Positions 1-61,681 of a DNA stretch of 61,681 nucleotides are shown here, piece by piece (position 1 is the stretch's first letter; each line of letters starts with the position of its first letter). The stretch covers positions 1 through 61,681 of the forward strand of contig JAFUXH010000061.1 in assembly GCA_017470945.1 (NCBI GenBank), given 5' to 3'. A program made the position numbers and the translations under genes. The DNA is from Clostridia bacterium. Lineage in GTDB: Bacteria > Bacillota > Clostridia > Christensenellales > Aristaeellaceae. The notes under the pieces were generated by a model. It was given only the letters and a program-made list of their open reading frames with translations. It had not been told where the DNA came from and ran no database searches.

Positions 1-2
1 CT

Positions 3-392
3 TACACCCTGGTGCTGACGGATGCCAACGGCGTGTACGCCAAAATGAGCGCTTCCTTCGTGCTGTCCACCGATATCCTGCCCGTGGTGTGGGATGCTGA
101 CCTGGGCGAACTGGCCACCGCCGAAGGCTGCGACGAAGCCATGAAGGACGCCTTCATCAAGAACCTGGCCACCGTTACCGTGAACGGTAAGGAATACGCC
201 GCCTCCGGCCGGGGCGCCGCCGTGATCATCAACAACATCGGCGAATTGGATACCGAGGCCGCCGTCACCAGCGGCAAGGGCAAGGACGCCACCGTGACCC
301 CCATCTTCCCCGAAGCTGGGGCCTATGAGATCACCGTGACCGCCACGGGCTTCGATGCCGCCCTGACCTTCACCGCCGATATCCAGAAGTAA
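3..392 (+). CDS. C-terminal part of a secreted/surface protein, possible HID (DUF1533)-like domain
   Basis: The frame is already open at the window edge, so only the last 130 residues or so are present and the start lies upstream. The segment NLATVTVNGKEYAASGRG followed by a stretch ending in GAYEITVTATGF resembles the Shr-like hemoglobin-interacting domain (formerly DUF1533), which is repeated in many clostridial surface proteins: a VNGxxY strand and a final YxItVtAtGf strand. There is no transmembrane anchor at the C-terminus. The gene ends in front of a strong terminator at 406-440. The domain assignment is from memory of the family pattern and is tentative; the role of the whole protein cannot be judged from this piece. 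Confidence 0.6.
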   Translation, partial: YTLVLTDANGVYAKMSASFVLSTDILPVVWDADLGELATAEGCDEAMKDAFIKNLATVTVNGKEYAASGRGAAVIINNIGELDTEAAVTSGKGKDATVTPIFPEAGAYEITVTATGFDAALTFTADIQK

Positions 393-405
393 TCCGTTTT
401 TCCTG

Positions 406-440
406 CCGCCGCAGGGTCATGATCACCCTGCGGCGGTTTT
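406..440 (+). terminator. Rho-independent terminator
   Basis: A perfect 12-bp stem (406-417 with 425-436), loop CATGATC, followed by TTTT. It ends the transcript of the surface-protein gene. Confidence 0.85.
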
Positions 441-458
441 CTGTATGAAGGAGTATAT

Positions 459-1547
459 ATGGTATTATTGATTTCCTTGTGCCTGGCGTTTTTGATCGTT
501 CGGTTTGGAAAAACCTTGCTGAAAAAGCGGGCAGGGCTGTGCTACGGGATCGCCTGCGCCGTGTCGCTGGGCGTCGTCGCCTTCGTATACAGCGGGGCCA
601 GCCAGAACCTTTCCGGGATTCCGCAAATATTGGCCAACGTGTTTTTGCAGGGCGGCCTGGCGGGGGCGCTGTTCATTTTTGTCATGTACGCGGGCGCGGT
701 GCCGGATAAAAGCGCTTTCCGGAAAACGGTGATGCCCCTGCGGGGCCCGCTGTCCATCCTGGCATCCATCCTGACCCTGGGGCACAATATCGCTTACGGA
801 AAGACCTATTTTGTCTATCTTTTCACCCAAGCATCGTCTCTTCGGCTGAACGTACTGCTGGCGGCCGTTTGCTCCCTGATCATGATCGCCATCATGCTGC
901 CGCTGTTCGTTACGTCCTTTCTCCGTATACGCAAAAAAATGCAGCCCAAGCGCTGGAAGAAGCTGCAAAGGCTGGCCTATGTCTTTTACGCCCTCATGTT
1001 CATCCATGTATTGCTGCTGAATACCACCGGCGCGCGGGAAGGCAAATGGACGGCCATTTTGAATATCGCCCTGTACGCCCTGCTGTTCCTGGTTTACGCC
1101 AGCCTGCGTTTGTGCCGCTGGGCCCAGAAAAACGGGCGGGAAGGCTGGATGGCGGCCATCCAATTGATCTGCTCCGCCCTGATGATCGGCGGGCTCACGC
1201 TGATCTTCATGCCGGTCAAAGGCGACGGCACAGCCATTCAGGCCACGGAAGTGATCAAAGAAATATACGAAGAACCGGACGCCTGGGTGGACGGCAAATA
1301 CAAGGGCGACGCTATCGGCTACAACGGCCGCCTGACCGTATCCGTGGTGGTGAAGGACGGCAAGATCAGCCGCGCCGTGTGCACCGGCAACGTGGAGGAC
1401 GAGCCCTATATCACCAACGCCATTGAGGGCGTGCTGGGGGCCATGGTGGAGAAGAACACCACCAACGTGGATACCGTCAGCAGCGCCACCACCACCTCCG
1501 ACGCGCTGATCGAGGCCGTGCGCAAGGCGCTGGATCAGGCGAAATAA
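459..1547 (+). CDS. Membrane flavoprotein: ferric-reductase-like transmembrane domain plus FMN-binding domain
   Basis: The N-terminal ~235 residues are a polytopic membrane domain of about six or seven helices. Histidines in helices (ILTLGHNIAYG, FYALMFIHVLL) recall the heme-binding ferric reductase/YedZ (MsrQ) fold. Residues ~270-360 form an extracytoplasmic FMN_bind domain (DGKYKGDAIGYNGRLTVSVVV...) ending in DTVSSATTTSDAL. This fits the ApbE flavinylation motif, in which the Thr of S-[GS]-A-T carries FMN. The family passes electrons across the membrane to extracytoplasmic acceptors. Start ATG 459 is preceded by GAAGGAG at 447-453. No apbE gene lies in the window. The acceptor is unknown. 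Confidence 0.8.
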   Translation: MVLLISLCLAFLIVRFGKTLLKKRAGLCYGIACAVSLGVVAFVYSGASQNLSGIPQILANVFLQGGLAGALFIFVMYAGAVPDKSAFRKTVMPLRGPLSILASILTLGHNIAYGKTYFVYLFTQASSLRLNVLLAAVCSLIMIAIMLPLFVTSFLRIRKKMQPKRWKKLQRLAYVFYALMFIHVLLLNTTGAREGKWTAILNIALYALLFLVYASLRLCRWAQKNGREGWMAAIQLICSALMIGGLTLIFMPVKGDGTAIQATEVIKEIYEEPDAWVDGKYKGDAIGYNGRLTVSVVVKDGKISRAVCTGNVEDEPYITNAIEGVLGAMVEKNTTNVDTVSSATTTSDALIEAVRKALDQAK

Positions 1548-1581
1548 ACGGGCCGCAATCTTGTTGTTCAATGGGCGCAGG

Positions 1582-1614
1582 TTTTAAGATTCTTTTAAGG
1601 TTTCCGCGTATACT
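1582..1614 (+). promoter_or_regulatory. Promoter with OmpR/PhoB-type direct repeat
   Basis: TTTTAAG occurs at 1582-1588 and again at 1593-1599, exactly 11 bp apart (one helical turn). It is followed 9 nt later by a -10 box TATACT (1609-1614), and no good -35 box is visible because the repeat occupies that position. This is the layout of an activator-dependent promoter served by a response regulator of the OmpR/PhoB class. It drives the esterase-like gene at 1691. Confidence 0.55.
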
Positions 1615-1690
1615 ATGAACCATGAGGTATCGAGCAGCCCAGCGGCGTAAGTCCGGGTATCTCGGAGCAATCTGAGAGGAGCATGTCATT

Positions 1691-2695
1691 ATGAAAAAGA
1701 AAATCCTGGCAATCATCCTGGCCCTGGCGATGCTGACTGTGACCGGCTGCGCTTTTGCCGAAGGGCAGCGCGGCCCCGGCGGTCCTGGCGGGAATGGAGG
1801 CCCCGGCGGAAACGGCGGCATGCGCGGCGGCGCGGGCGGCAGCGTGGATAAGTCCGGCGACGCGGAATTGCAGGCGATCCTGGCCGAGGTGCAGGATAAA
1901 TTTCAGCTTTTGACGTACGAGGACGCGGAAACCGGAACGGCGCTGCAATATCAGCTGTTCATCCCGGATAATTACGACGCGAGCGTCGCCTATCCGCTGA
2001 TCCAGTTCATCCCCGATTCCAGCCTGGTGGGCAGGAGCGCCGAAGCCGTGCTGACCCAGGGCTGGGGCGGCGTGGTGTGGGCCACGGCGGCGGAGCAGGA
2101 AAAGCATCCGTCCTTCATTGTGATCCCCATTTTCACCGAGACCGTGGTGGATGACAATTTCAATCATTCCGCCCAGATCGAAGTGGCGGTGCGGCTGATC
2201 CAAGCGCTGGCCGAAACCTATTCCATCGACACCGACCGCATCTATACCACCGGCCAGTCCATGGGCGGCATGACCAGCTTTTATCTGAATGTGACCTATC
2301 CCGATCTGTTCGCCGCCTCGCTGTTTGTGGGCAGCCAGTGGGACAACGGCGTCCTGAACGCGCTGGAGGATCAATCCTTCTTCTACATCGTATCCGCCGG
2401 CGATCCCAAGGCGTCCGCGGGTCAGGCGGGGCTGATGGCCGTGTTCGACGCGGATCAAGCCGCTTACAGCCACGCCGAATGGAGCGCCCAGGACGACGCG
2501 GCCACCCAGAACGCCGCCGTTTCCGCCTTGCTGGCGGAAGGCAACAGCGCCAATTTTGTCACCTTCACCGTCGGCACCACCCTGGCCGCGGGCCAGACCG
2601 CCGGCAGCGGCGCGGGTGAGCACATGACCAGCTTCGACTATGCCTATAAGTTGGAAGCCGTTCGCGATTGGCTGTTTGAACAGAGCAAGCCGTAA
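1691..2695 (+). CDS. Secreted alpha/beta hydrolase (esterase/PHB-depolymerase-like) lipoprotein
   Basis: The signal peptide ends in a lipobox-like LTVTGC (Cys at ~20), then a Gly/Pro/Asn-rich linker of about 30 residues, probably a flexible tether. The catalytic domain has FIPDNYD...YPLIQFIPD (oxyanion region) and the nucleophile elbow G-Q-S190-M-G-G. A likely catalytic His sits in GEHMTSFDYAYKLEAVRDWLFEQ near the C-terminus. This matches secreted esterases of the PHB depolymerase/feruloyl-esterase-like group. The substrate is unknown. RBS GAGAGGAG precedes ATG 1691. It ends convergently against the ABC ATPase gene, with a shared hairpin at 2694-2712. Confidence 0.75.
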   Translation: MKKKILAIILALAMLTVTGCAFAEGQRGPGGPGGNGGPGGNGGMRGGAGGSVDKSGDAELQAILAEVQDKFQLLTYEDAETGTALQYQLFIPDNYDASVAYPLIQFIPDSSLVGRSAEAVLTQGWGGVVWATAAEQEKHPSFIVIPIFTETVVDDNFNHSAQIEVAVRLIQALAETYSIDTDRIYTTGQSMGGMTSFYLNVTYPDLFAASLFVGSQWDNGVLNALEDQSFFYIVSAGDPKASAGQAGLMAVFDADQAAYSHAEWSAQDDAATQNAAVSALLAEGNSANFVTFTVGTTLAAGQTAGSGAGEHMTSFDYAYKLEAVRDWLFEQSKP

Positions 2696-2712
2696 TACCA
2701 TCAAATGGTATT
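2694..2712. terminator. Hairpin between convergent genes
   Basis: AATACCAT-CAA-ATGGTATT is a perfect 8-bp stem overlapping the last codons of both convergent genes. With few flanking Us it is at best a weak bidirectional terminator. Confidence 0.45.
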
Positions 2713-3471
2713 CGCCAAATGAAACTTTTCCAGGATCCGCTTTCGCAGCGCATGAAACGCTTCATCGCCCCGGTACCGCGGATGGGGGAGATCGACCTGG
2801 ATGATCTCGCTGATGCGGCCCGGGCGGGGCGTCATGATCACGATCCGATCCGACAGATAGATTGCCTCATCCACATCGTGGGTCACCAGTACCATGGTGG
2901 CCTTATTTTGTGCGCGGATTTCCAGCAAGCGATCCTGTAAATCAGCCCTGGTAAACGAATCCAACGCGCCCATGGGCTCATCCAGCAGCAGCAATTCCGG
3001 ATCATTGATCAAGGCGCGGGCGATGGCTACCCTTTGCGCCATGCCGCCGCTGATTTCATGCGGGTAGGATTTTTCAAAGCCCTCCAGACCGACCATGCGG
3101 ATGAATTTCGGCACCTGATCCTTTTGCTGCTTGTAAAGATGCCGGGCTTTCAGCCCGGAGGAAATATTTTGCTCCACCGTCATCCAGGGGAACAGGCTGC
3201 CCTGCTGAAAAATATAGCCGCGGCTGGGATCCGGCCCGGAAATCACCTGATCTTCCATAAGCAGCCGCCCCGCCTGGGGGCGATCCAGCCCGCCAATCAG
3301 CCGCAGCAGCGTTGTTTTCCCGCAGCCGGAGGCGCCGATGATGGACAGAAATTCGCCGCGGTATACGTCCAGGCTGATATGCTGCAACGCTTCTACCCCC
3401 GCGGCCTGCGGGTTTCCGCTTTCGGTATACACCCGGCTCACATCCTGGATTTTCAGAAGGATCTCGCTCAC
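2701..3471 (-). CDS. NitT/TauT-family ABC transporter ATP-binding protein
   Basis: Complete nucleotide-binding subunit of the nitrate/sulfonate/taurine (NrtD/SsuB/TauB) group. Walker A is GASGCGKTT, the signature is SGGMAQRVAIARAL, Walker B is LLLLDEPMGALD, and the switch His is in LVTHDVDEAIYLSDRI. I place the start at GTG 3471 because AGAGGGG lies about 7 nt upstream and the codon overlaps the permease stop. A GTG at 3492 would add seven residues without a clear RBS. Third gene of a minus-strand operon (SBP-permease-ATPase). The neighbourhood suggests import of an organosulfur compound such as a sulfonate; that substrate is inference. Confidence 0.9.
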   Translation of the reverse strand: MSEILLKIQDVSRVYTESGNPQAAGVEALQHISLDVYRGEFLSIIGASGCGKTTLLRLIGGLDRPQAGRLLMEDQVISGPDPSRGYIFQQGSLFPWMTVEQNISSGLKARHLYKQQKDQVPKFIRMVGLEGFEKSYPHEISGGMAQRVAIARALINDPELLLLDEPMGALDSFTRADLQDRLLEIRAQNKATMVLVTHDVDEAIYLSDRIVIMTPRPGRISEIIQVDLPHPRYRGDEAFHALRKRILEKFHLANTI

Positions 3472-4529
3472 ACAAATTGCCCCCTCTGCCACCGAAGCAC
3501 ATACGCCTTCACCGCGTTCAGCACGGCCAGGATCAGGCTGAACAGGATCGCCATGACCAGGATCGTAGCAAACACCTTATAATAGGCGGCCCACACCTTG
3601 ACCACGTTGATGTAATAGCCCAAACCGCCGGGCTGCCCCATCATTTCCGCCATGACCAGGCAGGTGAAGGAAGAGGCGCAGGCGGTCGTGACGCCGGTAA
3701 AGATCTGGGGCATGGCATTGGGCACCGCCACGCGGAACACCAGGAAGGGCGTTTTTGCCCCCAGCGTTCGGGCTGCCTCAAATTGGGTGCGGGGCGTGTT
3801 TTTGATGCCAAAGGCCGTTTGAGAAGCTACCGGGAACCAGGAGCAGATGGCGATCAGGAACGTTGCGGCCCAAAACGGCGTGGGCAGCATGGTCAGCGCG
3901 AAGGGCATCCAGGCCACGGCGGGAATCACGCCGGTCATGCGCAGGACGGGATAAATCCAATAATACGCCCGGGGAAACCACCCGATCAGGATGCCTGTGC
4001 CCACGCCCAGCACCACGCCGCTTAAAAATCCGGCGCTGAACAGACGAAGGGAATAGAGCAGGTTGATCCACACCTGCTCCGTATCGATCAGGAAGGTTTC
4101 CAGGATCTGGGCCGGACCCGGGAAAAATGGCTGGGGCGTGACGCGCAGCTTCGTGCCGGCGATATCATAGGCCAGCAGCAAAATACCCATGGCAAAGCGG
4201 AAGCGGGCCTGCTTGCCATATTTTTCCCGGCGCGAAGGATCAAAAACGGCCCGAACGGCGGCCAGAAGGTAAATCAGGATCACTGTCAAAAGCACCAGAC
4301 GGTAAAAACCGTTCAGATCGACGGCCAGCCCTCCCACCTGGTATACCGGCGTTTTGATGCCGGCCGCTACCTGGGGAAACAGCAGATTGCCCACGATCGC
4401 AATAAAAAAGCCAGCGCTGGTCAGCAGCGCGGACAAACCCAGCCTTTTCAGGGAAATCACCGATTGTGTTTTCTCGGACGGCGGCGCGGAGACGGCAGGG
4501 CGCGTGGAACGGGATTGTACAGCGTGCAT
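3468..4529 (-). CDS. NitT/TauT-family ABC transporter permease
   Basis: Integral membrane protein of 353 aa. A BPD_transp_1 core in the second half carries the EAA-like coupling loop (QFEAARTLGAKTPFLVFRVAVPNAMPQIFTG is the typical EAARTLGA...P form). Compared with the usual ~260-aa SsuC/TauC, it has an N-terminal extension with about three extra transmembrane helices. It overlaps the ATPase gene by 4 nt and follows the SBP gene after a 79-nt spacer with a hairpin, which may lower expression relative to the binding protein. Imports the ligand captured by the 4609-5616 product. Confidence 0.88.
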   Translation of the reverse strand: MHAVQSRSTRPAVSAPPSEKTQSVISLKRLGLSALLTSAGFFIAIVGNLLFPQVAAGIKTPVYQVGGLAVDLNGFYRLVLLTVILIYLLAAVRAVFDPSRREKYGKQARFRFAMGILLLAYDIAGTKLRVTPQPFFPGPAQILETFLIDTEQVWINLLYSLRLFSAGFLSGVVLGVGTGILIGWFPRAYYWIYPVLRMTGVIPAVAWMPFALTMLPTPFWAATFLIAICSWFPVASQTAFGIKNTPRTQFEAARTLGAKTPFLVFRVAVPNAMPQIFTGVTTACASSFTCLVMAEMMGQPGGLGYYINVVKVWAAYYKVFATILVMAILFSLILAVLNAVKAYVLRWQRGQFV

Positions 4530-4557
4530 AGGGGTTCTCCCTTCATGATAGCGCCGC

Positions 4558-4594
4558 CTCCGCCGCGGGCTTAAGGGGAAAGCCTGCGGCGGAG
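4558..4594 (-). terminator. Intercistronic hairpin between SBP and permease genes
   Basis: Nearly perfect 13-bp stem (4558-4570 with 4582-4594) without a U-tract. Probably a processing or stabilising hairpin at the 3' end of the binding-protein message. Confidence 0.5.
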
Positions 4595-4608
4595 ACAGCT
4601 TGGGGCAA

Positions 4609-5616
4609 TTATTCCTGGCCCAGGGTCAGGTCGAGATAGGTGTAAGCCTTTGCGATATATTCCGCGGGATCGGTGTGCAGATAGCCGATGTCGTAAAGCG
4701 CCTGAGCGAAGTACTCCACGTCGGCCTTCACGTCCACCACATTGGTGCCTTGCTCATGATGGGGATAGGAATAGGACTTCACCAGCTGAAGCGCCAGGTC
4801 GTGATCCTCAATGGATACGTAGCCCGCCTTGGTGACCAATTCCACCGCTTCCTCGGGGTTCTCCGCGATCCAGGCCTGGGCTTTATGATAGGCGCGCAGC
4901 TCGGCGGCAATCAGTTCTGGCTGCTCCTCTACGACCTTGGTGGAAGCGTACAGATAGCAGCAGTAGTGGCCCGCGAAGGGCTCATCCTTGCCGATATCCA
5001 GAATGGTGCGGGCGGTTCCTTCATTTTCGGTGACGCTGGCAATGGGATCCCACAAGGCGGCCACATCCACGACGCCCTGCTTCAGCGCTTCCACCTCCAA
5101 GGAGCCGTCGTTGAAGGGAAGGAACTGCACGTCGTTAATCGTTATCCCGTTCTGCTCCAGCCACAGCAGCGCCACCTGATAAGGCGTTCCGCCGATTTCA
5201 TCCACGCCGATGACCTTGCCCTTCAGGTCCTCGACAGTCTGAATGTCGGAATTGGGCAGCACTTCCAGCTTGATGCAGCCCTGGTGCAGGCCGTCCACAA
5301 TGGTCATCTGGATATCCGCCTCAATGGAGGGGAAGTACTGGAAGTCGCCATTGATCGTGGAGATCGTGCCGTTGTTCAGGCCGATCTTCTTGGCCTCAAA
5401 ATCGGCGGTGATCAATTCCACGTCGATGCCTTCCTCGGCGAAATAGCCCAGCTCATACGCCAGATAGGTGGGGGAATTGCACAGGGAACCACTCTTGCCG
5501 GGAATGCTGATTTTCCACTGATATTCAGGCGTGGTTTCGGCCAACGCGGGAATCGCCAGCGTCAGGGCCATGGCCAGCGCCAGCACAACGGAGACGGCGG
5601 AAAAAAACTTTTTCAT
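4609..5616 (-). CDS. NitT/TauT-family ABC transporter substrate-binding protein
   Basis: 335-aa periplasmic-binding-protein-like II fold of the NMT1/SsuA type. The signal peptide ends ...TLAIPALAE, followed by a mature start with SIPGKSGSLCNSPTYLAYELGYFAEEGIDVELI, the typical first strand and helix of SsuA/TauA/NMT1 proteins. The signal peptide has an ALA-type cleavage site and no lipobox Cys, unusual for a binding protein in a Gram-positive lineage. RBS AAAAGGAG. Expression appears to depend on the leader peptide (5760-5852) and attenuator (5703-5740) upstream. The ligand is unknown; a sulfonate or other sulfur compound is suggested by context. Confidence 0.88.
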   Translation of the reverse strand: MKKFFSAVSVVLALAMALTLAIPALAETTPEYQWKISIPGKSGSLCNSPTYLAYELGYFAEEGIDVELITADFEAKKIGLNNGTISTINGDFQYFPSIEADIQMTIVDGLHQGCIKLEVLPNSDIQTVEDLKGKVIGVDEIGGTPYQVALLWLEQNGITINDVQFLPFNDGSLEVEALKQGVVDVAALWDPIASVTENEGTARTILDIGKDEPFAGHYCCYLYASTKVVEEQPELIAAELRAYHKAQAWIAENPEEAVELVTKAGYVSIEDHDLALQLVKSYSYPHHEQGTNVVDVKADVEYFAQALYDIGYLHTDPAEYIAKAYTYLDLTLGQE

Positions 5617-5702
5617 AAATCAGAAACTCCTTTTCTTCGTTTGGGTCAAATGGATCTATATCGTTCTCCTGTGGGGGCTGCAGACCGCAGGCGAAGGATA
5701 AC

Positions 5703-5740
5703 AAAAAAAGAAGAGCAGCGCGGATCATCCTCCTGCTCTT
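5703..5740 (-). terminator. Transcription attenuator in the SBP leader
   Basis: Read on the minus strand: 8-bp stem AAGAGCAG/CTGCTCTT (5740-5733 with 5718-5711), 14-nt loop, then C and a run of seven T. It lies 20 nt after the leader-peptide stop and about 90 nt before the SBP start, so it must be read through for transporter expression. A competing pairing exists: leader CCTGCCCTTTC (5789-5779) pairs with GAAAGAGCAGG (5742-5732) in 10 of 11 positions and would open the terminator. Confidence 0.75.
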
Positions 5741-5759
5741 TCGCACATCAAATGAACCT

Positions 5760-5852
5760 TTACTGGAAGCTCATGGCTGAAAGGGCAGGCAGGGCAGAAC
5801 AACACATCCGCTTCATGGAACGGCACGGCATTTTCCCATTCTGTTTCATCAT
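5760..5852 (-). CDS. Met/Cys-rich leader peptide of the ABC transporter operon
   Basis: 30 codons starting ATG ATG, with a strong RBS AAAGGAGG 5 nt upstream and a promoter 30 nt upstream. Six Met (1, 2, 8, 13, 16, 27) and three Cys (10, 17, 18) include the cluster RMCC at residues 15-18. The stop is followed at once by an attenuator. A ribosome held at Cys17-Cys18 would leave codons 22-25 free, and these bases form the antiterminator; a ribosome reaching the stop would cover them. This is the classic amino-acid attenuation layout with Cys (or Met) as the sensed residue. Too short for standard gene callers; no homologue known to me. Confidence 0.7.
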   Translation of the reverse strand: MMKQNGKMPCRSMKRMCCSALPALSAMSFQ

Positions 5853-5880
5853 GCCCGCCTCCTTTCGATTGATTGCGCAA

Positions 5881-5947
5881 AGTATAGCATACCGCCTATA
5901 GACCGTCAAATTGGAAATACCTATGGAAATGCATTCGAATAACCTAT
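5881..5947 (-). promoter_or_regulatory. Promoter and LysR half-site for the ABC transporter operon
   Basis: Minus-strand -35 TTGACG (5909-5904), 17-bp spacer, -10 TATACT (5886-5881). An ATAGG half-site (minus strand of 5943-5947, site centre about 5940) lies 31 bp from the -35 box, the same geometry as the other three promoters of the locus. A better palindrome-like site centred at 5917 overlaps the -35 flank. Confidence 0.7.
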
Positions 5948-5976
5948 TTGACATATAGGAAAATAGGTTGTATACT
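5911..5976 (+). promoter_or_regulatory. Promoter and LysR operator for the lysR transcript
   Basis: Plus-strand -35 TTGACA (5948-5953), 17-bp spacer, -10 TATACT (5971-5976), close to consensus. The site TTGG-AAATA-CCTATGG is centred at 5917, 31 bp before the -35 box. Extra ATAGG motifs overlap the promoter itself (5941-5969), suggesting autoregulation. Confidence 0.72.
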
Positions 5977-6005
5977 TTTCCCATCATCATCAGGAGGATT
6001 TTTGG

Positions 6006-6086
6006 ATGCGCGTAGTTTTCTTTCCGTCCGGCATGGCGATGCAGTGCATGTGTATGTTCCCCATGCGCTTTTTGCCGTGCCTGTGA
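6006..6086 (+). CDS. Met/Cys-rich leader peptide before lysR
   Basis: 26 codons, ATG 6006 with CAGGAGG upstream. It holds six Met (1, 10, 12, 15, 17, 20) and three Cys (14, 16, 25), with the run MAMQCMCMFPM at residues 10-20. It begins about 25 nt after the predicted transcription start and is followed by an intrinsic terminator (6111-6144) before the lysR start. The same arrangement appears at 5760-5852 on the other strand and at 14610-14708. The composition is far outside chance for 26 codons and fits a ribosome-stalling sensor of Cys/Met-tRNA supply. Confidence 0.68.
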   Translation: MRVVFFPSGMAMQCMCMFPMRFLPCL

Positions 6087-6110
6087 TGGAAAAAACGTAT
6101 CGCTCCATTC

Positions 6111-6144
6111 GGCAGTTCGCACGGCGGACCGCCTTTTTTCTTTT
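6111..6144 (+). terminator. Attenuator between leader peptide and lysR
   Basis: Stem GGCAGTTCG/CGGACCGCC (6111-6119 with 6125-6133; one A.C mismatch, one G.T), loop CACGG, followed by TTTTTTCTTTT. Only a short competing pairing is visible (TTGCCG near the leader 3' end with CGGCAG), so the antitermination route is less clear than at the other two sites. Confidence 0.65.
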
Positions 6145-6161
6145 ATAAAGGAGATAGGGCC

Positions 6162-7109
6162 ATGACGATCCAACAGCTCAATTATGTGATTCATATTGCG
6201 GAATGCGGTTCCTTTAACCGGGCGGCGGAAAAGCTGTTTGTGGCGCAGCCTTCCCTGACAGGCGCGATCAAGGATTTGGAAAGAGAGACCGGCATTACCA
6301 TCTTTAACCGGACCGGCAAAGGCGTGACGCTGACGGCGGAAGGGGCGGAATTTTTGCCTTATGCGCGGTCTGTATACGATCAATTTCAAAACCTGCTGGA
6401 CGCCTATGGAAAAAACGGCGTGCGGAAACAGAAATTCGCCGTGTCCATGCAGCATTATTCCTTTGCGGTCAAGGCGTTTGTGGAATTGACCCGGGCCTTT
6501 GACGTGGGCGAATATGAGTTTGCCGTCCGGGAAACCAGAACCAAGGATGTGATCGCCGATGTGGCGGCCGCCCGCAGCGAGATCGGCATCCTGTATTTGA
6601 ATGATTTTAACCGCAAGGCTTTGCTCAAGCTGTTCAATGACAATAATGTGCAGTTTCAGCATCTGATCGACTGCGCCGCTTACGTTTATTTGTGGAAGCA
6701 TCACCCCTTGGCAAACAACAGCAGCGTTTCCTTCCACGATCTGCTGCCCTATCCCTGCCTGTCCTTTGAGCAGGGCGAGGGGAGCAATTTCTACCTGGCG
6801 GAGGAGATCCTTTCCACCAATGAATATCCCCGGATCATCAAATGCTGCGACCGGGCCACCGTGCTGAACCTGATGGTGGGCGTAAACGGATATACCTTGT
6901 GCAGCGGCATCATCTGCGAGGAATTGAACGGCGGCGATTATGTCGTCATTCCTTATCAGGATGAAAAGAACGCGCCGGACAGCACGATGGAATTAGGGAT
7001 GATCACAAGGAAGAACCATATCATTTCAGCTGTTGGCGAGCGCTATATCAGTGAATTGAAAAAATATCTTGGGATCCATGAATCGGCGCGGATACAGCCT
7101 GAGCCATAG
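6162..7109 (+). CDS. LysR-family transcriptional regulator of the sulfur locus
   Basis: 315 aa. The N-terminal winged HTH (MTIQQLNYVIHIAECGSFNRAAEKLFVAQPSLTGAIKDLERETGITIFNR) is typical of LysR/CysB-type proteins, followed by a periplasmic-binding-like effector domain. RBS AAAGGAGATAG. It lies between the divergent ABC transporter and the metY operon, and its stop codon overlaps the operator at 7104-7122. Operator-like ATAGG sites at constant spacing before four promoters make it the probable regulator of the entire 2.7-22 kb locus. The effector, perhaps O-acetylserine/homoserine or a sulfur compound, cannot be read from sequence. Confidence 0.88.
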   Translation: MTIQQLNYVIHIAECGSFNRAAEKLFVAQPSLTGAIKDLERETGITIFNRTGKGVTLTAEGAEFLPYARSVYDQFQNLLDAYGKNGVRKQKFAVSMQHYSFAVKAFVELTRAFDVGEYEFAVRETRTKDVIADVAAARSEIGILYLNDFNRKALLKLFNDNNVQFQHLIDCAAYVYLWKHHPLANNSSVSFHDLLPYPCLSFEQGEGSNFYLAEEILSTNEYPRIIKCCDRATVLNLMVGVNGYTLCSGIICEELNGGDYVVIPYQDEKNAPDSTMELGMITRKNHIISAVGERYISELKKYLGIHESARIQPEP

Positions 7110-7172
7110 GTTTTCCCTATGGAGATCGATCGGCCATCGGTATTGGACAAAGAACGCATCATCCGATAGGAT
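7104..7172 (+). promoter_or_regulatory. LysR operator and promoter of the metY operon
   Basis: Perfect inverted repeat CCATAGG-TTTTC-CCTATGG (7104-7122, centre 7113), which overlaps the lysR stop codon. The -35 TTGGAC starts at 7143, 30 bp from the operator centre, then an 18-bp spacer and -10 TAGGAT (7167-7172). Both boxes are weak, as expected for an activated promoter. The spacing and both boxes are identical to the opp promoter at 14512-14579. Confidence 0.75.
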
Positions 7173-7201
7173 AGGAACAGCCCATGAAAGGAGGCTTGAC
7201 C

Positions 7202-7258
7202 GTGAAGAATTGCGCTGTGAAATTCATTTCATTGGTTCTGAGCCGCAATCGAATGTGA
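7202..7258 (+). CDS. Mini-ORF ending in SRNRM (copy 1), metY leader
   Basis: GTG start with AAAGGAGG 7 nt upstream, encoding VKNCAVKFISLVLSRNRM and then TGA. An in-frame ATG at 7184 is possible but lies before the RBS. The last five residues SRNRM and 18 of 19 surrounding bases recur in a second mini-ORF at 14777-14818, also in a sulfur-operon leader. Conservation confined to the residues just before the stop suggests a nascent-chain arrest or regulatory peptide. Two copies are thin evidence. Confidence 0.5.
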   Translation: MKNCAVKFISLVLSRNRM

Positions 7259-7279
7259 TGGTGCCGCAAACCAAAGAAA

Positions 7280-7353
7280 GCCACCGCCCGCGGTGGCGAG
7301 CGTGAATGCCTGCATGTACCAAGCGAAACCTCGCGCCATGAAATAAAGCGAGG
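7280..7353 (+). other. Structured 5' leader RNA before metY
   Basis: Two stable hairpins: GCCACCG-CCCG-CGGTGGC (7280-7297) and CCTCGC/GCGAGG (7329-7334 with 7348-7353). Neither has a U-tract. No known riboswitch signature (SAM box, T-box, cobalamin box) is recognisable. The metY leader is about 270 nt long, so folding may matter for control. Confidence 0.4.
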
Positions 7354-7420
7354 CCGCCCCGGGCAAGGCCAAACGCCGCAAAACCTTTATTCCCCGGTTC
7401 GATCCCGGGGGGCGCCCCCA
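7352..7420 (+). other. tRNA-like remnant (T-arm plus acceptor 3' end and CCA)
   Basis: 7393-7409 reads CCCGG-TTCGATC-CCGGG, a canonical T-arm with the GTTCGATCC signature, followed by GGGCGCCC and CCA at 7418-7420. A 5' strand GGC-c-GCCCC at 7352-7360 could pair with the acceptor strand through one bulge, but no D-arm or proper anticodon arm fits. It is either a decayed tRNA gene, for example a former integration site, or a tRNA-like element within the metY leader. Confidence 0.45.
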
Positions 7421-7454
7421 ATTGATAACAAGGAAAATCAAAGGAGATAGAATC

Positions 7455-8759
7455 ATGTCTGATATTAAGAATTCCGCCAATTGGAGCTTTGAAACCCGTC
7501 AATTGCACATCGGCCAGGAGCAGGCTGATCCCGTAACCGACGCCCGCGCGGTGCCGATTTACGCCACCACTTCTTATGTGTTCCATAACAGCGAGCATGC
7601 CGCCGACCGCTTTGGCCTCAGGGATGCCGGCAATATTTACGGAAGGCTGACCAACCCCACCCAGGGCGTGTTTGAAGCCCGCATCGCCTCCCTGGAGAGC
7701 GGCAGCGCGGCGCTGGCGGTTGCCTCCGGCGCGGCGGCCATCACCTACACCTTCCAGGCGCTGGCCAAAGCGGGCGAGCATATCGTGGCCTCCAAGACCA
7801 TCTACGGCGGCACCTTCAACCTGCTGGCCCACACGCTGCCTTTGACTTCCGGTATCACCACCACCTTTGTGGATCCCGACGTGGAGGGCAGCTTTGAAAA
7901 GGCCATCCAGGAAAATACCAAGGCCATTTTTATCGAGACCCTGGGCAACCCCAATTCCAACATCATCGATATTGAAGCCGTCGCGAAGATCGCCCACGCC
8001 CATGGCATCCCGCTGGTGGTGGATTCCACCTTTGCCACGCCATACCTGGTGCGGCCCATTGAATACGGCGCGGATATCGTGGTGCATTCCGCCACCAAGT
8101 TCATCGGCGGCCACGGCACGGCCATCGGCGGCGTGATCGTGGAGGGCGGCAAATTTGACTGGAAGAAGAGCGGCAAGTATCCCTGGATCAGCGAACCCAA
8201 CCCCAGCTACCACGGCATCTCCTTCTATGACGCCGTAGGCCCCGCCGCTTTCGCCACCTATATCCGGGCGATCCTGCTGCGGGATACCGGCTCCACCCTG
8301 TCGCCCTTCCACGCCTTCATTTTCCTGCAAGGGCTGGAAACGTTGTCCCTGCGGGTGGAGCGGCACGTGGAGAACGCGCTGAAGATCGTGGAATACCTTT
8401 CCAAGCATCCCCAGGTGGAAGCGGTGCACCATCCCGCCCTGGAGACCGAGCCCAGCCACAAGCTGTACCAGAAATACTTTCCCAATGGCGGCGGCAGCAT
8501 TTTCACCTTTGAAATCAAGGGCGACAGCGATACCGCCAAGAAGTTCATCGACAACCTGGCCATCTTCTCCCTGCTGGCCAATGTGGCGGATGTGAAATCC
8601 CTGGTGATCCACCCCTTCACCACCACCCACAGCCAGTTGACCGAGGAAGAATTGCTCGATCAGGGTATCCAGCCCAACACCATCCGGCTGTCTATCGGCA
8701 CGGAAAACGTAAACGACCTGATCGCTGCCCTGGAGGCTGCTTTTGAAGCGGTCAAATAA
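7455..8759 (+). CDS. metY: O-acetylhomoserine sulfhydrylase (aminocarboxypropyltransferase)
   Basis: 434-aa PLP enzyme of the Cys/Met metabolism family. It makes homocysteine from O-acetylhomoserine and sulfide (or methionine from methanethiol). Family marks are SFETRQLHIGQE at the start, YGRLTNPTQGVFEARIASLESG, the PLP-binding HSATK215FIGGHG, and the MetY-specific insertion and length of about 430 aa, against about 380-400 for MetB/MccB. Start ATG 7455 has RBS AAAGGAGATAG. First enzyme of an operon with symporter, ridA, two more PLP lyases/synthases and a cysteine-synthase-type enzyme. Confidence 0.92.
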   Translation: MSDIKNSANWSFETRQLHIGQEQADPVTDARAVPIYATTSYVFHNSEHAADRFGLRDAGNIYGRLTNPTQGVFEARIASLESGSAALAVASGAAAITYTFQALAKAGEHIVASKTIYGGTFNLLAHTLPLTSGITTTFVDPDVEGSFEKAIQENTKAIFIETLGNPNSNIIDIEAVAKIAHAHGIPLVVDSTFATPYLVRPIEYGADIVVHSATKFIGGHGTAIGGVIVEGGKFDWKKSGKYPWISEPNPSYHGISFYDAVGPAAFATYIRAILLRDTGSTLSPFHAFIFLQGLETLSLRVERHVENALKIVEYLSKHPQVEAVHHPALETEPSHKLYQKYFPNGGGSIFTFEIKGDSDTAKKFIDNLAIFSLLANVADVKSLVIHPFTTTHSQLTEEELLDQGIQPNTIRLSIGTENVNDLIAALEAAFEAVK

Positions 8760-8824
8760 GGAAAAAGAGGACGGTACAGGGAGTGGAGCGGCACCTCCGC
8801 TCCCTGTATGTTATCAGGAGGTGC

Positions 8825-10099
8825 ATGATATCCATGAGCGAATCCACCCGAAAACCTTCCAATAAAAAAGCCCTCCGATTGAGCGCCGCCATTCTGATCG
8901 GCCTGATCCTGGGCGCGCTGTTCGGCCTGGTGATGCCCGATTGGGCGCAGCCGGTGACCAGCCTGATCGCCACCGTTTATCTTCATGCCCTGACCATGAT
9001 GATCTATCCTTTGGTATTCTGTTCCCTGATCGTGGGCATCAAGGGGATCGGCAGCGTGTCCGCCACCGGCAAAGTGGGCGGGCAGGCGCTTTTGTATTTT
9101 ATCGGCACCACGCTGTTTGCAAGCCTTCTGGGCCTGTTCCTGCCCAAGGCCCTGAATATCGGCGCCGGCGTCGCCGTCGAAATGGCGGAGGCGGATGTGC
9201 AGGCGGCCCAGTTCACCAGTCTGGTGGATACGATTCAAAATCTGATCCCCGCCAATCCCTTTGCGGCTTTTGTCAACGGCAATATGCTGCAGGTGCTGGT
9301 GTTTGCCATCATCGTGGGCATCACCTGCTTGGCGCTGGGCAAAAAGGCCGATCCGTTCGTGAAGCTCTGCGAGGCGGTGGATGAAATATCGGTAAAGATC
9401 GTTTCCGCCGTGATGTACACCACGCCCGTGGGCGTGTTTTGCTCCCTGGCGGGCACGGTGCACGCCAACGGCTTGCAGACCATCCTGTCCCTGGCGGCGG
9501 TGCTGGGTATTTTGTACCTGGTCATGGCGCTGTATATTGTGATCGTGTACGGCGTGGTGCTGGTGAAGGGCATCGGGAAATTCAGCATCCGGAAGTTTTT
9601 TGTCACCGTCCTGCCAGCCGGGCTGAACGCCTTTGGCACCGCCTCTTCCTCCGCCACGCTGCCCATCAGCAAGCGCTGCGCCGATGAGATGGATGTGCCC
9701 AACGAAATTTCTTCCCTGGCGCTGCCCCTGGGCGCAACCATCAACATGGACGCCGTTTCCATCGTGATGTCCTTCATGATCGTATTCTTCGCCAACGCCA
9801 CCGGCACGGAAATTTCCTACGGCCTGCTGGCGGTGGTGCTGCTGAGCAACACGCTGCTGTCGATCGGCGCGCCGGGCGTGCCCAACAGCGCCATCGCGTC
9901 CTTTGCGGCGCTGGCGACAATCGCCGGGCTGCCAACGGGGATCATGGGTATGTACGTCAGCGTCAATATCCTGGTGGACGCCGGGGCCACCTGCTGCAAT
10001 GTGCTGGGCGATCTGGCCAGCGCCGTCGCCATGAAGCGCACCTGCAAGCTGCCGAAAACGCATCAAAATACCTTAACGGAAGAGGGGCAAACGTTATGA
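8825..10099 (+). CDS. Dicarboxylate/amino acid:cation symporter (DAACS family)
   Basis: About 424 aa with eight or more membrane segments and the family core. The SSSATLPISKRCADE segment matches the serine-rich re-entrant loop HP1, and LPLGATINMDA matches the NMDGT motif of TM7, here NMDAV. The family takes up glutamate, aspartate, C4-dicarboxylates or, in the TcyP branch, cystine. Position between metY and ridA suggests cystine or another sulfur amino acid; this is inference. RBS AGGAGG at 8816-8821; ATG 8825 and ATG 8834 are both possible starts. Its stop overlaps the ridA ATG (TTATGAG). Confidence 0.85.
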   Translation: MISMSESTRKPSNKKALRLSAAILIGLILGALFGLVMPDWAQPVTSLIATVYLHALTMMIYPLVFCSLIVGIKGIGSVSATGKVGGQALLYFIGTTLFASLLGLFLPKALNIGAGVAVEMAEADVQAAQFTSLVDTIQNLIPANPFAAFVNGNMLQVLVFAIIVGITCLALGKKADPFVKLCEAVDEISVKIVSAVMYTTPVGVFCSLAGTVHANGLQTILSLAAVLGILYLVMALYIVIVYGVVLVKGIGKFSIRKFFVTVLPAGLNAFGTASSSATLPISKRCADEMDVPNEISSLALPLGATINMDAVSIVMSFMIVFFANATGTEISYGLLAVVLLSNTLLSIGAPGVPNSAIASFAALATIAGLPTGIMGMYVSVNILVDAGATCCNVLGDLASAVAMKRTCKLPKTHQNTLTEEGQTL

Positions 10100-10476
10100 G
10101 AGCAATTTACACAGACAAAGCTCCCGCCGCCATCGGGCCGTATTCCCAGGCAATCGCGGCGGGCAGGCTCCTTTATACCTCCGGCCAGATCCCCATTGAT
10201 CCCCATTCCGGCGTGATCGAAAGTATCGGCATCGAAGAGCAGACCGAACAGGCCCTGCAAAATCTTCAGGCGGTGCTGGAAGCGGCGGGGAGCGGCCTTC
10301 AGTGTGTCATCAAAACGACGTGCTTTTTGCAGCGGATCTCAGATTTTGCCGCGTTCAACGCCGTGTATGAAAAGTATTTTCCCGGCAAGCCTGCCAGAAG
10401 CTGCGTAGAGGTATCCGCCCTGCCTAAAGGCGCGCTGGTGGAAATTGAGGCCATTGCCATTACAACAGACGCATAA
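10096..10476 (+). CDS. ridA: RidA family reactive enamine/imine deaminase
   Basis: 126 aa, full length for the YjgF/YER057c/UK114 family. Motifs: APAAIGPYSQAI at the start, LLYTSGQIPIDP, the QALQNLQAVLEAAG helix, and CVEVSALPKGALVEIEAIA at the end. The Arg of the ARSCVEV segment is the usual carboxylate-binding residue. RidA hydrolyses 2-aminoacrylate and related enamines released by PLP beta/gamma-lyases, which explains its place among three such enzymes. The start codon overlaps the symporter stop (ATGA), so it is translationally coupled. A terminator follows at 10490-10511. Confidence 0.92.
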   Translation: MRAIYTDKAPAAIGPYSQAIAAGRLLYTSGQIPIDPHSGVIESIGIEEQTEQALQNLQAVLEAAGSGLQCVIKTTCFLQRISDFAAFNAVYEKYFPGKPARSCVEVSALPKGALVEIEAIAITTDA

Positions 10477-10489
10477 AAAACGGATCTGC

Positions 10490-10511
10490 GCGGGCTCTGC
10501 GAGCCCGCTTT
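10490..10511 (+). terminator. Terminator after ridA
   Basis: Perfect stem GCGGGCTC-TGC-GAGCCCGC followed by TTTCTCC. The short U-run suggests partial read-through into the lyase genes. Confidence 0.65.
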
Positions 10512-10550
10512 CTCCGTGATTGAACCAATACGAAAGTCGACAGAAAAGAA

Positions 10551-10633
10551 GAAATTTTTTCGGGCTTTTTCCGCCGTGGCCGCGCTTCCTTCCGGCCCGC
10601 TTTGCCGCGGCGAAAAACACCTCGAAAATTTTC
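10551..10633. repeat. Palindromic intergenic repeat (family A, copy 1)
   Basis: About 80 bp able to fold back on itself: the left arm TTTTTCGGGCTTTTTCCGCC... matches the inverse of GGCGAAAAACACCTCGAAAA on the right with a few mismatches. The centre, CGCTTCCTTCCGGCCCGCTTTGCC, resembles the centre of the element at 16506-16664. Probably a MITE- or REP-like repeat. Confidence 0.5.
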
Positions 10634-10676
10634 TCTCCTTTTCAATAGAATTTAGCATCGGAAAGGACCGGACTTC

Positions 10677-11873
10677 ATGGCGAAAAAAGAAAACAAGTTT
10701 CAGGGCTATGGCATTTCCACCCAGGCGATCCATACGGGCACGGATTACGATCAGGAAACCGGGGCCGTGCGCCGTCCCTTGCATATGGCAAACAGCTTTA
10801 AGCTGCCGGATGATCTTTCCCAGGTCAATTATTCCTCCACCGACCTGCTGATGTACGCCCGCAACGGCAACCCCAATCAGCACTGGCTGGAAGAAAAAAT
10901 CGCCGCCCTGCACGGGGCGGACGACGCGATCGTATTAGCCAGCGGCGTAGGCGCGCTGCACGCCCTGTTCTGGACGCTGCTGAAATCCGGGGATCGGGTG
11001 GTCTATCCCAAGGTCAGCTACATGGCGGTGTATCGGATGTTCCATGAGCTGTTTAACCGCAAATTCGGCGTGGAAACCATCATGGTGGATATGACGAATC
11101 TGGAGGAAGTGAAAGCGGCCATCACCCCCGGCACCAGGCTTGTTCACATTGAAACGCCGGATAATCCCACGGTGGGGGTGACGGATATCGCCGCCATCGC
11201 GAAAATCGCCCATGAAAATGGGGCGCTGCTGTCCGTGGACAACACGTTTGCTTCCCCGCTGAACCAAAAACCGCTGTCATTGGGCGCTGACTTCGTGGTG
11301 GAGGCGCTGACCAAATTCATCAACGGCCACGGCGACGCCCAGGGCGGGGCCATCATTTCCAACGATCTGGAAACCATGGATCGCATCCGCTATGAGGCCC
11401 AGGTGAACGTGGGCGCTGTGATCAGCCCCTTCAACGCCTGGCAGATTTTCCGCGGCTCCGTCACCTTTCCGCTTCGGATGCGGCGCATCAACGAATCGAC
11501 GCAAAAAATCGCCGAATGGCTGGAAAAACGGGAAAACGTCACCTTCGTTTCCTATCCCGGCCTGCCCAGCCATCCGGGGCACGACCTGGCCAAACGGCAG
11601 ATGCAAAACGGTTACGGCGGCGTGATTTCCTTTGGCGTGAATGCCGACGATCACACGGTGGAGCGCTTCTGCGCGGCGCTGAAGGTGGTCACCTTCGCCG
11701 TCTCCCTGGGCCACGACGAAAGCCTGATCTTCCCCCAGCCCAGCTACGACGAGCGGATCCTGCTGTACCCGGAGAAATTCCGCAAGGGCTTCATCCGCTT
11801 CAGCGTAGGCCTGGAGGAGCCGGAGGATATCATCGGCGACCTGGATCAGGCGCTGAAAAAAGTCGGCCTTTGA
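10677..11873 (+). CDS. PLP-dependent Cys/Met metabolism lyase (cystathionine gamma-lyase/methionine gamma-lyase-like)
   Basis: 398 aa of the trans-sulfuration enzyme family: GYGISTQAIHTGTDYDQETGAV start, MYARNGNPNQHWLEEKIAALHGAD, and PLP lysine in EALTK213FINGHGDAQGG. The usual S of SxTK is replaced by L (EALTK), and the substrate loop YARNGNPNQ differs from the common YsRtgNPT. That suggests a subfamily distinct from MetB and MccB, perhaps a gamma-lyase working on an unusual sulfur substrate. RBS GGAAAGGA. It is followed after 33 nt by mccB. Confidence 0.82.
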   Translation: MAKKENKFQGYGISTQAIHTGTDYDQETGAVRRPLHMANSFKLPDDLSQVNYSSTDLLMYARNGNPNQHWLEEKIAALHGADDAIVLASGVGALHALFWTLLKSGDRVVYPKVSYMAVYRMFHELFNRKFGVETIMVDMTNLEEVKAAITPGTRLVHIETPDNPTVGVTDIAAIAKIAHENGALLSVDNTFASPLNQKPLSLGADFVVEALTKFINGHGDAQGGAIISNDLETMDRIRYEAQVNVGAVISPFNAWQIFRGSVTFPLRMRRINESTQKIAEWLEKRENVTFVSYPGLPSHPGHDLAKRQMQNGYGGVISFGVNADDHTVERFCAALKVVTFAVSLGHDESLIFPQPSYDERILLYPEKFRKGFIRFSVGLEEPEDIIGDLDQALKKVGL

Positions 11874-11906
11874 CCGCGGGACAGAATCAGGAAGGAGATA
11901 AGCAGC

Positions 11907-13067
11907 ATGGCGTATTATGAGAACATCGAATCCGCGCTGATTCACGGCGGCATCAGCACAGATCCGGCCACCGGGGCGGTGAACGTGCCCATTTATCAAA
12001 CCTCCACCTACCAGCAGCAGGGCCTGGGCGAAAACGCCGGATGGGAGTATTCCCGCACCGGCAATCCCACCCGGGCGGCGCTGGAAGCGCTGATCGCCGA
12101 ATTGGAGGGCGGTGCGGCCGGCTTTGCCTTCGCTTCCGGCATGGCCGCCATCACCGCCGTGCTCAGTTTGCTGAAAAGCGGGGATGAAGTGATCATTTCC
12201 AGCAATGTGTACGGCGGCACCTTCCGGGTGCTGGACAAGGTATTTTTGCCTTTTGGCCTCAAATACAAGATCGTGGATACCTCCGATCTTGCGCAGGTGG
12301 AGGAGGGCATCGGCACTCAAACCCGCGCCATTCTGATCGAGAGCCCCGCCAATCCCCTGCTGACGGTCACCGATCTTGCGGGCGTTTCCGCCATTGCCAG
12401 AAAGCACGGCATCCTTTCCATTGTGGACAACACCTTTATGACGCCCTATTTGCAGCGTCCGCTGGAATTGGGGGCGGATATCGTGCTGCACAGCGCCACC
12501 AAATACCTGGGCGGGCACAGCGATCTGGTGGCGGGGCTGGTGGTGGTCAAGGATGAAGCCCTGGCAAAGCGGCTGGCCTTTCTCCAGAACGCCACCGGCG
12601 GCGTGCTGGGGCCTTTTGATTCCTTTTTGCTCATCCGCGGCATCAAAACGCTGGCGGTGCGCATGGATCGGCACGTGGAAAACGCGGAAAAGGCCGCACG
12701 GTTCCTGCAAGCGCATCCGGCGGTCAAGCATATCTATTACCCCGGATTGCCGAACAGCGAGGGCTATGCAATCAATCGGCGGCAGGCCAGGAACGGCGGC
12801 GCGATGATTTCCTTTGAACTGTATGAAAATTATGATATCCGCGCGTTTTTCAAAGCGCTGCGGCTGATTGCCCTGGCGGAAAGCCTGGGTGGCGTGGAAA
12901 GCCTGGTTTGCCATCCGGCCACCATGACCCACGCCTCCATTCCCAAGGAGATCCGGGATCAGGTGGGCATCACCGAGGGGCTGATCCGCCTGTCTGTCGG
13001 CATTGAAAACAGCGATGATCTGCTGGCCGATCTGGAGCAGGCCATTGCGAAAGGAGAAAGAAAATGA
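11907..13067 (+). CDS. mccB: Cystathionine gamma-lyase / homocysteine gamma-lyase (MccB-like)
   Basis: 386 aa, very close to the MetB/MccB pattern: ESALIHGGISTDPATGAVNVPIYQTSTYQQ, GWEYSRTGNPTRAALE, PLP lysine in HSATK199YLGGHSDLVAG. It converts cystathionine to cysteine in reverse trans-sulfuration; MetB activity in the other direction cannot be excluded from sequence. The decisive context is mccA immediately downstream with a 4-nt overlap, as in the Bacillus mccAB pair. RBS AGGAGATAAGCAGC. Confidence 0.88.
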   Translation: MAYYENIESALIHGGISTDPATGAVNVPIYQTSTYQQQGLGENAGWEYSRTGNPTRAALEALIAELEGGAAGFAFASGMAAITAVLSLLKSGDEVIISSNVYGGTFRVLDKVFLPFGLKYKIVDTSDLAQVEEGIGTQTRAILIESPANPLLTVTDLAGVSAIARKHGILSIVDNTFMTPYLQRPLELGADIVLHSATKYLGGHSDLVAGLVVVKDEALAKRLAFLQNATGGVLGPFDSFLLIRGIKTLAVRMDRHVENAEKAARFLQAHPAVKHIYYPGLPNSEGYAINRRQARNGGAMISFELYENYDIRAFFKALRLIALAESLGGVESLVCHPATMTHASIPKEIRDQVGITEGLIRLSVGIENSDDLLADLEQAIAKGERK

Positions 13068-13975
13068 GCTATTACGCTTCCACTCAGGCGCTGATTGGCA
13101 ATACGCCGCTGGTGCAGCTGATCCATGGAGACCTGCCGGAGGGCGTGCGGCTTTTTGCCAAGCTGGAATTGTATAATCCCTCCGGCAGCGTGAAGGACCG
13201 GACCGGCAAATACATGATCGAGGACGCGGAACGAAGGGGCCTTTTGAAGCCGGGGGGCACCATTGTGGAAGGAACGGCGGGCAATACGGGCCTGGGCATC
13301 GCCTTTACCGCCCTGCACAAAGGGTACCGTGTCATTTTGTCCGTGCCCACCAAGTTTTCCGCGGAGAAGCAAACGCTGCTGCGGGCGCTGGGCGCGGAAA
13401 TCATCAATACGCCCCGGGAGGAAGGCATGCTGGGCGCGGAGGCAAAGGCGGAGGAGATCCGCGCTTCCATCCCCGGGGCGATCACCCTGCGGCAATTCTA
13501 TAATCCCGCCAACCCACTGGCCCACTATGAAACCACCGGGCCGGAAATTTATCGGGACCTGGATGGTCATATCGATTATTTGGTGGCGGGCGCGGGCAGC
13601 GGCGGCACATACTCCGGTGTCGTGCGCTATCTCAAAGAACAAAACCCCGCCATTCGCGGCATCCTGGCCGACCCGGTGGGCTCCACCATGGGCGGCGGCG
13701 AGCACGGTGATTATAATATCGAAGGGATCGGCAATGATTTTATCGCCGACACCATGGATATGTCGCTGGTGGATGAGGTCGTCAAGATCAACGACGACGA
13801 TGCCTTCACCGGCGCCCGGGAGCTGGCGAAGCGGGAAGGCATCATTGCCGGCTCCTCCTCCGGCGCGGCGTACGCGGCGGCAAAGAAGCTGATTGCCGCC
13901 GGCACCCGGGGCAACATCGTGGTGATCCTGCCGGACCGGGGCGACCGCTATTTCAGCAAAAATCTGTATGAATAA
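13064..13975 (+). CDS. mccA: Cystathionine beta-synthase/cysteine synthase family enzyme (MccA-like)
   Basis: 303-aa fold-type II PLP enzyme. The PLP lysine lies in PSGSVK44DRTGKYMI, the phosphate-binding loop is GAGSGGTYSG, and the substrate-carboxylate loop is EGTAGNTGLGIA. It lacks the C-terminal regulatory CBS domains. With mccB it would convert homocysteine plus O-acetylserine or serine to cystathionine and then cysteine. CysK activity is the alternative: EGTAGNT (Ala where CysK has the Ser of TSGNT) argues for MccA rather than CysK. Coupled to mccB by ATGA overlap. Confidence 0.87.
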   Translation: MSYYASTQALIGNTPLVQLIHGDLPEGVRLFAKLELYNPSGSVKDRTGKYMIEDAERRGLLKPGGTIVEGTAGNTGLGIAFTALHKGYRVILSVPTKFSAEKQTLLRALGAEIINTPREEGMLGAEAKAEEIRASIPGAITLRQFYNPANPLAHYETTGPEIYRDLDGHIDYLVAGAGSGGTYSGVVRYLKEQNPAIRGILADPVGSTMGGGEHGDYNIEGIGNDFIADTMDMSLVDEVVKINDDDAFTGARELAKREGIIAGSSSGAAYAAAKKLIAAGTRGNIVVILPDRGDRYFSKNLYE

Positions 13976-13987
13976 GGAGTCAAACAT

Positions 13988-14497
13988 ATGCCACGGATAT
14001 CAAAAATCAATTTGGAAACGGCCTCGCCGGAAGTGAAGCGGGCAATCGACGCGCACATTGCCCAGGGCTACCGCGTCACCAACGAAAAGCTGACGCTGCT
14101 GCATAACGTGCCCTGTTTTGAAGCGCTGGAGGTGCAGTCCTACGCGGTGGATCGGGAACTGGCGCGGCTGGTGGGGCAGCGCGCCGCCGACTTCTTTGAA
14201 TACGCCATTTCCCTGGAAAATGACTGCCTGGTCTGCTCCACCTATTTCGGAAAGCTGCTGCGCAAATACGGGATCACGGATTTTGATGCCTTCTCCTTTA
14301 CCCAGGAGGAGGAACTGCTGATCGCCTATGGACGCGCCATCGCGAAAAATCCCAAACAGGTGCCGGAAGATCTGTTCCAACAGCTTCTTGCCCGCTTCGG
14401 GGAAGAAACCCTGGTGGTGCTCACCACCATGGGCGTATTCATGATCGCCAATAATTATTTCAACGATATTTTGCAGGTGGAAAGCGAACAGATATAA
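13988..14497 (+). CDS. Carboxymuconolactone decarboxylase/AhpD-like protein
   Basis: 169-aa all-helical protein with the redox motif ENDC80LVC83STYFGKLL, matching AhpD-type CxxC. The downstream His of AhpD (CxxCxxxH) is not conserved (F at that place), so a true peroxiredoxin-reductase role is uncertain. Last gene of the metY operon, 12 nt after mccA, with GGAG RBS. A thiol or disulfide role beside cysteine synthesis is plausible. It is followed directly by the operator of the opp operon. Confidence 0.72.
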   Translation: MPRISKINLETASPEVKRAIDAHIAQGYRVTNEKLTLLHNVPCFEALEVQSYAVDRELARLVGQRAADFFEYAISLENDCLVCSTYFGKLLRKYGITDFDAFSFTQEEELLIAYGRAIAKNPKQVPEDLFQQLLARFGEETLVVLTTMGVFMIANNYFNDILQVESEQI

Positions 14498-14511
14498 CAA
14501 GCGGAAAAATG

Positions 14512-14579
14512 GATAGGTATTTCCTATCTATTTCCATCGGGGATGGGTATTGGACAAAACAGCGCGGATAAGGTAGGAT
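14512..14579 (+). promoter_or_regulatory. LysR operator and promoter of the opp operon
   Basis: Inverted repeat GATAGG-TATTT-CCTATC (14512-14528, centre 14520). The -35 TTGGAC begins at 14550 (30 bp from centre), then an 18-bp spacer and -10 TAGGAT (14574-14579). The core ATAGGTATTTCC is identical to the minus strand of 5913-5924. Confidence 0.75.
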
Positions 14580-14609
14580 ATATCCAGCCGAAAGAAAGGA
14601 GAGGCCGCC

Positions 14610-14708
14610 ATGAGGACAAACGTTTTTGCACAGCGGATCATGATGCGCATGCGCCTGGCAGGCATGTGTGCTTGTTTGCTGCGCGGCGGCCCGATTCCTT
14701 TGGCTTGA
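14610..14708 (+). CDS. Met/Cys-rich leader peptide of the opp operon
   Basis: 32 codons from ATG 14610 with AAAGGAG upstream. It holds five Met (1, 11, 12, 14, 19) and two Cys (20, 22) in the run MMRMRLAGMCAC (11-22). The stop is followed by a strong attenuator at 14725-14755. Bases 14690-14698 (CCCGATTCC), about five codons past Cys22, can pair with 14718-14726 (GGAATGGGG; 8 of 9), taking away the first two bases of the terminator stem. This mirrors the leader on the minus strand at 5760-5852. Confidence 0.7.
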   Translation: MRTNVFAQRIMMRMRLAGMCACLLRGGPIPLA

Positions 14709-14724
14709 TCAAAGACTGGAATGG

Positions 14725-14755
14725 GGCGTCCGCGGCATCGGACGCCTTTTTCTTT
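14725..14755 (+). terminator. Transcription attenuator of the opp operon
   Basis: Perfect 8-bp stem GGCGTCCG-CGGCAT-CGGACGCC (14725-14746) followed by TTTTTCTTT, between the leader peptide and the structural genes. Confidence 0.82.
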
Positions 14756-14776
14756 CACGGAAAGGAAGGAAGCATC

Positions 14777-14818
14777 ATGTATCACCGTGTTGCCGGCGGG
14801 AGCCGAAATCGAATGTGA
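14777..14818 (+). CDS. Mini-ORF ending in SRNRM (copy 2), opp leader
   Basis: 13 codons MYHRVAGGSRNRM with GGAAGG upstream, located after the attenuator and 55 nt before the binding-protein gene. The 3' end matches the mini-ORF at 7202-7258 in 18 of 19 bases through the stop, while the 5' parts are unrelated. Confidence 0.48.
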   Translation: MYHRVAGGSRNRM

Positions 14819-14873
14819 GGCGAACAGCTTTGCCGGATCATTCCCGAAAATATATGAAAGAAGGTTTTATTTT

Positions 14874-16505
14874 ATGAAACGCGTTTTTGCTTTATTCCTC
14901 TCCCTGGCCCTTATTTTGTCAGCCTTTTCCGTCGCCTCCGCCGAAGAGGGCAAACGGGTGCTGAATTGGTTTATTGCCGGTGAAGTGACCACCCTGGATA
15001 CCGGAAAAACGTATGATACCCTGTCCGGCGCCGCCGTCGCCTATTTTGCCGATACGCTGTATCGCCTGGATCAGAACGCCGAACCCATTCCCAACTTGGC
15101 CGTCGACGCACCCGTCATCAGCGAGGATGGCCTGACCGTCACGGTCACCATCCGGGACAACGCTTATTATGCCAACGGGGAAAAGATCGTGGCGGGCGAT
15201 ATCGTGTACGCGGTGCAGCGGGTGTTTGATCCCGCCGTGGGTTCTCAGAACACCTCCATCACCGGCATCAAGAATCGTGACGCTGTGCGCGCCGGGGAAT
15301 TGCCCGTGGACGAATTGGGCGTCAAAGCGCCGTCTGATACGGTGGTAGAATTCACTTTGGACGCGCCTGATCCCTACATCACCAAGAAGCTGGCCGATAC
15401 GGCCTTCGCGCCGGTATCCCGCGCCTTTGTGGAGCAGTGGGGCGACCAATATGCCCTGTCCAGCGAAGCGCTGCTGGCCTCCGGCCCCTTCTCCATCGAA
15501 GGCTGGACGGGAACGGAAATCAGCTGGAAATATGTAAAGAACCCCTACTATTGGGATCAGGAGAATATCTGGTTTGACGAGATCAACATCCAGATCATCA
15601 AGGATGCCAATACCGCCATCAATCTCTATGAGGCGGGCCAATTGGACGGCGTCAGCCTGACCACCGATTTTGTGCCGCTGTATGCCGGCACGCCCGATCT
15701 GGTGGCCGTGCCTTCCCTGCGCATGACCAACCTGGAATTGGGGATCAATTCCATTGAGGTGAATCCCGATTATTCCAACAATTATCTGCAAAATCTGAAT
15801 ATCCGCAAAGCGCTTCTTTACGGCCTGGATCGTTCTGAATTGACGGATATCGTGCTCAACGGCGCCGCGACCCCGGCTGTGGGCGTGATCCCCAACGGCA
15901 TTGCCTCCTCTCCTTCCGGCGAGAGCGTGGCGGAAAGCTTTGGAACGCTGGTTTATACCGATATTCCTGCCGCTCAGGAATACTTCCGCCAGGGCCTGGA
16001 GGAGCTGGGCGTCGACGGCATCAAGCTGCGGCTGGTGACCTCCGACACCGATGAATCCATCAAGATCGGCACTTACCTGCAATCCGCCTATCAGACCAAC
16101 CTGCCCGGGCTGACCATCGATCTTGCCAACGTGCCCTCCTCCGTTCGGTTTGACGAGATGATGGCTTATCAGTTTGACCTGGCGCTGGGCGGCTGGACGG
16201 GCGATTACGATCCCACCTCCTATCCCAATCAATTTGAAACCAGCTATGCCCACAACCACGGGCAGTGGAAGAGCGAGGAGCTGACCGCCCTGATCAACGC
16301 CTTGAATTCTGAGGATGGCACGGATTTCGAGCTGCGCTGGGAGCATCTGCGGCAGGCCAATCAATACCTGATCGACAATGCCGTGGTCGTGCCGCTGGAG
16401 CAGAGCGTGAATAATTACCTGGTCAATCCCAACCTGAAGGGCTATATCACCCTGCAATTGGGCTCCAGCGCCTTTGATGTGACCCGCGCTTATTTTGAAG
16501 ATTGA
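14874..16505 (+). CDS. Oligopeptide-type ABC transporter substrate-binding protein (OppA/SBP_bac_5)
   Basis: 543 aa. The signal peptide ends SAFSVASAEE with an AxA-type cleavage site and no lipobox Cys. Mature protein has family features: LNWFIAGEVTTLDTGKTYDTLSGA, a LYRLDQNAEPIPNLA strand, LTVTVTIRDNAYYANGEKIVAGDIVYAVQRV, and ENIWFDEINIQII. It captures peptides or peptide-like compounds for the permeases that follow. Start chosen at ATG 14874 (AGAAGG upstream, signal peptide). The LysR operator and Cys/Met leader upstream suggest sulfur-containing peptides, glutathione-like compounds or N-acyl cysteine derivatives as ligands; this is inference. Confidence 0.9.
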   Translation: MKRVFALFLSLALILSAFSVASAEEGKRVLNWFIAGEVTTLDTGKTYDTLSGAAVAYFADTLYRLDQNAEPIPNLAVDAPVISEDGLTVTVTIRDNAYYANGEKIVAGDIVYAVQRVFDPAVGSQNTSITGIKNRDAVRAGELPVDELGVKAPSDTVVEFTLDAPDPYITKKLADTAFAPVSRAFVEQWGDQYALSSEALLASGPFSIEGWTGTEISWKYVKNPYYWDQENIWFDEINIQIIKDANTAINLYEAGQLDGVSLTTDFVPLYAGTPDLVAVPSLRMTNLELGINSIEVNPDYSNNYLQNLNIRKALLYGLDRSELTDIVLNGAATPAVGVIPNGIASSPSGESVAESFGTLVYTDIPAAQEYFRQGLEELGVDGIKLRLVTSDTDESIKIGTYLQSAYQTNLPGLTIDLANVPSSVRFDEMMAYQFDLALGGWTGDYDPTSYPNQFETSYAHNHGQWKSEELTALINALNSEDGTDFELRWEHLRQANQYLIDNAVVVPLEQSVNNYLVNPNLKGYITLQLGSSAFDVTRAYFED

Positions 16506-16664
16506 TACGATTCTCCGTCTAAAACGTTGAATCTTCGGGCGTCTTTTCCACTCTGGCTGTGCTTCCCTCCGGTCAACGTAGCGCTGCTACGCCTCCCTTC
16601 GTTCAGCTTTGCCAGAACGAAAAATCCATCCCAAATCTTTCAACATTTTAGCCGTCGAATCGTA
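16506..16664. repeat. Palindromic intergenic repeat (family A, copy 2)
   Basis: Terminal inverted repeats of 26 bp (16506-16531 and 16639-16664, 22 of 26 matching) enclose a smaller palindrome CGTAGC-GCT-GCTACG (16577-16591) and TCTGGC/GCCAGA arms. The element lies inside the opp operon between binding-protein and permease genes. Probably a MITE-like or cruciform repeat that can act as an RNA-stabilising hairpin. Confidence 0.6.
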
Positions 16665-16700
16665 TAAGGCAAACATAAAAGAGGACTTTCTGATTTCCTG

Positions 16701-16735
16701 GGGCTCCCGGCGTATCGTGTCTCCGGGAGCCCTTT
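16701..16735 (+). terminator. Intercistronic terminator-like hairpin before the permease genes
   Basis: Perfect 10-bp stem GGGCTCCCGG/CCGGGAGCCC (16701-16710 with 16723-16732), then TTT. Probably a partial terminator giving more binding protein than permease. Confidence 0.6.
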
Positions 16736-16759
16736 CCTGTACAATGGAGGATATGCGCC

Positions 16760-17698
16760 GTGAATCGATGGATCCCTTATATTGCCAGGCGGTTGTTTTA
16801 TATGGCGTTCACGCTGTTTATCATCATCACCGCCACCTTTTTCCTGATGAATTTCCTTCCGGGCACGCCCTTTAACAATCAGGATCGGCTCAGCGCCGCG
16901 CAGCTGGAAATGCTGAATTCTAAATATGGGTTTGACCAGCCGCTTTTTCAGCGCTATGTGAATTATCTGAAAAACATCCTGCACGGCGACTTTGGCATTT
17001 CTCTGCAATTTTCCGATCAGAAAATCACCACGCTCCTGCGCCAGCGGCTTGGCCCCAGCGTTCAATTGGGCATCCAGGCGGTGGTATTCGGCACGGTGCT
17101 GGGCGTGATCCTCGGGATCATCGCCGCCATGCATCAAAACCGCTTTCTGGATGTATTTTGCTCCCTGTTCGCCATCACGGGCCGATCGGTGCCCAATTTT
17201 GTGGTGGCCGTACTGCTTCAATTGTTATTTGCCATCACGCTCAAATGGCTGCCCATCGGGCTTTGGAACGAGGGCTTCCGCTCCACGATCCTGCCCACGC
17301 TGGCACTGTCGATTTCGCCCATGGCGGAAAGCTGCCGGTTCATCCGCACGGAAATGGTGGAGGTGCTTTCCTCCGATTATATTGAATTGGCCCGGGCGAA
17401 GGGCATGAGCGAAATCCGCATTGCCTTCTCCCACGGATTGCGCAACGCGCTGATCCCCCTGATCACGGTGCTGGGGCCCATGACGGTTTCTTTGATGACC
17501 GGGTCGCTGGTGGTGGAAAACATTTTTGCCGTTCCGGGCATTGGCGAGCAATTCACCAAATCGATCCTCTCCAATGATTATTACACCATCATGGCGGTCA
17601 CCATCCTGTTTTCCGCGTTGCTTGTCGCGGTGATTTTCCTGACGGATATCCTGTATCAGCTCATCGATCCCCGCGTGCGGGTGGAGGCAAGCGCATGA
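16760..17698 (+). CDS. Oligopeptide-type ABC transporter permease (OppB-like)
   Basis: 312 aa with six predicted membrane helices. The start IARRLFYMAFTLFIIITATFFLMNFLPGTPF is characteristic of DppB/OppB, and the EAA loop is YIELARAKGMSEIRIAFSHGLRNALIPLITVLG. GTG start 16760 with GGAGG upstream. It overlaps oppC by 4 nt. With the OppC-like partner it forms the channel of the transporter. Confidence 0.92.
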   Translation: MNRWIPYIARRLFYMAFTLFIIITATFFLMNFLPGTPFNNQDRLSAAQLEMLNSKYGFDQPLFQRYVNYLKNILHGDFGISLQFSDQKITTLLRQRLGPSVQLGIQAVVFGTVLGVILGIIAAMHQNRFLDVFCSLFAITGRSVPNFVVAVLLQLLFAITLKWLPIGLWNEGFRSTILPTLALSISPMAESCRFIRTEMVEVLSSDYIELARAKGMSEIRIAFSHGLRNALIPLITVLGPMTVSLMTGSLVVENIFAVPGIGEQFTKSILSNDYYTIMAVTILFSALLVAVIFLTDILYQLIDPRVRVEASA

Positions 17699-18717
17699 AC
17701 GATCAAAAATATTTTGTGCCGGACAGCGCCTTTCGGCCTTATTCTCCCACCCAGGCGGAGGCGGAGCCGGAATTGCCCCGGGCTTTATCCTTTTTAGAGG
17801 ACAGCTGGAGAAAGCTGCGCAAGAACAAGGCGGCGGTCGTCACGCTGGTGTTGCTTTTGATCATCACGGCATTGGCTTTCCTTGCCCCCGTGCTTTCTCC
17901 CTTTGATCCAAACGAGCAGCATTTGGCCTATAAAAACCTGCCGCCCAAATGGCCCGGGGTCAATATCAACGGCCTCAACGGAACCACCGTTTTCCGGGGG
18001 AACCGCATCGACGCCTACGCCCTTGCGAAGGTGCCGGAGGAGCAGTGCTTTCTGCTGGGCACCGATGAATTCGGCCGGGATATGCTGTCCCGCTGCCTGT
18101 GGGGGACGCGCATCAGCCTGATCATCGCCTTCATCGCCGCGCTGCTGGATTTGACCATCGGCATTTCCTACGGCCTCTTTTCCGCCATGAAGGGCGGGCG
18201 GACGGATACCATCATGCAGCGCGCATTGGAAATCCTTTCCGGTATTCCTTCCCTAGTACTGGTGGTGCTGATGCTGCTGGTGTTTGAGCCGGGCATCACT
18301 TCGATTATCCTGGCCATGGTCATTTCCTCCTGGATCCCCATGGCCCGGGTGGTTCGGGCGGAAACGCTGAAGCTGAAGCAAATGGAGTATGTGCAGGCAG
18401 CCCGGGCCCTGGGCGCGTCGGGGATCAAAATTGCCTTGTCCCACGTTCTGCCCAACATCAGCGGCATCGTCATCGTTCGCGCTATGTTTTCCATTCCCTC
18501 CGCCATTTTCTTTGAAACATTTTTGAGCTTCCTGGGCGTGGGCATGCGCATCCCCAACGCCTCCATCGGCACCCTGCTCAACGGCGGCTATAAGGTATTC
18601 CGCCTGTACCCCTATCAGATGTTCATTCCCGCCGTCATCCTGTGCGTGATCATGCTGTCCTTCAATCTGTTCGCGGATGGGCTGCGGGATGTATTCGACC
18701 CCAAGATGAAGGAGTGA
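17695..18717 (+). CDS. Oligopeptide-type ABC transporter permease (OppC-like)
   Basis: 340 aa: cytoplasmic N-terminal tail with SWRKLRKNKAAVVTLVLLL (the OppC_N segment), a large external loop, then the BPD core with LLGTDEFGRDMLSRCLWGTRISL and EAA loop YVQAARALGASGIKIALSHVLPNISG. Coupled to the upstream permease by ATGA overlap and 4 nt before the first ATPase. Confidence 0.92.
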   Translation: MNDQKYFVPDSAFRPYSPTQAEAEPELPRALSFLEDSWRKLRKNKAAVVTLVLLLIITALAFLAPVLSPFDPNEQHLAYKNLPPKWPGVNINGLNGTTVFRGNRIDAYALAKVPEEQCFLLGTDEFGRDMLSRCLWGTRISLIIAFIAALLDLTIGISYGLFSAMKGGRTDTIMQRALEILSGIPSLVLVVLMLLVFEPGITSIILAMVISSWIPMARVVRAETLKLKQMEYVQAARALGASGIKIALSHVLPNISGIVIVRAMFSIPSAIFFETFLSFLGVGMRIPNASIGTLLNGGYKVFRLYPYQMFIPAVILCVIMLSFNLFADGLRDVFDPKMKE

Positions 18718-18721
18718 GAGG

Positions 18722-19777
18722 ATGAGCGAGGCCATTTTGCAGATCCGTCATCTGTCCGTTTCCTTCGATACCTATGTGGGCACGGTGCAGGCGGTACGGG
18801 ATATCAGCTTTGCCCTGGGGCAGGGCGAAACGCTGGCGCTGGTGGGCGAATCGGGCTGCGGGAAAACGGTCACCTGCCGCAGCATCATGCGGCTGCTTGC
18901 CCGGAACGCCCATATCGATCAGGGGGAGATCCTTTTTGACGGCAGCGATTTACTGAAGAAAACGAATCGGGATATGCGCTCTGTCCGGGGCGGTCAGATC
19001 GCCATGATCTTTCAGGACCCCATGACCAGTTTGGACCCTACCATGAAAATCGGCCGGCAGATCACCGAAGCGGTGACGCTGCACCGGCGAGTATCCCGCG
19101 GCGCGGCAAAGCGCAGGGCCATCGAATTGCTGGAACTGGTGGGCATCGAGAACGCGGAAAAACGGTACAGCCAATATCCCCATGAATTCTCCGGCGGCCA
19201 GCGCCAACGGATCGTGATCGCCATTGCTCTGGCCGCCGACCCTCAAATTCTGATCGCGGATGAACCCACCACCGCCCTGGACGTCACCATGCAGGCGCAG
19301 ATTTTGGACCTGATCAAGGATATTCAAAAGAAAACCGGCACCTCGGTGATTTTTATCACCCACGATTTGGGCGTGGTTGCCAACGTGGCGGATCGGGTGG
19401 CGGTGATGTACGCCGGGCGGATCGTGGAAATCGGTACGGCGGACGAGGTGTTTTATGATCCGCGCCATCCCTACACCTGGGGCTTGCTTGCCTCCATGCC
19501 CACCCTGGCAACCGAAAAGGCGGCGCTGTACGCGATCCCGGGCACGCCGCCCACGCTGATCGATCCGCCCAAAGGGGATCTGTTTGCGCCTCGGAATGCG
19601 TATGCCCTGGAGGCGGATTGGCTTTCTGAGCCGCCTCTCTTCCAGGTGACGGATACACACTATGCCGCCACCTGGCTGCTGGACGCAAGAGCGCCCAAGG
19701 TCGATCCTCCCGAGGCCATCAGGAGGAGAAAAGAGGAATTTGACAGGCGGCTGTCGGAAAAGGGAGCGTCTCTATGA
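18722..19777 (+). CDS. Oligopeptide-type ABC transporter ATPase (OppD-like)
   Basis: 351 aa. Walker A GESGCGKTV, signature SGGQRQRIVIAIAL, Walker B ILIADEPTTALDVT, H-loop ITHDLGVVANVADRV. The C-terminal oligo_HPY extension (YDPRHPYTWGLLASMPTL...GTPPTLIDPPKGDLFAPR) is typical, but here the usual cluster of four Cys of the OppD Fe-S-like motif is absent. It overlaps the second ATPase by 4 nt. Confidence 0.92.
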   Translation: MSEAILQIRHLSVSFDTYVGTVQAVRDISFALGQGETLALVGESGCGKTVTCRSIMRLLARNAHIDQGEILFDGSDLLKKTNRDMRSVRGGQIAMIFQDPMTSLDPTMKIGRQITEAVTLHRRVSRGAAKRRAIELLELVGIENAEKRYSQYPHEFSGGQRQRIVIAIALAADPQILIADEPTTALDVTMQAQILDLIKDIQKKTGTSVIFITHDLGVVANVADRVAVMYAGRIVEIGTADEVFYDPRHPYTWGLLASMPTLATEKAALYAIPGTPPTLIDPPKGDLFAPRNAYALEADWLSEPPLFQVTDTHYAATWLLDARAPKVDPPEAIRRRKEEFDRRLSEKGASL

Positions 19778-20667
19778 GTGAACACGCAAAACTGCTGGAG
19801 GTCAAGGACCTGACGCATGATTATACGAGCGGAAAAGGCAGGCCCGCCGTGAACCGGATCAGCTTTTTTATCCGGGAAGGAGAAACCTTTGGGCTGGTGG
19901 GTGAATCGGGCTGCGGGAAAACGACCACAGGCCGGATGCTGGTCAGGCTTTTGGATATCACCTCCGGCACCGTATTGTTTGACGGGCAGGATGTGACACG
20001 CCTGCAGGGACGGGCGCTGCTTGCCTTTCGCCGCCAGGCGCAGATCATTTTCCAGGACCCTTACGCCTCCCTGGATCCCCGCAAAAAAGTGAAGGATATC
20101 ATCGCCGAGGGGATCGACATTCATCATTTGGCCAGGAACAAAGCGGATCGGGATGCTCAGGTCGCCCAGCTCATGACCTCCGTGGGATTGCGGCCGGAGC
20201 ACCTGACTCGTTATCCCCATGAATTTTCCGGCGGTCAGCGCCAGCGGATCGGCATTGCAAGGGCGCTGGCCACCCGCCCCCGGTTTGTGGTGTGCGACGA
20301 ACCTATTTCCGCCCTGGACGTATCGATTCAGGCGCAGGTAGTCAATTTGCTGAAAGCGGAGCAGCGCAGGCGCGCGCTGACGTATCTGTTTATCGCCCAT
20401 GACCTGTCCATGGTGAAATACATCTCGGACCGCATCGCCGTCATGTATCAGGGGAGGATCGTGGAAACGGGGCCCAGCGAGAAAGTGTATAACAACCCCC
20501 TGCATCCGTACACCCAAAGCCTGATTTCGGCCATCCCGCTGCCGGACCCGGAAAGCGAGCGCACCCGCCGCCGCATTCCCTATGCGGGGCATGAAAGCCT
20601 GGATCATGCTCTGCTGCGGGAAGCGGAACCCGATCATTTTGTGTTAAGCGAAGAAGGAGGACGATGA
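19774..20667 (+). CDS. Oligopeptide-type ABC transporter ATPase (OppF-like)
   Basis: 297 aa: Walker A GESGCGKTT, RMLVRLLDITSGTVLFDGQDVT, QIIFQDPYASLDPR, signature SGGQRQRIGIARAL, Walker B FVVCDEPISALDVS, and the terminal NNPLHPYTQSLISAIPLPDP of the oligo_HPY type. Partner of the 18722 product. It overlaps the amidohydrolase gene by 4 nt (ATGA), tying transport to substrate processing. Confidence 0.92.
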   Translation: MSEHAKLLEVKDLTHDYTSGKGRPAVNRISFFIREGETFGLVGESGCGKTTTGRMLVRLLDITSGTVLFDGQDVTRLQGRALLAFRRQAQIIFQDPYASLDPRKKVKDIIAEGIDIHHLARNKADRDAQVAQLMTSVGLRPEHLTRYPHEFSGGQRQRIGIARALATRPRFVVCDEPISALDVSIQAQVVNLLKAEQRRRALTYLFIAHDLSMVKYISDRIAVMYQGRIVETGPSEKVYNNPLHPYTQSLISAIPLPDPESERTRRRIPYAGHESLDHALLREAEPDHFVLSEEGGR

Positions 20668-21863
20668 ACATGGCTGCCCGGGAAATCATTACGGAATATA
20701 TCGATCGGCAGGATGCCATATACCGCCGGATTGCGCTGGATATTCATGCCAAACCCGAAGTGAGCAATTATGAGTTTTTCGCCTGCGAGCGTTTATCCAA
20801 TCAGCTGAAGGACGAGGGCTTTTCCGTTCGGGTGGGCGTGGCCGGGCACCGTACCGGCTTTTCCGCCGTTTACAAGGGCAAAAAGCCGGGGCCGGTGTTG
20901 GTGTTTCTGGCGGAATACGATGCGTTGGCCGGGCTGGGCCATGGCTGCGGGCACAATCTGTTTGGCGCCACTTCCTCCCTGGCCGCCGCCGCCTTGAAGC
21001 AGGTCCTGGATGAAGAAGGCGGCGAGGTACGGGTCTATGGGACGCCCGGCGAGGAAGGCGGCGAAAACGGCAGCGCCAAGGGCAGCTTTGTGCGGGAAGG
21101 CTTTCTGAAGGATGTGGACGCCGCTTTGTGCGTGCATCCAGGGGATAAGCATGTGGCTTCCGGCCCGTCGCTTGCCTGTGCGCCGGTGGATATTGAATTC
21201 TGGGGAAAGCCCGCCCATGCCGCCGGCGCGCCGGAAAAGGGGATCAATGCCCTGGACGCGCTGATCCTCACCTTCAACGGCATCAATGCGCTGCGTCAGC
21301 ATGTCACGCCCGACGTGCGCATTCATGGCATCATCACCCATGGGGGCGACGCGCCCAACATCGTGCCGGCGTACGCGGCCGCCAAATTCTATTTTCGCGC
21401 GGCCACCGCGCCGGGATTGGAAAACGTATATCAGCGTATTGTAAAAATCGTGGAAGGGGCCGCGGCCATGACCGGCGCGAAGGGCCGCCTGCAGCCTTAT
21501 CAGAACCGCGTGGAAAACATGGTGCCCACGCCTTCCTTTGACGCCGTTTATGGAAAAGAGCTTGCGCTGCTGGGCCATTCCCTGCAATCCCCGGATGTGA
21601 AAAGCGGCGTGGGCTCCAGCGACGTAGGCAATATTTCGCAGGTCGTTCCCACCATTCAGCCATCCATCTGTATTACCGACGGGCCGACCCCCTGGCACAC
21701 CGTGGAGGCGAGGGAAGCCGCCCGTTCTGAAAAGGGATTGGCATCGATCTCCCTGGGCGCAAAAGCGTTGGCGCTGACTGCCCTTGATCTGATTCAGGAC
21801 GCGGCATTGCTTGCCCGTATCCAAAAGGAGCATGGGGAGAAGGTGCGGGAGCAGGCTCAATAA
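20664..21863 (+). CDS. M20-family amidohydrolase (AbgB/HipO-like)
   Basis: 399 aa of the M20D metallo-amidohydrolase group: AEYDALAGLGHGCGHNLFG with the metal ligands D and H, EEGGENGSAK (catalytic Glu), CVHPGDKHV, then a dimerisation domain (WGKPAHAAGAPEKGINALDA) and SSDVGNISQVVPTIQP at the end. Such enzymes hydrolyse N-acyl amino acids or short amides in the cytoplasm. As last gene of the opp operon it probably releases an amino acid from the imported compound; release of Cys or Met would fit the regulon, as for the HipO-like gene in the Bacillus ytmI operon. Confidence 0.88.
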   Translation: MNMAAREIITEYIDRQDAIYRRIALDIHAKPEVSNYEFFACERLSNQLKDEGFSVRVGVAGHRTGFSAVYKGKKPGPVLVFLAEYDALAGLGHGCGHNLFGATSSLAAAALKQVLDEEGGEVRVYGTPGEEGGENGSAKGSFVREGFLKDVDAALCVHPGDKHVASGPSLACAPVDIEFWGKPAHAAGAPEKGINALDALILTFNGINALRQHVTPDVRIHGIITHGGDAPNIVPAYAAAKFYFRAATAPGLENVYQRIVKIVEGAAAMTGAKGRLQPYQNRVENMVPTPSFDAVYGKELALLGHSLQSPDVKSGVGSSDVGNISQVVPTIQPSICITDGPTPWHTVEAREAARSEKGLASISLGAKALALTALDLIQDAALLARIQKEHGEKVREQAQ

Positions 21864-22211
21864 CAGCCGGCCGCAAAAACAGAACCGTTTTTATCCGCCG
21901 CGCGGCTTGCGTTTGGAGATGGCAAACGTTGATCTTTGCTCGCCTGTTACGGCGGTATGCGCGGCTATCGGGCGGGGGGGGCAATTGAATTGCGAGGCCG
22001 CCAAGCCATTGACCGGCTGACAGCCTGCGTGCGTCATGGCGACACCGGGAACATGGACGGCCATCAGCGCCGAGGCCAAAGCCTGGCGGGAAAAGGAGGA
22101 AGGTCGGGAAGTTTAGGCGAATGATAATGCCAACCTGTATTACAGGCGGATGAAGCTTGGCGACGAAGCGGATCGCTGAAGCAGACATACCGGCTGGCAG
22201 AGGAGGGCAAT
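21864..22211. other. Intergenic region without recognisable gene
   Basis: About 350 bp between the amidohydrolase and the DUF1349 gene. No convincing ORF, promoter or hairpin-plus-U terminator was found. The stretch AGGCGAATGATAATGCC and an AGAGGAGG RBS precede the next gene. Possibly decayed coding sequence. Confidence 0.4.
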
Positions 22212-22808
22212 ATGAATTTCAAATGGACAAGGGAACCGAAGGATTACACGCTGGATGCAGAACGGATAACCATCACGACTGAACCGCACACAGACCTATG
22301 GCAGCGAACGTACTACCATTTCCGAAACGACAACGCTCCGGTGCTCCAGATGGAGACTGAAGAAAAGTTTTTTTCTTTCATCGTCAAAACGGATTTTTCC
22401 GGATCCCATCATCGCTTTGACCAGTGCGGCATCGTGATGTATCTGGATAGTGAAAACTGGCTGAAAGGCTCGGTGGAGTATGAGAATGAGCGCTTCCAGC
22501 ACCTGGGTTCTGTGGTCACGAATCATGGCTATTCCGACTGGGCCACCACGGCCATTCCCGCCGATGTGAAAACCATGTGGTATCGGTTCAGCCGCCGGGA
22601 GGACGATTACTGCGTGGAATGCTCACAGGATGGAGCGCATTTCAGTCAGATGCGCGTCTGCCATATGTGGGAAGGCGCGGGAAAGATCGCCTTCGGCATT
22701 TACGCCTGCAGCCCGGAGGATTCCAGCTTTACCGCCGTTTTTACGGATATGCGGATCACGGAATGCGCCTGGAAAGCCCACGATGGCCAGAAGCCGGATG
22801 CGGAGTAA
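22212..22808 (+). CDS. DUF1349 domain protein (concanavalin-like fold)
   Basis: 198 aa. The pattern MNFKWTREPKDYTLDAERITI...TDLWQRTYYHF...FFSFIVKTDFSGSHHRFDQCGIVMYLDSENWLKGSVEYEN...WYRFSRREDDYCVECSQDGAHFSQMR is typical of the DUF1349 family (once called regulation of enolase protein 1), which has a beta-jelly-roll fold and probably binds carbohydrate. No signal peptide. It stands alone with RBS AGAGGAGG. Biological role unknown. Confidence 0.82.
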   Translation: MNFKWTREPKDYTLDAERITITTEPHTDLWQRTYYHFRNDNAPVLQMETEEKFFSFIVKTDFSGSHHRFDQCGIVMYLDSENWLKGSVEYENERFQHLGSVVTNHGYSDWATTAIPADVKTMWYRFSRREDDYCVECSQDGAHFSQMRVCHMWEGAGKIAFGIYACSPEDSSFTAVFTDMRITECAWKAHDGQKPDAE

Positions 22809-22954
22809 CGCGGCTTTTTGCGAAAGCCCCTGCCGGCGCGGGGATGCTGGGTAAGCAGCCGCAGCATCCCCTGTGTTACGGCTCCGGAGGGGGAAAGCAT
22901 CATCAACCGATTGATAATCCGCGTTTTTTTCCGTAATTTCGCCATTTGCCTTGA

Positions 22955-23081
22955 AAAAGAGCGCGCTATCCGCTATAATAGTAAGCGAAAACTAACTGCC
23001 CATCATACAGTGCACCGGGATCACCCGATGGACGGCTGTGGGATGGGCGGTTTTTATGGCGGGCGGTTAGTTTTGACTAAT
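22955..23081 (+). promoter_or_regulatory. Promoter with GTTAG-N6-CTAAC operators and structured leader
   Basis: A -35 TTGAAA, 17-bp spacer, -10 TATAAT (22974-22979). Directly after it lies GTAAG-CGAAAA-CTAAC (22981-22996) and further on GTTAG-TTTTGA-CTAAT (23066-23081). Both match the operator found twice beside the HTH gene at 41828. Between them is a stem GCCCATC...GATGGGC followed by GGTTTTT, possibly an attenuator. It drives the 23195-26678 cluster. Confidence 0.6.
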
Positions 23082-23194
23082 AAGCGGATTCAAAACGACG
23101 CGCGGCAGGGAAAAGGCATGCGACGCCTGCCGTGAAGGGGCAAACCGCCGCCGGCCGCGGCAGCCTGTTCAATGATGTGAGGAGGGAATGACGG

Positions 23195-23692
23195 ATGTTT
23201 TTGACCATTTTTCTGGCGCTTGTCGTTTGTGGGGCGATAACGCTTCTGCTGGTAGCGGCGGTTGCTTTTGTTCAGGATACGCGGCTTTTTTCGTCAGCCC
23301 CGAAAGAAGCCCAGGAGGTGCTGAAGCCGAGAGAAAAAGAATTATTCTATGGCGCCCGGCTGATGGGATGGGTGCTGATGGTCATCAGCGCGGTGACGAT
23401 ATTGGGCGTCGGCGCGATCGCCATTTGGGATGGCGTCAGGAACGGCTTTGCCTTCTGGCAGTTCTTCCTGCGGTTTGTGATCATTTTCACGATCTACAAG
23501 GCTTACGACATGATCTTCTTTGATTGGTTTCTCCTTTGCAAATTTCACTTCTTCCAGCATTACTATCCCGAAGTGGAGCGCGTGTACAACGGCAGAAAGT
23601 ACGGGTATAACTTAAAATCCCAGCTGCTGAAGCTGCTGGTCATTTTCCCGGCGATCTCCGCGCTGGCAGCCTGGATCTGCACGCTGCTGTAA
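23195..23692 (+). CDS. Small integral membrane protein, paralogue group M
   Basis: 165 aa with four predicted membrane helices (1-25, 55-80, 85-110, 140-162). No known domain recognised. The segments GVRNGFAFWQFFLRFVIIFTIYKAYDMIFFDWFLL, KFHFFQHYYPE and the closing AAWICTLL are shared with the 24275-24769 product. More distant relatives in the window are the 35512-36003 and 37806-38297 products (WNGVRS..., YPL...). RBS GAGGAGGG. First gene of a cluster with an SRPBCC protein and two alpha/beta hydrolases. Confidence 0.72.
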   Translation: MFLTIFLALVVCGAITLLLVAAVAFVQDTRLFSSAPKEAQEVLKPREKELFYGARLMGWVLMVISAVTILGVGAIAIWDGVRNGFAFWQFFLRFVIIFTIYKAYDMIFFDWFLLCKFHFFQHYYPEVERVYNGRKYGYNLKSQLLKLLVIFPAISALAAWICTLL

Positions 23693-23735
23693 GCGGGATG
23701 AAAAGCACAATCGATGAACAATTGCGGAGGCAGCC

Positions 23736-24194
23736 ATGAAAACGGTACGGAAAACGTCGATTTTCCCCGTGAAGCGGGACGTGGTTTTTGCAAAGCTCCA
23801 GGAGCTTTCCACGCTCCAGTATATTGCCGCGCCTTACGCCTCCTTTACGCCAATTGACGCTGCCCAGCCTGCGGTTTGGACGGTGGGAAGCACAAGCGCT
23901 TATCGCTTCCGGCTGTTTGGTTTCATTCCTTTCGGTACGCATACCATCCACATCGAGCGGTTTGACCGGGACGGCATCCGAAGCAGGGAAGGAAACGAAC
24001 ACGTTCCCGTCTGGAACCATAAGATCTATTTGAAGGATCATGGAAACGATACGGAATACACGGATGAAGTAGACATAGAGGCCGGGTGGAAAACCGTTTT
24101 CATCTGGCTGTGGGCGAAAGCGTTCTATGCCCACCGGCAAAAGAAGTGGATCAGGATGCTGAAGGAGCAAGGGCAGGAACACGATCGGCATTGA
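23736..24194 (+). CDS. SRPBCC-superfamily protein
   Basis: 152 aa beginning MKTVRKTSIFPVKRDVVFAKLQELSTLQYIAAPYASFTP, a typical START/polyketide-cyclase-like opening in which the first strand and the helix bind a hydrophobic ligand. The later strands include HIERFDRDGIRSREGNEHVPVWNHKI and YTDEVDIEAGWKT. Probably a lipid- or small-molecule-binding protein. RBS TTGCGGAGG. No catalytic residues can be assigned. Confidence 0.65.
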   Translation: MKTVRKTSIFPVKRDVVFAKLQELSTLQYIAAPYASFTPIDAAQPAVWTVGSTSAYRFRLFGFIPFGTHTIHIERFDRDGIRSREGNEHVPVWNHKIYLKDHGNDTEYTDEVDIEAGWKTVFIWLWAKAFYAHRQKKWIRMLKEQGQEHDRH

Positions 24195-24274
24195 CAGGCG
24201 TTTCGGGACGATCATCCTGTTTACGGTGCTGCTGCTCGGCTGAAAGAAGTAGATAGGCGAAGAAGGAAAAAACT

Positions 24275-24769
24275 ATGCGGACAACGGTTCTCCTCACGCT
24301 GATCATGTGCGCGCTGCTGTTTTTGATGATCTGGTCGGCAGCCTATTTCCTGCCGTGGAAACGATTGATGGATTTCTTTCCGGAGGATATCAGGGAGAGG
24401 GCGAAGGATCATCAGCCGCCATTCAAAACAGCCCCGGTCTTGGGCTGGATATGCATGATCCTGTGCATGCTCGGCTTTCTTGGCGTGATCGTCTATGGCG
24501 GCTGGGACGGCGTACGCAGAGGCTACACCTTTGGGCAGTTCCTCGCGCGTTTTCTGATCATCCTGTTCGGCGAAAAGGCCTTCGATATCATCGGCCTGGA
24601 TTTCATACTCATTACGAAAACGCATTTCTTCCAGCATTATCTGCCGGAAACGGAAGGCTGCGCCGGGTATCACCGCTTTGGATATAACAGAAAAGAACAG
24701 CTGCGGCAAATCACCCTGCTGCCGTTTGCCGCTCTGCTGACCGCGTGGGTCTGCACGCTGTTTTCATAG
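24275..24769 (+). CDS. Small integral membrane protein, paralogue group M
   Basis: 164 aa with four membrane helices and clearly related to the 23195-23692 product: GGWDGVRRGYTFGQFLARFLIILFGEKAFDIIGLDFILI, THFFQHYLPE, and the end LLTAWVCTLFS. The repeated pairing of such proteins with alpha/beta hydrolases or methyltransferases in two clusters suggests a common membrane process; no function can be assigned. Confidence 0.72.
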   Translation: MRTTVLLTLIMCALLFLMIWSAAYFLPWKRLMDFFPEDIRERAKDHQPPFKTAPVLGWICMILCMLGFLGVIVYGGWDGVRRGYTFGQFLARFLIILFGEKAFDIIGLDFILITKTHFFQHYLPETEGCAGYHRFGYNRKEQLRQITLLPFAALLTAWVCTLFS

Positions 24770-24812
24770 CGGTGAAAAGGAGAATACTTCGCTTCGCAAA
24801 GAGGGGCGCCAA

Positions 24813-25721
24813 ATGAGTTTTAGTGCAAAAGCAGCGGTTTCAGCGCTGCGCTTCGCCAAGAGGCTGGGATGGCTGCCAAAGAACGGCGATATCGACAGCG
24901 AAATAGTAAAGGCAAAGGCGTACAACAAAAAGCATCCGTACAAAGAGCCTTCCGACCATAAAGCGCTGTACGCCACCCAGCATGTGGACGGGTATCCCGT
25001 TCTGACGATCAAACAGCATGGAACCGCCCACAAAAAAGCCATCCTTTTTCTGCATGGGGGCGGCAATCAGGATACATGGAAGCCGGAGATTTCATTCGCC
25101 CGCAATTACGGAAAGCATACCGGCGCCGACGTGCTTTACCCGATTTACCCGCCTTTTACGGAGGAGCCCGTGGCGCGGACGGCAGACCTGATATACGAAG
25201 TTTATCAAACCGCCGCGGAAAACTATGGCGCAAAGAACATTGCCGTCGTGGGCGGTTCCTACGGCGGTTTCCTTGCGATGCAGCTTCTCACATGGATCAA
25301 CAGGAGGGGAAACGCCGTGGATATGCCGGCACTCCTGATCATGAATTCTCCTTTTGCTTTCCCGGAGACGGAAAAAGAATGGGCCATGGCTCAGGCGTTA
25401 GAAAAAAACGACCTGATGGTTTCGGAGGGGGCGTTCAGGCTCATGATGGATGGCGTCATGCGGGCTGATCCGCAAACGCCGGCCTATGCGCTGTATCCCC
25501 ATCACATGGATTTCCGCCATGCGCCGGAGACGTATATCTTCTATGCGGAGGAAGCCTGCGCCTGCGTCGCCGATGCGATTCAGAAAGCCTATGCGCGGGA
25601 TGACGCCGTGCTGCATATGCACAGGGAACCGGGCATGATGCATTGCTACGCCTGCGCGCCGGTATTCCCGGAAAGCAAGCGGGATTATAACCGGCAGATC
25701 CAACTGATCAGAGAAATGTGA
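24813..25721 (+). CDS. Alpha/beta hydrolase (HSL/esterase-lipase type)
   Basis: 302 aa. HGGG oxyanion motif at 81-84 (LFLHGGGNQDTW), nucleophile elbow GG-S149-YGG, and likely catalytic His in GMMHCYA near the C-terminus. This is the hormone-sensitive-lipase-like layout. Start ATG 24813 has a weak RBS (GAGGGGC). Substrate unknown; probably acts on a small ester or lipid. Confidence 0.78.
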   Translation: MSFSAKAAVSALRFAKRLGWLPKNGDIDSEIVKAKAYNKKHPYKEPSDHKALYATQHVDGYPVLTIKQHGTAHKKAILFLHGGGNQDTWKPEISFARNYGKHTGADVLYPIYPPFTEEPVARTADLIYEVYQTAAENYGAKNIAVVGGSYGGFLAMQLLTWINRRGNAVDMPALLIMNSPFAFPETEKEWAMAQALEKNDLMVSEGAFRLMMDGVMRADPQTPAYALYPHHMDFRHAPETYIFYAEEACACVADAIQKAYARDDAVLHMHREPGMMHCYACAPVFPESKRDYNRQIQLIREM

Positions 25722-25742
25722 AATCGGCGGAGGGGGATGGGA

Positions 25743-26678
25743 ATGAGCCTTTTATACAGCCTTTTGAAGCCCATTGTGCGGAAGATCGTGAAGGGCAGTT
25801 CCGTTCATCAGGAAGCAAGCTATGAGGAATTCAAGCAGGCTTCCTACGCTGTTCAAAAGAAGTTCCGGTTTGCCCTGCCCCAAATCAGGGGCTTTGAATT
25901 TCGGGACGAGCAGCTGGATGGCTTCCACATCATCGTTGGGAAGGCGGCGGGAACCGATCCGGATCAAGCCATCGTGTATTTCCCCGGCGGCGGGTCCAGG
26001 CGGTGGCAGCTTCCTTATAAGAACTCCATCAGGAACTATATCCGGGAAACCGGGGCAGAGCTGTGGATCCCGCTCTATCCCTTGCTGCCGGATCACGATC
26101 TGATGGAGGAAACGGAATTTACCATCCGGGTGCATGAAAAAATGCTGCGGCGGTTCCGCCCGGAGCGCATCGTGTGGCTGGGCTTTTCCGGCGGTGCGGA
26201 CGTGCTGTTTCAGGCAGGGCGGCATATCGTTAAAAAGTATCCGGATCTGCCGATGCCGGGGCTGATGATCCCGGTATCCTGCTCCGGGCTGCTCATGAGC
26301 GACGAAGCAAAGGAACGCATGAAGCGGATCGATCCACGGGACCCCATATTGCACTGGAATATGTTTGATACGATGATCCGGTATTACGATCCCAACGGCG
26401 ATCTGCCCCAATACATCCTGGGCAAGGCGGATGAGGATGATTACACCGGTTTCCCGAAGGTCATTATGTATTTTGCGGGGGACGAGGTGTTTGCCGGGAT
26501 CGCGCCGGACTATGAAAAATCCTTCATCCGCTGCGGGGTGAAGGATTACCAAATCAAGATCAAAGCGGGCATGCCTCACGCCTGGCCTGTGTTCACCTTC
26601 CTGCCGGAGGGGCGCGAGGGCGAGCGGGAAATCATAGGGGATATCCATGCGTTTTTTTATCCTGAGAAGGACGCGTGA
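25743..26678 (+). CDS. Alpha/beta hydrolase, second gene of the pair
   Basis: About 311 aa: YFPGGGSRRW (oxyanion), LGFSG with Ser149 as nucleophile, and MPHAWPVF holding the likely catalytic His. Similar overall to the preceding hydrolase but divergent. GGAGGGGG precedes ATG 25743; ATG 25737 is an alternative start. It ends the cluster before a decayed nitroreductase fragment. Confidence 0.75.
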   Translation: MSLLYSLLKPIVRKIVKGSSVHQEASYEEFKQASYAVQKKFRFALPQIRGFEFRDEQLDGFHIIVGKAAGTDPDQAIVYFPGGGSRRWQLPYKNSIRNYIRETGAELWIPLYPLLPDHDLMEETEFTIRVHEKMLRRFRPERIVWLGFSGGADVLFQAGRHIVKKYPDLPMPGLMIPVSCSGLLMSDEAKERMKRIDPRDPILHWNMFDTMIRYYDPNGDLPQYILGKADEDDYTGFPKVIMYFAGDEVFAGIAPDYEKSFIRCGVKDYQIKIKAGMPHAWPVFTFLPEGREGEREIIGDIHAFFYPEKDA

Positions 26679-26754
26679 ACCGTATTTCACTTCAACCCAT
26701 TCAGAAAAAAGATGCCCATTGCGCAACCCTTTTCGTTTTATCGCGCCGATGCAG

Positions 26755-26886
26755 GATGGGATGGGCAAGGCGGCGGAAAATCTGGAATTGCCGGAGAACG
26801 TTACCGCTTTTTCACTCTTTGCGCTGGGTGATCCGGCGGGGCGCCGCGCCTGGGATGACCGGTTTGACGCATTCCGGATTCACTTT
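26755..26886 (+). pseudogene. C-terminal remnant of a nitroreductase
   Basis: The frame reads PMQDGMGKAAENLELPENVTAFSLFALGDPAGRRAWDDRFDAFRIHF, which is the ordinary last helix-strand of nitroreductase-family proteins (LxLPENv...aLGyPae...RfdpsRiH). No N-terminal FMN-binding part exists upstream, so this is a truncated relic. Confidence 0.65.
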
Positions 26887-26966
26887 TGCGGAGGAACAGG
26901 CATGACCCAATCAAGAATGACGGGATTTCCGCGCCTTGACATCGAATTCCGGTGCTTCCGCAATAT

Positions 26967-26996
26967 AAAAGCCAACCCCATAGGGCTGGCTTTTTT
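26967..26996. terminator. Bidirectional terminator
   Basis: AAAGCCA...TGGCTTTTTT with an inner CCC/GGG pairing; A-run on the left and T-run on the right. It serves the plus-strand cluster and could serve the minus-strand aldo/keto reductase. Confidence 0.7.
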
Positions 26997-27080
26997 GGCG
27001 TAATACGGTCCCTTGGTCAATTCCTCAAATCGCGGCGGATGGGGGATTGCATTCCGTGGCGAGCGGTATCCGCCATGCTG

Positions 27081-28061
27081 TTACCATTGGGGATGAATCG
27101 TTTCCCGGAGGTACTGATCATAGATATCCCGCACGGCCTGCATCTGCGCCTCGGTAAGGGGCGGCAGTTCCGCGGCCCGGACGTTGTCATAGACCTGGGC
27201 GGCCCGGCTGGCCCCGGGGATCACCACGGAAACCTGGGGGTGCATCAGGATCCAGCGGATGGCGATGGGGGCCAGATCGCCGGTGCCAAACGCCTTTTTC
27301 AATTCCTCCACCGCTTCCAGCCCCAATTCATAGGGCACGCCGGAGAAGGTTTCGCCCTTGTCAAAGGCCGCGCCTTCCCGGTTGTAGCTGCGGTGATCCT
27401 GGGGGCCGAAAGAAGTATCCCGGGTATATTTCCCCGTCAGCAAGCCGCTGGCCAGGGGCACCCGGGCGATGATACCCACGTTTTTCCGCGAAGCCAATGG
27501 GAACAGTTCCTCCAGGGGCTTAAGCCGGAACATATTGAAAATTACTTCCACGGCGGAAATATCGTATGCCATGGCCTGCACGCCCTCCTGCACCTTTTCG
27601 ATGCTCACGCCGTAAGCGGCGATTTTGCCCAGCTGCTTTTGCCTGTCCAGCGCCGCAAAAATATCGTCCCGGGCAAAGACGGGGGTGGGCGGGCAGTGGA
27701 GCAGGATCATATCCAATTTTTCCAGCTTCATGCGCCTTAAGCTGTCCTCAATGAACCCGGCGATGGCTTCCGGCGTGTACATCTCCGCCATGTGGGGATT
27801 CAGCCGCCGGCCGCATTTGGTGGTGATATAGAATTGATCCGGGTGCTCCGCGACGTATGCCCCGATGGTCTCCTCGCTTTTGCCGCCGTTGTAAACGTCC
27901 GCCGTGTCGATGAAGGTGATGCCCGCTTCCTCTGCCGTTTCCAAAATGCGGAAGGCCTCTTCCCGGTCGAAGGGATCGCCCCATTTGGTGCCCAGCTGCC
28001 AGGTGCCCAGGCCGATTTCCGATACCGGCTTGCCCGTTTTGCCGAAAATACGCTGCTTCAC
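27081..28061 (-). CDS. Aldo/keto reductase
   Basis: 326 aa, TIM-barrel NADPH oxidoreductase: GLGTWQLGTKWGDP, FIDTADVYNGGKSEETIG (catalytic D and Y), TTKCGRR (catalytic K), and the cofactor-binding end MHPQVSVVIPGASRAAQVYDNVRA. GTG start 28061 with AAGGAGG upstream and a 1-2 nt overlap with a small upstream ORF. Driven from the promoter element at 28163-28210, which recurs before a second aldo/keto reductase gene and before the HxlR gene, suggesting redox or electrophile control. Confidence 0.9.
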   Translation of the reverse strand: MKQRIFGKTGKPVSEIGLGTWQLGTKWGDPFDREEAFRILETAEEAGITFIDTADVYNGGKSEETIGAYVAEHPDQFYITTKCGRRLNPHMAEMYTPEAIAGFIEDSLRRMKLEKLDMILLHCPPTPVFARDDIFAALDRQKQLGKIAAYGVSIEKVQEGVQAMAYDISAVEVIFNMFRLKPLEELFPLASRKNVGIIARVPLASGLLTGKYTRDTSFGPQDHRSYNREGAAFDKGETFSGVPYELGLEAVEELKKAFGTGDLAPIAIRWILMHPQVSVVIPGASRAAQVYDNVRAAELPPLTEAQMQAVRDIYDQYLRETIHPQW

Positions 28062-28144
28062 AATTTTTCCTCCTTGCCCGCTTGGGGTTGATCGCTTGCC
28101 TTTTGCTTCGTTTTTTCTTCCTTGCTCCGTTTTTTTTCACTCAT
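28058..28144 (-). CDS. Possible 28-aa charged leader ORF before the aldo/keto reductase
   Basis: ATG 28144 opens a 28-codon frame rich in Lys/Glu (MSEKKRSKEEKTKQKASDQ...) whose TGA overlaps the GTG of the reductase. Translation could couple the two. The frame has no clear RBS of its own, so it may be fortuitous. The same DNA segment (ATCTGTCAATG...AAAAAACGGAGC) is recognisable after the sister promoter near 43050-43100. Confidence 0.35.
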   Translation of the reverse strand: MSEKKRSKEEKTKQKASDQPQAGKEEKL

Positions 28145-28162
28145 TGACAGATGAAAATGTTT

Positions 28163-28210
28163 CCGGTACAATCATAACAGATAAGGAATCCGTTGTAAAG
28201 ACTGATTCTG
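28163..28210 (-). promoter_or_regulatory. Shared promoter element P-HxlR, copy 1
   Basis: Minus strand: -35 TTTACA (28199-28194), 17-bp spacer, -10 TATGAT (28176-28171). All 48 bp recur exactly, inverted, at 42991-43038, and about 35 bp recur at 52345-52380. It sits between the divergent aldo/keto reductase and flavodoxin genes. Confidence 0.75.
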
Positions 28211-28232
28211 GATTTATGAAAGGAGAATCAAC

Positions 28233-28715
28233 ATGAGCAAAAAATTGGTCGCCTATTTTTCCGTCAGCGGCGTCACCGCCAAGGTCGCCCAAGAGATCGC
28301 GGCAGTGGAAGGGGCCGACTGCTTTGAAATCCGGCCCGAAACGCCCTATACTGCGGCAGATCTGGATTGGCGCAATCCGGCGTCCCGCAGCACGGTGGAA
28401 ATGAAGGATCTGAACTGCCGCCCCGCCCTGGCCGGCAGCGTTCAAAACATGGGGGATTACGGCGTGGTTTTCGTGGGCTTTCCCATCTGGTGGGGAAGGG
28501 AACCCAGCGCGGTGGATACCTTCCTGACCGCCTATGATTTTGGCGGCAAGCGGATCGTGCCCTTCTGCACCTCCGGCGGCAGCGATATCGGCGAAACCGC
28601 CCAGCGCATCCAAGCCCTGGTGGGCGAACATGCCTGCGTGGACGCCGGCAAGCGCCTGGGCGGCGAAGTTTCCGAAGCAGACCTCAAAATCTGGACGGAG
28701 GGCCTGCAGCTGTAA
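28233..28715 (+). CDS. Flavodoxin
   Basis: 160 aa of the clostridial flavodoxin group: KKLVAYFSVSGVTAKVAQEIA (phosphate loop), CFEIRPETPYTAADLDW, FVGFPIWWGREPSAVDTFL (isoalloxazine-stacking region), VPFCTSGGSDIG. FMN electron carrier. RBS AAAGGAG. Followed by a nitroreductase gene, so the two may form an electron-transfer or detoxification pair responding to the element upstream. Confidence 0.88.
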   Translation: MSKKLVAYFSVSGVTAKVAQEIAAVEGADCFEIRPETPYTAADLDWRNPASRSTVEMKDLNCRPALAGSVQNMGDYGVVFVGFPIWWGREPSAVDTFLTAYDFGGKRIVPFCTSGGSDIGETAQRIQALVGEHACVDAGKRLGGEVSEADLKIWTEGLQL

Positions 28716-28761
28716 GGGAAACAGAACGCAACTTTGACGAAATGACAGAGGAGGAACACCC

Positions 28762-29286
28762 ATGAACGAAGCCTTGAACAACCTGCTGACCCGCCGCTCC
28801 TGCCGCGCCTATGAGGAAAAGCAGATCAAGCCCGAAGAACTGGACGCCATCCTGGAAGCCGGCACCTATGCCGCCACCGGCATGGGCAAGCAAACGCCGC
28901 TGATCGTGGCGATCCAGGATCAGGAAACCCTGCAAAAAGTGGAGCGGCTGAACGGCGCCGTCCTGGGCAATCCCGACGCCCACACCTTCTATGGCGCGCC
29001 TACCGTGGTGGTGGTGTTCGGCCACAGCGACAGCGCCTTGGAGCTGGCCGACGCCAACCTGGTCATCGGCAATTTGCTGAACGCCGCCAACGCCATCGGC
29101 GTGGATTCCTGCTATATCTGGCGGGCCCGGGAGGCCTTCGATACCGAGGAGGGCCAGGCCCTCAAGCAAACCTTCGGCATCCCCGAGGAATACATCGGCG
29201 TGGGCAACGTGATCCTGGGCTACGGAAAGCCGGAGGGAAAGCGCCCCGCCGCGCCCCGGAAGGCGGATTATATCCGCAAAGTGTGA
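28762..29286 (+). CDS. Nitroreductase family FMN enzyme
   Basis: 174 aa, full short-type nitroreductase: LLTRRSCRAYEEKQI (FMN phosphate binding), AGTYAATGMGKQTPLIVAI, APTVVVVFG, GVDSCYIWR, and IPEEYIGVGNVILGYGKPEGKRPAAPRK at the end. Reduces nitro compounds, quinones or enones with NAD(P)H. RBS AGAGGAGG; terminator at 29310-29336. Confidence 0.9.
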   Translation: MNEALNNLLTRRSCRAYEEKQIKPEELDAILEAGTYAATGMGKQTPLIVAIQDQETLQKVERLNGAVLGNPDAHTFYGAPTVVVVFGHSDSALELADANLVIGNLLNAANAIGVDSCYIWRAREAFDTEEGQALKQTFGIPEEYIGVGNVILGYGKPEGKRPAAPRKADYIRKV

Positions 29287-29309
29287 TCAGCGCAACCGCT
29301 TGTTCATCT

Positions 29310-29336
29310 GCCCTGCCATTCTTTGGCGGGGCTTTT
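29310..29336 (+). terminator. Terminator after the nitroreductase
   Basis: Stem GCCCTGCC/GGCGGGGC with loop ATTCTTT, followed by TTTT. Confidence 0.75.
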
Positions 29337-29372
29337 CCGTAAGGCGGCGGATTTGCAAATATATATTGAAAA

Positions 29373-29412
29373 ACATATTCTACACATTTTCTCCACAATT
29401 CTGTGTTATACT
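29373..29412 (+). promoter_or_regulatory. Promoter with three 11-bp-spaced direct repeats
   Basis: ACATATTCT (29373), ACATTTTCT (29384) and ACAATTCTG (29395) start exactly 11 bp apart and end 3 nt before a -10 box TATACT (29407-29412). They occupy the -35 region, as expected for activation by an OmpR/PhoB-type regulator. The likely one is encoded at 31653-32336 in the same transcription unit. Confidence 0.65.
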
Positions 29413-29443
29413 TCGTTTGTATTGAGGAAAGGAAGTGTGATGC

Positions 29444-29926
29444 ATGAAACGAAAATGGAGCGTTTTGCTTTTCCTGCTCCTTGCGGCGGTGATGCTGGCG
29501 GGCTGCGCCGCGCAAACTGAAAAAACCGCGGATGCCGGCGCTGATGCGAATATCAGTACGCTGACCTTCAGCGCGGCGGAATTGACCCGGGAGCCCACCT
29601 TTGTGGATTGGACCCAGGATGGCACCGCCATGCAATTGATCGCCCGGAAGGACGATGCCGGCGCGGTGCGGCTGGCGTTCAACACCTGCCAATCCTGCGG
29701 CGGCTCGCCGTATGCCTGGTTTGAATACCTGGGCAACAACACCCTGCAATGCCAGAATTGCGGCTTGATCTTCGGCCTGAACACCGTGGGCACCACCAAG
29801 GCGGCGGGCTGCAACCCGGTGACCATTACGGAGTTCACCGTGGACGGCGATACCGTCACCGTGCCCCAAAGCGTGCTGGCCGCCAACGTGCAGCGGTTCA
29901 CCAACTGGAAGAAGATCGAACAATGA
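29444..29926 (+). CDS. DUF2318 lipoprotein (Fe-S/metal-binding, membrane-anchored)
   Basis: 160 aa. Lipoprotein signal with lipobox LAGC21, then the DUF2318 domain: VRLAFNTCQSCGGSP, QCQNCGLIF and KAAGCNP. The paired CxxC motifs and the length fit the family, which is linked to extracytoplasmic metal (Cu/Fe) handling and often sits by HMA or FTR1-type genes. Its stop overlaps the start of the next gene (ATGA). GGAAAGGAAG upstream. Confidence 0.82.
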   Translation: MKRKWSVLLFLLLAAVMLAGCAAQTEKTADAGADANISTLTFSAAELTREPTFVDWTQDGTAMQLIARKDDAGAVRLAFNTCQSCGGSPYAWFEYLGNNTLQCQNCGLIFGLNTVGTTKAAGCNPVTITEFTVDGDTVTVPQSVLAANVQRFTNWKKIEQ

Positions 29927-31221
29927 GCGCGCAGAAAAAGACCTGGCATATCGCGGGCATGCACTGCCCTCACTGCGAAACGGCCATCCTGCGGGCCGTG
30001 CGGGGGTTGGATGGGCTTTCCCAGCCCCAGGCCGATTATCGGGCGGGTACGCTGACGGCCCAATGGGACGCAAGCCGCCTGCCGGAAGAAACGCTGGGGG
30101 AGCGCATCGCCCAGGCGGGCTATGAGCTGAAAAGGGAAAAGAAAAGCCTGCTGCAAAAGGCCCTGACGCTGCTTTGTGTTGCGCTGGCGCTGGCTGCCCT
30201 GTATCTGCTCTTTGCCCTCACGCCCCTGGAGGGCCTGCTCAGCGCCTTTCCCACCGCCCGCGCGGGCATGAGCCTGGGCGCGCTGTTTGTGGTGGGCTTG
30301 CTCACTTCCCTGCACTGCGTGGCCATGTGCGGCGGCATCAACCTGGCCCAAAGCGCAGCTTCTGCACAGGCAGGGCACAAAATTTCCGCCGCGAATATAC
30401 AGTATAATGTGGGCCGATTGATCTCTTATACCGTGGTGGGCGGCATCGTGGGGGCCCTGGGCTCCGTGCTGCGCATCAGCACCGGCGTGCAGGCCGTCAT
30501 CCAGATCGTCGCCGCCGCGTGCATGGTGGTCATGTCCCTGAACATGCTGGATGTGGGCGTGCTGAGGGGGATCGTGCCCACGCTGCCGGTGGGGCTTCGG
30601 GCCAAGCTGCTGGGAAAGGGGAAAAATTCCTCTTTGTGGGTCGGGCTGGTGAATGGGTTCATGCCCTGCGGCCCGTTGCAGGCCATGCAGCTGTACGCCC
30701 TGTCCACCGGCAGCTGGTACATGGGGGCCCTTTCGATGGCCTGCTTCTGCCTGGGCACCATCCCCCTGATGCTGGGCTTTGGGCTGGTCAGCGGCAGGCT
30801 GAACCGGCGCTTTGCCAAGCCTATGCGCATCTTATCCGGCACGCTGGTGCTTATCATGGGCATGGCCATGCTGACGCGGGGCCTGTCCCTGTCCGGGGTG
30901 CAGGTGCGCATGCCCCTTCAGCCGGTGCGGGCGGATGCATCCGTCATCGCCGCGGATTATCAAACGGTCCGTTCCGAATTGGAATGGCGGGGGTATCCCG
31001 ATATCACGGTGAAGGCCGGCGTGCCGGTGCACTGGGTGATCCACGCGGACGCTGGCAAAATCACCGGCTGCAACAATGAAATGGTCATTCCCGCCCTGAA
31101 CCTGCGGGTTCCTTTGCGGGAGGGCGACAACGTGGTGGAGTTTACGGCGCAGGAGCCCGGCGTGATCCCCTACACCTGCTGGATGGGCATGCTGCGCGGC
31201 TCCATCACCGTGGAGCAATGA
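29923..31221 (+). CDS. HMA - SafE/UreH-type membrane - cupredoxin fusion protein
   Basis: 432 aa with three parts. Residues 5-65 are a heavy-metal-associated domain (GMHC15PHC18). Residues ~75-325 are the sulfite-exporter-TauE/SafE-like (UreH/DsbD_2) membrane domain with LLTSLHCVAMCGGINLAQ and VNGFMPCGPLQAMQL. The C-terminal ~90 residues are cupredoxin-like (VHWVIHADAGKITGCNNEMVIP...CWMGMLRGSITV, with H, C and M ligands). This architecture is found in copper handling and cytochrome oxidase maturation. Probably moves or delivers copper across the membrane. Coupled to the DUF2318 gene. Confidence 0.85.
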   Translation: MSAQKKTWHIAGMHCPHCETAILRAVRGLDGLSQPQADYRAGTLTAQWDASRLPEETLGERIAQAGYELKREKKSLLQKALTLLCVALALAALYLLFALTPLEGLLSAFPTARAGMSLGALFVVGLLTSLHCVAMCGGINLAQSAASAQAGHKISAANIQYNVGRLISYTVVGGIVGALGSVLRISTGVQAVIQIVAAACMVVMSLNMLDVGVLRGIVPTLPVGLRAKLLGKGKNSSLWVGLVNGFMPCGPLQAMQLYALSTGSWYMGALSMACFCLGTIPLMLGFGLVSGRLNRRFAKPMRILSGTLVLIMGMAMLTRGLSLSGVQVRMPLQPVRADASVIAADYQTVRSELEWRGYPDITVKAGVPVHWVIHADAGKITGCNNEMVIPALNLRVPLREGDNVVEFTAQEPGVIPYTCWMGMLRGSITVEQ

Positions 31222-31247
31222 TCGATTGCTGGAAAGGGTAGAATGCA

Positions 31248-31649
31248 ATGAAGAAGTGGATGGGCGTTCTTTTGATCGTGGCCATGATGCTTCCGTTCTT
31301 TGAAGCCTTTGGCGAAATGGCTGAAATCACGGTGCATCCCGTTACCGCGGGCGAGCTGATCGAAATGATGTACGATCCGGAGGACGCGGCGCTGATCGGG
31401 GAAACGATCGAAATCGAGGGTTACTTCGGCGGCATCTACAACGAAGGCACCGAGGATGCTTTCAGCTTCCTGGCCATTGCCGATCCGGGCTCCTGCTGCG
31501 CGGAAAGCATCCGGTTTATCCCGGATGCCGCGTGTACGGCATTCCCTGAACCGGACACCGTCGTTACCCTGACGGGCACATTGGTGAAAACGGAAACGGA
31601 TGGGTACAGCGCCCTTCGTATTCTCAATGCGACCCTGACCTGGGAGTAA
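31248..31649 (+). CDS. Secreted OB-fold-like protein with vicinal Cys pair
   Basis: 133 aa with a cleavable signal peptide (to ~FGEMA). The mature part resembles an OB-like domain (GETIEIEGYFGGIYN...VVTLTGTLVKTETDGYSALRILNATLTWE) with a CC pair in DPGSCCAESI and a further Cys. Similar small proteins sit beside metal transporters. A metal-binding role is inference. It is 3 nt before the response regulator gene. Confidence 0.65.
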   Translation: MKKWMGVLLIVAMMLPFFEAFGEMAEITVHPVTAGELIEMMYDPEDAALIGETIEIEGYFGGIYNEGTEDAFSFLAIADPGSCCAESIRFIPDAACTAFPEPDTVVTLTGTLVKTETDGYSALRILNATLTWE

Positions 31650-31652
31650 GGC

Positions 31653-32336
31653 ATGAACATTCTGATCATCGACGATGAAAAAATGATCCGGGAATCGGTG
31701 GCGGCCTTCCTGGAAAAGCAAAACTACCATTGCTTCTCCGCGCAAAACGGCGCGGAGGGGCTTTTGCTGTTTGAAAAAGAAAAAATCGACTGCGTGATCC
31801 TGGATCTCATGCTGCCGGACAGGAGCGGGGAGGACATCTGCCGGATCATCCGAAAGCAATCGGACGTGCCCGTCATCATGCTGACGGCCAAAAACCTGGA
31901 AATGGATCTTTTGAACGGCTTTTCCCTGGGCGCGGACGATTATGTGGTGAAGCCCTTCAGCCTGAAAGAATTATCCGTCCGGGTGGCGGCGGTGCTGCAC
32001 CGCTGGCAGGGGCGAGGCCAAACGGAAGAAGCGCTTCGCTTTGGCGATCTTTCGCTGGATGAAAAAACGCATACCCTGCTGAAACACGGCGCGCCGGTGG
32101 AATTGACCCAGGCGGAATGGCGCATTTTGTCGGCGCTGATGAAAAACAGGCAGCGGGTATTCACAAGAGAGGAGCTGATCGACGCGGCCTTCGGCATGGC
32201 CTACGACGGCTTTGATCGGGCCATCGACACCCACGTGAAAAACCTGCGCAAAAAAATCGAGGACGATCCCCGGAATCCCGCCTACATCCTGACGGTGTAC
32301 GGCCTGGGTTATAAGATGGGAGGCGGGGATCAGTGA
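31653..32336 (+). CDS. Response regulator, OmpR/PhoB family
   Basis: 227 aa. Receiver domain with acidic pair DD at 7-8, phospho-acceptor D51 (VILDLMLPD) and K in VVKPF. Winged HTH effector domain in the C-terminal half (LTQAEWRILSALMKNRQRVFTREELIDAAFG...IDTHVKNLRKKIEDDP). Overlaps the kinase gene by 4 nt. Probable activator of its own operon through the repeats at 29373-29403, and a candidate for the TTTTAAG repeat at 1582. Confidence 0.93.
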   Translation: MNILIIDDEKMIRESVAAFLEKQNYHCFSAQNGAEGLLLFEKEKIDCVILDLMLPDRSGEDICRIIRKQSDVPVIMLTAKNLEMDLLNGFSLGADDYVVKPFSLKELSVRVAAVLHRWQGRGQTEEALRFGDLSLDEKTHTLLKHGAPVELTQAEWRILSALMKNRQRVFTREELIDAAFGMAYDGFDRAIDTHVKNLRKKIEDDPRNPAYILTVYGLGYKMGGGDQ

Positions 32337-33718
32337 AAAAAAGCCTGCGGTTTCAGCTGTCGCTGAGCAGCGCCCTGCCCGTGCTGCTGACGGTGTTTTT
32401 GATCAGCCTGTCCGCCCATTTTTTCATCCAGCGGCAGTTTGACCAATACATCACCGAGCAGCAGGCCGCCCATGCCGCCTCCCTGGCGGATTCCGTCGCT
32501 TCTCAGTATGACGGCGGCTGGAACCTGGATTATTTGCACGGCTTTGGCATGTACGCCCTGAGCGACGGCTATATCATGAAGGTGTACGACGCCGGCGGCG
32601 CAGCCGTTTGGGACGCGGAAAATCACGATATGACCCTGTGCCACGGGGTGATGGATTCCATCCTTTCCCGGATGCGGCAGCAAAAGCCCGGCACGAACGT
32701 GGATCTGGTCGATACGTCCTTTGATCTCACTTGGGACGCGGGCACGGCCATTGGCCGCGTAGCCATCCAATATTACACGCCCAATTACGCCCATGAGAGT
32801 GATTTTGGCTTTCTGCGGGCGCTGGATCAGCTGCTGATCTACGCCGCCATCGCCTCCCTGGTGATCGCGGTATTGATCGGCCTGTGGATGGCAAGGCGCA
32901 TCGCCCGCCCCATCACCGCCGCCACCCGGGCCGCCCGGGAAATCTCCATGGGACATTATGATACGCGCATCCCGGCGCACACCGGCTCAACGGAAATGAA
33001 AACGCTGACCTCCGCCGTCAACCACATGGCGGCGGAGCTGGAAAGCCAGGAGGAGCGCAAGCGGCGCATGACCACCGACGTGGCCCATGAATTGCGCACC
33101 CCCATCGCCAATATTTCCTCCTATCTGGAGGCCATGGCGGAGGGCGTATGGGAGCCGACGCCGGAAAGGCTGACCGAATGCCATCAGGAGGCCCGGCGCA
33201 TCGCGGGCATCGTGGGCCAGCTGGAAACGCTGCACCGCAGCGAGGAGCACGAATCGGCGGTGCACATAGCATCGGTTCCCGTCCGGCAGGTATGCGAATC
33301 GGCGGCGGCCTCCTTCGCCCGGGCGCTGGAGGAAAAAAATCAGCAGTGTGATATTGCCGGCGAAGATTTCATCCTGCAAACGGACAAGGATAAACTGCGC
33401 CAGATCCTGAATAACCTTTTATCCAACGCCATCAAATATTCCCCGGAGGGAACGGCCATCACGATCAACCTGTCCCACACGGAAAAAAAGGCCCGGATCC
33501 GCGTGCGGGATCAGGGCATTGGGATTCCCGAGGCGGAGCAAGCCTTGATTTTCGAGCGTTTTTACCGCACCGATTCATCCCGCAGCCGTCAGTCTGGCGG
33601 GGCGGGCATCGGCCTGGCCATCGTAAAAGCCCTGACCGAGCAATTGGGCGGGCAGATCACCGTGGAAAGCCGGGAAAACGAGGGCAGCGCCTTTACCGTT
33701 TCCCTGCCGCTGCAATAA
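32333..33718 (+). CDS. Sensor histidine kinase
   Basis: 461 aa: two membrane helices flanking an extracytoplasmic domain (~30-165), HAMP (ARRIARPITAATRAAREISMGHYDTRI), HisKA with H252 in DVAHELRTPIANI, and HATPase with NNLLSNAIKYSPEG (N box), DQGIGIPEAEQALIFERFYR (G1/F boxes) and GGAGIGLAIVKAL (G2). Partner of the preceding regulator. The signal is probably copper or envelope redox stress, from context only. Confidence 0.93.
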   Translation: MKKSLRFQLSLSSALPVLLTVFLISLSAHFFIQRQFDQYITEQQAAHAASLADSVASQYDGGWNLDYLHGFGMYALSDGYIMKVYDAGGAAVWDAENHDMTLCHGVMDSILSRMRQQKPGTNVDLVDTSFDLTWDAGTAIGRVAIQYYTPNYAHESDFGFLRALDQLLIYAAIASLVIAVLIGLWMARRIARPITAATRAAREISMGHYDTRIPAHTGSTEMKTLTSAVNHMAAELESQEERKRRMTTDVAHELRTPIANISSYLEAMAEGVWEPTPERLTECHQEARRIAGIVGQLETLHRSEEHESAVHIASVPVRQVCESAAASFARALEEKNQQCDIAGEDFILQTDKDKLRQILNNLLSNAIKYSPEGTAITINLSHTEKKARIRVRDQGIGIPEAEQALIFERFYRTDSSRSRQSGGAGIGLAIVKALTEQLGGQITVESRENEGSAFTVSLPLQ

Positions 33719-33724
33719 AAGCCT

Positions 33725-33822
33725 TGATGAAGAGGCAGCCGCCCGGAGGCGCTCGCTTTGCCGCCGGGCCGCAGCTGCAGCTGAGTCCATGCCGCTTGTT
33801 CCTGGCATGGACATTCATATGC
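33725..33822. terminator. Hairpins between convergent genes
   Basis: Two hairpins, CCCGG...CCGGG and GTCCATGCC/GGCATGGAC (9-bp stem, near 33785-33812), lie between the kinase and the rhodanese gene. No strong U-tract is present. Confidence 0.45.
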
Positions 33823-33852
33823 TATCCCATTCCATGAGATCAGGCCCTCCGT

Positions 33853-35253
33853 TCAATCCTCCGAAAGGGTGATGGTCACATCCCCCCGGCTGAGCAGATC
33901 AGCCATTTCCTGTTGGGAAAGATTCACGTGCCCCAGCCGGGTGTACGACCAGGAATTGGAGCCATAGAAAATCACGATCTGATCGCCGGAATAGAGCACG
34001 ATGTCTCCGCTGCCGGTGATCGTTTGCTCGTCGCTGCGCACGATGCGCTGCCCAATGGGGCCGACCTGCTCAAAGCCGCCGTACATGGCCATGGGAATGG
34101 TCAGCGGCAGCAGCGTTTTCAGCTCCTCCACGGAGACGTTTTGTTCCCACGTTACCGGAACCCAGGTTTCGCCAATATACAGGTGCATGCTGCTTTCCTC
34201 CTCTGTGATTTGATTGAGAATATCCCAAATCGCGCCCATCGCTTCAAAGTAGTGCTTCGGGAAAGCGTTGTCGCCGCGGGCCTGAATGCTGGTTCCGTCC
34301 GTCAGGGTGATGTAAAGCCAAAAACCCTCGCCGTCCAGCACGAAGGGCTGGGATTCGCTGAATCCATCCCAGGAGGTCACGTCGTAGGCGTCGATCACGC
34401 GCAGGAGCGCGTCGGCTACGTCTGTGCTGATGGGCTGCTCCTGCTCGTCGTTGATGGAAACATGATAACCGTCCGCGTCCAGAGAGATGAGATAGGAATC
34501 GTAATTGATTTCTCCGTTGCGGTACGCGAAAAATGTGGAAATCGCCCGGACTGGCGTCAGCGTGACGCGCAGCGCCTCATCCACGGATACGGTGTAAAGG
34601 CTGTTCTCGTTGTCTATGATGGGGGAGCGCCCGTAAATCGCGGCGGTGGTGACGCCCGGCTTCAGCCCGGTGAAGGAAACGATATAGTCAAAAGACGCGC
34701 CGTCAATTTCCTCCGCGTGCTCTTCAAATTCATACCGCGCTTCCCAGCGGACGATGGCGGGGTCATCCACCTGGACGGAATATTCGTAGCCACCGCCGGA
34801 GAAAGAGGAGAAGATCAGCACAGCGCCCGCTTCGTTCGCCGCCGCTTCTTCCTCCGTCGTCACGATTTCTCCCGTCCAGTCCAGGATCCCGCCGAATTCG
34901 TAAAGGTTCGTATAGCCCATCGCGGCCAGCTTCTCCGCCGCCTGTTTGGACCGGTTTCCGCTCCGGCAGTAGATCAGGATGATCTGGTCGCGGTCCGGCA
35001 GGGCCTCCGGGGGATCCTGGCCGATGGACTCATTGGGGATCAGGATCGCCCCGGGGATGTGCCCGGCGTCATACTCGTCCTGCCTGCGAACGTCCACGAT
35101 CACGTGGCCATCGTCCCTTGCCATCATTTCTTGGGCGGTTTCCTGATCGATCCGGGTATAGGAACCCGCCGCGGGTTCGCCGCTGGCCTTCTGTTCGCAC
35201 CCGGTCAGCAGCAGGATGCCGGCAATCAGGAAAAGAACAAGAGTTTTTTTCAT
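33853..35253 (-). CDS. Lipoprotein fusion: rhodanese - middle domains - cyclophilin-like
   Basis: 466 aa. Lipobox LLTGC19. Residues ~32-130 form a rhodanese domain with active-site loop C96RSGNRS and GHIPGAILIPN. Residues ~145-245 are a beta domain resembling chagasin-type inhibitors (AVLIFSSFSGGGYEYSV...FTGLKPGVTTAAIYG). Residues ~245-355 are a clostridial domain of unknown role (WDGFSESQPFVLDGEGFWLYITLTDG). The last ~110 residues match the cyclophilin_like fold (MHLYIGETWVPVTW...IPMAMYGGFEQVGPIG...NSWSYTRLGHV). Each part occurs separately in clostridia; the four-part fusion is unusual. RBS AAAGGGAG; start chosen by the signal peptide. Confidence 0.82.
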   Translation of the reverse strand: MKKTLVLFLIAGILLLTGCEQKASGEPAAGSYTRIDQETAQEMMARDDGHVIVDVRRQDEYDAGHIPGAILIPNESIGQDPPEALPDRDQIILIYCRSGNRSKQAAEKLAAMGYTNLYEFGGILDWTGEIVTTEEEAAANEAGAVLIFSSFSGGGYEYSVQVDDPAIVRWEARYEFEEHAEEIDGASFDYIVSFTGLKPGVTTAAIYGRSPIIDNENSLYTVSVDEALRVTLTPVRAISTFFAYRNGEINYDSYLISLDADGYHVSINDEQEQPISTDVADALLRVIDAYDVTSWDGFSESQPFVLDGEGFWLYITLTDGTSIQARGDNAFPKHYFEAMGAIWDILNQITEEESSMHLYIGETWVPVTWEQNVSVEELKTLLPLTIPMAMYGGFEQVGPIGQRIVRSDEQTITGSGDIVLYSGDQIVIFYGSNSWSYTRLGHVNLSQQEMADLLSRGDVTITLSED

Positions 35254-35277
35254 TTTGCGCTCCCTTTCTGATGAAAA

Positions 35278-35369
35278 ATTCATCCGGATGAATCTTTTCA
35301 TCCATCAACGGTATCTCCATTTCCTGCAGCTCACAGTCATTATTATAGGAGAACAGGGAATTTTGTCAA
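35278..35369 (-). promoter_or_regulatory. Promoter and 16-bp palindrome of the rhodanese fusion gene
   Basis: Minus strand -35 TTGACA (35369-35364), 16-bp spacer, -10 TATAAT (35347-35342). Between promoter and gene lies the perfect palindrome ATTCATCCGGATGAAT (35278-35293) with a further GATGAAAAG/CTTTTCATC motif, a candidate repressor site. Confidence 0.65.
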
Positions 35370-35511
35370 CGCGCTGAAAAAACTGTTCATCAACAAACGC
35401 TTTCGGGGATAAACCGTATACGAAAAAACGGCTTCCAAGCAAATGTGCGCTGGAAGCCGTGGCGATGGAAGCGACCTCAGAAGAAAATCCGGCCTTTGGG
35501 CATGGACGCGT

Positions 35512-36003
35512 TTAGAGAGGGGCCTTGAAAAGAAGCAGGACAAGGCCGGCGACGATCGCCGCCCCGGCAATCCAAATGAGCGTCAGGATCCCCCGCTTGC
35601 GCAGCACCTGTTTCCAGGTTTGCACGAAGGGGATCCCCTCCGTGCCGGGAATGATCCAGAAGGCGCTGTGCCCCACCCACAGCCGATCGATGATGATGCC
35701 GTCGAACCAGTTCATGACCTCTAAAAACAACAGCGCCTGCGCATAGGCGGGTCCGAACGAACGGACGCCGTTCCATAGGCCGATGATCAGCAGCAAGGCG
35801 CAGAGCATGACCAGGAAAAACGGGGGCATGAAGCGCTTCCGCTTCCGATTCACGGTTTCCCGGTCTGTCAGCCCCAGCTCATATACCTTTTCCTGCACGG
35901 GCTTGGGATAAAAGAACAGCCCGTTCAGGGCGTTGCCGCCCACGCCGAGCTTCACCATCAGGGTGAACAGCGCGCAGAATAAGCACAATTGAAGCAGGAT
36001 CAT
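35512..36003 (-). CDS. Small integral membrane protein, paralogue group M
   Basis: 163 aa with four predicted helices (ILLQLCLFCALFTLMVKLGV, FFLVMLCALLLIIGLWNGVRSFG, QALLFLEVMNWFDGIIIDRLWV, GILTLIWIAGAAIVAGLVLLLF). It resembles the 23195 and 24275 products in helix order, the WxGVR motif after helix 2 and a conserved acidic residue in helix 3. AAAAGGAGGG precedes ATG 36003. Last gene of the minus-strand run that starts near 42037. Confidence 0.7.
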   Translation of the reverse strand: MILLQLCLFCALFTLMVKLGVGGNALNGLFFYPKPVQEKVYELGLTDRETVNRKRKRFMPPFFLVMLCALLLIIGLWNGVRSFGPAYAQALLFLEVMNWFDGIIIDRLWVGHSAFWIIPGTEGIPFVQTWKQVLRKRGILTLIWIAGAAIVAGLVLLLFKAPL

Positions 36004-36017
36004 ACCAGCCCTCCTTT

Positions 36018-36785
36018 TCAGACAGGCGTTTCCATGAATTCGTCGATGGCCTTCAATACGGGAACAGCGTATGCGTCCCCGCCGAACAGCCATTGCTCGT
36101 GCTGCATATCGAACGAACGAATTTCCGGGTCGCGGAAGTATTTCTTATACCGGTTCAGGTATTTTTCGCCCATCTTCGAGGCATAGATGAAATGGGCCTT
36201 GGTGTGCTCCACGTGGATATCGTCCTGCAGCCAGGTGAGCAGATCGGTGTAATATTCATTCTTGATGGATTCGGGGGAAAACTTTTCAAAGCAGGCCATG
36301 AATCTGTCCGCCATTTCGTCGCTCATTTCAAAGAAGTCTTTGAGCTTTTCCCGGGTTTTGGCCTTTTTCTTTTCGCCCCGGGTGAAGCTGGTCAGCAGCG
36401 GCACCACCAGCTTGGATTGCAGCCACGCGCTGAAGCGGCCGCTCTGGTCCAGATCCGGGCTGCCGAAAATGCCATGATCCAGGTGCACCTTTTGCCGCTG
36501 GATCAATTGCCCCACGAAGGTTGAGCCCAGGGAGGAGCCGATGGCCCCGTCGATGCGGCCGCCGAAATTTTCCTGGATATACTTTTCGATCTTTTCAGTG
36601 ACGGTCAGCATGTCGGGGAAGATCGAACCGCTTCCGTCAAAGCCGTCGTAATTCACGCAGACCAGGTGGTATTTTTCGGAAAGCCTTTCCAGCACGGAGC
36701 CGAAGTTCGTTTGGTAATCGCAGGCCGTACCTGGCAGCAGGAACAATACTTTGCCCGTCATGAGGCCCATTTCGTCAAATTGCAT
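36018..36785 (-). CDS. Alpha/beta hydrolase-like protein
   Basis: 255 aa: LFLLPGTACDYQTNF (oxyanion region), VCVNYDGFDG, and nucleophile elbow GSSLGST. A candidate His lies in QHEQWLFG at the end. The region between is long and helical, like a lid. Substrate unknown. Start ATG 36785 is set by GAGGATAG upstream and by homology start. Lies 14 nt after the methyltransferase gene. Confidence 0.7.
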   Translation of the reverse strand: MQFDEMGLMTGKVLFLLPGTACDYQTNFGSVLERLSEKYHLVCVNYDGFDGSGSIFPDMLTVTEKIEKYIQENFGGRIDGAIGSSLGSTFVGQLIQRQKVHLDHGIFGSPDLDQSGRFSAWLQSKLVVPLLTSFTRGEKKKAKTREKLKDFFEMSDEMADRFMACFEKFSPESIKNEYYTDLLTWLQDDIHVEHTKAHFIYASKMGEKYLNRYKKYFRDPEIRSFDMQHEQWLFGGDAYAVPVLKAIDEFMETPV

Positions 36786-36799
36786 GGCGCTATCCTCCC

Positions 36800-37480
36800 T
36801 CACTTGACGCAGCGGAAGCAGGCGATGCCTTCCACGCGCGTGACCTCCGCCTGGCTGTACATGCCCTTCAGCCTATCCCGCAGGCTGCTTTCCGTTTCAT
36901 AAGGCGGGGTAAAAAAGCCCTTGGGCTGATAGAGATGCCGGATACACCAATCCGTTCTCCCGCAGCCGCCCCGCACATAGAAGCAGCCGCAGAAGACGCC
37001 GCCCTTTTTCAGCACCCGGCAGGTCTCTCGGTAGGCCGCCTCCTTCTCCGGGAAGGCGTGGAAGCCGTTCAGGGACAGCACGATATCAAAGCTCTCGTCC
37101 GGGAACGGCAGCTGACCTACGTCCCCTTGCTGAAAACGCACGTTCCGGATGCCCAGGCGCTCCGCCCGCTGCTGGGCCGCGCCCATCATGGCCTCGGAAT
37201 AATCCAGGCAGGTGACGGATGCCTTTGGCAAGCCCTGATAGACCGGCATGGTTAGCACGCCGGTGCCCACCGGCACTTCCAGCAGCTTTCCGGAAAAATC
37301 CTCCGGGATGCCGGATAAGGCCTGCTCCAGATACCGCCTGTTTTTTTCGCCGTCCATATTCCACACGACGCGGCAGATGGCCTTGCCCAGGAACGTGGAA
37401 TAGGTCATCATGCCGTCGTAGAAGCCGGACTTGACGCCCGTTACCTTGTAAGCGTTTTTGATTTGTTCATGCCGGGTCAT
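36800..37480 (-). CDS. Class I SAM-dependent methyltransferase
   Basis: 226 aa. Motif I LLEVPVGTGVLTMPVY, motif II VTCLDYSEAMM, motif III FQQGDVGQLPFPDESFDIVLSLNGFHAFPEKEAAYRETCRVLKKGGVFCGCFYVRG, i.e. Methyltransf_11/UbiE type. Probably methylates a small molecule. A second member of the same type is at 39087-39704. Confidence 0.85.
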   Translation of the reverse strand: MTRHEQIKNAYKVTGVKSGFYDGMMTYSTFLGKAICRVVWNMDGEKNRRYLEQALSGIPEDFSGKLLEVPVGTGVLTMPVYQGLPKASVTCLDYSEAMMGAAQQRAERLGIRNVRFQQGDVGQLPFPDESFDIVLSLNGFHAFPEKEAAYRETCRVLKKGGVFCGCFYVRGGCGRTDWCIRHLYQPKGFFTPPYETESSLRDRLKGMYSQAEVTRVEGIACFRCVK

Positions 37481-37496
37481 GTTGATCGCCTCCGTT

Positions 37497-37790
37497 TCAT
37501 TTTTTCCCGACCAGCGGCGTGGAGCCGCCCAGGCCCAGCCGCGCGGCCTCCCGACGCTCCATGAAAGCGCCGGCCCACAGCGCGGGCATCCTGGATTTTA
37601 AGCGCCTGGTTTTTGGAATCAGGCTTCACGGCTTTTTCCTTCTGAACCCGTCAGGAACCGTGTGACTTCGCGGCAGAACCGCTCCGGGAACATCAGCACC
37701 AATTCCGCGTGGGCCAGCCGAGGGAACTCCCGCACGGCCGTTTGCGGATACGCCCGCTGGGTATACGCCAAATTGTTCTTCCGCGCTCCT
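37497..37790 (-). pseudogene. Remnants of an alpha/beta hydrolase and unknown C-terminal piece
   Basis: In one frame (37790-37619) the sequence reads LAYTQRAYPQTAVREFPRLAHAELVLMFPERFCREVTRFLTG and stops. This is the usual His-containing C-terminus of an alpha/beta hydrolase without the rest of the protein. A second short frame (37562-37497, MERREAARLGLGGSTPLVGKK) follows. The ~325-bp stretch between the methyltransferase and the next membrane protein holds nothing else recognisable. Confidence 0.5.
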
Positions 37791-37805
37791 TCCTTCGCGC
37801 CGGTA

Positions 37806-38297
37806 TCAGAACAGGCTGCCCACGCCCGCCACGATCAGCGCCGACAGGGGGCAGACCAGGAAGGTCCAGCCCAGGGCGTGCTCCGGGATCGCCAGGGTTT
37901 TCAGCCATTCCCGGCGTTCCCAGGCCCTGCAGCCTTCCGCGCCGCGGATCATGTGCCGCACCTTGCCGGGCAGCCAGCAATCCAGGATCACAAAATCGCT
38001 GACGCTGACCAGGGTCATTTCCACATAGCCCGTGATGAACAGGTTCCAAAAGCCCGTCACGCCGGCAGCGCCCGCGCTGATCCCCCAATACAGAAACATC
38101 AGCAGATACAGCGGATAGAGCAGCAGCTTCATTTTTTTCACGTCTCTCTGATCCACGTATGGCGCGGCGGCTTTTCGGATTTCCTTGGGGAACATGGTGC
38201 TGTACGCCTGGGGCCACAGCAGGAAGCCCACGCCCACCACCGCGTTGAACAGCAGGGACATTGCCGCGCCGTCCAGGATCGTTCTGAGCCAATTCAT
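37806..38297 (-). CDS. Small integral membrane protein, paralogue group M
   Basis: 163 aa with four helices; LYPLYLLMFLYWGISAGAAGVTGFWNLFITGYVEMTLVSVSDFVILDCW is the central pair. Same size and layout as the other group M proteins, and adjacent to an alpha/beta hydrolase remnant in the same way as the intact pairs. GGAAAAGAAG RBS. Function unknown. Confidence 0.68.
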   Translation of the reverse strand: MNWLRTILDGAAMSLLFNAVVGVGFLLWPQAYSTMFPKEIRKAAAPYVDQRDVKKMKLLLYPLYLLMFLYWGISAGAAGVTGFWNLFITGYVEMTLVSVSDFVILDCWLPGKVRHMIRGAEGCRAWERREWLKTLAIPEHALGWTFLVCPLSALIVAGVGSLF

Positions 38298-38357
38298 CTT
38301 CTTTTCCTCCGGATAAGCTTTGGCCTGGGGCCGGGATTGCCCGCGGCCGCTTTGGGT

Positions 38358-39002
38358 TCAGCCCGCTTCCTTTTCCTTCCGTTTGTAGCCGCAGTCGCAG
38401 TACGGCCCGCCGGATGCGAGCGTGTATTGCCTAACGAAGCGCGCCGCGCCGCCTGCGTCGCTCATGGCGTAGTCCAGGCGGCACATGGCGGGAACGTATT
38501 CAAACAAATGAAGCTCCCGCATCAGCGTGCAGATGCCGCAGCGGGTGAACCGCGCCTCATAGCCGCTGCCGTCGGGGTAGGGCAGATAATCCATGTTCCA
38601 GGAATAAGGGTTCCGATCGGCGGCGCGCAGCGCGGCGGCGGCCTGTATGCCCCGCACGTCCTTTTCGCTGAATTTTCTTTTCCCACTCATCCGGCAGAAC
38701 CAGCGCGTGGCGGGGGTCATCATGGCGTCGTTATAATATTTTGTCGCCTGATCCACGGATGGTTTTTGCCGCAGATGCAGCAGGAAACTCGACAGCATGG
38801 CGCAGCTGACGATGTTCATTTGGAAGCGGTCGCCCTTCTCAAAGGCGGGCAGCTTCCCGATGATTTCTTTGTATTGCGCTTTGGCCTTCTTTGTGATTTC
38901 CTTGGCCGATGTCGGATCAATGCCCAGCACGTTTGTCAGATTTCTTTGAAACGACCGCCGGAACAGCAGCCACATGCCCAGCGGCATCCCTGCGTACTTC
39001 AT
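38358..39002 (-). CDS. L-2-amino-thiazoline-4-carboxylate hydrolase-like protein
   Basis: 214 aa. The C-terminal half FTRCGICTLMRELHLFEYVPAMCRLDYAMSDAGGAARFVRQYTLASGGPYCDCGYKRK has the Cys/Asp pattern of the ATC_hydrolase family, whose founding member opens the thiazoline ring to give a cysteine precursor. Most family members are uncharacterised, so a link to the cysteine locus at 7-14 kb is only a suggestion. AAAAGGAG precedes ATG 39002. Confidence 0.65.
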   Translation of the reverse strand: MKYAGMPLGMWLLFRRSFQRNLTNVLGIDPTSAKEITKKAKAQYKEIIGKLPAFEKGDRFQMNIVSCAMLSSFLLHLRQKPSVDQATKYYNDAMMTPATRWFCRMSGKRKFSEKDVRGIQAAAALRAADRNPYSWNMDYLPYPDGSGYEARFTRCGICTLMRELHLFEYVPAMCRLDYAMSDAGGAARFVRQYTLASGGPYCDCGYKRKEKEAG

Positions 39003-39086
39003 ACCGATCTCCTTTTCCTTTTGTGCGATCACGGTGATCCAGGGCTTGGACGGGTGATGATTTGACCGCGCCCGGGGAAAGCCATC

Positions 39087-39704
39087 TTATTGCGGCGCGG
39101 CTTCCTTCCGCGCGCACTCCGTGTACATCAGCGTGATGCGGGCGGCCATCTCCTGGCTGAAGGTCACATGCCAGCCATGCGCCTCCAAAAACCGCAGGTA
39201 TTCCCCGCCCGTCCATTGATGCTCGAAGCGGACCCCCGCGATCTTCAATATCCCCGACCAAACGCGGCTCAGCAGCGTGCCCTTGTGCTCCACAAAATTG
39301 GGGGCGATCAGCAGCCCGCCGGGCCGCAGCACCCGGTCGATTTCCCGCAGCGCCTTTTCCGGGTCCGGCACGATGTGCAGGGCGTTGGCGATGATCACCG
39401 CGTCAAAGGCGGCGTTTCCGTAGGGCAGGTTCATGGCGTCCGCCACCTCGAAGGTTAGGTTGGGGAGGGCGTCGCCCTTTTTCGCCTGGGCGATCATGCC
39501 GTCGGAATAATCCGTGGCGATCATTTTTTTGGCCGCCGGGGCCACGTGCCGCGCAAGCAAGCCCGGGCCGGTGGCGATCTCCAGCACCTCCAGGCCCTGG
39601 ATTTTTTCCGGGATGCGCCGGTACATGAAATCGTAAATGTGCTAATCGGCTTTCATGGCGCGCTTGTAGATAGGCGCATACAGATCCCACAATTTTTTCT
39701 TCAT
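39087..39704 (-). pseudogene. SAM-dependent methyltransferase interrupted by an in-frame TAG
   Basis: From ATG 39704 (overlapping the stop of the MBL gene, ATGA) the frame runs MKKKLWDLYAPIYKRAMKAD, meets TAG at 39644-39642 (codon 21), and continues without shift as HIYDFMYRRIPEKIQGLEVLEIATGPGLLARHVAP to 39087, 206 codons in all. Motifs of a Methyltransf_11 enzyme are intact downstream (LEIATGPG, TDYSDGMIAQA, ADAMNLPYGNAAFDAVIIANALHIVPDPEKALREI). Either a recent nonsense mutation, with possible restart at Met27 (39626), or suppression. Sequencing error cannot be excluded. Confidence 0.75.
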
Positions 39705-40573
39705 GCCTGCGCCGCTTTCTTCTTCGCCAGCCGTCCGCCGCGGGCGTTCGCTTCCGTATCCTCGTCCTCCACGTAGCCGTCATACGGCGCCTCGGGATCG
39801 GTGTAATGCTGCGTGAAGGGCTTGCAGATTTTTTCCCGGTGGGCAAAGACGAAATCCAGATCGTCCGTCCAGCCGGTGTGCCCGGTGATGACCGCGATGG
39901 TTTTTTTCCGGGCGCGGATATTTTCCTCCAACTTTGCCAGGGAACGGAGGGCCAGCTTGTTATCCTCCGCCAGGGTGCTGATAAAGCTGTAGCCGCCATC
40001 CGCGCCGAACCAGATGGTGTCACCGGTGAAGAGATACTTGTCGTCGATCAGGTAGACCATATGCCCCCAGGTGTGGCCCGGCACCAGGATGCATTCGATC
40101 CGGATATCGTCGATATAGAAAACCTGCCCGTCCTTGAGCAGCGTCTTTTTGTTGTTCATCTTTACCCGGGGCAGCTTGTACAGGCCGTGAAACACCTTCC
40201 GCCGTTTTTCGCCGGTCAGGTAGCGGTTTTCGATTTCACTGATATACACCGTCGCGTTCCGGAACAGCAATTCGCTGTCTTCCTCCAAAGCGCCCACGTG
40301 GTCGGTATCCTGATGGGTGATCAGGAGATCCCGGATGGAGGCCGGGTCGATATCCAGCCAGCCCATTTTCTCCTGCAGGCGGGCGTAGTTGTAGCCCGCG
40401 TCGATCATGATGGTTTTCCCGTTTTTGGTGTAGAAAAAGATGTTGGCCACCCATTCCCGCACGCAGGCCACATGATCGTCGATCCAGCCGGTATTCAGGG
40501 GCTTGAAGATCGCTTTGCCCTGAAACATGGCGCTCATGGATTTCTTTTGATGTTCTGAATCTTTCCGTGCCAT
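39701..40573 (-). CDS. MBL-fold metallo-hydrolase
   Basis: 290 aa. Metal-binding signature THQDTDHVG (HxDxDH with Gln replacing the first His-type residue: H-Q-D-T-D-H), second ligand in PGHTWGHMVYL, third in FTGDTIWF, fourth in VITGHTGW. Lysine-rich C-terminal tail. Glyoxalase II/lactonase-like group; substrate unknown. Upstream coupled gene of the interrupted methyltransferase. Confidence 0.83.
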   Translation of the reverse strand: MARKDSEHQKKSMSAMFQGKAIFKPLNTGWIDDHVACVREWVANIFFYTKNGKTIMIDAGYNYARLQEKMGWLDIDPASIRDLLITHQDTDHVGALEEDSELLFRNATVYISEIENRYLTGEKRRKVFHGLYKLPRVKMNNKKTLLKDGQVFYIDDIRIECILVPGHTWGHMVYLIDDKYLFTGDTIWFGADGGYSFISTLAEDNKLALRSLAKLEENIRARKKTIAVITGHTGWTDDLDFVFAHREKICKPFTQHYTDPEAPYDGYVEDEDTEANARGGRLAKKKAAQA

Positions 40574-40594
40574 ACGTCCCCTCCGATCCTACGC

Positions 40595-41284
40595 TTATGT
40601 GTTTGCTTCCGCTTTTTTTGAGGTGATCAGCAGCCCCAGGAACATCCACAAATTGCCGATGGAAATCCAGGCCGCGGTGATGGCGTTGCGCAGGGCCGTT
40701 TCCGGCAGGAATTTCAGCAGCATGGTCAGCGCCATGCCCACCGCCGGGCAAAAGATCCAGCACCATTTGGGGTAAGGCGTCAGGCCCTTTGAAAAGGCGC
40801 TGATGTGCGCGATGTGCTGCACCACCCAGAAAATGAGGAACAGGATCATGCCCGGCAGCAGGAAATACAGCCCGAAGCGGATGGAGGCATCCAGGGCCGT
40901 ATCCGGGCTGGCGGCGTTCATATATTTATAAAAGAACACGCAGGCCAGGCAGGGCACGTGCACCCCGCAGCCGGCAAAGGCGAGCACGCCCAAAATGCCG
41001 CTGCGGTACAGATGGGCGTATTTTTCGGAAGATGGCTTGATCAGCCGATACACAGAAAAATAACACAGCGCCTCCAACGGAATGCCGATCAGGCCCAAAA
41101 AGGCGGACCAGAAGATCCTGCTGTCCGGCAGGGGCAGGTACATCGAAAGAAAGCCCTCCATGCCTGATTGATTCGCGTCATGCACGCCCCAGCCCAGCAG
41201 CATATCGCCCGCCAGCACCATCAGCGCCGCGAAAATGCCCAGCTTCATCAGGTGCCGGATGCGTTTCCAATCCAATGCTTCCAT
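40595..41284 (-). CDS. Polytopic membrane protein (DUF6796-like)
   Basis: 229 aa with about seven helices. It starts MEALDWKRIRHLMKLGIFAALMVLAGDMLLGWGV and contains LSMYLPLPDSRIFWSAFLGLIGIPLEALCYFSVYRLI and CGVHVPCLACVFFY, a pattern I associate with the DUF6796 family of Firmicutes; function unknown. AAAGGAGGAG precedes ATG 41284. Confidence 0.65.
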   Translation of the reverse strand: MEALDWKRIRHLMKLGIFAALMVLAGDMLLGWGVHDANQSGMEGFLSMYLPLPDSRIFWSAFLGLIGIPLEALCYFSVYRLIKPSSEKYAHLYRSGILGVLAFAGCGVHVPCLACVFFYKYMNAASPDTALDASIRFGLYFLLPGMILFLIFWVVQHIAHISAFSKGLTPYPKWCWIFCPAVGMALTMLLKFLPETALRNAITAAWISIGNLWMFLGLLITSKKAEANT

Positions 41285-41298
41285 GTGTGTCTCCTCCT

Positions 41299-41763
41299 TT
41301 ATTGTACGCCGTAATGGATCCCCGGCTTGAAGGAAAGATAGATCGGCAGGCCGGACGCGAAATTCAGGAATCCGCCCGCCGCGATCCAGCCATCGTTGAT
41401 GATCAGCCCCACGATCCCACCCGCCAACCCGGCGGCGACGGTCAGGCCGAAGCTGAGATCCTTCTGATATCCCAGGGCGATTTCCTTTTCGTGGATCAGG
41501 TTCGGGCGGATCGTCATGCCCACGCCGACCGCCACGGCAAGCATGCTGAGCAGCAGGGGCAGGTTGAATGAACATGAAAGGAATCGCCAGCCCGCGACCA
41601 GATGGAGGATCCACCCCGCGTCGCACAGCAGCCCCAGGATCAGGAAGGGGATGTTGGGCAGCATGGCCGTATAGCGCCGCCCCGCCCTGCCTTGCCGCTC
41701 CAATTGGCGGATGTGTTCATCGGTTTTGCCGCGCCGCCGCGCCAACGCTTCGTGAATCCGCAT
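41299..41763 (-). CDS. Small membrane protein
   Basis: 154 aa. A charged N-terminal amphipathic stretch (IHEALARRRGKTDEHIRQLERQGRAGRR) is followed by four helices. No domain recognised. First gene after the HTH gene; the palindrome GTTAGG-GTTT-CCTAAC (41792-41807) lies directly before it, so it probably heads an operon controlled by that site. AAGGAG RBS. Confidence 0.65.
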   Translation of the reverse strand: MRIHEALARRRGKTDEHIRQLERQGRAGRRYTAMLPNIPFLILGLLCDAGWILHLVAGWRFLSCSFNLPLLLSMLAVAVGVGMTIRPNLIHEKEIALGYQKDLSFGLTVAAGLAGGIVGLIINDGWIAAGGFLNFASGLPIYLSFKPGIHYGVQ

Positions 41764-41791
41764 GCGATCGCTCCTTCGTTCCTGGAAAAAT

Positions 41792-41807
41792 GTTAGGGTT
41801 TCCTAAC
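41792..41807. promoter_or_regulatory. GTTAGG-N4-CCTAAC operator
   Basis: Perfect 16-bp inverted repeat between the HTH gene stop and the next gene; same core (GTTAG-N6-CTAAC) as 42072-42087 and 23066-23081. Confidence 0.65.
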
Positions 41808-41827
41808 CTTTGCGCAAAAAATATCGA

Positions 41828-42037
41828 TCAGGATTGGCCCTTCTGGCTTCCTTGATTCGGCTTCCCCTTCGCGCCTGGCTTCAGCCTTTCGGGCTTCTTG
41901 GCGTCCTCCGGAATGACCCAGGCGCGCCCCAGGCGCTCGCAGCCGGGGATCCGCCCTTCCACAGCATACTGGTTCACCCATCGAACCGAAACGCCCCATT
42001 TTTCGGCGGTTTCCTTGACGGAGCGGTATCCTTTCAT
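41828..42037 (-). CDS. Small helix-turn-helix regulator (MerR/excisionase-like)
   Basis: 69 aa. MKGYRSVKETAEKWGVSVRWVNQYAVEGRIPGCERLGRAWVIPEDAKKP is a complete winged-HTH of the MerR_1/excisionase-like type found in small clostridial regulators, followed by a basic tail. GGAGG RBS. It is flanked on both sides by GTTAG-N6-CTAAC palindromes, so it is the natural candidate to bind them, repressing itself and the downstream cluster. Confidence 0.8.
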   Translation of the reverse strand: MKGYRSVKETAEKWGVSVRWVNQYAVEGRIPGCERLGRAWVIPEDAKKPERLKPGAKGKPNQGSQKGQS

Positions 42038-42071
42038 TGTGGTTCCTCCTTGACGGGGATTCAGTCCTGTA

Positions 42072-42123
42072 GTTAGGCTTAACTAACGCACATTTATTAT
42101 ATTCCAAAATACGCAGAAATCAA
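42072..42123 (-). promoter_or_regulatory. Promoter and operator of the HTH gene
   Basis: Minus strand -35 TTGATT (42123-42118), 16-bp spacer, -10 TATAAT (42101-42096). The palindrome GTTAG-GCTTAA-CTAAC (42072-42087) follows 8 nt after the -10 box, over the transcription start, a repressor position. Confidence 0.68.
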
Positions 42124-42229
42124 GAGGAAACGGCTATAACTTACAAGAATTTTGTGAAAAAAGGATATCGGAATGAAACGGCCCGGCGTATGCGCCCGCC
42201 CGCCGAACGGCCGATTTCGTTTGATGGAT

Positions 42230-42253
42230 GGGCCGCCCGAAACCGGGCGGCCC
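42230..42253 (-). terminator. Hairpin after the secreted MBL gene
   Basis: Perfect 10-bp stem GGGCCGCCCG/CGGGCGGCCC with loop AAAC, but no U-tract. Confidence 0.45.
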
Positions 42254-42279
42254 AATGTTTCTTTGATCCGAAGCTTCTC

Positions 42280-42972
42280 TTATTGCAAGATGATTTCTTC
42301 CCCCGCGGGGATGATCAGCCGGCCGGGCACGTCGAACAATTCCGCCCGCTCTGGGTCGAACAGCGTGCCGGGGGCCATGTGATAGGGGATGCTGTGCTGG
42401 GCGTTGACCAGCTTGGCGCAGGCGATCGCTTCTTCCATATCCATGTTGAAGCGGCCGTCGCAGACGAAGAAGGCGTAATGAATATCCCGCTCCGCCAATT
42501 CCGCCATCTGATCGGTGGTGGAGGTATCGCCCGTGGCGTAGATCGATACGCCGCCCGGCAGGGTGATCAGCCAGCCCACGCACACGTTGATATCGTGGTT
42601 CCGGTTGTTGCCGGCCTGCACCGCTTCCACGGTGGCGAATCCCAAATCGTAGGTTTTGTATTCGCCGTTCACCAGGGCGTCGGTGTTGTAGATGACCTGG
42701 CAGCCCTCATTGCGGTTTTGGATCAGATCCACGGCGTTGTGATCCGGGTGCCCGTGGGATACCAGGATCAGATCGGCGGGCAGATCGTAGCCCTCCCCGG
42801 CGTAGGGATCGACGTAGATCACTTTGCCCTCGCTGGTGACGATCCGCAGGCTGCCATGGCCCTGGTACAGCAGCCTGTGCGTGCCTTCCTCCGTCTCAGC
42901 CATGGCCCCGCCGACGCCAAGCAGGAGCAGAGAAAAAGCCAGAATACCCGATAGCGCTTTCTTCATGTTCAT
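42280..42972 (-). CDS. Secreted MBL-fold metallo-hydrolase
   Basis: 230 aa with signal peptide (LAFSLLLLGVGGAMAE). The UlaG/UPF0173-like fold is shown by GHGSLRIVTSEGKVIYVDPYAG, SHGHPDHNAVD (HxHxDH form), YATGDTSTTDQMAEL, and IPYHMAPGT near the end. ATG 42972 and ATG 42966 both follow AAAGGAG; the second has better spacing. Divergent from the flavodoxin-like gene, with the shared promoter element in between. Export of such a hydrolase is uncommon; the substrate is unknown. Confidence 0.8.
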   Translation of the reverse strand: MNMKKALSGILAFSLLLLGVGGAMAETEEGTHRLLYQGHGSLRIVTSEGKVIYVDPYAGEGYDLPADLILVSHGHPDHNAVDLIQNRNEGCQVIYNTDALVNGEYKTYDLGFATVEAVQAGNNRNHDINVCVGWLITLPGGVSIYATGDTSTTDQMAELAERDIHYAFFVCDGRFNMDMEEAIACAKLVNAQHSIPYHMAPGTLFDPERAELFDVPGRLIIPAGEEIILQ

Positions 42973-42990
42973 GTTCTCCTTTCATAAATA

Positions 42991-43038
42991 CAGAATCAGT
43001 CTTTACAACGGATTCCTTATCTGTTATGATTGTACCGG
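42991..43038 (+). promoter_or_regulatory. Shared promoter element P-HxlR, copy 2
   Basis: Plus strand -35 TTTACA (43002-43007), 17-bp spacer, -10 TATGAT (43025-43030). Identical over 48 bp to the inverse of 28163-28210, with further similarity (ATCTGTCAATG) downstream. It drives the flavodoxin-like and aldo/keto reductase genes. Confidence 0.75.
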
Positions 43039-43172
43039 ATGACGTGTTATCTGTCAATGGCTGAATCCATTGGCGGAAGAAAAAACGGAGCGGGGAAGAG
43101 GGGCCCGCGGCCGATCCCGTGGAAGATTTACAGCGATCCTTGCATGCGTGCGGGGGGAAATGGAGAGATGGG

Positions 43173-43559
43173 ATGAAAAAAGCGGTTCGTTATTTTTCCA
43201 AGCTGGGCAACACAAAAACCATCGCCGAGGCCATCGCGGCAGGCGCGGGGGTGCGGGCCGTTTCAATCGCGGAGGAGCCCGCCCTGACGGAATTCGTCGA
43301 CATTCTGTATCTGGGCGGCGCGCCTTACGCCAATATCATGGCCCCGGAATTGAAAGCCTACGCTGAGCGGCTGGATCAAAGCCGGGTGGGCACGGTGCGG
43401 CTGTTCACCACCTCCAATTGGTCCCGCCGGACGGTGCTGGCGCTGAAAAAGCTGCTGCGGGAAAAGGGCATCCAGGTGGAGGAGGCATATTTCTATGCCC
43501 ACATGCTGCACATCCACGGCCGGGTGGAGGCGGCGCGAGACTTTGGGCGGAAGGGTTAA
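43173..43559 (+). CDS. Flavodoxin-like protein
   Basis: 128 aa: MKKAVRYFSKLGNTKTIAEAIAAGAG (phosphate loop xSxxGNTxxxA), ILYLGGAPYANIMAPELKAYAERL, and VRLFTTSNWSRRTVLALKKLLREKG. A short flavodoxin, probably FMN-binding. Longer upstream reading is possible, but the first strand starts at this Met. Followed after 37 nt by an aldo/keto reductase, the same gene types as at 27-29 kb. Confidence 0.78.
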   Translation: MKKAVRYFSKLGNTKTIAEAIAAGAGVRAVSIAEEPALTEFVDILYLGGAPYANIMAPELKAYAERLDQSRVGTVRLFTTSNWSRRTVLALKKLLREKGIQVEEAYFYAHMLHIHGRVEAARDFGRKG

Positions 43560-43596
43560 CCGCCTTGCATCCTATACGATTGAAGGAGGAAATGCC

Positions 43597-44523
43597 ATGA
43601 AAACGATCAACGTTGTGGGCGGCCCGCAGAACGCGTCCGCCGTCATCCTGGGCTGTATGCGCATGCCCGCCCTGAGCGTCGACGCGGCGGAAAAGATGAT
43701 CCGGGCCGCGGTTGAATTGGGCGTCAATTTTTTTGACAACGCCACTTGCTATTCCGCCGGGGAAGCCGAGATCCGTTTCGGCGACGCCTTCCGGCAGTCC
43801 GGCATCCCGCGGGAGGATGTGATCATCCAAACCAAGTGCGGCCTGTGCTTTGAGCGCAACGAATTTGACTGGACCAAGGAAAACATCCTTTCCAGCGTGG
43901 ATGACAGCCTGCGCCGGATGAAAACCGATTATCTGGACGTGCTGCTTTTGCACCGGCCCGATCTGATTTTCGAGCCCGAACAGGTGGCCGAAGCCTTCGA
44001 TATTTTGGAAAAGAACGGCAAGGTCAAATATTTCGGCGTCAGCAACGTGCCCACGCTGCAAATGGAGCTGCTGCGGAAATTCGTGCGCCAGCCGCTGGTA
44101 TTCAATCAGCTGCAGTTCTCCCTGGAGCAGAGCCAGCTGATCGACCAGGCGCTGTATTTGAACAACAAGACCACCGATATGTCCATCGACCGGGACAACG
44201 GCACCGTCGATTACTGTCGGCTGCACGATATCACCATCCAGGCCTGGTCGCCCCTGCAATATGGGTTCTTCAAGGGCTGCTTTGTGGATGATCCCCAATT
44301 CCCCGAGCTCAACCGGGCGCTGCGGGAGATCGGCGACAAATACGGCGTTCCCAAGACCGCCGTGGCCATCGCCTGGATCCTGCGGCACCCGGCCAGGATG
44401 CAGGCCATCGCGGGCACCATGAATCCCGATCACCTCCGGGATATCTGCGAGGCCTCCAAGGTCGATTTGACCCATCACGAGTGGTATCAATTGTATTTGG
44501 CCGCCGGGAAGTACCTGCCGTAA
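43597..44523 (+). CDS. Aldo/keto reductase
   Basis: 308 aa: VILGCMRMPALSVDAAEKMI, GVNFFDNATCYSAGEAEIRFG (here N-A-T-C-Y in place of DTAxxY), QTKCG (catalytic Lys), MKTDYLDVLLLHRPD, KYFGVSNV and AWILRHPARMQAIAGTMNPDHL. YdhF-like group. The replacement of the usual catalytic D before the Tyr motif by N is noteworthy. AAGGAGG RBS. Confidence 0.87.
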   Translation: MKTINVVGGPQNASAVILGCMRMPALSVDAAEKMIRAAVELGVNFFDNATCYSAGEAEIRFGDAFRQSGIPREDVIIQTKCGLCFERNEFDWTKENILSSVDDSLRRMKTDYLDVLLLHRPDLIFEPEQVAEAFDILEKNGKVKYFGVSNVPTLQMELLRKFVRQPLVFNQLQFSLEQSQLIDQALYLNNKTTDMSIDRDNGTVDYCRLHDITIQAWSPLQYGFFKGCFVDDPQFPELNRALREIGDKYGVPKTAVAIAWILRHPARMQAIAGTMNPDHLRDICEASKVDLTHHEWYQLYLAAGKYLP

Positions 44524-44643
44524 ATGGGGGAGGACGCGCAGGCGCGCGATCGCCTGCCGCCCAGGATGGGCCCAATTGTCGGTTTCGCGGCCTGAATTGT
44601 CGTTTTTGCGTCTTTCAAATAACAGGGAAATTTGATATACTTT

Positions 44644-44775
44644 TCTCGTGGCAAGGGAGTAGCCAAACGCGAAAGCGCGGTTGCGAACCGTCAGCCGATG
44701 CGAAAGCATCCGGTTGCAACGAGAAGGCAAGACTTGCATTGCGGAGGAATCCGCGATGCAGGCCTTTTTCTATAT
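44644..44775 (+). ncRNA. yybP-ykoY family (manganese) riboswitch with terminator
   Basis: After a -10 box TATACT (44636-44641) the RNA has P1 CTCGT/ACGAG. The conserved L1 motif reads AAGGGAGTAGCC and the opposite motif GAGAAGGCAAGACTTGC. The expression platform is the hairpin TGCATTGCGG/CCGCGATGCA followed by GGCCTTTTTC. These are the hallmarks of the RF00080 family, which senses Mn2+. No aligner was available, so the call rests on the two motifs and the terminator. Controls the peptide gene at 44816 and probably the flotillin gene. Confidence 0.75.
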
Positions 44776-44815
44776 AGATACCCCTGGCACATATCCGGAA
44801 AGGAGGAACCCTGAC

Positions 44816-45004
44816 ATGCTGCGCTTCATCCTGATCATCCTGCTTCTGTCGTCCCTTTCCCGCCGTTCTCTGTATGGGGGCTTCCCCTGGATGGGCGGCT
44901 GGGGCTATCGCCGTCCGCCCATGGGCTGGCATCATCGTCCCCCGATGGGCGGGCCCCATGGGATGCACGGCGGGTTCAGGGGCGGCCCCTACGGCCGCTT
45001 CTGA
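44816..45004 (+). CDS. Small membrane peptide with Met/His/Gly/Pro-rich tail
   Basis: 62 aa: one N-terminal membrane helix (LRFILIILLLSSL) followed by a tail with repeats of GG[FW], RPPMG, WHHRPPMGG and HGMHGG. His and Met could bind metal. AAAGGAGG RBS. It is the first gene behind the putative Mn2+ riboswitch. No family recognised; could also be a low-complexity scaffold for the flotillin encoded next. Confidence 0.65.
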   Translation: MLRFILIILLLSSLSRRSLYGGFPWMGGWGYRRPPMGWHHRPPMGGPHGMHGGFRGGPYGRF

Positions 45005-45085
45005 TGGAGCTTCTTTTTCCCCGGGGCGGGGCCGTTCCCGCCCCGATCCCCTCCCCGACGCATCATCACAGAAGGAGGCCTGACT

Positions 45086-46510
45086 ATGGAAGGAGTATGG
45101 ATGTTCCTATCCGCCAAATGGTGGGTGATCCTCGTGGGGATCCTGGCGGTCTACGCGGCGTTGAAGCTGCTGCCCCGTTACAAGATCGCCCCGCCCGATA
45201 CCGCGCTGATCATTTCCGGCCTGCTGCGCCGGAATTACAAGGTGCGCAATCCCGACGGCACGGTGTCGGCTAAGAAATTCGGCTATCGCATCGTGCGCGG
45301 CGGGGCCACCTTCTATATCCCCGGCATCGAGCGCATCGATCAACTGGATATGTGCCTGATGCAGGTGGATATCAAAACTGCCCAGCCCGTGCCCACCAAG
45401 GAATACATTTCCGTGGTGGTGGACGCCGTGGCCAACATCAAGATCGGGTCGGATGATCTATCCATCGCCACCGCCGCGGAGCAATTGCTGCACTACGACG
45501 CCGACCAGATCAAGGCCCTGGCCAAGGATGTGCTGGAGGGCAACATGCGCGAGATCATCGGCCAAATGACCATCGCCGAGCTGGTGCAGAACCGTGATAA
45601 ATTCGCCCAGGAGTCCATCAAGGCCGCCATGAGCGATATGAGCAACATGGGCCTGGAAATCATCAACCTGACCATTCAGAACTTTTCCGATAAGGATGGC
45701 GACGTGATCGAAACTATGGCCACCCAGAACGTGGTGGAAAAAGAGCGCGACGCCGCCATCGCCCGGGCGAAGGCCCAGCAGGAGGGCCACAAGGCGGAGG
45801 TGGAGGCCGCGGCCGCCATTGCCGAGCAGGATAAGGATCTGGCCCTGCTGCAGGCCGGCTATAAGCTGGAATCCGACCAGGAAAAAGCGAAAGCCGACGA
45901 GGCCTACCGCATCGAGCAGGAGCGCGTGCGCAAAACCTACGAGGCCGAGCGCGCCGCTGCCGAATTGACCCGCCTGGAAAAGGAAACCGAGCTGAAAAAG
46001 CAGGAAGTTGAAATTGAGCGGGAACGGCTGAATGTGCAGATCCGTGAAAAGGCCGCCGCCGAAAAGGATGCCCGGGTGTTCGACGCCGAGGCGGAAAAAT
46101 TCGAGCGCCAGGCCAAGGCCGACGCACAGCTCTATGAAGCGGAGAAGGAGGCCGAAGCCATCCGTATGCGGGGCGAAGCCGAAGCCGAGGCTATTCGCAA
46201 GAAGGCGGAAGCCATGCAGCTTTACGGCCAGGCCGCCATGCTGGAAATGGTGGTGGATAAGCTGCCCGATATCGCCCACTCTGTCAGCGAGCCCCTGAGC
46301 AAGACCGAAAAGATCGTCCTCTTTGGCGAGGGCGGGGCCTCCTCCATGGCCCGGGATACCGCCGGCACCATGCTGCAAACCTTTGAGGCCGTTAAGCAGG
46401 CCGTGGGTCTGGATATCCCCCAAATGCTGAAGGATGTATCGACCGGCGGGCTGGTGGGAAAGGCAGCGGGGCAGGCGGCTGACGCTGCGCCGAAGGAAAG
46501 CAGCGATTGA
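45086..46510 (+). CDS. Flotillin (SPFH/band-7 domain protein)
   Basis: 474 aa. N-terminal membrane-associated hydrophobic stretch (WWVILVGILAVYAAL), SPFH domain (YKIAPPDTALIISGLLRR...GGATFYIPGIERIDQLDMCLMQVDIKTAQPVPTKEYISVVVDAVANIKIG), then a long Ala/Glu/Lys coiled coil (~220-395) with the EAEAIRKKAEAMQLYGQAAMLEMVVDKLPDIA ending typical of flotillins. Oligomeric scaffold of membrane microdomains. AGAAGGAGG RBS. Placement after an Mn2+ riboswitch and a metal-binding-like peptide is unusual. Confidence 0.92.
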   Translation: MEGVWMFLSAKWWVILVGILAVYAALKLLPRYKIAPPDTALIISGLLRRNYKVRNPDGTVSAKKFGYRIVRGGATFYIPGIERIDQLDMCLMQVDIKTAQPVPTKEYISVVVDAVANIKIGSDDLSIATAAEQLLHYDADQIKALAKDVLEGNMREIIGQMTIAELVQNRDKFAQESIKAAMSDMSNMGLEIINLTIQNFSDKDGDVIETMATQNVVEKERDAAIARAKAQQEGHKAEVEAAAAIAEQDKDLALLQAGYKLESDQEKAKADEAYRIEQERVRKTYEAERAAAELTRLEKETELKKQEVEIERERLNVQIREKAAAEKDARVFDAEAEKFERQAKADAQLYEAEKEAEAIRMRGEAEAEAIRKKAEAMQLYGQAAMLEMVVDKLPDIAHSVSEPLSKTEKIVLFGEGGASSMARDTAGTMLQTFEAVKQAVGLDIPQMLKDVSTGGLVGKAAGQAADAAPKESSD

Positions 46511-46536
46511 ACCCCGCAAAAAAATGTGAAAAGCGC

Positions 46537-46562
46537 GGGTGCGTCTGCGTGGCGCACCCGCG
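46537..46562 (+). terminator. Hairpin after the flotillin gene
   Basis: Stem GCGGGTGCG/CGCACCCGC without clear U-run; probable 3' end of the flotillin message. Confidence 0.5.
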
Positions 46563-46710
46563 TAAAGCGTGGGATGGATCCAGCCGGGATCCCCGGTTGC
46601 GAAGGAAAGAAAAGTGTATTATACTGTTCCTGTTGGATGAACGCCTGTGCGTTCAACGGGCGGAAAGATGAAAAGCGCGGGGCCGCTTGGATGCCCTCGA
46701 GGGCCGATCA

Positions 46711-47085
46711 ATGATAGACATGGATGATTTCAAACAGATCGTTACGGAATTGCTGGACGAGCTTCCGCGGGAATTTTTCCGCGATCTCACCGGGGGCGTC
46801 ATCGTGTCGGACGCGGCGGTGATCCCGGATTACGCCCGGGGGAACGATCTGTACACCATGGGTCAATACGTGGTCTTTTCCGGCGTGCGGCAGATCGTTC
46901 TTTATAAAGGCTCCTTCGATCGGGTGCACCCGTATGCGGATGCTGATGAAGCCCGCGCGCTGCTGCGGGGCGTGCTGCGCCACGAATTCCGGCATCACCT
47001 GGAATTCTTGAGCGGCATTCACGGCGCCGATTCGCTGGAGGCCCAGGATAAACGGGAAAAGCAGGCTTATCTTGCCCGGCACTGA
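46711..47085 (+). CDS. Small zincin-like metallopeptidase family protein
   Basis: 124 aa: IVTELLDELPREFFRDLTGGVIV, LYTMGQYVVFSGVRQIVLYKGSF, and GVLRHEFRHHLEFLSG with an HExxH (HEFRH) zinc motif. This is the possible-metallopeptidase family common in Firmicutes, related to minimal M48/M54-type zincins. The reaction is unproven. The start at ATG 46711 is set by homology; the RBS is weak. A plausible promoter (TTGCGA-N17-TATACT) lies near 46600-46625. Confidence 0.75.
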   Translation: MIDMDDFKQIVTELLDELPREFFRDLTGGVIVSDAAVIPDYARGNDLYTMGQYVVFSGVRQIVLYKGSFDRVHPYADADEARALLRGVLRHEFRHHLEFLSGIHGADSLEAQDKREKQAYLARH

Positions 47086-47129
47086 CACGGTCGGCGCTCT
47101 GCGGAAGCGGAGCGGAGAATGAAAACAGG

Positions 47130-48029
47130 ATGCGTGAGGTCATGAAGGCGTATTTCCATCTGCCCGGACTGTTTGAGTTTTACGCGTTTTATCGGGTGTT
47201 CCTGCCGCTGTTTTATGAGCACAGGGAGTATTTTTACGACGCGTGCGAGATCGGCTCCATCTACGGCGCCCCGGCCGATTGCCTGTGGGGCGGCGGTCGC
47301 GTCGGGTTCGGGGAGGACCGGCCGGAAGAGGCGGCGGCGCTGACGCGGGCTTACGGCGTTTCGGCGCGGCTCACCTTCAGCAATTCCCTGCTTCGGCGGG
47401 AGCATCTGTCCGATCCAAAGTGCAATTCCCTCTGCGCCTTGTTTGAGGGCAGTGGCGAAAACGGGGTGATCATCGCCTCGGATCTATTGCTGGAATATTT
47501 GCAATCGCGGTATCCCGGGTTTTATTTTGTTTCCTCCACCACCAAGGTGCTGACGGAATTTGACCAGCTGAAACGGGAACTGAACCGGGCGGAATTCCGC
47601 TTCGTGGTGCCGGATTTTCGGCTGAACAAGGCGCTGGATCAGCTGAACGCCCTGCCCGAACGCCTCAAGCAGAAGGTGGAATTCCTGTGCAACGAGTGCT
47701 GCTGGTTCGCTTGCCCCGACAGGAAGGCGTGCTACGAGAGCGTCAGCCGCAAAAACCTGGGGGAGACCGGCGCCGAGCACGTTTGCGTATCGCCTTTGGC
47801 ACACCGGGGCTATCGCTTTTCCGACGCCATGCAAAACCCCGGCTTCATCGGCATTCAGGAAATTCAGAACGTGTATCTGCCCAACGGTTTTTCCCATTTC
47901 AAGATCGAGGGCCGCAGCCTGGGCAGCGCGATCCTGCTGGAATTTTTGCTGTATTACATGACGAAGCCGCAGTATCAGCTGAAGGTGCGGGAAGAAATCT
48001 ATCTGGACAGCACCCTGGATCTGTTTTAG
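47130..48029 (+). CDS. Uncharacterised protein with Cys cluster, possibly U32-peptidase-related
   Basis: 299 aa, no signal peptide. Notable parts: ARLTFSNSLLRREHLSDPKCNSLCALFE, FVSSTTKVLTEFDQL, RFVVPDFRLN, and FLCNECCWFACPDRKACYESVSRKNLG with a cluster of five Cys. The DFRLN...CNxxCxxxCP...C arrangement recalls TIM-barrel peptidase U32-type or radical-enzyme-like proteins that bind an Fe-S cluster, but I cannot name the family with assurance. Lies 44 nt after the metallopeptidase gene. Confidence 0.55.
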   Translation: MREVMKAYFHLPGLFEFYAFYRVFLPLFYEHREYFYDACEIGSIYGAPADCLWGGGRVGFGEDRPEEAAALTRAYGVSARLTFSNSLLRREHLSDPKCNSLCALFEGSGENGVIIASDLLLEYLQSRYPGFYFVSSTTKVLTEFDQLKRELNRAEFRFVVPDFRLNKALDQLNALPERLKQKVEFLCNECCWFACPDRKACYESVSRKNLGETGAEHVCVSPLAHRGYRFSDAMQNPGFIGIQEIQNVYLPNGFSHFKIEGRSLGSAILLEFLLYYMTKPQYQLKVREEIYLDSTLDLF

Positions 48030-48181
48030 AAAGAACGAAAAAAACGCCGTTTTTAGCGGCCCGCGGGGACGCGCCGGCACGGCGCTTGCATGAAAGCAGG
48101 AGCATCAGAAGCGATTCCGGCGCGGCGGGCGACGGCGGTTTCGGCGGCTGCGCCGCGGTCAGGAAAGGCTTCTCGTTTTCA

Positions 48182-49033
48182 TCAGGACTCCTGATCCGTC
48201 AGGGCTGCCAACAGCCTTCCCACGTGGCGGGTTTCAAAGAACATATCCTTGTTCGCGATCACGATGATCGCCGCGGCGACGGTAACGACGATGGTTTCCA
48301 CGCATTTCGTTTCCGGCGTCATGGCGATTTTTTCCTGCATGAAATTGACGAACAGATGGAAGATCATGCACGCCAGGATGCTCCGGTCGCTGACCAGATA
48401 GACCCAGGTGATGATGAAGCCCAGCGGGATGCCGCTGACGAAGAAATTCACCACGTACAAGGGGTTCACCATCAGCCCCGCCTGATAGGTGCCGGGAATG
48501 AAGATCAGCGGCAGGTGCCACAGGGACCACAGCGCCCCAAAGATCATGGATTCCCAGAACCAGTTCATGTATTCCCCGATGGAATCCTCGCAATAGCCCT
48601 TCCAGCCTACCTCCTCGATGATGGAGGCCAGCAGGATGGTCAGCAGCGCGCTGCCCACTCCCACGCCGGTGAAGGAAAAATCCTCCGTCCAGGAAAACTG
48701 ATCGAGGGATTGGCCAAAGAGCAGCGACAGCAGGATGGCGCAAACCACGATCCCGGCGAATGCCAGCACCGCCAGGAACACGTTGGCCCATTTCACCTTA
48801 TAGAAGCCGATCAGCTTGTTTTTCAAATCCCGCTTCAGCGCGTCGGATTTGGACAGCAGAACGAACAGCGTGGAAACGACCGCCGGGGCGATGAGGCCCA
48901 CGGCCATCAGCATCACGCCCACATTTTCCGATGCGAAGATCGCCGGGACCCAGAAGATCCAGGTAAAGAGATACGCCAGGGCAAAGAATTTGACGGGCTT
49001 GTAGCGATAAGCGTCGCGCTGCGCGGTTTTCAT
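48182..49033 (-). CDS. CPBP family intramembrane metalloprotease
   Basis: 283 aa with about eight helices. CAAX-protease/bacteriocin-processing motifs: E140-E141-VGWKGYCEDSI (EExxWxG) and FGALWSLWHLPLIF (FxxxH), followed by the third ligand region ACMIFHLFVNF. Abi/CPBP proteins cleave membrane peptides or confer immunity to bacteriocins. Its start overlaps the stop of an MFS remnant. Confidence 0.87.
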   Translation of the reverse strand: MKTAQRDAYRYKPVKFFALAYLFTWIFWVPAIFASENVGVMLMAVGLIAPAVVSTLFVLLSKSDALKRDLKNKLIGFYKVKWANVFLAVLAFAGIVVCAILLSLLFGQSLDQFSWTEDFSFTGVGVGSALLTILLASIIEEVGWKGYCEDSIGEYMNWFWESMIFGALWSLWHLPLIFIPGTYQAGLMVNPLYVVNFFVSGIPLGFIITWVYLVSDRSILACMIFHLFVNFMQEKIAMTPETKCVETIVVTVAAAIIVIANKDMFFETRHVGRLLAALTDQES

Positions 49034-49229
49034 GGGTTTGTTTCCTCCTTGGTGATATTTTGTTCCAACGCTTGAATGCTCCGGGGGATCAGGATCAGCG
49101 CCATGCTGGCGGCGCTGCCTGTTTGCTGAAAAATGGAAACCCCCAGGCCGGTCAGCCCCCGCCGATGGAGGACACCCATTCGCCCGTCCACAGAAGCAGG
49201 AAGCGATTGAAATTCTTTCCTTTTTTCAT
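49030..49229 (-). pseudogene. MFS transporter remnant
   Basis: From ATG 49229: MKKGKNFNRFLLLWTGEWVSSIGGG, then a frameshift, then LTGLGVSIFQQTGSAASMALI, which together are the first helix and loop of an MFS permease of the enterobactin-exporter type. The frame then jumps to IPRSIQALEQN, like an MFS C-terminus, so almost the whole transporter has been deleted. It sits between the TetR gene and the CPBP gene. Confidence 0.65.
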
Positions 49230-49238
49230 GCGTGTCCC

Positions 49239-49829
49239 CTATCGGATCAGCTGCCGGATGAAAGCCATGGCGCCGGGCGCGGCCCCCAGCAGCTTTTCGG
49301 CCATGTCGACGTACACGTCGATATCGTTGGCGGTGAAGCGGCCGTCGTCGAAGCATTCGCTGCTGATGACGAGCAGCATTTTCACCCGCTCCGGAATGTG
49401 GTCGCAATCGAAAATGCCCTCCCGGATGCCCTCCTCCACCGCCTCTGACAGAAGGGGAACGATGGTTTCCAGCAGCTGCTGCCGGATCTTTTTGTGCATC
49501 AGCACGTTTTCGGGCTTGTTCAGCGCGTCCTCGATGGGCGCTTCCTCCCGGGAGGGGCGGAGGGAGGCGATAACGCCGGCGATTTTCTGCGGGACGCCCA
49601 GCGGGGCCGCCAGCACCTGCCTGGCCCGCGCCGCCTCCTCTTCGATCATCATGCCGATCACTTCTTCCAGCATCTGCTCCTTGCTGGCAAAGTAGTAATA
49701 ATAGGTGCCTTTGGCGATGCCGGCCTGATCGATGATTGCATCCACGCTGGTGCTTTCATAGCCATTGGAAAGAAACATCCTGTACGCGATCCGCAGCAAT
49801 TCCTGCTTCCTTTGTTCACCCTTCCGCAT
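49239..49829 (-). CDS. TetR family transcriptional regulator
   Basis: 196 aa: HTH KQELLRIAYRMFLSNGYESTSVDAIIDQAGIAKGTYYYYFASKEQMLEEV, then an all-helical ligand domain. Probably controlled itself and the now decayed MFS gene directly downstream. Two palindromes flank its promoter (49849-49863 and 49902-49920). Confidence 0.9.
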   Translation of the reverse strand: MRKGEQRKQELLRIAYRMFLSNGYESTSVDAIIDQAGIAKGTYYYYFASKEQMLEEVIGMMIEEEAARARQVLAAPLGVPQKIAGVIASLRPSREEAPIEDALNKPENVLMHKKIRQQLLETIVPLLSEAVEEGIREGIFDCDHIPERVKMLLVISSECFDDGRFTANDIDVYVDMAEKLLGAAPGAMAFIRQLIR

Positions 49830-49848
49830 GGGGGGTATGCCTCCTTTC

Positions 49849-49920
49849 CCGACTATCGGTCGGTAATTAGCATAATCCGCACCTGTGCGCCTGTCAAGAT
49901 TTTTCGACTGACGGTCGAAA
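49849..49920 (-). promoter_or_regulatory. TetR promoter flanked by two operators
   Basis: CCGAC-TATCG-GTCGG (49849-49863) and TTTCGAC-TGACG-GTCGAAA (49902-49920) share CGACTnnCGGTCG. Between them the minus strand has -35 TTGACA (49897-49892), 17-bp spacer and -10 TATGCT (49874-49869). A repressor on both sites would lock the promoter. Confidence 0.75.
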
Positions 49921-50072
49921 TTTTATCTCTTGTCCACAGCGGGCCCGGGACCGGCAAAAAGTGGACAGGGGGAGGGCCGTATGATATGATACAGAAAAAA
50001 TTTGATTTTTCCTGTAACGAAACCGGAGTTTCTCCGTCTAACCGGCGAGAATGAAGGAAAGGGGGTGAGTAA

Positions 50073-50564
50073 GTGGCGCAGGAGAGGAACGAAAAACTGT
50101 ACGAGGCCTACTATATGCGGGTGTTTTCCTACGCCATGACCTTGACGAAGGATCGGACCGAAGCCGAGGAAATCACCCAGGAAACCTTCTTTCGCGCCGT
50201 GGTTCATAAACCGGGCTTCCGCGGCGAATCGGATGAAGCGACCTGGCTTTGCGCCATTGCCAAGCGTCTGTATCTGGATGAAAAACGGCGGCAGAGCAAA
50301 AGCGGGCCGATGCCGGAGGAAATCCCTGACGGCGGCAGGGGCGTGGAGCAGGGCGCGGTGGACCGGGATACCTCCTTCCGCATCCACCTGGCGCTGCACG
50401 CCCTGGAGGAACCCTACCGGGAGGTATTCGAGCTCAGGATCTTCGGGGAGCTGAGCTTCCGCGACGTGGGGAAGATCTTCGGCAAAACCGAAAACTGGGC
50501 GCGGGTCACTTACCACCGCGCCAAGCTGAAATTGCAGGAAAGGATGGATGAACATGGATTGTGA
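50073..50564 (+). CDS. ECF-type RNA polymerase sigma factor
   Basis: 163 aa: sigma2 (YEAYYMRVFSYAMTLTKDRTEAEEITQETFFRAV...ATWLCAIAKRLYLDEKRR) and sigma4 (ALEEPYREVFELRIFGELSFRDVGKIFGKTENWARVTYHRAKLKLQERM). GTG start 50073 with AAAGGGGGTG upstream. It overlaps the anti-sigma gene downstream, the usual regulatory pair. Confidence 0.92.
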   Translation: MAQERNEKLYEAYYMRVFSYAMTLTKDRTEAEEITQETFFRAVVHKPGFRGESDEATWLCAIAKRLYLDEKRRQSKSGPMPEEIPDGGRGVEQGAVDRDTSFRIHLALHALEEPYREVFELRIFGELSFRDVGKIFGKTENWARVTYHRAKLKLQERMDEHGL

Positions 50565-51279
50565 CGTGATCCGTGATTTGCTGCCGCTGTACGCGGACGA
50601 CGCCTGCAGCGAACAGAGCCGGACCTTGGTGAACGAGCATTTGCTCGACTGCGCCGATTGCCGGGATATGCTGCGGAAGCTGCGGGAAAACGAAATAGAA
50701 AATAACCTGAAGGATGAAAAAGATTCGGTGCTGCAGTACGGGGTGCGGCAATTCAAAAAGCGCACCGCCGCGGTGGGGTCGGCGGTATCGGGGTTCGTCA
50801 TCGTGCCGCTGCTGGTGTGCCTGTATCTGTTCGGGTCGCCCCTGGGGTGGATCGATATCGTGCTGGCCTCCCTTTGCGTGGCCGCCTCGGTGAGCGTGGT
50901 GCCCATCATGGTGCAGGAGGATAAGCTGTTCTGGATGTTCTGCGCCTTTACCGCCAGCCTGATGCTGCTGCTGGCCGTGGTGTGCATCCACAGCCGCGGG
51001 CACTGGTTCTGGATCGCTTCCAGCGCGTCCCTGTTCGGGCTGGCGGCGGTGGGGCTGCCCTTCGTCGTCAAGGCGCGGCCCGCCCGGAAGCTGATCGGCG
51101 ATCAGAACCCCTGGGTGATCGTGGTCGGCATCGATCTGGGGCTGTTCATCAATATGATGAGCATGATCGCCTCCCGGGGCAGGATCACCCTGGGCACGGT
51201 CCTGTTCACCGTGGGCGTGATCGCCGGGATCGGGCTGATCGTATCTGAAATCATCAAAAAGAGGGGGAAAAAACAATGA
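50548..51279 (+). CDS. Membrane anti-sigma factor (zinc-finger type)
   Basis: 243 aa. N-terminal zf-HC2: CDVIRDLLPLYADDACSEQSRTLVNEHLLDCADCRDML, with HxxxCxxC. The C-terminal ~150 residues contain about six helices. It would hold the ECF sigma factor until an envelope signal arrives. ATG 50548 or 50554, both inside the end of the sigma gene. Overlaps the DUF4097 gene by 4 nt. Confidence 0.85.
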   Translation: MNMDCDVIRDLLPLYADDACSEQSRTLVNEHLLDCADCRDMLRKLRENEIENNLKDEKDSVLQYGVRQFKKRTAAVGSAVSGFVIVPLLVCLYLFGSPLGWIDIVLASLCVAASVSVVPIMVQEDKLFWMFCAFTASLMLLLAVVCIHSRGHWFWIASSASLFGLAAVGLPFVVKARPARKLIGDQNPWVIVVGIDLGLFINMMSMIASRGRITLGTVLFTVGVIAGIGLIVSEIIKKRGKKQ

Positions 51280-52259
51280 AAAAGAATCAATGGCTGGGCA
51301 TCGTGGTCATCGTGTGCGCCGTCGTCCTATTGGCGGCGGGATTGCAAAAGCTGCCCTTCGCCCGGGCGGAGCAGTATCGCGTGGGCGACGCGGAGATCAC
51401 CGATACCGTTCGGAACCTGATCGTCAACTGGACCAGCGGGGCCGTTCATATCGCGTACCACGAGGGGAACGCCATCCTGATCAGCGAACACACGGAGGGC
51501 GCGCTCAGCGAGGATAGGCGGATGCATTGGCGCCTGGCGGGGGACACGCTGGAGATCGAATACGACCGGCCGGGGTTCCGCCTGTTTTCCTTCCTGCCCC
51601 ATCGGAAGGAATTGACTGTGGTTTTACCGAACGCGCTTCTGCTGAATCAAGCCGATATCAGCGCCACGTCGGCAACTTTGGATATCCCCGCCCTGCGGGC
51701 CGACAGCCTGCGCCTGGAAACGACCTCCGGCAGCATCCGCGCCGGGGTGGACGCCCGGGTCGTTGAGGGCAAGCTCACGTCCGGGAGCGTGGCGCTGCAG
51801 GTATCCGATCGGGCGGAAACCGTTCGGATCAAAGCCACGTCCGGCGATATCGCGCTGCGGGCCGAACAGGTCAGCGATCAATGCAAACTCGATACCACCT
51901 CCGGCACGGTCCGGGCGGCTGTCAAGCGGGCGGGGAGCTTCCAGGCCCATTCCACCTCGGGCGGCATTTCCGCCGCCATCGGCGAAGCGAAGCAGGCGAG
52001 CATGGAAGCCACCAGCGGCACGGTGGCTGTCGAGGTTGCCGCCGTGGCCGCCCTGGAAATCCAAACCACCTCGGGCAACGTGACGGCAGCCCTGCCCACG
52101 GCGACGGGATTTACGGCGCAGATCGAAACGACCAGCGGCCGCGTCGTGCATCAGCTTCCCCTGACCCAGCAGGGAAAAACCTATGTGTACGGCGATGGCA
52201 GCGCCGCGGTAAAGATCCGCACCACGTCGGGCAATGTGACGATCGACGGGGTCAACTGA
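51276..52259 (+). CDS. DUF4097 family beta-strand repeat protein
   Basis: 327 aa: N-terminal membrane anchor (WLGIVVIVCAVVLLAAGL), then a repetitive beta-solenoid-like domain with about eight TTSGxV / ATSGxI turns (LETTSGSIRAGV, KATSGDIALRA, DTTSGTVRAAV, EATSGTVAVEV, QTTSGNVTAAL, ETTSGRVVHQL, RTTSGNVTIDG). The family often follows anti-sigma or PspC-like genes and is exported or surface-exposed. Third member of the sigma operon. Confidence 0.88.
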   Translation: MKKNQWLGIVVIVCAVVLLAAGLQKLPFARAEQYRVGDAEITDTVRNLIVNWTSGAVHIAYHEGNAILISEHTEGALSEDRRMHWRLAGDTLEIEYDRPGFRLFSFLPHRKELTVVLPNALLLNQADISATSATLDIPALRADSLRLETTSGSIRAGVDARVVEGKLTSGSVALQVSDRAETVRIKATSGDIALRAEQVSDQCKLDTTSGTVRAAVKRAGSFQAHSTSGGISAAIGEAKQASMEATSGTVAVEVAAVAALEIQTTSGNVTAALPTATGFTAQIETTSGRVVHQLPLTQQGKTYVYGDGSAAVKIRTTSGNVTIDGVN

Positions 52260-52267
52260 TTATCCAG

Positions 52268-52318
52268 CAAAGGGCCTGTCCTCCATCTTAAGGCGGGGGA
52301 ACAGCCCCTATTTTCTTC
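52268..52318 (+). terminator. Probable terminator after the sigma operon
   Basis: Imperfect inverted repeat GGGCCTGTcCtCC...GGgGgAACAGCCC followed by TATTTTCTT. Confidence 0.55.
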
Positions 52319-52344
52319 CCCATCGAAGAAATTGTTTATCAGTA

Positions 52345-52380
52345 ATCAGTCTTTACAACGGATTCCTTATCTGCTATGAT
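52345..52380 (+). promoter_or_regulatory. Shared promoter element P-HxlR, copy 3
   Basis: -35 TTTACA (52352-52357), 17-bp spacer identical to copies 1 and 2 except one base, -10 TATGAT (52375-52380). It drives the HxlR gene, which suggests the HxlR protein binds this element. Confidence 0.72.
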
Positions 52381-52443
52381 AGGGGTGGATGATCCTCCGC
52401 GTCAGCGGCGGTCAACCGAACAATCACGGAGGGGGAAAACAAA

Positions 52444-52779
52444 ATGTCTCAGCAACACAACTGTCCCTGCGCGCCGCAGTGCGCCCTGCAGGCCGCCCTT
52501 GAAAGCATCGGCGGCAAATGGAAGCTGCCCATTCTCTGCTCGCTGACCGCCAATGGGGCCAGCCGCTACAACGAATTGCTGCGCAACGTACGGGGTATTT
52601 CCAACACCATGCTGTCCCAAACGCTGAAGGAATTGGAAAGGGATCAGCTGGTGCTGCGGAAGGAATACCTGGAGGTGCCGGTGCGGGTGGAATACGAGCT
52701 GTCGGAGCGGGCGAAGCAGCTGCAGCCCATCTTGCTGCAGCTGATCCAGTGGAAGCTGGGCGGCGGGGAGCATGCCTGA
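52444..52779 (+). CDS. HxlR family transcriptional regulator
   Basis: 111 aa: CALQAALESIGGKWKLPILCSLTANGASRYNELLRNVRGISNTMLSQTLKELERDQLVLRKEYLEVPVRVEYELSERAKQLQPIL is the complete winged HTH of the family. The N-terminus carries Cys in HNCPCAPQCAL, as in redox- or electrophile-sensing members (YodB/HypR type), in which an N-terminal Cys is modified. GGAGGGG RBS. Likely sensor for the aldo/keto reductase, flavodoxin and nitroreductase genes carrying the same promoter element. Confidence 0.9.
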   Translation: MSQQHNCPCAPQCALQAALESIGGKWKLPILCSLTANGASRYNELLRNVRGISNTMLSQTLKELERDQLVLRKEYLEVPVRVEYELSERAKQLQPILLQLIQWKLGGGEHA

Positions 52780-52828
52780 CACTGAAAAAACATCGGCGGG
52801 ATCGGGGGGCCGCCGGGAAGGACTATTC

Positions 52829-54616
52829 ATGAAAAACGGAAAAAAGAGCGTCGGCTGGTGGATCGTATTTGCTTTGATCGCGCTGATCATGCTGGCTGTG
52901 CTGGAATTGGGCAAGCACACGATCCTGGGCTGGGCCCTGACGCTGATCGTTCTTGCCGGGTTTGCGTACCTGAACAGGAAAAAGCTGCGTACCGCCCGCC
53001 GGCTCGTCCGGTTCGGCGCGTGGTGCGCTTTCTTTGGGCTGTTCGCCGGCATCCTGTGGGTTTCCTGGCCGCCGGTGCGGGCCGTACCCGCCGTGGCGGG
53101 CAGGAACGGCGGCGCGACGGCCATCGTGCGCGTGGCCCAGGGTGACCTGACGGGCGTCAAAACGGCGGACGGCCGGGTGGAGGTGTTCGCGGGCGTGCCC
53201 TATGCCAAGCCCCCGGTGGGCGACCTGCGCTGGCAGCCGCCCCGGCAGGCGGAGCCCTGGCAGGGCGTGCTGGCCGCCGATCATTTCGCCCCCATGTCTA
53301 TGCAGACGACCAATTTGCCCATCTATGATTCCCTGGTGCGGATCATCGGCTATCACGATTATGCCGTTTCCCTGAACGACAACTACCGCACCCCGGTCAG
53401 CGAGGATTCCCTGTACCTGAACATCTGGAAGCCCGCGGGGGAGGCGGAAAAGCTGCCGGTGCTGGTGTATATCCACGGCGGCTCCCTGCAGACCGGCCAG
53501 CCCTGGTATGGCGATTACAGCGGCGAAAGCCTGGCCCGGGACGGGGTGATCGTGGTGAATATGGGCTACCGGCTGGGCATATTCGGCTTTTTTGCCGACG
53601 AGGAGCTGATGGCGGAGGATGGCACCACTGGCAACTACGGGCTGCTGGATCAGATCGCGGCGCTTACGTGGGTGCGGGAAAACATCGCGGCCTTTGGGGG
53701 CGACCCTGACAACGTGACCCTGGCGGGCGAATCGGCCGGCTCAGCCTGCGTGACGGCGCTGTGCACCTCGCCCCTGGCCAAGGGCCTGTTCCGCCGGGCC
53801 GTGGGCGAAAGCTCCACCGTCACCGCGGCCCAGCCCGCTCATTCCTTCCGCCTGCTGGACGACGCCCTGGCTGCCGGGCAGAAAACCAAGGAAAAGTACC
53901 GCGCCGCCACCGTGGCCGATCTGCGCGCCTTGCCCGCGGAAACCATCGTGGGTGAACTGAGCGCCCATCATCATATCACGGTGGATGGATACGTGCTGCC
54001 CCAAACGCCCCATGACGCCTACGCGGCGGGCGCGCACAACGAGGAAGCCCAGCTGCACGGCTTCAACCGGGAGGAATCGGCCCCCTTCATCCTGTTCAGC
54101 CAGGCGAACCTGAAGAACTATGAAAGTAAGGTCCGGGCGGCGTTCCCCGGGGAATATGCCGACCGGGTGCTTGCGCTGTATCCGGCGGGTACGGACACCG
54201 AGGCCCGGCGCAACTGGGCCGATATCTATTCCGCCGTGCTGTTCACCTACGGCCATTATTGCTGGGAGCGCCAGGCGCTGGAAAACGGCATCCCCAGCTA
54301 CGTATATCATTTCCAAAAAAATAACGGCCGCCTGGGCGCCTGGCACAGCGGCGAGGAGGTGTATCTGTACGGCAATATCCCGGCGGATTCCTCCCTCTAC
54401 GACGCCGGCGATCGGGAGCTGAGCCGGGTGATGAAGCAGTATTACCTGAATTTCATCCGCACCGGCGATCCCAACGGCGAAGGGCTGCCGGCATGGCCCG
54501 CCAGTACGGGCGAAAACCAGGTGCTTTCCCTGGGGGAGGATGTTGCGATGACCCCCGCGCCGTACAGGGCGCTGTATGAGATCCTGGACGACATGTACAA
54601 TACCCGCCAGGATTGA
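52829..54616 (+). CDS. Membrane-anchored type B carboxylesterase
   Basis: 595 aa from ATG 52829 (GAAGGA RBS; an ATG at 52772 inside the HxlR gene is less likely). Three N-terminal helices (~10-80) anchor it, an uncommon addition. The catalytic domain starts VRVAQGDLTGVKTADGRVEVFAGVPYAKPPVGDLRWQPP and has EDSLYLNIW, YIHGGSLQTG (oxyanion hole), GES302AGS (nucleophile) and WHSGEEVYL holding the His region. Hydrolyses esters outside the membrane, probably. Cotranscribed with hxlR. Confidence 0.88.
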   Translation: MKNGKKSVGWWIVFALIALIMLAVLELGKHTILGWALTLIVLAGFAYLNRKKLRTARRLVRFGAWCAFFGLFAGILWVSWPPVRAVPAVAGRNGGATAIVRVAQGDLTGVKTADGRVEVFAGVPYAKPPVGDLRWQPPRQAEPWQGVLAADHFAPMSMQTTNLPIYDSLVRIIGYHDYAVSLNDNYRTPVSEDSLYLNIWKPAGEAEKLPVLVYIHGGSLQTGQPWYGDYSGESLARDGVIVVNMGYRLGIFGFFADEELMAEDGTTGNYGLLDQIAALTWVRENIAAFGGDPDNVTLAGESAGSACVTALCTSPLAKGLFRRAVGESSTVTAAQPAHSFRLLDDALAAGQKTKEKYRAATVADLRALPAETIVGELSAHHHITVDGYVLPQTPHDAYAAGAHNEEAQLHGFNREESAPFILFSQANLKNYESKVRAAFPGEYADRVLALYPAGTDTEARRNWADIYSAVLFTYGHYCWERQALENGIPSYVYHFQKNNGRLGAWHSGEEVYLYGNIPADSSLYDAGDRELSRVMKQYYLNFIRTGDPNGEGLPAWPASTGENQVLSLGEDVAMTPAPYRALYEILDDMYNTRQD

Positions 54617-54711
54617 CGCCTGCGATAAAAGCAGCGTCCCTTCAGACCATCGGCAAAATCCCGCCAGATGGGCAGGGCTTTGTCGATGCATCCTGGGTTT
54701 TTCAACAGTCT

Positions 54712-54755
54712 GTGGGGGAGATCGTTCTTTGGTCCCAAAGAGCGGTCTCCCTCAC
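54712..54755. terminator. Bidirectional terminator
   Basis: Long stem (GTG-GGGAGA...CGTTCTTT with AAAGAGCGGTCTCCCTCAC) followed by TTTTCG, between the convergent esterase and minus-strand flavodoxin-like genes. Confidence 0.75.
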
Positions 54756-54763
54756 TTTTCGTA

Positions 54764-55507
54764 TTATTCTTGATATTTCTTTTTCGCCAGCCATCCCCGG
54801 AAGAGGCCGCCCTCCAACAGGGAGACAATGAAAAAGAAGATATCCGCAAAGAGGATGAAGAGGAAGGAGGGCACCAGGATGCGGGTGTATTTTTTGCCAA
54901 AGAAGGCGCGCTTCCGAATGGCGGCTCCCATCCGGGCAAGGTAATACAGCACGCCCAGATTGAAATACAGCAGGAGCAGCACGTTTTGGCCAAAGCTGCT
55001 CCAGGCGTCCCGGGGGAAAAAGCTGCCGGTTTGGATGACGCTGAGGGCGATATTCAAGATCAGCAGGGCGATCTGCACCACGAACAGGATGCGCGTCACA
55101 TTCAGCATCACGCCGCCGCCGATCCCCACGCCGCCGCCCCAGGACAGCCCGGCGCGGGCGCAGAAATGCTCAAAGTTCCGCATCAGGGGCTCGTTTTGCC
55201 TGCCCTCGATAAAGCCATTGTTGGCGATGCAGTAAACGGAAAGCTGCAGGGCGTTTTCTTGGCAGAAGGCCTCCATGTCCTCCAGGAAGCGGAGTACGTG
55301 GGAGGGAACGCCGTCCACATAGAGCGGAAGGCAGAATACCGCCGCCTGGGCGTCGCGCAATTGCCCCAGGATGCGGGCGTGATCCGCCGGAGTGCGCAGC
55401 TTTTCATTCACCTTTTCCCCGCCCACGAACAGGCGCTGCAGGGCCAGGAAGTAGGCGGAGGCGCAGAACCGCTTTTTCGGGCTGCAGTTGATGAATACCG
55501 TTTTCAT
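54764..55507 (-). CDS. Flavodoxin-like domain fused to a membrane domain
   Basis: 247 aa. Residues 1-~130 resemble NAD(P)H-dependent FMN reductase/flavodoxin folds (MKTVFINCSPKKRFCASAYFLALQRLFVGG, AAVFCLPLYVDGVPSHVLRFLEDME, GFIEGRQNEPLMRNFEHFC). Residues ~140-245 contain four or so helices, ending in a basic tail GWLAKKKYQE. The fusion suggests membrane-bound flavin chemistry. Overlaps by 4 nt the next flavodoxin-like gene upstream (55504-55992). Confidence 0.75.
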   Translation of the reverse strand: MKTVFINCSPKKRFCASAYFLALQRLFVGGEKVNEKLRTPADHARILGQLRDAQAAVFCLPLYVDGVPSHVLRFLEDMEAFCQENALQLSVYCIANNGFIEGRQNEPLMRNFEHFCARAGLSWGGGVGIGGGVMLNVTRILFVVQIALLILNIALSVIQTGSFFPRDAWSSFGQNVLLLLYFNLGVLYYLARMGAAIRKRAFFGKKYTRILVPSFLFILFADIFFFIVSLLEGGLFRGWLAKKKYQE

Positions 55508-55992
55508 AATATCCCCTCCAATTCCGCGGCGTCCCGAAGGAACAGCACTTCGGTGCGCTCAAAGCCTTCGTTGACGGCGTTGCGCTGGGCCAGATAACGG
55601 AAGGTGTCCTGCTCCGCCGGGGTGGCGTTGCCATAAACGACGACCTTCCACAGGTCGTGCCGGCCATAGCGCAGGGTGTGGTGCATTTGCCGGCCGCGAT
55701 AGGTGCTGAGCGGCGTGGAGGTTCCGATGGCCCGGTCCAGCACGTTTTTAACGTTGGCGCTGTAGCCGCCGTACAGATTTTTCGTCACGATCACCATTTC
55801 GTCCGCCTGGCCGATGAGGCGGCAGACCTGCTGCAGGGTATCCCGCATGAAGCATTCCGCGGGGTGCTTGGTCCAACAGCCGAAGCATCCCTGGCACGGG
55901 GCGAATTTTCCGTTGGCCGATATCACCCGGTCGCACCGGGCCGCGATGCTTTCGTCGTAGGGGCTGCCCAGGTCGTGTAAGATGATTTTCAT
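55504..55992 (-). CDS. NAD(P)H-dependent oxidoreductase/flavodoxin-like protein
   Basis: 162 aa: MKIILHDLGSPYDESIAARCDRVISANGKFAPCQGCFGCWTKHPAECFMRDTLQQVCRLIGQADEMVIVTKNLYGGYSANVKNVLDRAIG. The CxxCxxCW pattern and NLYGGYSANVKNVLDR are typical of the flavodoxin_2/FMN reductase-like group in clostridia. The cysteines are those usual for this group. ATG 55992 overlaps the padR stop. Confidence 0.82.
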   Translation of the reverse strand: MKIILHDLGSPYDESIAARCDRVISANGKFAPCQGCFGCWTKHPAECFMRDTLQQVCRLIGQADEMVIVTKNLYGGYSANVKNVLDRAIGTSTPLSTYRGRQMHHTLRYGRHDLWKVVVYGNATPAEQDTFRYLAQRNAVNEGFERTEVLFLRDAAELEGIL

Positions 55993-56567
55993 GTTTCTTC
56001 CCCCTCGTGCTTTGTGCCTGTTTGCGCGCGCTGAAGCGCTGTTAGCTCCCGGATGCAGTAGTCGCACCACGCGCGCTGCATCGATTCATACATCTGCCCG
56101 AAGGCGATGGTGAGCTTCCAGTAGACCGCTTTTTCCGGGTGATCGACCGCCTGCCGGTACATATCGGCGTTGGCGGCGGCCTGCTTCCCTTCGTCGGGGA
56201 AAACGGCGGCGTCCCGAAAGGCCTGGAAAAAAGCGATGTTTTCCTCCACCGGCAATTCGCCCATGAAGAAGGTTTTCATCAAAAACGGGTTTTTCACGCC
56301 CCCGGGCAGACGCCGATCCCGAAGCCACCGCAGCAATTCCTCGCGCCCGGCGGGCGTGATGGAAAACACGTTCTTGTCCGGTCGGCCGGTTTGGGATATG
56401 TGGGTCTGGCTGATCCACCCGGCCTTTTCCATGGTTTGCAGTTCCCGGTAGATCTGGCTGGTCTGCGCCGTCCAGAAATGATTCAGGGAATCCCGGAACA
56501 CCGTCATGATCTCATAGCCGGTTTTATCGCCGTTCCCGATCAGGCCCAGGATGCCGTGCTTCAGCAT
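55989..56567 (-). CDS. PadR family transcriptional regulator
   Basis: 192 aa: LKHGILGLIGNGDKTGYEIMTVFRDSLNHFWTAQTSQIYRELQTMEKAGWISQTHISQTGRPDKNVFSITPAGREELLRWL is the PadR winged HTH, and the C-terminal Vir_act_alpha_C helices follow. First gene of a three-gene operon with two flavodoxin-like proteins; autorepression through the 20-bp palindrome at 56582-56601 is likely. Confidence 0.9.
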   Translation of the reverse strand: MLKHGILGLIGNGDKTGYEIMTVFRDSLNHFWTAQTSQIYRELQTMEKAGWISQTHISQTGRPDKNVFSITPAGREELLRWLRDRRLPGGVKNPFLMKTFFMGELPVEENIAFFQAFRDAAVFPDEGKQAAANADMYRQAVDHPEKAVYWKLTIAFGQMYESMQRAWCDYCIRELTALQRAQTGTKHEGEET

Positions 56568-56581
56568 ACGCTCCCTCCTCT

Positions 56582-56628
56582 ATATTCCACTTATGGAATA
56601 TCATACAGCCTGGGCCGGTATCTGTCAA
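56582..56628 (-). promoter_or_regulatory. PadR promoter and operator
   Basis: Minus strand -35 TTGACA (56628-56623), 17-bp spacer, -10 TATGAT (56605-56600). The perfect palindrome ATATTCCA-CTTA-TGGAATAT (56582-56601) overlaps the -10 box and the start point, a clear repressor position. Confidence 0.8.
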
Positions 56629-56796
56629 GGGGGAATTTGATCGGGAGCTAACGCGCCTGGTCAGAAGGGATGTTTTTGATAAAAACTTCCGAAATCGCAA
56701 CGAACGGCGCGCGGCAGGCAGGGCGCGGACGCCGCGGCGTCGAAGTATACCCGGGCGAAACGAAGAAGATCGATGGGGAAAGAGAGGGAGGCGGCG

Positions 56797-57486
56797 ATGG
56801 CACTGTATCAGCTGACGGAGCGGGTGTGGGTTTACCCCTATGAAGAGGCGCGGGATCGGCCCAACCTGGGGTATATCCGGGGCGACAGCTGGAGCCTGGC
56901 GGTGGATGCCGGGCATTCCGCGGCCCATACCGGGGAATTCTACCGCGCGCTGCAGGCGCAGGGCTTGCCCCTGCCCGCGGTCACCGTGCTGACGCACTGG
57001 CACTGGGATCATACCTTCGGGATGCACGCCGTTCACGGCCTGTGCCTGGCCAACGCGCGGACGAACCAACACTTGGCCGATTTCCGAAAACAGCTTGAAA
57101 GGGAAGGGCCCGCAAGCTTCTTTGCCCTGGATGAACGCATCCGCCGGGAGTATGCCGGCGGTGAGCCGGTGATCGTGACGACGGCAGATCTTACGTTTTC
57201 GGGATCGATGCGTCTCGATTTGGGCGCCTGCGACGTGCGCCTGATGGAGACGGAAGCCCCGCATACGGATGATTCCACCCTGGTTCACGTGCCGGGGGAA
57301 AAGATCTTGTTCATTGGCGACGCCGCGTGCGGCGCGCTGCCGGCATGGAACAAGGACCCGGCCCTGTGCCGGAAGCTGGCCGCCGCCATCGAGGGAACCT
57401 GCGCGGAGACCGTGCTGGAGGGCCACTGGACGCCCCAGACCCGGCGGGAATCGGTGGACGATCTGCTTTCCGACGCGGAAGGATGA
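56797..57486 (+). CDS. MBL-fold metallo-hydrolase
   Basis: 229 aa: LAVDAGHSAAHTGEFYRAL, LTHWHWDHTFGMHAVH (HxHxDH), EAPHTDDSTLVHVP (third His ligand), LFIGDAACGALP (bridging Asp) and VLEGHWTPQ (last His). All metal ligands present. GAGGGAGG RBS places the start at ATG 56797. Substrate unknown. Confidence 0.87.
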   Translation: MALYQLTERVWVYPYEEARDRPNLGYIRGDSWSLAVDAGHSAAHTGEFYRALQAQGLPLPAVTVLTHWHWDHTFGMHAVHGLCLANARTNQHLADFRKQLEREGPASFFALDERIRREYAGGEPVIVTTADLTFSGSMRLDLGACDVRLMETEAPHTDDSTLVHVPGEKILFIGDAACGALPAWNKDPALCRKLAAAIEGTCAETVLEGHWTPQTRRESVDDLLSDAEG

Positions 57487-57489
57487 AAA

Positions 57490-57762
57490 GAAGGCGGCCG
57501 CGGCGTTGGCCCGGGAATCGCTGATGCGGATCTGCCATTTGGACGCCACGCGGCGGATTGCTATTTCCGGGACCTGTGGCTGGTGGCGTTTGGCTTCGGT
57601 ACCCTGATCGTGACGGGCGACTGCCCCTATACCGACGAGGAGAGATTCCCCGTGGGAACGGAAATCAGCCTGGCTGTATGCAAGGCGCACAAGAAGGCGC
57701 CCGGCCTGCCGGAGGACCGCTGCGACCGGGACGCGATTTTACGAGAGCTGGTGAGGAAATGA
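57490..57762 (+). pseudogene. Probable 5'-decayed small protein gene coupled to GNAT gene
   Basis: An open frame without ATG runs from just after the MBL stop and ends GDCPYTDEERFPVGTEISL...CDRDAILRELVRK followed by TGA, which overlaps the GNAT ATG (ATGA). Its C-terminal part reads like real protein (HAADCYFRDLWLVAFGFGTLIV). Either a gene with a non-ATG start, such as GTG in LWLVAFG, or one that lost its 5' end. No family recognised. Confidence 0.4.
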
Positions 57763-58280
57763 TGGCATCGAATCGGGAGGCGGGCGCGCTGCGGTTAAGG
57801 CCCTATCGGGCGTCGGACGCGCCGATCATCCTGTCCTGGTGCGGTGATGAGATCGGGTTTTACCAATGGACGGCGGGGGTGCTGGGGGATTACCCCCTCA
57901 ATGAGCGGGCGTTTAGCGCCGTTGAAAGGCTGATGCCCTTTACAGCCTTCGATCATTCCGGCCCGGTGGGGTTCTTTACCCTGCGGGAGCCCGGGGGATC
58001 GGGGGAGGAATTGCGCTTTGGCTTCGTGATCGTTGATCCGGCCAGGCGCGGCCAGGGCTGCGGCCGGGCCATGCTGCGGCTGGGGCTGAATTTCGCTTTT
58101 CACGTCTATGGGGCCCGGCGGGCATCCCTGGGCGTGTTTGAAAACAACCCCGCCGCGCTGCGCTGCTATCTGGCGGCGGGCTTTTCCATCGTTCCCACCG
58201 AATCGCCGGAAACCTACCGGGCGCTGGGGGAAGCGTGGCCTTGCCTGGAATTGAGGAAGGAAAACGCGGCGGATCCGTGA
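57759..58280 (+). CDS. GNAT family N-acetyltransferase
   Basis: 173 aa of the RimJ/RimL-like type: LRLRPYRASDAPIILSWCGDEIGFYQWTAG, VGFFTLREPGG, FGFVIVDPARRGQGCGRAMLRLGLNFAF (acetyl-CoA loop RxGQGxG), ASLGVFENNPAALRCYLAAGF. Starts at ATG 57759 or 57762. Acceptor unknown. Confidence 0.87.
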   Translation: MMASNREAGALRLRPYRASDAPIILSWCGDEIGFYQWTAGVLGDYPLNERAFSAVERLMPFTAFDHSGPVGFFTLREPGGSGEELRFGFVIVDPARRGQGCGRAMLRLGLNFAFHVYGARRASLGVFENNPAALRCYLAAGFSIVPTESPETYRALGEAWPCLELRKENAADP

Positions 58281-58419
58281 GGAACGCTGAAAATATCGGA
58301 AATTGTAACAAAAAATGGTATACGGAATGCCATCTTTATGATATAATAAAATGAATCCTCAGCAATGGAAGCAGGGACCGAACGGGATCCTGCCTGTGGA
58401 CCGATAAGGAGGAAAAAAG
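58281..58419 (+). promoter_or_regulatory. Leader region of the Big_2 protein gene
   Basis: An inverted repeat TGGTAT-ACGGA-ATGCCA (58316-58332) precedes a -10-like TATAAT near 58340. GGAGGAAAAA is the RBS. Confidence 0.5.
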
Positions 58420-60258
58420 ATGAAACGTAGCGCTTGGAAATGGCTGGTATTGGTGCTGCTGTGCGGGCTGCTGGCGGGGCTGACCCTGAGCGCCCAGGCC
58501 GCGGAAACCAAATTTCCCATCACGGATTCGTTCACGCCGGAGCATACGGGCCGGATCACGTATTCGGAGCCGGAGGGCAGCGACGGCTATAACGATTATT
58601 CCTTTACCCTGAATTATCCGGCCCGGATCACCCTGACGGTGACCAATACGGCGCCGGATGTGAACTATTACACGTCCTACAAACGGCCCTATCTGAGCAT
58701 TTATTCTCCTTCGAAGGGCACGCCGTCCTTCGCGACGAGCGATCATCCCAAGCCCGGCGAATCCTTCACGAAAACCTACGCGCTGGAGCAAGGCACCTGG
58801 ACGCTGCGGATCAGTTATTACTACGGCGCCAGCTATGATCTTTCCCTGACCTATGCCACGATGCCGCGGTACACCGGATCGGGCATCTACGTGGGCGTGG
58901 GCAAATCCGTCAAGGTGCCGCTGAAATATACGGACGGTGAAACCGTCACCTGGGAGGACGGCTATCATACCACCAATCTTTTCTCCGTATCCAGCGACGG
59001 CATGGTGACGGGCCTGCAAACGACGGGCAACAACAGCTATGGCCTGTACTACGTCTGCGACGGCGTTCGCACGTTGATCCCTGTGCACGTGGTGGAGATG
59101 AATACCACCGGCGGCACCCTGACGGTGGGCAAGAAGCAGACCCTGTCCTTGACGGGGGCCGGCAGCGTCGCGATCGATTGGAGCAGCAGCAACACCAGCG
59201 TGGCCACGGTGACGAAGAAGGGCGTGGTCAAGGCCATCGGCGCGGGCAAAGCCACCATCACCGCCAAGATCGACGGGAAAAAGATGGATACCGCCGTCAT
59301 CAAGGTGGCGCCTAAATTTGAAAAGACCACCGTGGTGGTGACGAAGGGGGATAAGATCACCCTGAAGCTGGTGGGCGATAACGGCATGAAGGCGTCCTGG
59401 AGCAGCGCCGATACCAGCATCGCCACCGTGAGCAAATCGGGCGTAGTGAAGGGCATTGCCTCCGGGAAAACCAAGATTTCCTGCAAGATCAACGGCGAAA
59501 CCATCACCGCCACGGTGAAGGTGGCGGCGCTGAAAAAAACCAGCGTCAGCGTGGTGCCCAAGAAAACGGTGAAGCTCACCGTTTCCAATTCCAGCGGCCA
59601 GACCCTGAAGTGGACCACCAGCAACAAGAAGATCGCCAAGGTGTCCAGCACCGGCGTGGTCACCGGCGTGGCCCTGGGCACCGCCAAGATCAGCGTGACG
59701 GTGAACGGCGGCAAAAAGCTGACCGCCACGGTGAAGGTCATTCCCGCAATCAATAAAACCTCCGCCACCCTGACGAAGGGCGATACCGTGAAGCTGACCA
59801 TCACCGGCGCGGGCTCCAACAAAGTGACGTGGAGCTCCAGCAACACCAGCATCGCCTCCGTCAGCAGCAGCGGCGTGGTCACCGGCGGCAGCAAAACCGG
59901 CACCGCCACCATCACCGCCAAGGTGGCCGGCTACTCCCTGAAATGCAAGGTGAAGGTGATGCCCAAACTGACCATCACCGTCAACCGGATCGCCGAGGAA
60001 TCCATTTACAACACCGTGTACGTCACCTTCCACAATTACACCAACAAGCGGGTGGTGTACGTGAAATTCAACATGACCCAGTATAACAACGCCGGCCAGA
60101 AGCTGCGCAGCCCCTACTCGTATTTCTACCTCAACGAAACCATCGAGCCCAACAGCGATTTCCTCGGCCACTGGTACTGGGTGAACGACGATACCAAGTC
60201 TGTCAAGATCAGCATCACCGAGGTGACCTATTCCGACGGCAGCAAGTGGCGCCCGTAA
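58420..60258 (+). CDS. Secreted protein with four bacterial Ig-like (Big_2) domains
   Basis: 612 aa. Signal peptide to ~AQAAE. Residues ~25-150: jelly-roll-like region with a run of aromatic residues. Residues ~225-510: four Big_2 repeats, each with W-[ST]-S-[SAK]-[ND]-x-[SK]-[VI]-A-x-V and a GVVxGxxxGxaxIt/s strand; the third uses KWTTSNKKIAKV. Residues ~515-612: C-terminal domain NTVYVTFHNYTNKRVVYVKFNMTQYNNAGQKL, similar to clostridial surface-protein tails. No LPXTG or membrane anchor. Probably extracellular adhesion or structural protein. Confidence 0.88.
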   Translation: MKRSAWKWLVLVLLCGLLAGLTLSAQAAETKFPITDSFTPEHTGRITYSEPEGSDGYNDYSFTLNYPARITLTVTNTAPDVNYYTSYKRPYLSIYSPSKGTPSFATSDHPKPGESFTKTYALEQGTWTLRISYYYGASYDLSLTYATMPRYTGSGIYVGVGKSVKVPLKYTDGETVTWEDGYHTTNLFSVSSDGMVTGLQTTGNNSYGLYYVCDGVRTLIPVHVVEMNTTGGTLTVGKKQTLSLTGAGSVAIDWSSSNTSVATVTKKGVVKAIGAGKATITAKIDGKKMDTAVIKVAPKFEKTTVVVTKGDKITLKLVGDNGMKASWSSADTSIATVSKSGVVKGIASGKTKISCKINGETITATVKVAALKKTSVSVVPKKTVKLTVSNSSGQTLKWTTSNKKIAKVSSTGVVTGVALGTAKISVTVNGGKKLTATVKVIPAINKTSATLTKGDTVKLTITGAGSNKVTWSSSNTSIASVSSSGVVTGGSKTGTATITAKVAGYSLKCKVKVMPKLTITVNRIAEESIYNTVYVTFHNYTNKRVVYVKFNMTQYNNAGQKLRSPYSYFYLNETIEPNSDFLGHWYWVNDDTKSVKISITEVTYSDGSKWRP

Positions 60259-60306
60259 CGGGACGAGGGGCTGCGTCAGCATCGTATTTTGATACCATAG
60301 GAACGT

Positions 60307-60342
60307 ACAGAGCGCTGGGAATCACCCGGCGCTCTGTTTTTT
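60307..60342 (+). terminator. Terminator after the Big_2 protein gene
   Basis: Stem CAGAGCGC/GCGCTCTG with a 13-nt loop, followed by TTTTTTT. Confidence 0.88.
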
Positions 60343-60448
60343 TCAAGCGGGGACTTTTGATTCCGTGATCCAGCGAACGGCCCGCATGCACGCTTTCCGC
60401 CCTTCATCATAGGATGGATCATAGCCAACCGCGATGGAGGGAAGAAAG

Positions 60449-61192
60449 ATGATCATGACGGCTGCGTGGGGGATCCTGATCCCCTTTCTGGGCACGGCCC
60501 TGGGGGCGGCGTGGGTTTTTTTCATGAAAAAGGCGATGCGTCCGGGGCTTCAGCAGGCACTGAACGGCCTGGCCGCCGGGATCATGGTGGCGGCCTCTTT
60601 TTTCAGCCTGCTGCTGCCGGCGCTGGATCAGGCGGGCATCGCGCCGACGGTGATCGGGTTCCTGGCGGGCATGCTGCTGCTGCATGGCATCGACGGCGCG
60701 CTGACGCGCATCAAGCGGCGGGATCGGCATTTGAGCAAAACGGAAAAGCTGCTGCTGGCGGTGACGCTGCACAACGTGCCGGAGGGCATGGCGGTGGGGG
60801 TGGCCTACGCCGGGTGGCTGTTCGGCCGGCAGGATGTCACGCTGACGGCGGCCTTCGCCCTGGCCCTGGGCATCGCCCTGCAAAATATCCCGGAGGGGGC
60901 CATCGTGTCAATGCCCCTGCGGGCGGAAGGCATGCCCACTGGCCGGGCGTTCTGGTGCGGGGTGCTGAGCGGCGCGGTGGAGCCGGTTGGCGCGGTGCTG
61001 ATCCTGGCTGCCGCCGGGGTGTTTGCGCCGGTGCTGCCCTGGCTGCTGGCCTTCGCCGCCGGAGCCATGTTTTCCGTGGTGGTGGAGGAATTGATCCCGG
61101 AAATGGAGGAGCAGGGGGCCAAGAACTGGGGCAGCCTGTGCTTCGCCCTGGGCTTTGTGGTAATGATGGCCCTGGATGTGGCGCTGGGGTGA
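60449..61192 (+). CDS. ZIP family metal transporter
   Basis: 247 aa with eight helices: AAGIMVAASFFSLLLPAL, VTLHNVPEGMAVGVAYAG (TM4 metal motif HNxPEG), LGIALQNIPEGAIVSMPL (TM5 motif QNIPEG), LSGAVEPVGAVLI, AAGAMFSVVVEELIPE. This is the ZupT/gufA-type group that imports Zn2+, Fe2+ or Mn2+. ATG 60449 after GGAGGGAAG. Stands alone. Confidence 0.9.
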   Translation: MIMTAAWGILIPFLGTALGAAWVFFMKKAMRPGLQQALNGLAAGIMVAASFFSLLLPALDQAGIAPTVIGFLAGMLLLHGIDGALTRIKRRDRHLSKTEKLLLAVTLHNVPEGMAVGVAYAGWLFGRQDVTLTAAFALALGIALQNIPEGAIVSMPLRAEGMPTGRAFWCGVLSGAVEPVGAVLILAAAGVFAPVLPWLLAFAAGAMFSVVVEELIPEMEEQGAKNWGSLCFALGFVVMMALDVALG

Positions 61193-61200
61193 GCGAAAAT

Positions 61201-61262
61201 GCCATGCACGGAAACGCCCCGCCCTGCTTTGGCCGGGAAGGGGAAAACACCGTGCTTTTTGA
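61201..61262. repeat. Degenerate copy of the 106-bp repeat core
   Basis: CCATGC...GCCCCGCCCTGCTTTGGCCGGGAAGGGG resembles the hairpin part of the tandem units at 61459-61681. Confidence 0.45.
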
Positions 61263-61288
61263 TATAGAATGTTAGACAACAATCATTG

Positions 61289-61409
61289 TTATCCCGCCCG
61301 AAATGGAGACGAAGGCGGAATGGCGTGGAGGAATCTGACGCGGCTGAACCAGCCGACTTTCAGATCCCTCGATTCCGCTTCGCTGGCGCTCCGCTTCACT
61401 CGGGATGAC
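61289..61409. repeat. REP/MITE-like palindromic repeat
   Basis: About 120 bp starting GTTATCCCGCCCGAAATGGAGACGA and ending GCTTCACTCGGGATGAC with GGAATC...GATTCC arms inside. This is the widespread pattern of non-coding dispersed repeats (gtcAttCCGAgcg...cGCTCGGaATgac). Confidence 0.6.
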
Positions 61410-61458
61410 GAGAGAGTTTTTTGTTCATAGTTTTCTTGGAGAGCAGGATTCAGTGAGT

Positions 61459-61681
61459 GCGGGCCATGCGTTCCCCTACACCAAAACAAAAAGCTCCCCG
61501 CCCGGCCTTGGCCGGGAAGGGGGCAAACACGATACTTACCTCAGTGAGCATGGGCAAGCGTAGCGCGGGCCATGCGTTCCCCTACACCAAAACAAAAAGC
61601 TCCCCGCCCGGCCTTGGTCGGGAAGAGGGCAAACATGATACTTACCTCAGTGAGCATGGGCAAGCAAAGCGCGGGCCATGC
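61459..61681. repeat. 106-bp tandem repeat array (at least 2.1 units)
   Basis: Units start GCGGGCCATGCGTTCCCC at 61459, 61565 and 61671 (the last cut by the window edge). Units 1 and 2 differ at five of 106 positions. Each unit holds a GC-rich hairpin CCCGGCCTTGGCCGGG. No coding potential seen. Confidence 0.85.

Follow-up and report, generated by a model that had tools for sequence, protein, structure and literature searches.

The question raised by this locus is what switches on an ABC transporter operon that, in a bacterium of the class Clostridia (family Aristaeellaceae), is flanked by sulfur-assimilation genes. In this class, sulfur genes are expected to be controlled by SAM riboswitches, T-boxes or protein regulators. 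A search of the window (the whole stretch of 61,681 nt that was analyzed) against Rfam returned no match, including the T-box (RF00230) and the SAM riboswitch (RF00162). A preliminary description had proposed another solution, namely a leader peptide rich in Cys and Met, followed by a complete attenuator switch. Such a device would share the layout of the trp/his-type attenuators, which consist of a leader ORF, regulatory codons and mutually exclusive antiterminator and terminator structures, and would differ from them in the amino acid, the phylum and the target genes.

The minus strand carries every part named in that description. A sigma-70-type promoter, TTGACG-17-TATACT (5881..5909), matches the consensus at 10 of 12 positions and carries a TG before the second hexamer. 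It is followed by a Shine-Dalgarno (SD) sequence, AAAGGAGG (5858..5865), and by an ORF of 30 codons, MMKQNGKMPCRSMKRMCCSALPALSAMSFQ, running from the ATG at 5852 to the stop at 5760, which has a counterpart in the closest relative (L006, 7741-7836). Its translation places Cys codons at positions 10, 17 and 18, the last two within the motif RMCC (residues 15-18, 5799..5810), and these regulatory codons match the sulfur genes found around. An intrinsic terminator (5703..5740) begins 19 nt past the stop, made of a hairpin at 5740-5711 (-14 kcal/mol) and a U tract, CTTTTTTT; the stretch 5742-5711 folds with a z-score of -3.08, and none of 200 shuffles was equally stable. Folding the entire 5' leader at equilibrium was uninformative (z -0.5, with 58 of 200 shuffles equally stable). 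The first gene after the terminator encodes an SsuA/NMT1-like substrate-binding protein (4609..5616), followed by an ABC permease (3468..4529) and an ABC ATPase (2701..3492), all on the minus strand; promoter, SD and short ORF thus stand ahead of the first gene, as expected of an attenuator.

The preliminary description also held that leader bases 5789-5779 (codons 22-25) pair with 5742-5732 at 10 of 11 positions, and this is correct as read from the sequence. The partner (5732..5742) overlaps the 5' arm of the terminator, so that the leader segment (5779..5789) has the position of an antiterminator. By convention, the edge of the ribosome footprint lies at +12 from the A-site. A ribosome with Cys17 at its A-site leaves the segment barely exposed, and a ribosome at the stop codon covers it, so the geometry first proposed holds under this setting. 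The pairing of the free segment with the terminator 5' arm reaches -17.3 kcal/mol, compared with -12.3 +/- 2.4 in 500 shuffles (p = 0.04). At equilibrium, the terminator forms with a probability of 0.92 when the ribosome is at the stop, as an attenuator requires, but the same calculation gave 0.89 for a stall at Cys17 and 0.92 at Cys18, and only a stall at Cys10 brought it to 0.0. When the RNA was cut before the terminator 3' arm, the 5' arm was sequestered with a probability of 0.62 in the stalled state and 0.26 at the stop. Since a stall at either Cys17 or Cys18 leaves the terminator dominant at equilibrium, pairing during transcription must be assumed. Calling the switch "complete" thus claims rather much: the parts, the spacing and a pairing above chance stand, whereas the folding with and without a stalled ribosome, proposed as a check, flips at Cys10 and leaves the terminator intact at Cys17-18.

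Beyond what had been described, the window contains two further leaders, and the role of the flanking genes in sulfur assimilation had not been noted either. A divergent unit on the plus strand starts at the promoter TTGACA-17-TATACT (5948..5976; 11 of 12 consensus positions) and comprises a second leader ORF, MRVVFFPSGMAMQCMCMFPMRFLPCL (6006..6086), its terminator, identified by folding (6111..6139), a LysR-type regulator (6162..7109) and a block of sulfur genes (7422..13975). The latter encode an OAH sulfhydrylase (7422-8759), an SDF symporter (8783-10099), RidA (10096-10476), two Cys/Met PLP enzymes (10677-11873 and 11907-13067) and a cysteine synthase (13064-13975). Behind them, also on the plus strand, stand the third leader ORF, MRTNVFAQRIMMRMRLAGMCACLLRGGPIPLA (14610..14708), found like the second by the ORF/terminator scan, its folded terminator (14725..14751) and a set of peptide-type ABC transporter genes ending in an M20 amidohydrolase (14874..21863). 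These include a binding protein (14874-16505), permease and ATPase ORFs, and the amidohydrolase itself (20664-21863), the families having been searched for the binding protein and the amidohydrolase. An Opp-type transporter and an M20 amidohydrolase thus stand behind a Cys/Met leader, where they perhaps import sulfur-containing peptides or N-acyl compounds and deacylate them.

The number of such leaders exceeds what chance would produce. With thresholds fixed after the three leaders had been seen, a scan for SD-led ATG ORFs before a terminator, with at least two Cys and 18% Cys plus Met, found three in the window and a mean of 0.01 (maximum 1) in 100 dinucleotide shuffles. Requiring only at least three Cys gave three versus 0.35, and requiring only at least two Cys gave four versus 0.99, a level reached by 1 of 100 shuffles; a looser scan yielded six more Cys-rich ORFs with hairpins besides the three. 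The two additional leaders also switch more readily in equilibrium folding. The terminator probability falls from 0.99 at the stop to 0.0 with a stall at Cys14 or Cys16 in the second, and from 0.95 to 0.0 with a stall at Cys20 in the third.

Evidence from other genomes came in part from a sample selected on the terminator, made of 66 regions upstream of cystathionine-lyase homologues, for which 32 of 37 places without a locus were fetched and from which the window's own region and five second tandem copies were left out. A strong U-tailed hairpin was found within 420 nt in 14 of these regions. Eleven of the 14 hairpins follow an SD-led ORF of 12-50 codons at a distance of 0-60 nt from its end (in fact, 17-35 nt in every case), and all 11 ORFs are Cys-rich, with 60 Cys among 338 residues (17.8%). 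The other three terminators (L139, L149 and L159) belong to SAM riboswitches recognized by Rfam, which also found T-boxes at the lyase loci L129, L113 and L108; these screens covered 40 loci plus nine further leader loci, and not all of the 66 regions. As a control, 53 other ORF/terminator pairs from 46 loci contain 2.7% Cys, with three Cys-rich ORFs, and 14 genes of the window contain 0.83%. The test was not blind, as 10 of the 11 leaders had already been seen, and 6 of the 11 come from a single genus, g182; without three loci brought in by an earlier search (L070-L072), the result is 8 of 8.

In all, 29 Cys-rich leaders with terminators were collected from 15 genomes, mostly ahead of sulfur genes. 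Thirteen of these genomes represent eight families, six of them lying in genus g182, while G700 and G701 were not placed. The collection drew on an ORF/terminator scan of 46 loci (580 rows) that returned 47 distinct Cys-rich ORFs, of which 16 (13 distinct peptides) were kept and 31 were dropped on the grounds of their hairpin, gap, start codon or place in the locus, without individual inspection. One member, G225_oahs, has 13 nt between SD and ATG, escaped the scanner and was found by eye; another, G513_cgl, starts with GTG. The first genes after the leaders encode a PLP enzyme of the cystathionine-lyase type, OAH sulfhydrylase, a nitrogenase-like cluster, the SsuA-like transporter, MetQ or MetN (by the MetN model), a SAM-dependent methyltransferase next to the lyase, LysR and Opp-type products, and a binding protein, seen as a fragment of 82 residues, that comes nearest to a cystine-binding model; for G700_c279 the first gene was not seen. 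Around metQ, 7 of 20 upstream stretches have a leader near the MetN/MetQ gene, and two others hold lyase leaders only. The 29 peptides comprise 941 residues, with 125 Cys (13.3%; 93 TGT and 32 TGC codons, 2-7 per leader) and 104 internal Met (11.1%); these totals are no test, because the set was collected for Cys. Eleven leader loci searched against Rfam contained neither T-box RF00230 nor SAM riboswitch RF00162, nor anything else at gathering score, and five weak matches in seven loci, at E-values up to 5, did not fall at a leader.

The pairing test was extended to 21 of the 29 leaders, each compared with 500 shuffles and with stall codons chosen after the leaders had been seen. Complementarity between the freed segment and the terminator arm gave p below 0.05 in 9 of 21 and was individually non-significant in the other 12; the overall Fisher p of 4e-9 counts related leaders as independent, six of the 21 being from one genus. 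With the RNA cut before the 3' arm, mean sequestration of the 5' arm was 0.66 in the stalled state and 0.24 at the stop. The difference exceeded 0.3 in 17 of 21 leaders, a count that includes one leader whose undefined value at the stop was set to zero. Exceptions include the second leader of the window (0.75 stalled, 0.46 at the stop) and the G700 ortholog, for which the pairing itself is significant (p = 0.008), but the 5' arm is sequestered at 0.62 stalled versus 0.54 at the stop. Full equilibrium folding of most leaders favors the terminator whatever the state of the ribosome. The five metQ leaders of genus g182 share a helix of 10 pairs (CUCCCGGG plus two) formed with the terminator arm; 50 of 50 cells are paired, and sliding the partner lowers this to 18-70%. 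The changes in this helix are one wobble and one G-C/A-U double change, which may be a single event because it splits the five leaders into two groups; with five related sequences and one double change, the covariation score was reached by 48 of 500 shuffles.

Relatives carrying the transporter provide a direct comparison. The closest ortholog, in G700 (RGIG4956), has a binding protein 88% identical and its own leader, MKRYANGRMCCQCTMCMVCLLRASASVQPLA, with five Cys, in which RMCC and the terminator are kept. In G701 (RGIG4322), whose binding protein is 73% identical, inspection by eye and the scan found a terminator-like hairpin and no Cys leader at the transporter gene. Loss of the Cys/Met codons or of the terminator from the leaders of relatives had been named beforehand as an outcome that would refute the proposal; the loss of the Cys leader is seen in this one relative, and G700 retains its leader. 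The search for short ORFs before the transporter likewise succeeded in part, with a Cys leader heading the unit in 5 of 13 ortholog genomes (the window genome G000, G700, G225, G512 and G384) and none found in 8; this count omits the 42% matches L008 and L009, includes G648 through one stretch, and may miss operon starts lying outside the stretch read. The distribution of the binding protein is patchy: searching the genus gave orthologs in 1 of 29 genomes (E 1e-40), the order in 2 of 297 (E 1e-50), the class in 10 of 391 (E 1e-60) and the surroundings of G700 in 2 of 200, the query genome or G700/G701 being included in every count. At the DNA level, a search of the region in 60 genomes gave, besides the window, one match of 29 bp.

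Sulfur genes neighbor the transporter in the window as well as around its orthologs. In nine relatives within the class, translations inspected by eye place the binding-protein gene after an OAH sulfhydrylase in seven and after a cysteine synthase in one, and PF01053 confirmed the sulfhydrylase in G512, G384 and G500. In several of them, the gene belongs to a cluster with NifD/K/B/H-like genes, whose families were tested for G225 only. The nearest chains to the G225 NifD-like protein are 9fmg and 9d9u (E about 1e-125), the next nitrogenase being at 2e-37. 9FMG is the structure of methylthio-alkane reductase (PMC12552129), and MarDK has been described in heliobacteria (PMC9147875). Among eight genomes searched, five (G701, G225, G512, G693 and G631) have a match to the G225 NifD-like protein, and G000, G700 and G634 have none. 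At L020, L021, L024, L026 and L027, the transporter lies inside methylthio-alkane-reductase-like clusters with OAH sulfhydrylase, and the window genome and G700 carry the transporter, with no methylthio-alkane reductase found.

Amino-acid attenuation, as initially put forward, is the best reading of these data, given that the G700 leader keeps RMCC and the terminator and that the design recurs in 15 genomes. The anatomy, the recurrence and the pairing come directly from computation; from them we infer, with a probability of about 85%, that the 5852-5760 unit is translated, that ribosomes stall on it and that it acts as a ribosome-mediated, cysteine-responsive transcription attenuator. Briefly, with enough cysteine, the ribosome would reach the leader stop and cover the antiterminator segment, the terminator hairpin would form, and RNA polymerase would stop short of the transporter. 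Under cysteine shortage, the ribosome would wait at the Cys codons for charged cysteinyl-tRNA, and the leader segment downstream could pair with the terminator 5' arm as transcription proceeds. The terminator would then be prevented, and transcription would run on into what is probably a transporter of sulfur compounds. The bacteria that carry the switch would probably turn on sulfur uptake when the ribosome runs short of cysteine.

The identity of the signal deserves discussion, because the Cys and Met codons alternate (RMCC, MCMC), and a shortage of either charged tRNA would stall the ribosome suitably. A leader that reads methionine, or both amino acids jointly, is accordingly an alternative, if a less likely one. 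Internal Met is second in abundance only to Cys, for which the set was chosen; MC or CM occurs in 23 of 29 leaders, some leaders precede MetN or MetQ genes, and the neighboring genes serve both amino acids. Against this, G701_cgl and G513_cgl have six Cys each and no internal Met. Since all 29 leaders, chosen for Cys, hold 2-7 Cys codons and these two lack internal Met, cysteine is the more likely signal. The same motifs could also be taken as the core of an arrest peptide, in which the nascent MCC(R)M chain would halt translation upon sensing a small molecule or the redox state, and not for want of charged tRNA-Cys. The MCCRM core and the final Arg-Cys common to most g182 leaders, together with the presence of ATGTGTTG in 15 of 29, would suit this mechanism, which we nonetheless consider improbable: outside g182, Cys positions, spacing and neighbors vary freely (CCACCC, CALCCC, MCNVCMCM), as expected for the counting of codons and not for a fixed nascent chain. 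As to those endings, ten g182 leaders finish in Arg-Cys (CGATGT) at the stop (L187, L189, L190, L191, L192, L116, L120, L122, L123 and L131), G383_cgl being one residue longer, and an eleventh, in G641, ends in Leu-Cys; a CC core is present besides. A stall at the terminal Arg-Cys would not free the antiterminator.

Two further explanations dispense with attenuation altogether, and both appear very improbable. The ORF, which has a promoter and an SD, might encode a working Cys-rich small protein, binding metals or thiols, with the hairpin merely as its terminator. However, its length (20-50 residues) and sequence vary, the conserved parts include the codons that pair with the terminator, and at 11 of 11 lyase sites a gap of 17-35 nt separates the end of the ORF from the gene-proximal terminator. 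Alternatively, hairpin and U run might be by-products of a second small ORF, starting at GTG 5746 and encoding a signal-peptide-like sequence (MRKSRR..LLFLLSFACGLQPPQ) and continuing into the gene of the binding protein. The frame is indeed open from 5746 to 5525, and its Leu/Phe codons make up the U run. Yet the matching frame in G700, inspected by eye, has a stop and no ATG, GTG or TTG before the U run, the peptide is not kept in G701, and the hairpin is more stable than 200 of 200 shuffles. Nor does the U run seem to belong to a lipoprotein-like ORF, an idea rejected since the frame is kept in neither G700 nor G701.

Cysteine leaders are already known, having been described in mycobacteria and predicted in Rhodobacterales, and what is apparently new is their place and extent in Clostridia; a literature search, with subscription papers mostly outside its scope, found none that deals with clostridial cysteine leader peptides among the matches listed. 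The polycysteine leaders of mycobacteria are reportedly cysteine-responsive, with leaderless ORFs, to go by the title of a 2020 paper by Canestrari. In mycobacteria and other Actinobacteria, Cys-codon leader ORFs precede cys operons, and PMC1262725 states that the mycobacterial regions have no conserved terminator hairpins; a paper citing the 2020 work speaks of translation attenuation (PMC13236596). The likeness lies in a Cys-codon leader before cys operons, and the difference is that the 5852-5760 leader, like the others in the window, is SD-led and has a terminator and an antiterminator, whereas the mycobacterial ones are, by these accounts, leaderless and have no conserved intrinsic terminator. 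A closer precedent is uORFC-8-2, located before cysS in Rhodobacterales, which, according to PMC8632094, combines two tandem Cys codons (usually at 14 and 15), an intrinsic terminator and a proposal of ribosome-mediated attenuation, as in the window leaders. By its description, it belongs to Alphaproteobacteria and to one gene, cysS, whereas the leaders reported here have 2-7 Cys codons and precede many sulfur-uptake and assimilation genes, the window itself being clostridial. Leader-peptide attenuation is likewise documented in Firmicutes for a His leader before hisS paralogs in bacilli, although for histidine and in bacilli; its authors (PMC2965389) then knew of none outside Proteobacteria and Actinobacteria, ermC apart.

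If the reading is true, a leader-peptide regulon for cysteine, perhaps for cysteine and methionine, would be added to the Clostridia, providing a handle on which transporters import organic sulfur. Control would also be linked to clusters in which the nearest match of the NifD-like protein is MarD of methylthio-alkane reductase, an enzyme producing methanethiol and small hydrocarbons. Elsewhere in the class, SAM riboswitches and T-boxes precede these cystathionine-lyase homologues, and neither has a match in the window or at the 11 leader loci; a leader peptide, a riboswitch or a T-box at the same gene within one class would be a clean case of RNA-switch replacement. A wider proposal, tentative and with the odds somewhat against it, is that Met/Cys-codon attenuators form a clostridial regulon, a third layer of sulfur control. 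It would sense both charged tRNA-Cys and charged tRNA-Met, stand in for T-boxes and SAM riboswitches at shared target genes and extend to clusters of methylthio-alkane reductase; the scavenging of organic sulfur would then depend on how fast ribosomes move along a sulfur-rich peptide.

Other shared sequence elements were noted in these regions. A stretch of ACTGACTGG(A/C)AAACC, followed by a hairpin and a T run, precedes cysteine synthase and OAH sulfhydrylase genes in two families (L023, 6300-6620; L028, 5200-5620), with no Rfam match at gathering for either. Between the terminator and the binding-protein gene lies a block of 22 nt, CTGCGGTCTGCAGCCCCCACAG (5669..5690, minus strand), identical in G000 and G700 and kept in part in G701 as GATCTGCAGCACCC (L006 and L007, before the binding-protein gene). 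It is possibly a hairpin loop; folding gave z -1.5 in the window and -0.2 in L007, the L006 stretch being one arm short. As a genome-wide site, this CTGCAG element was found unsupported, with exact matches in four genomes only at three transporter loci; allowing up to one mismatch, G000 has 21 in all. An inverted repeat, AACCTATTT..AAATAGGTT (5941..5969), lies between the divergent promoters and over the -35 of the second leader. A pattern for this CCTAT..TAGG palindrome near the -35 matches upstream of 15 of the 29 leaders (for instance L122 and L189), ten of them in g182, compared with 27 of 2400 random 90-nt stretches, which suggests a shared regulator besides attenuation.
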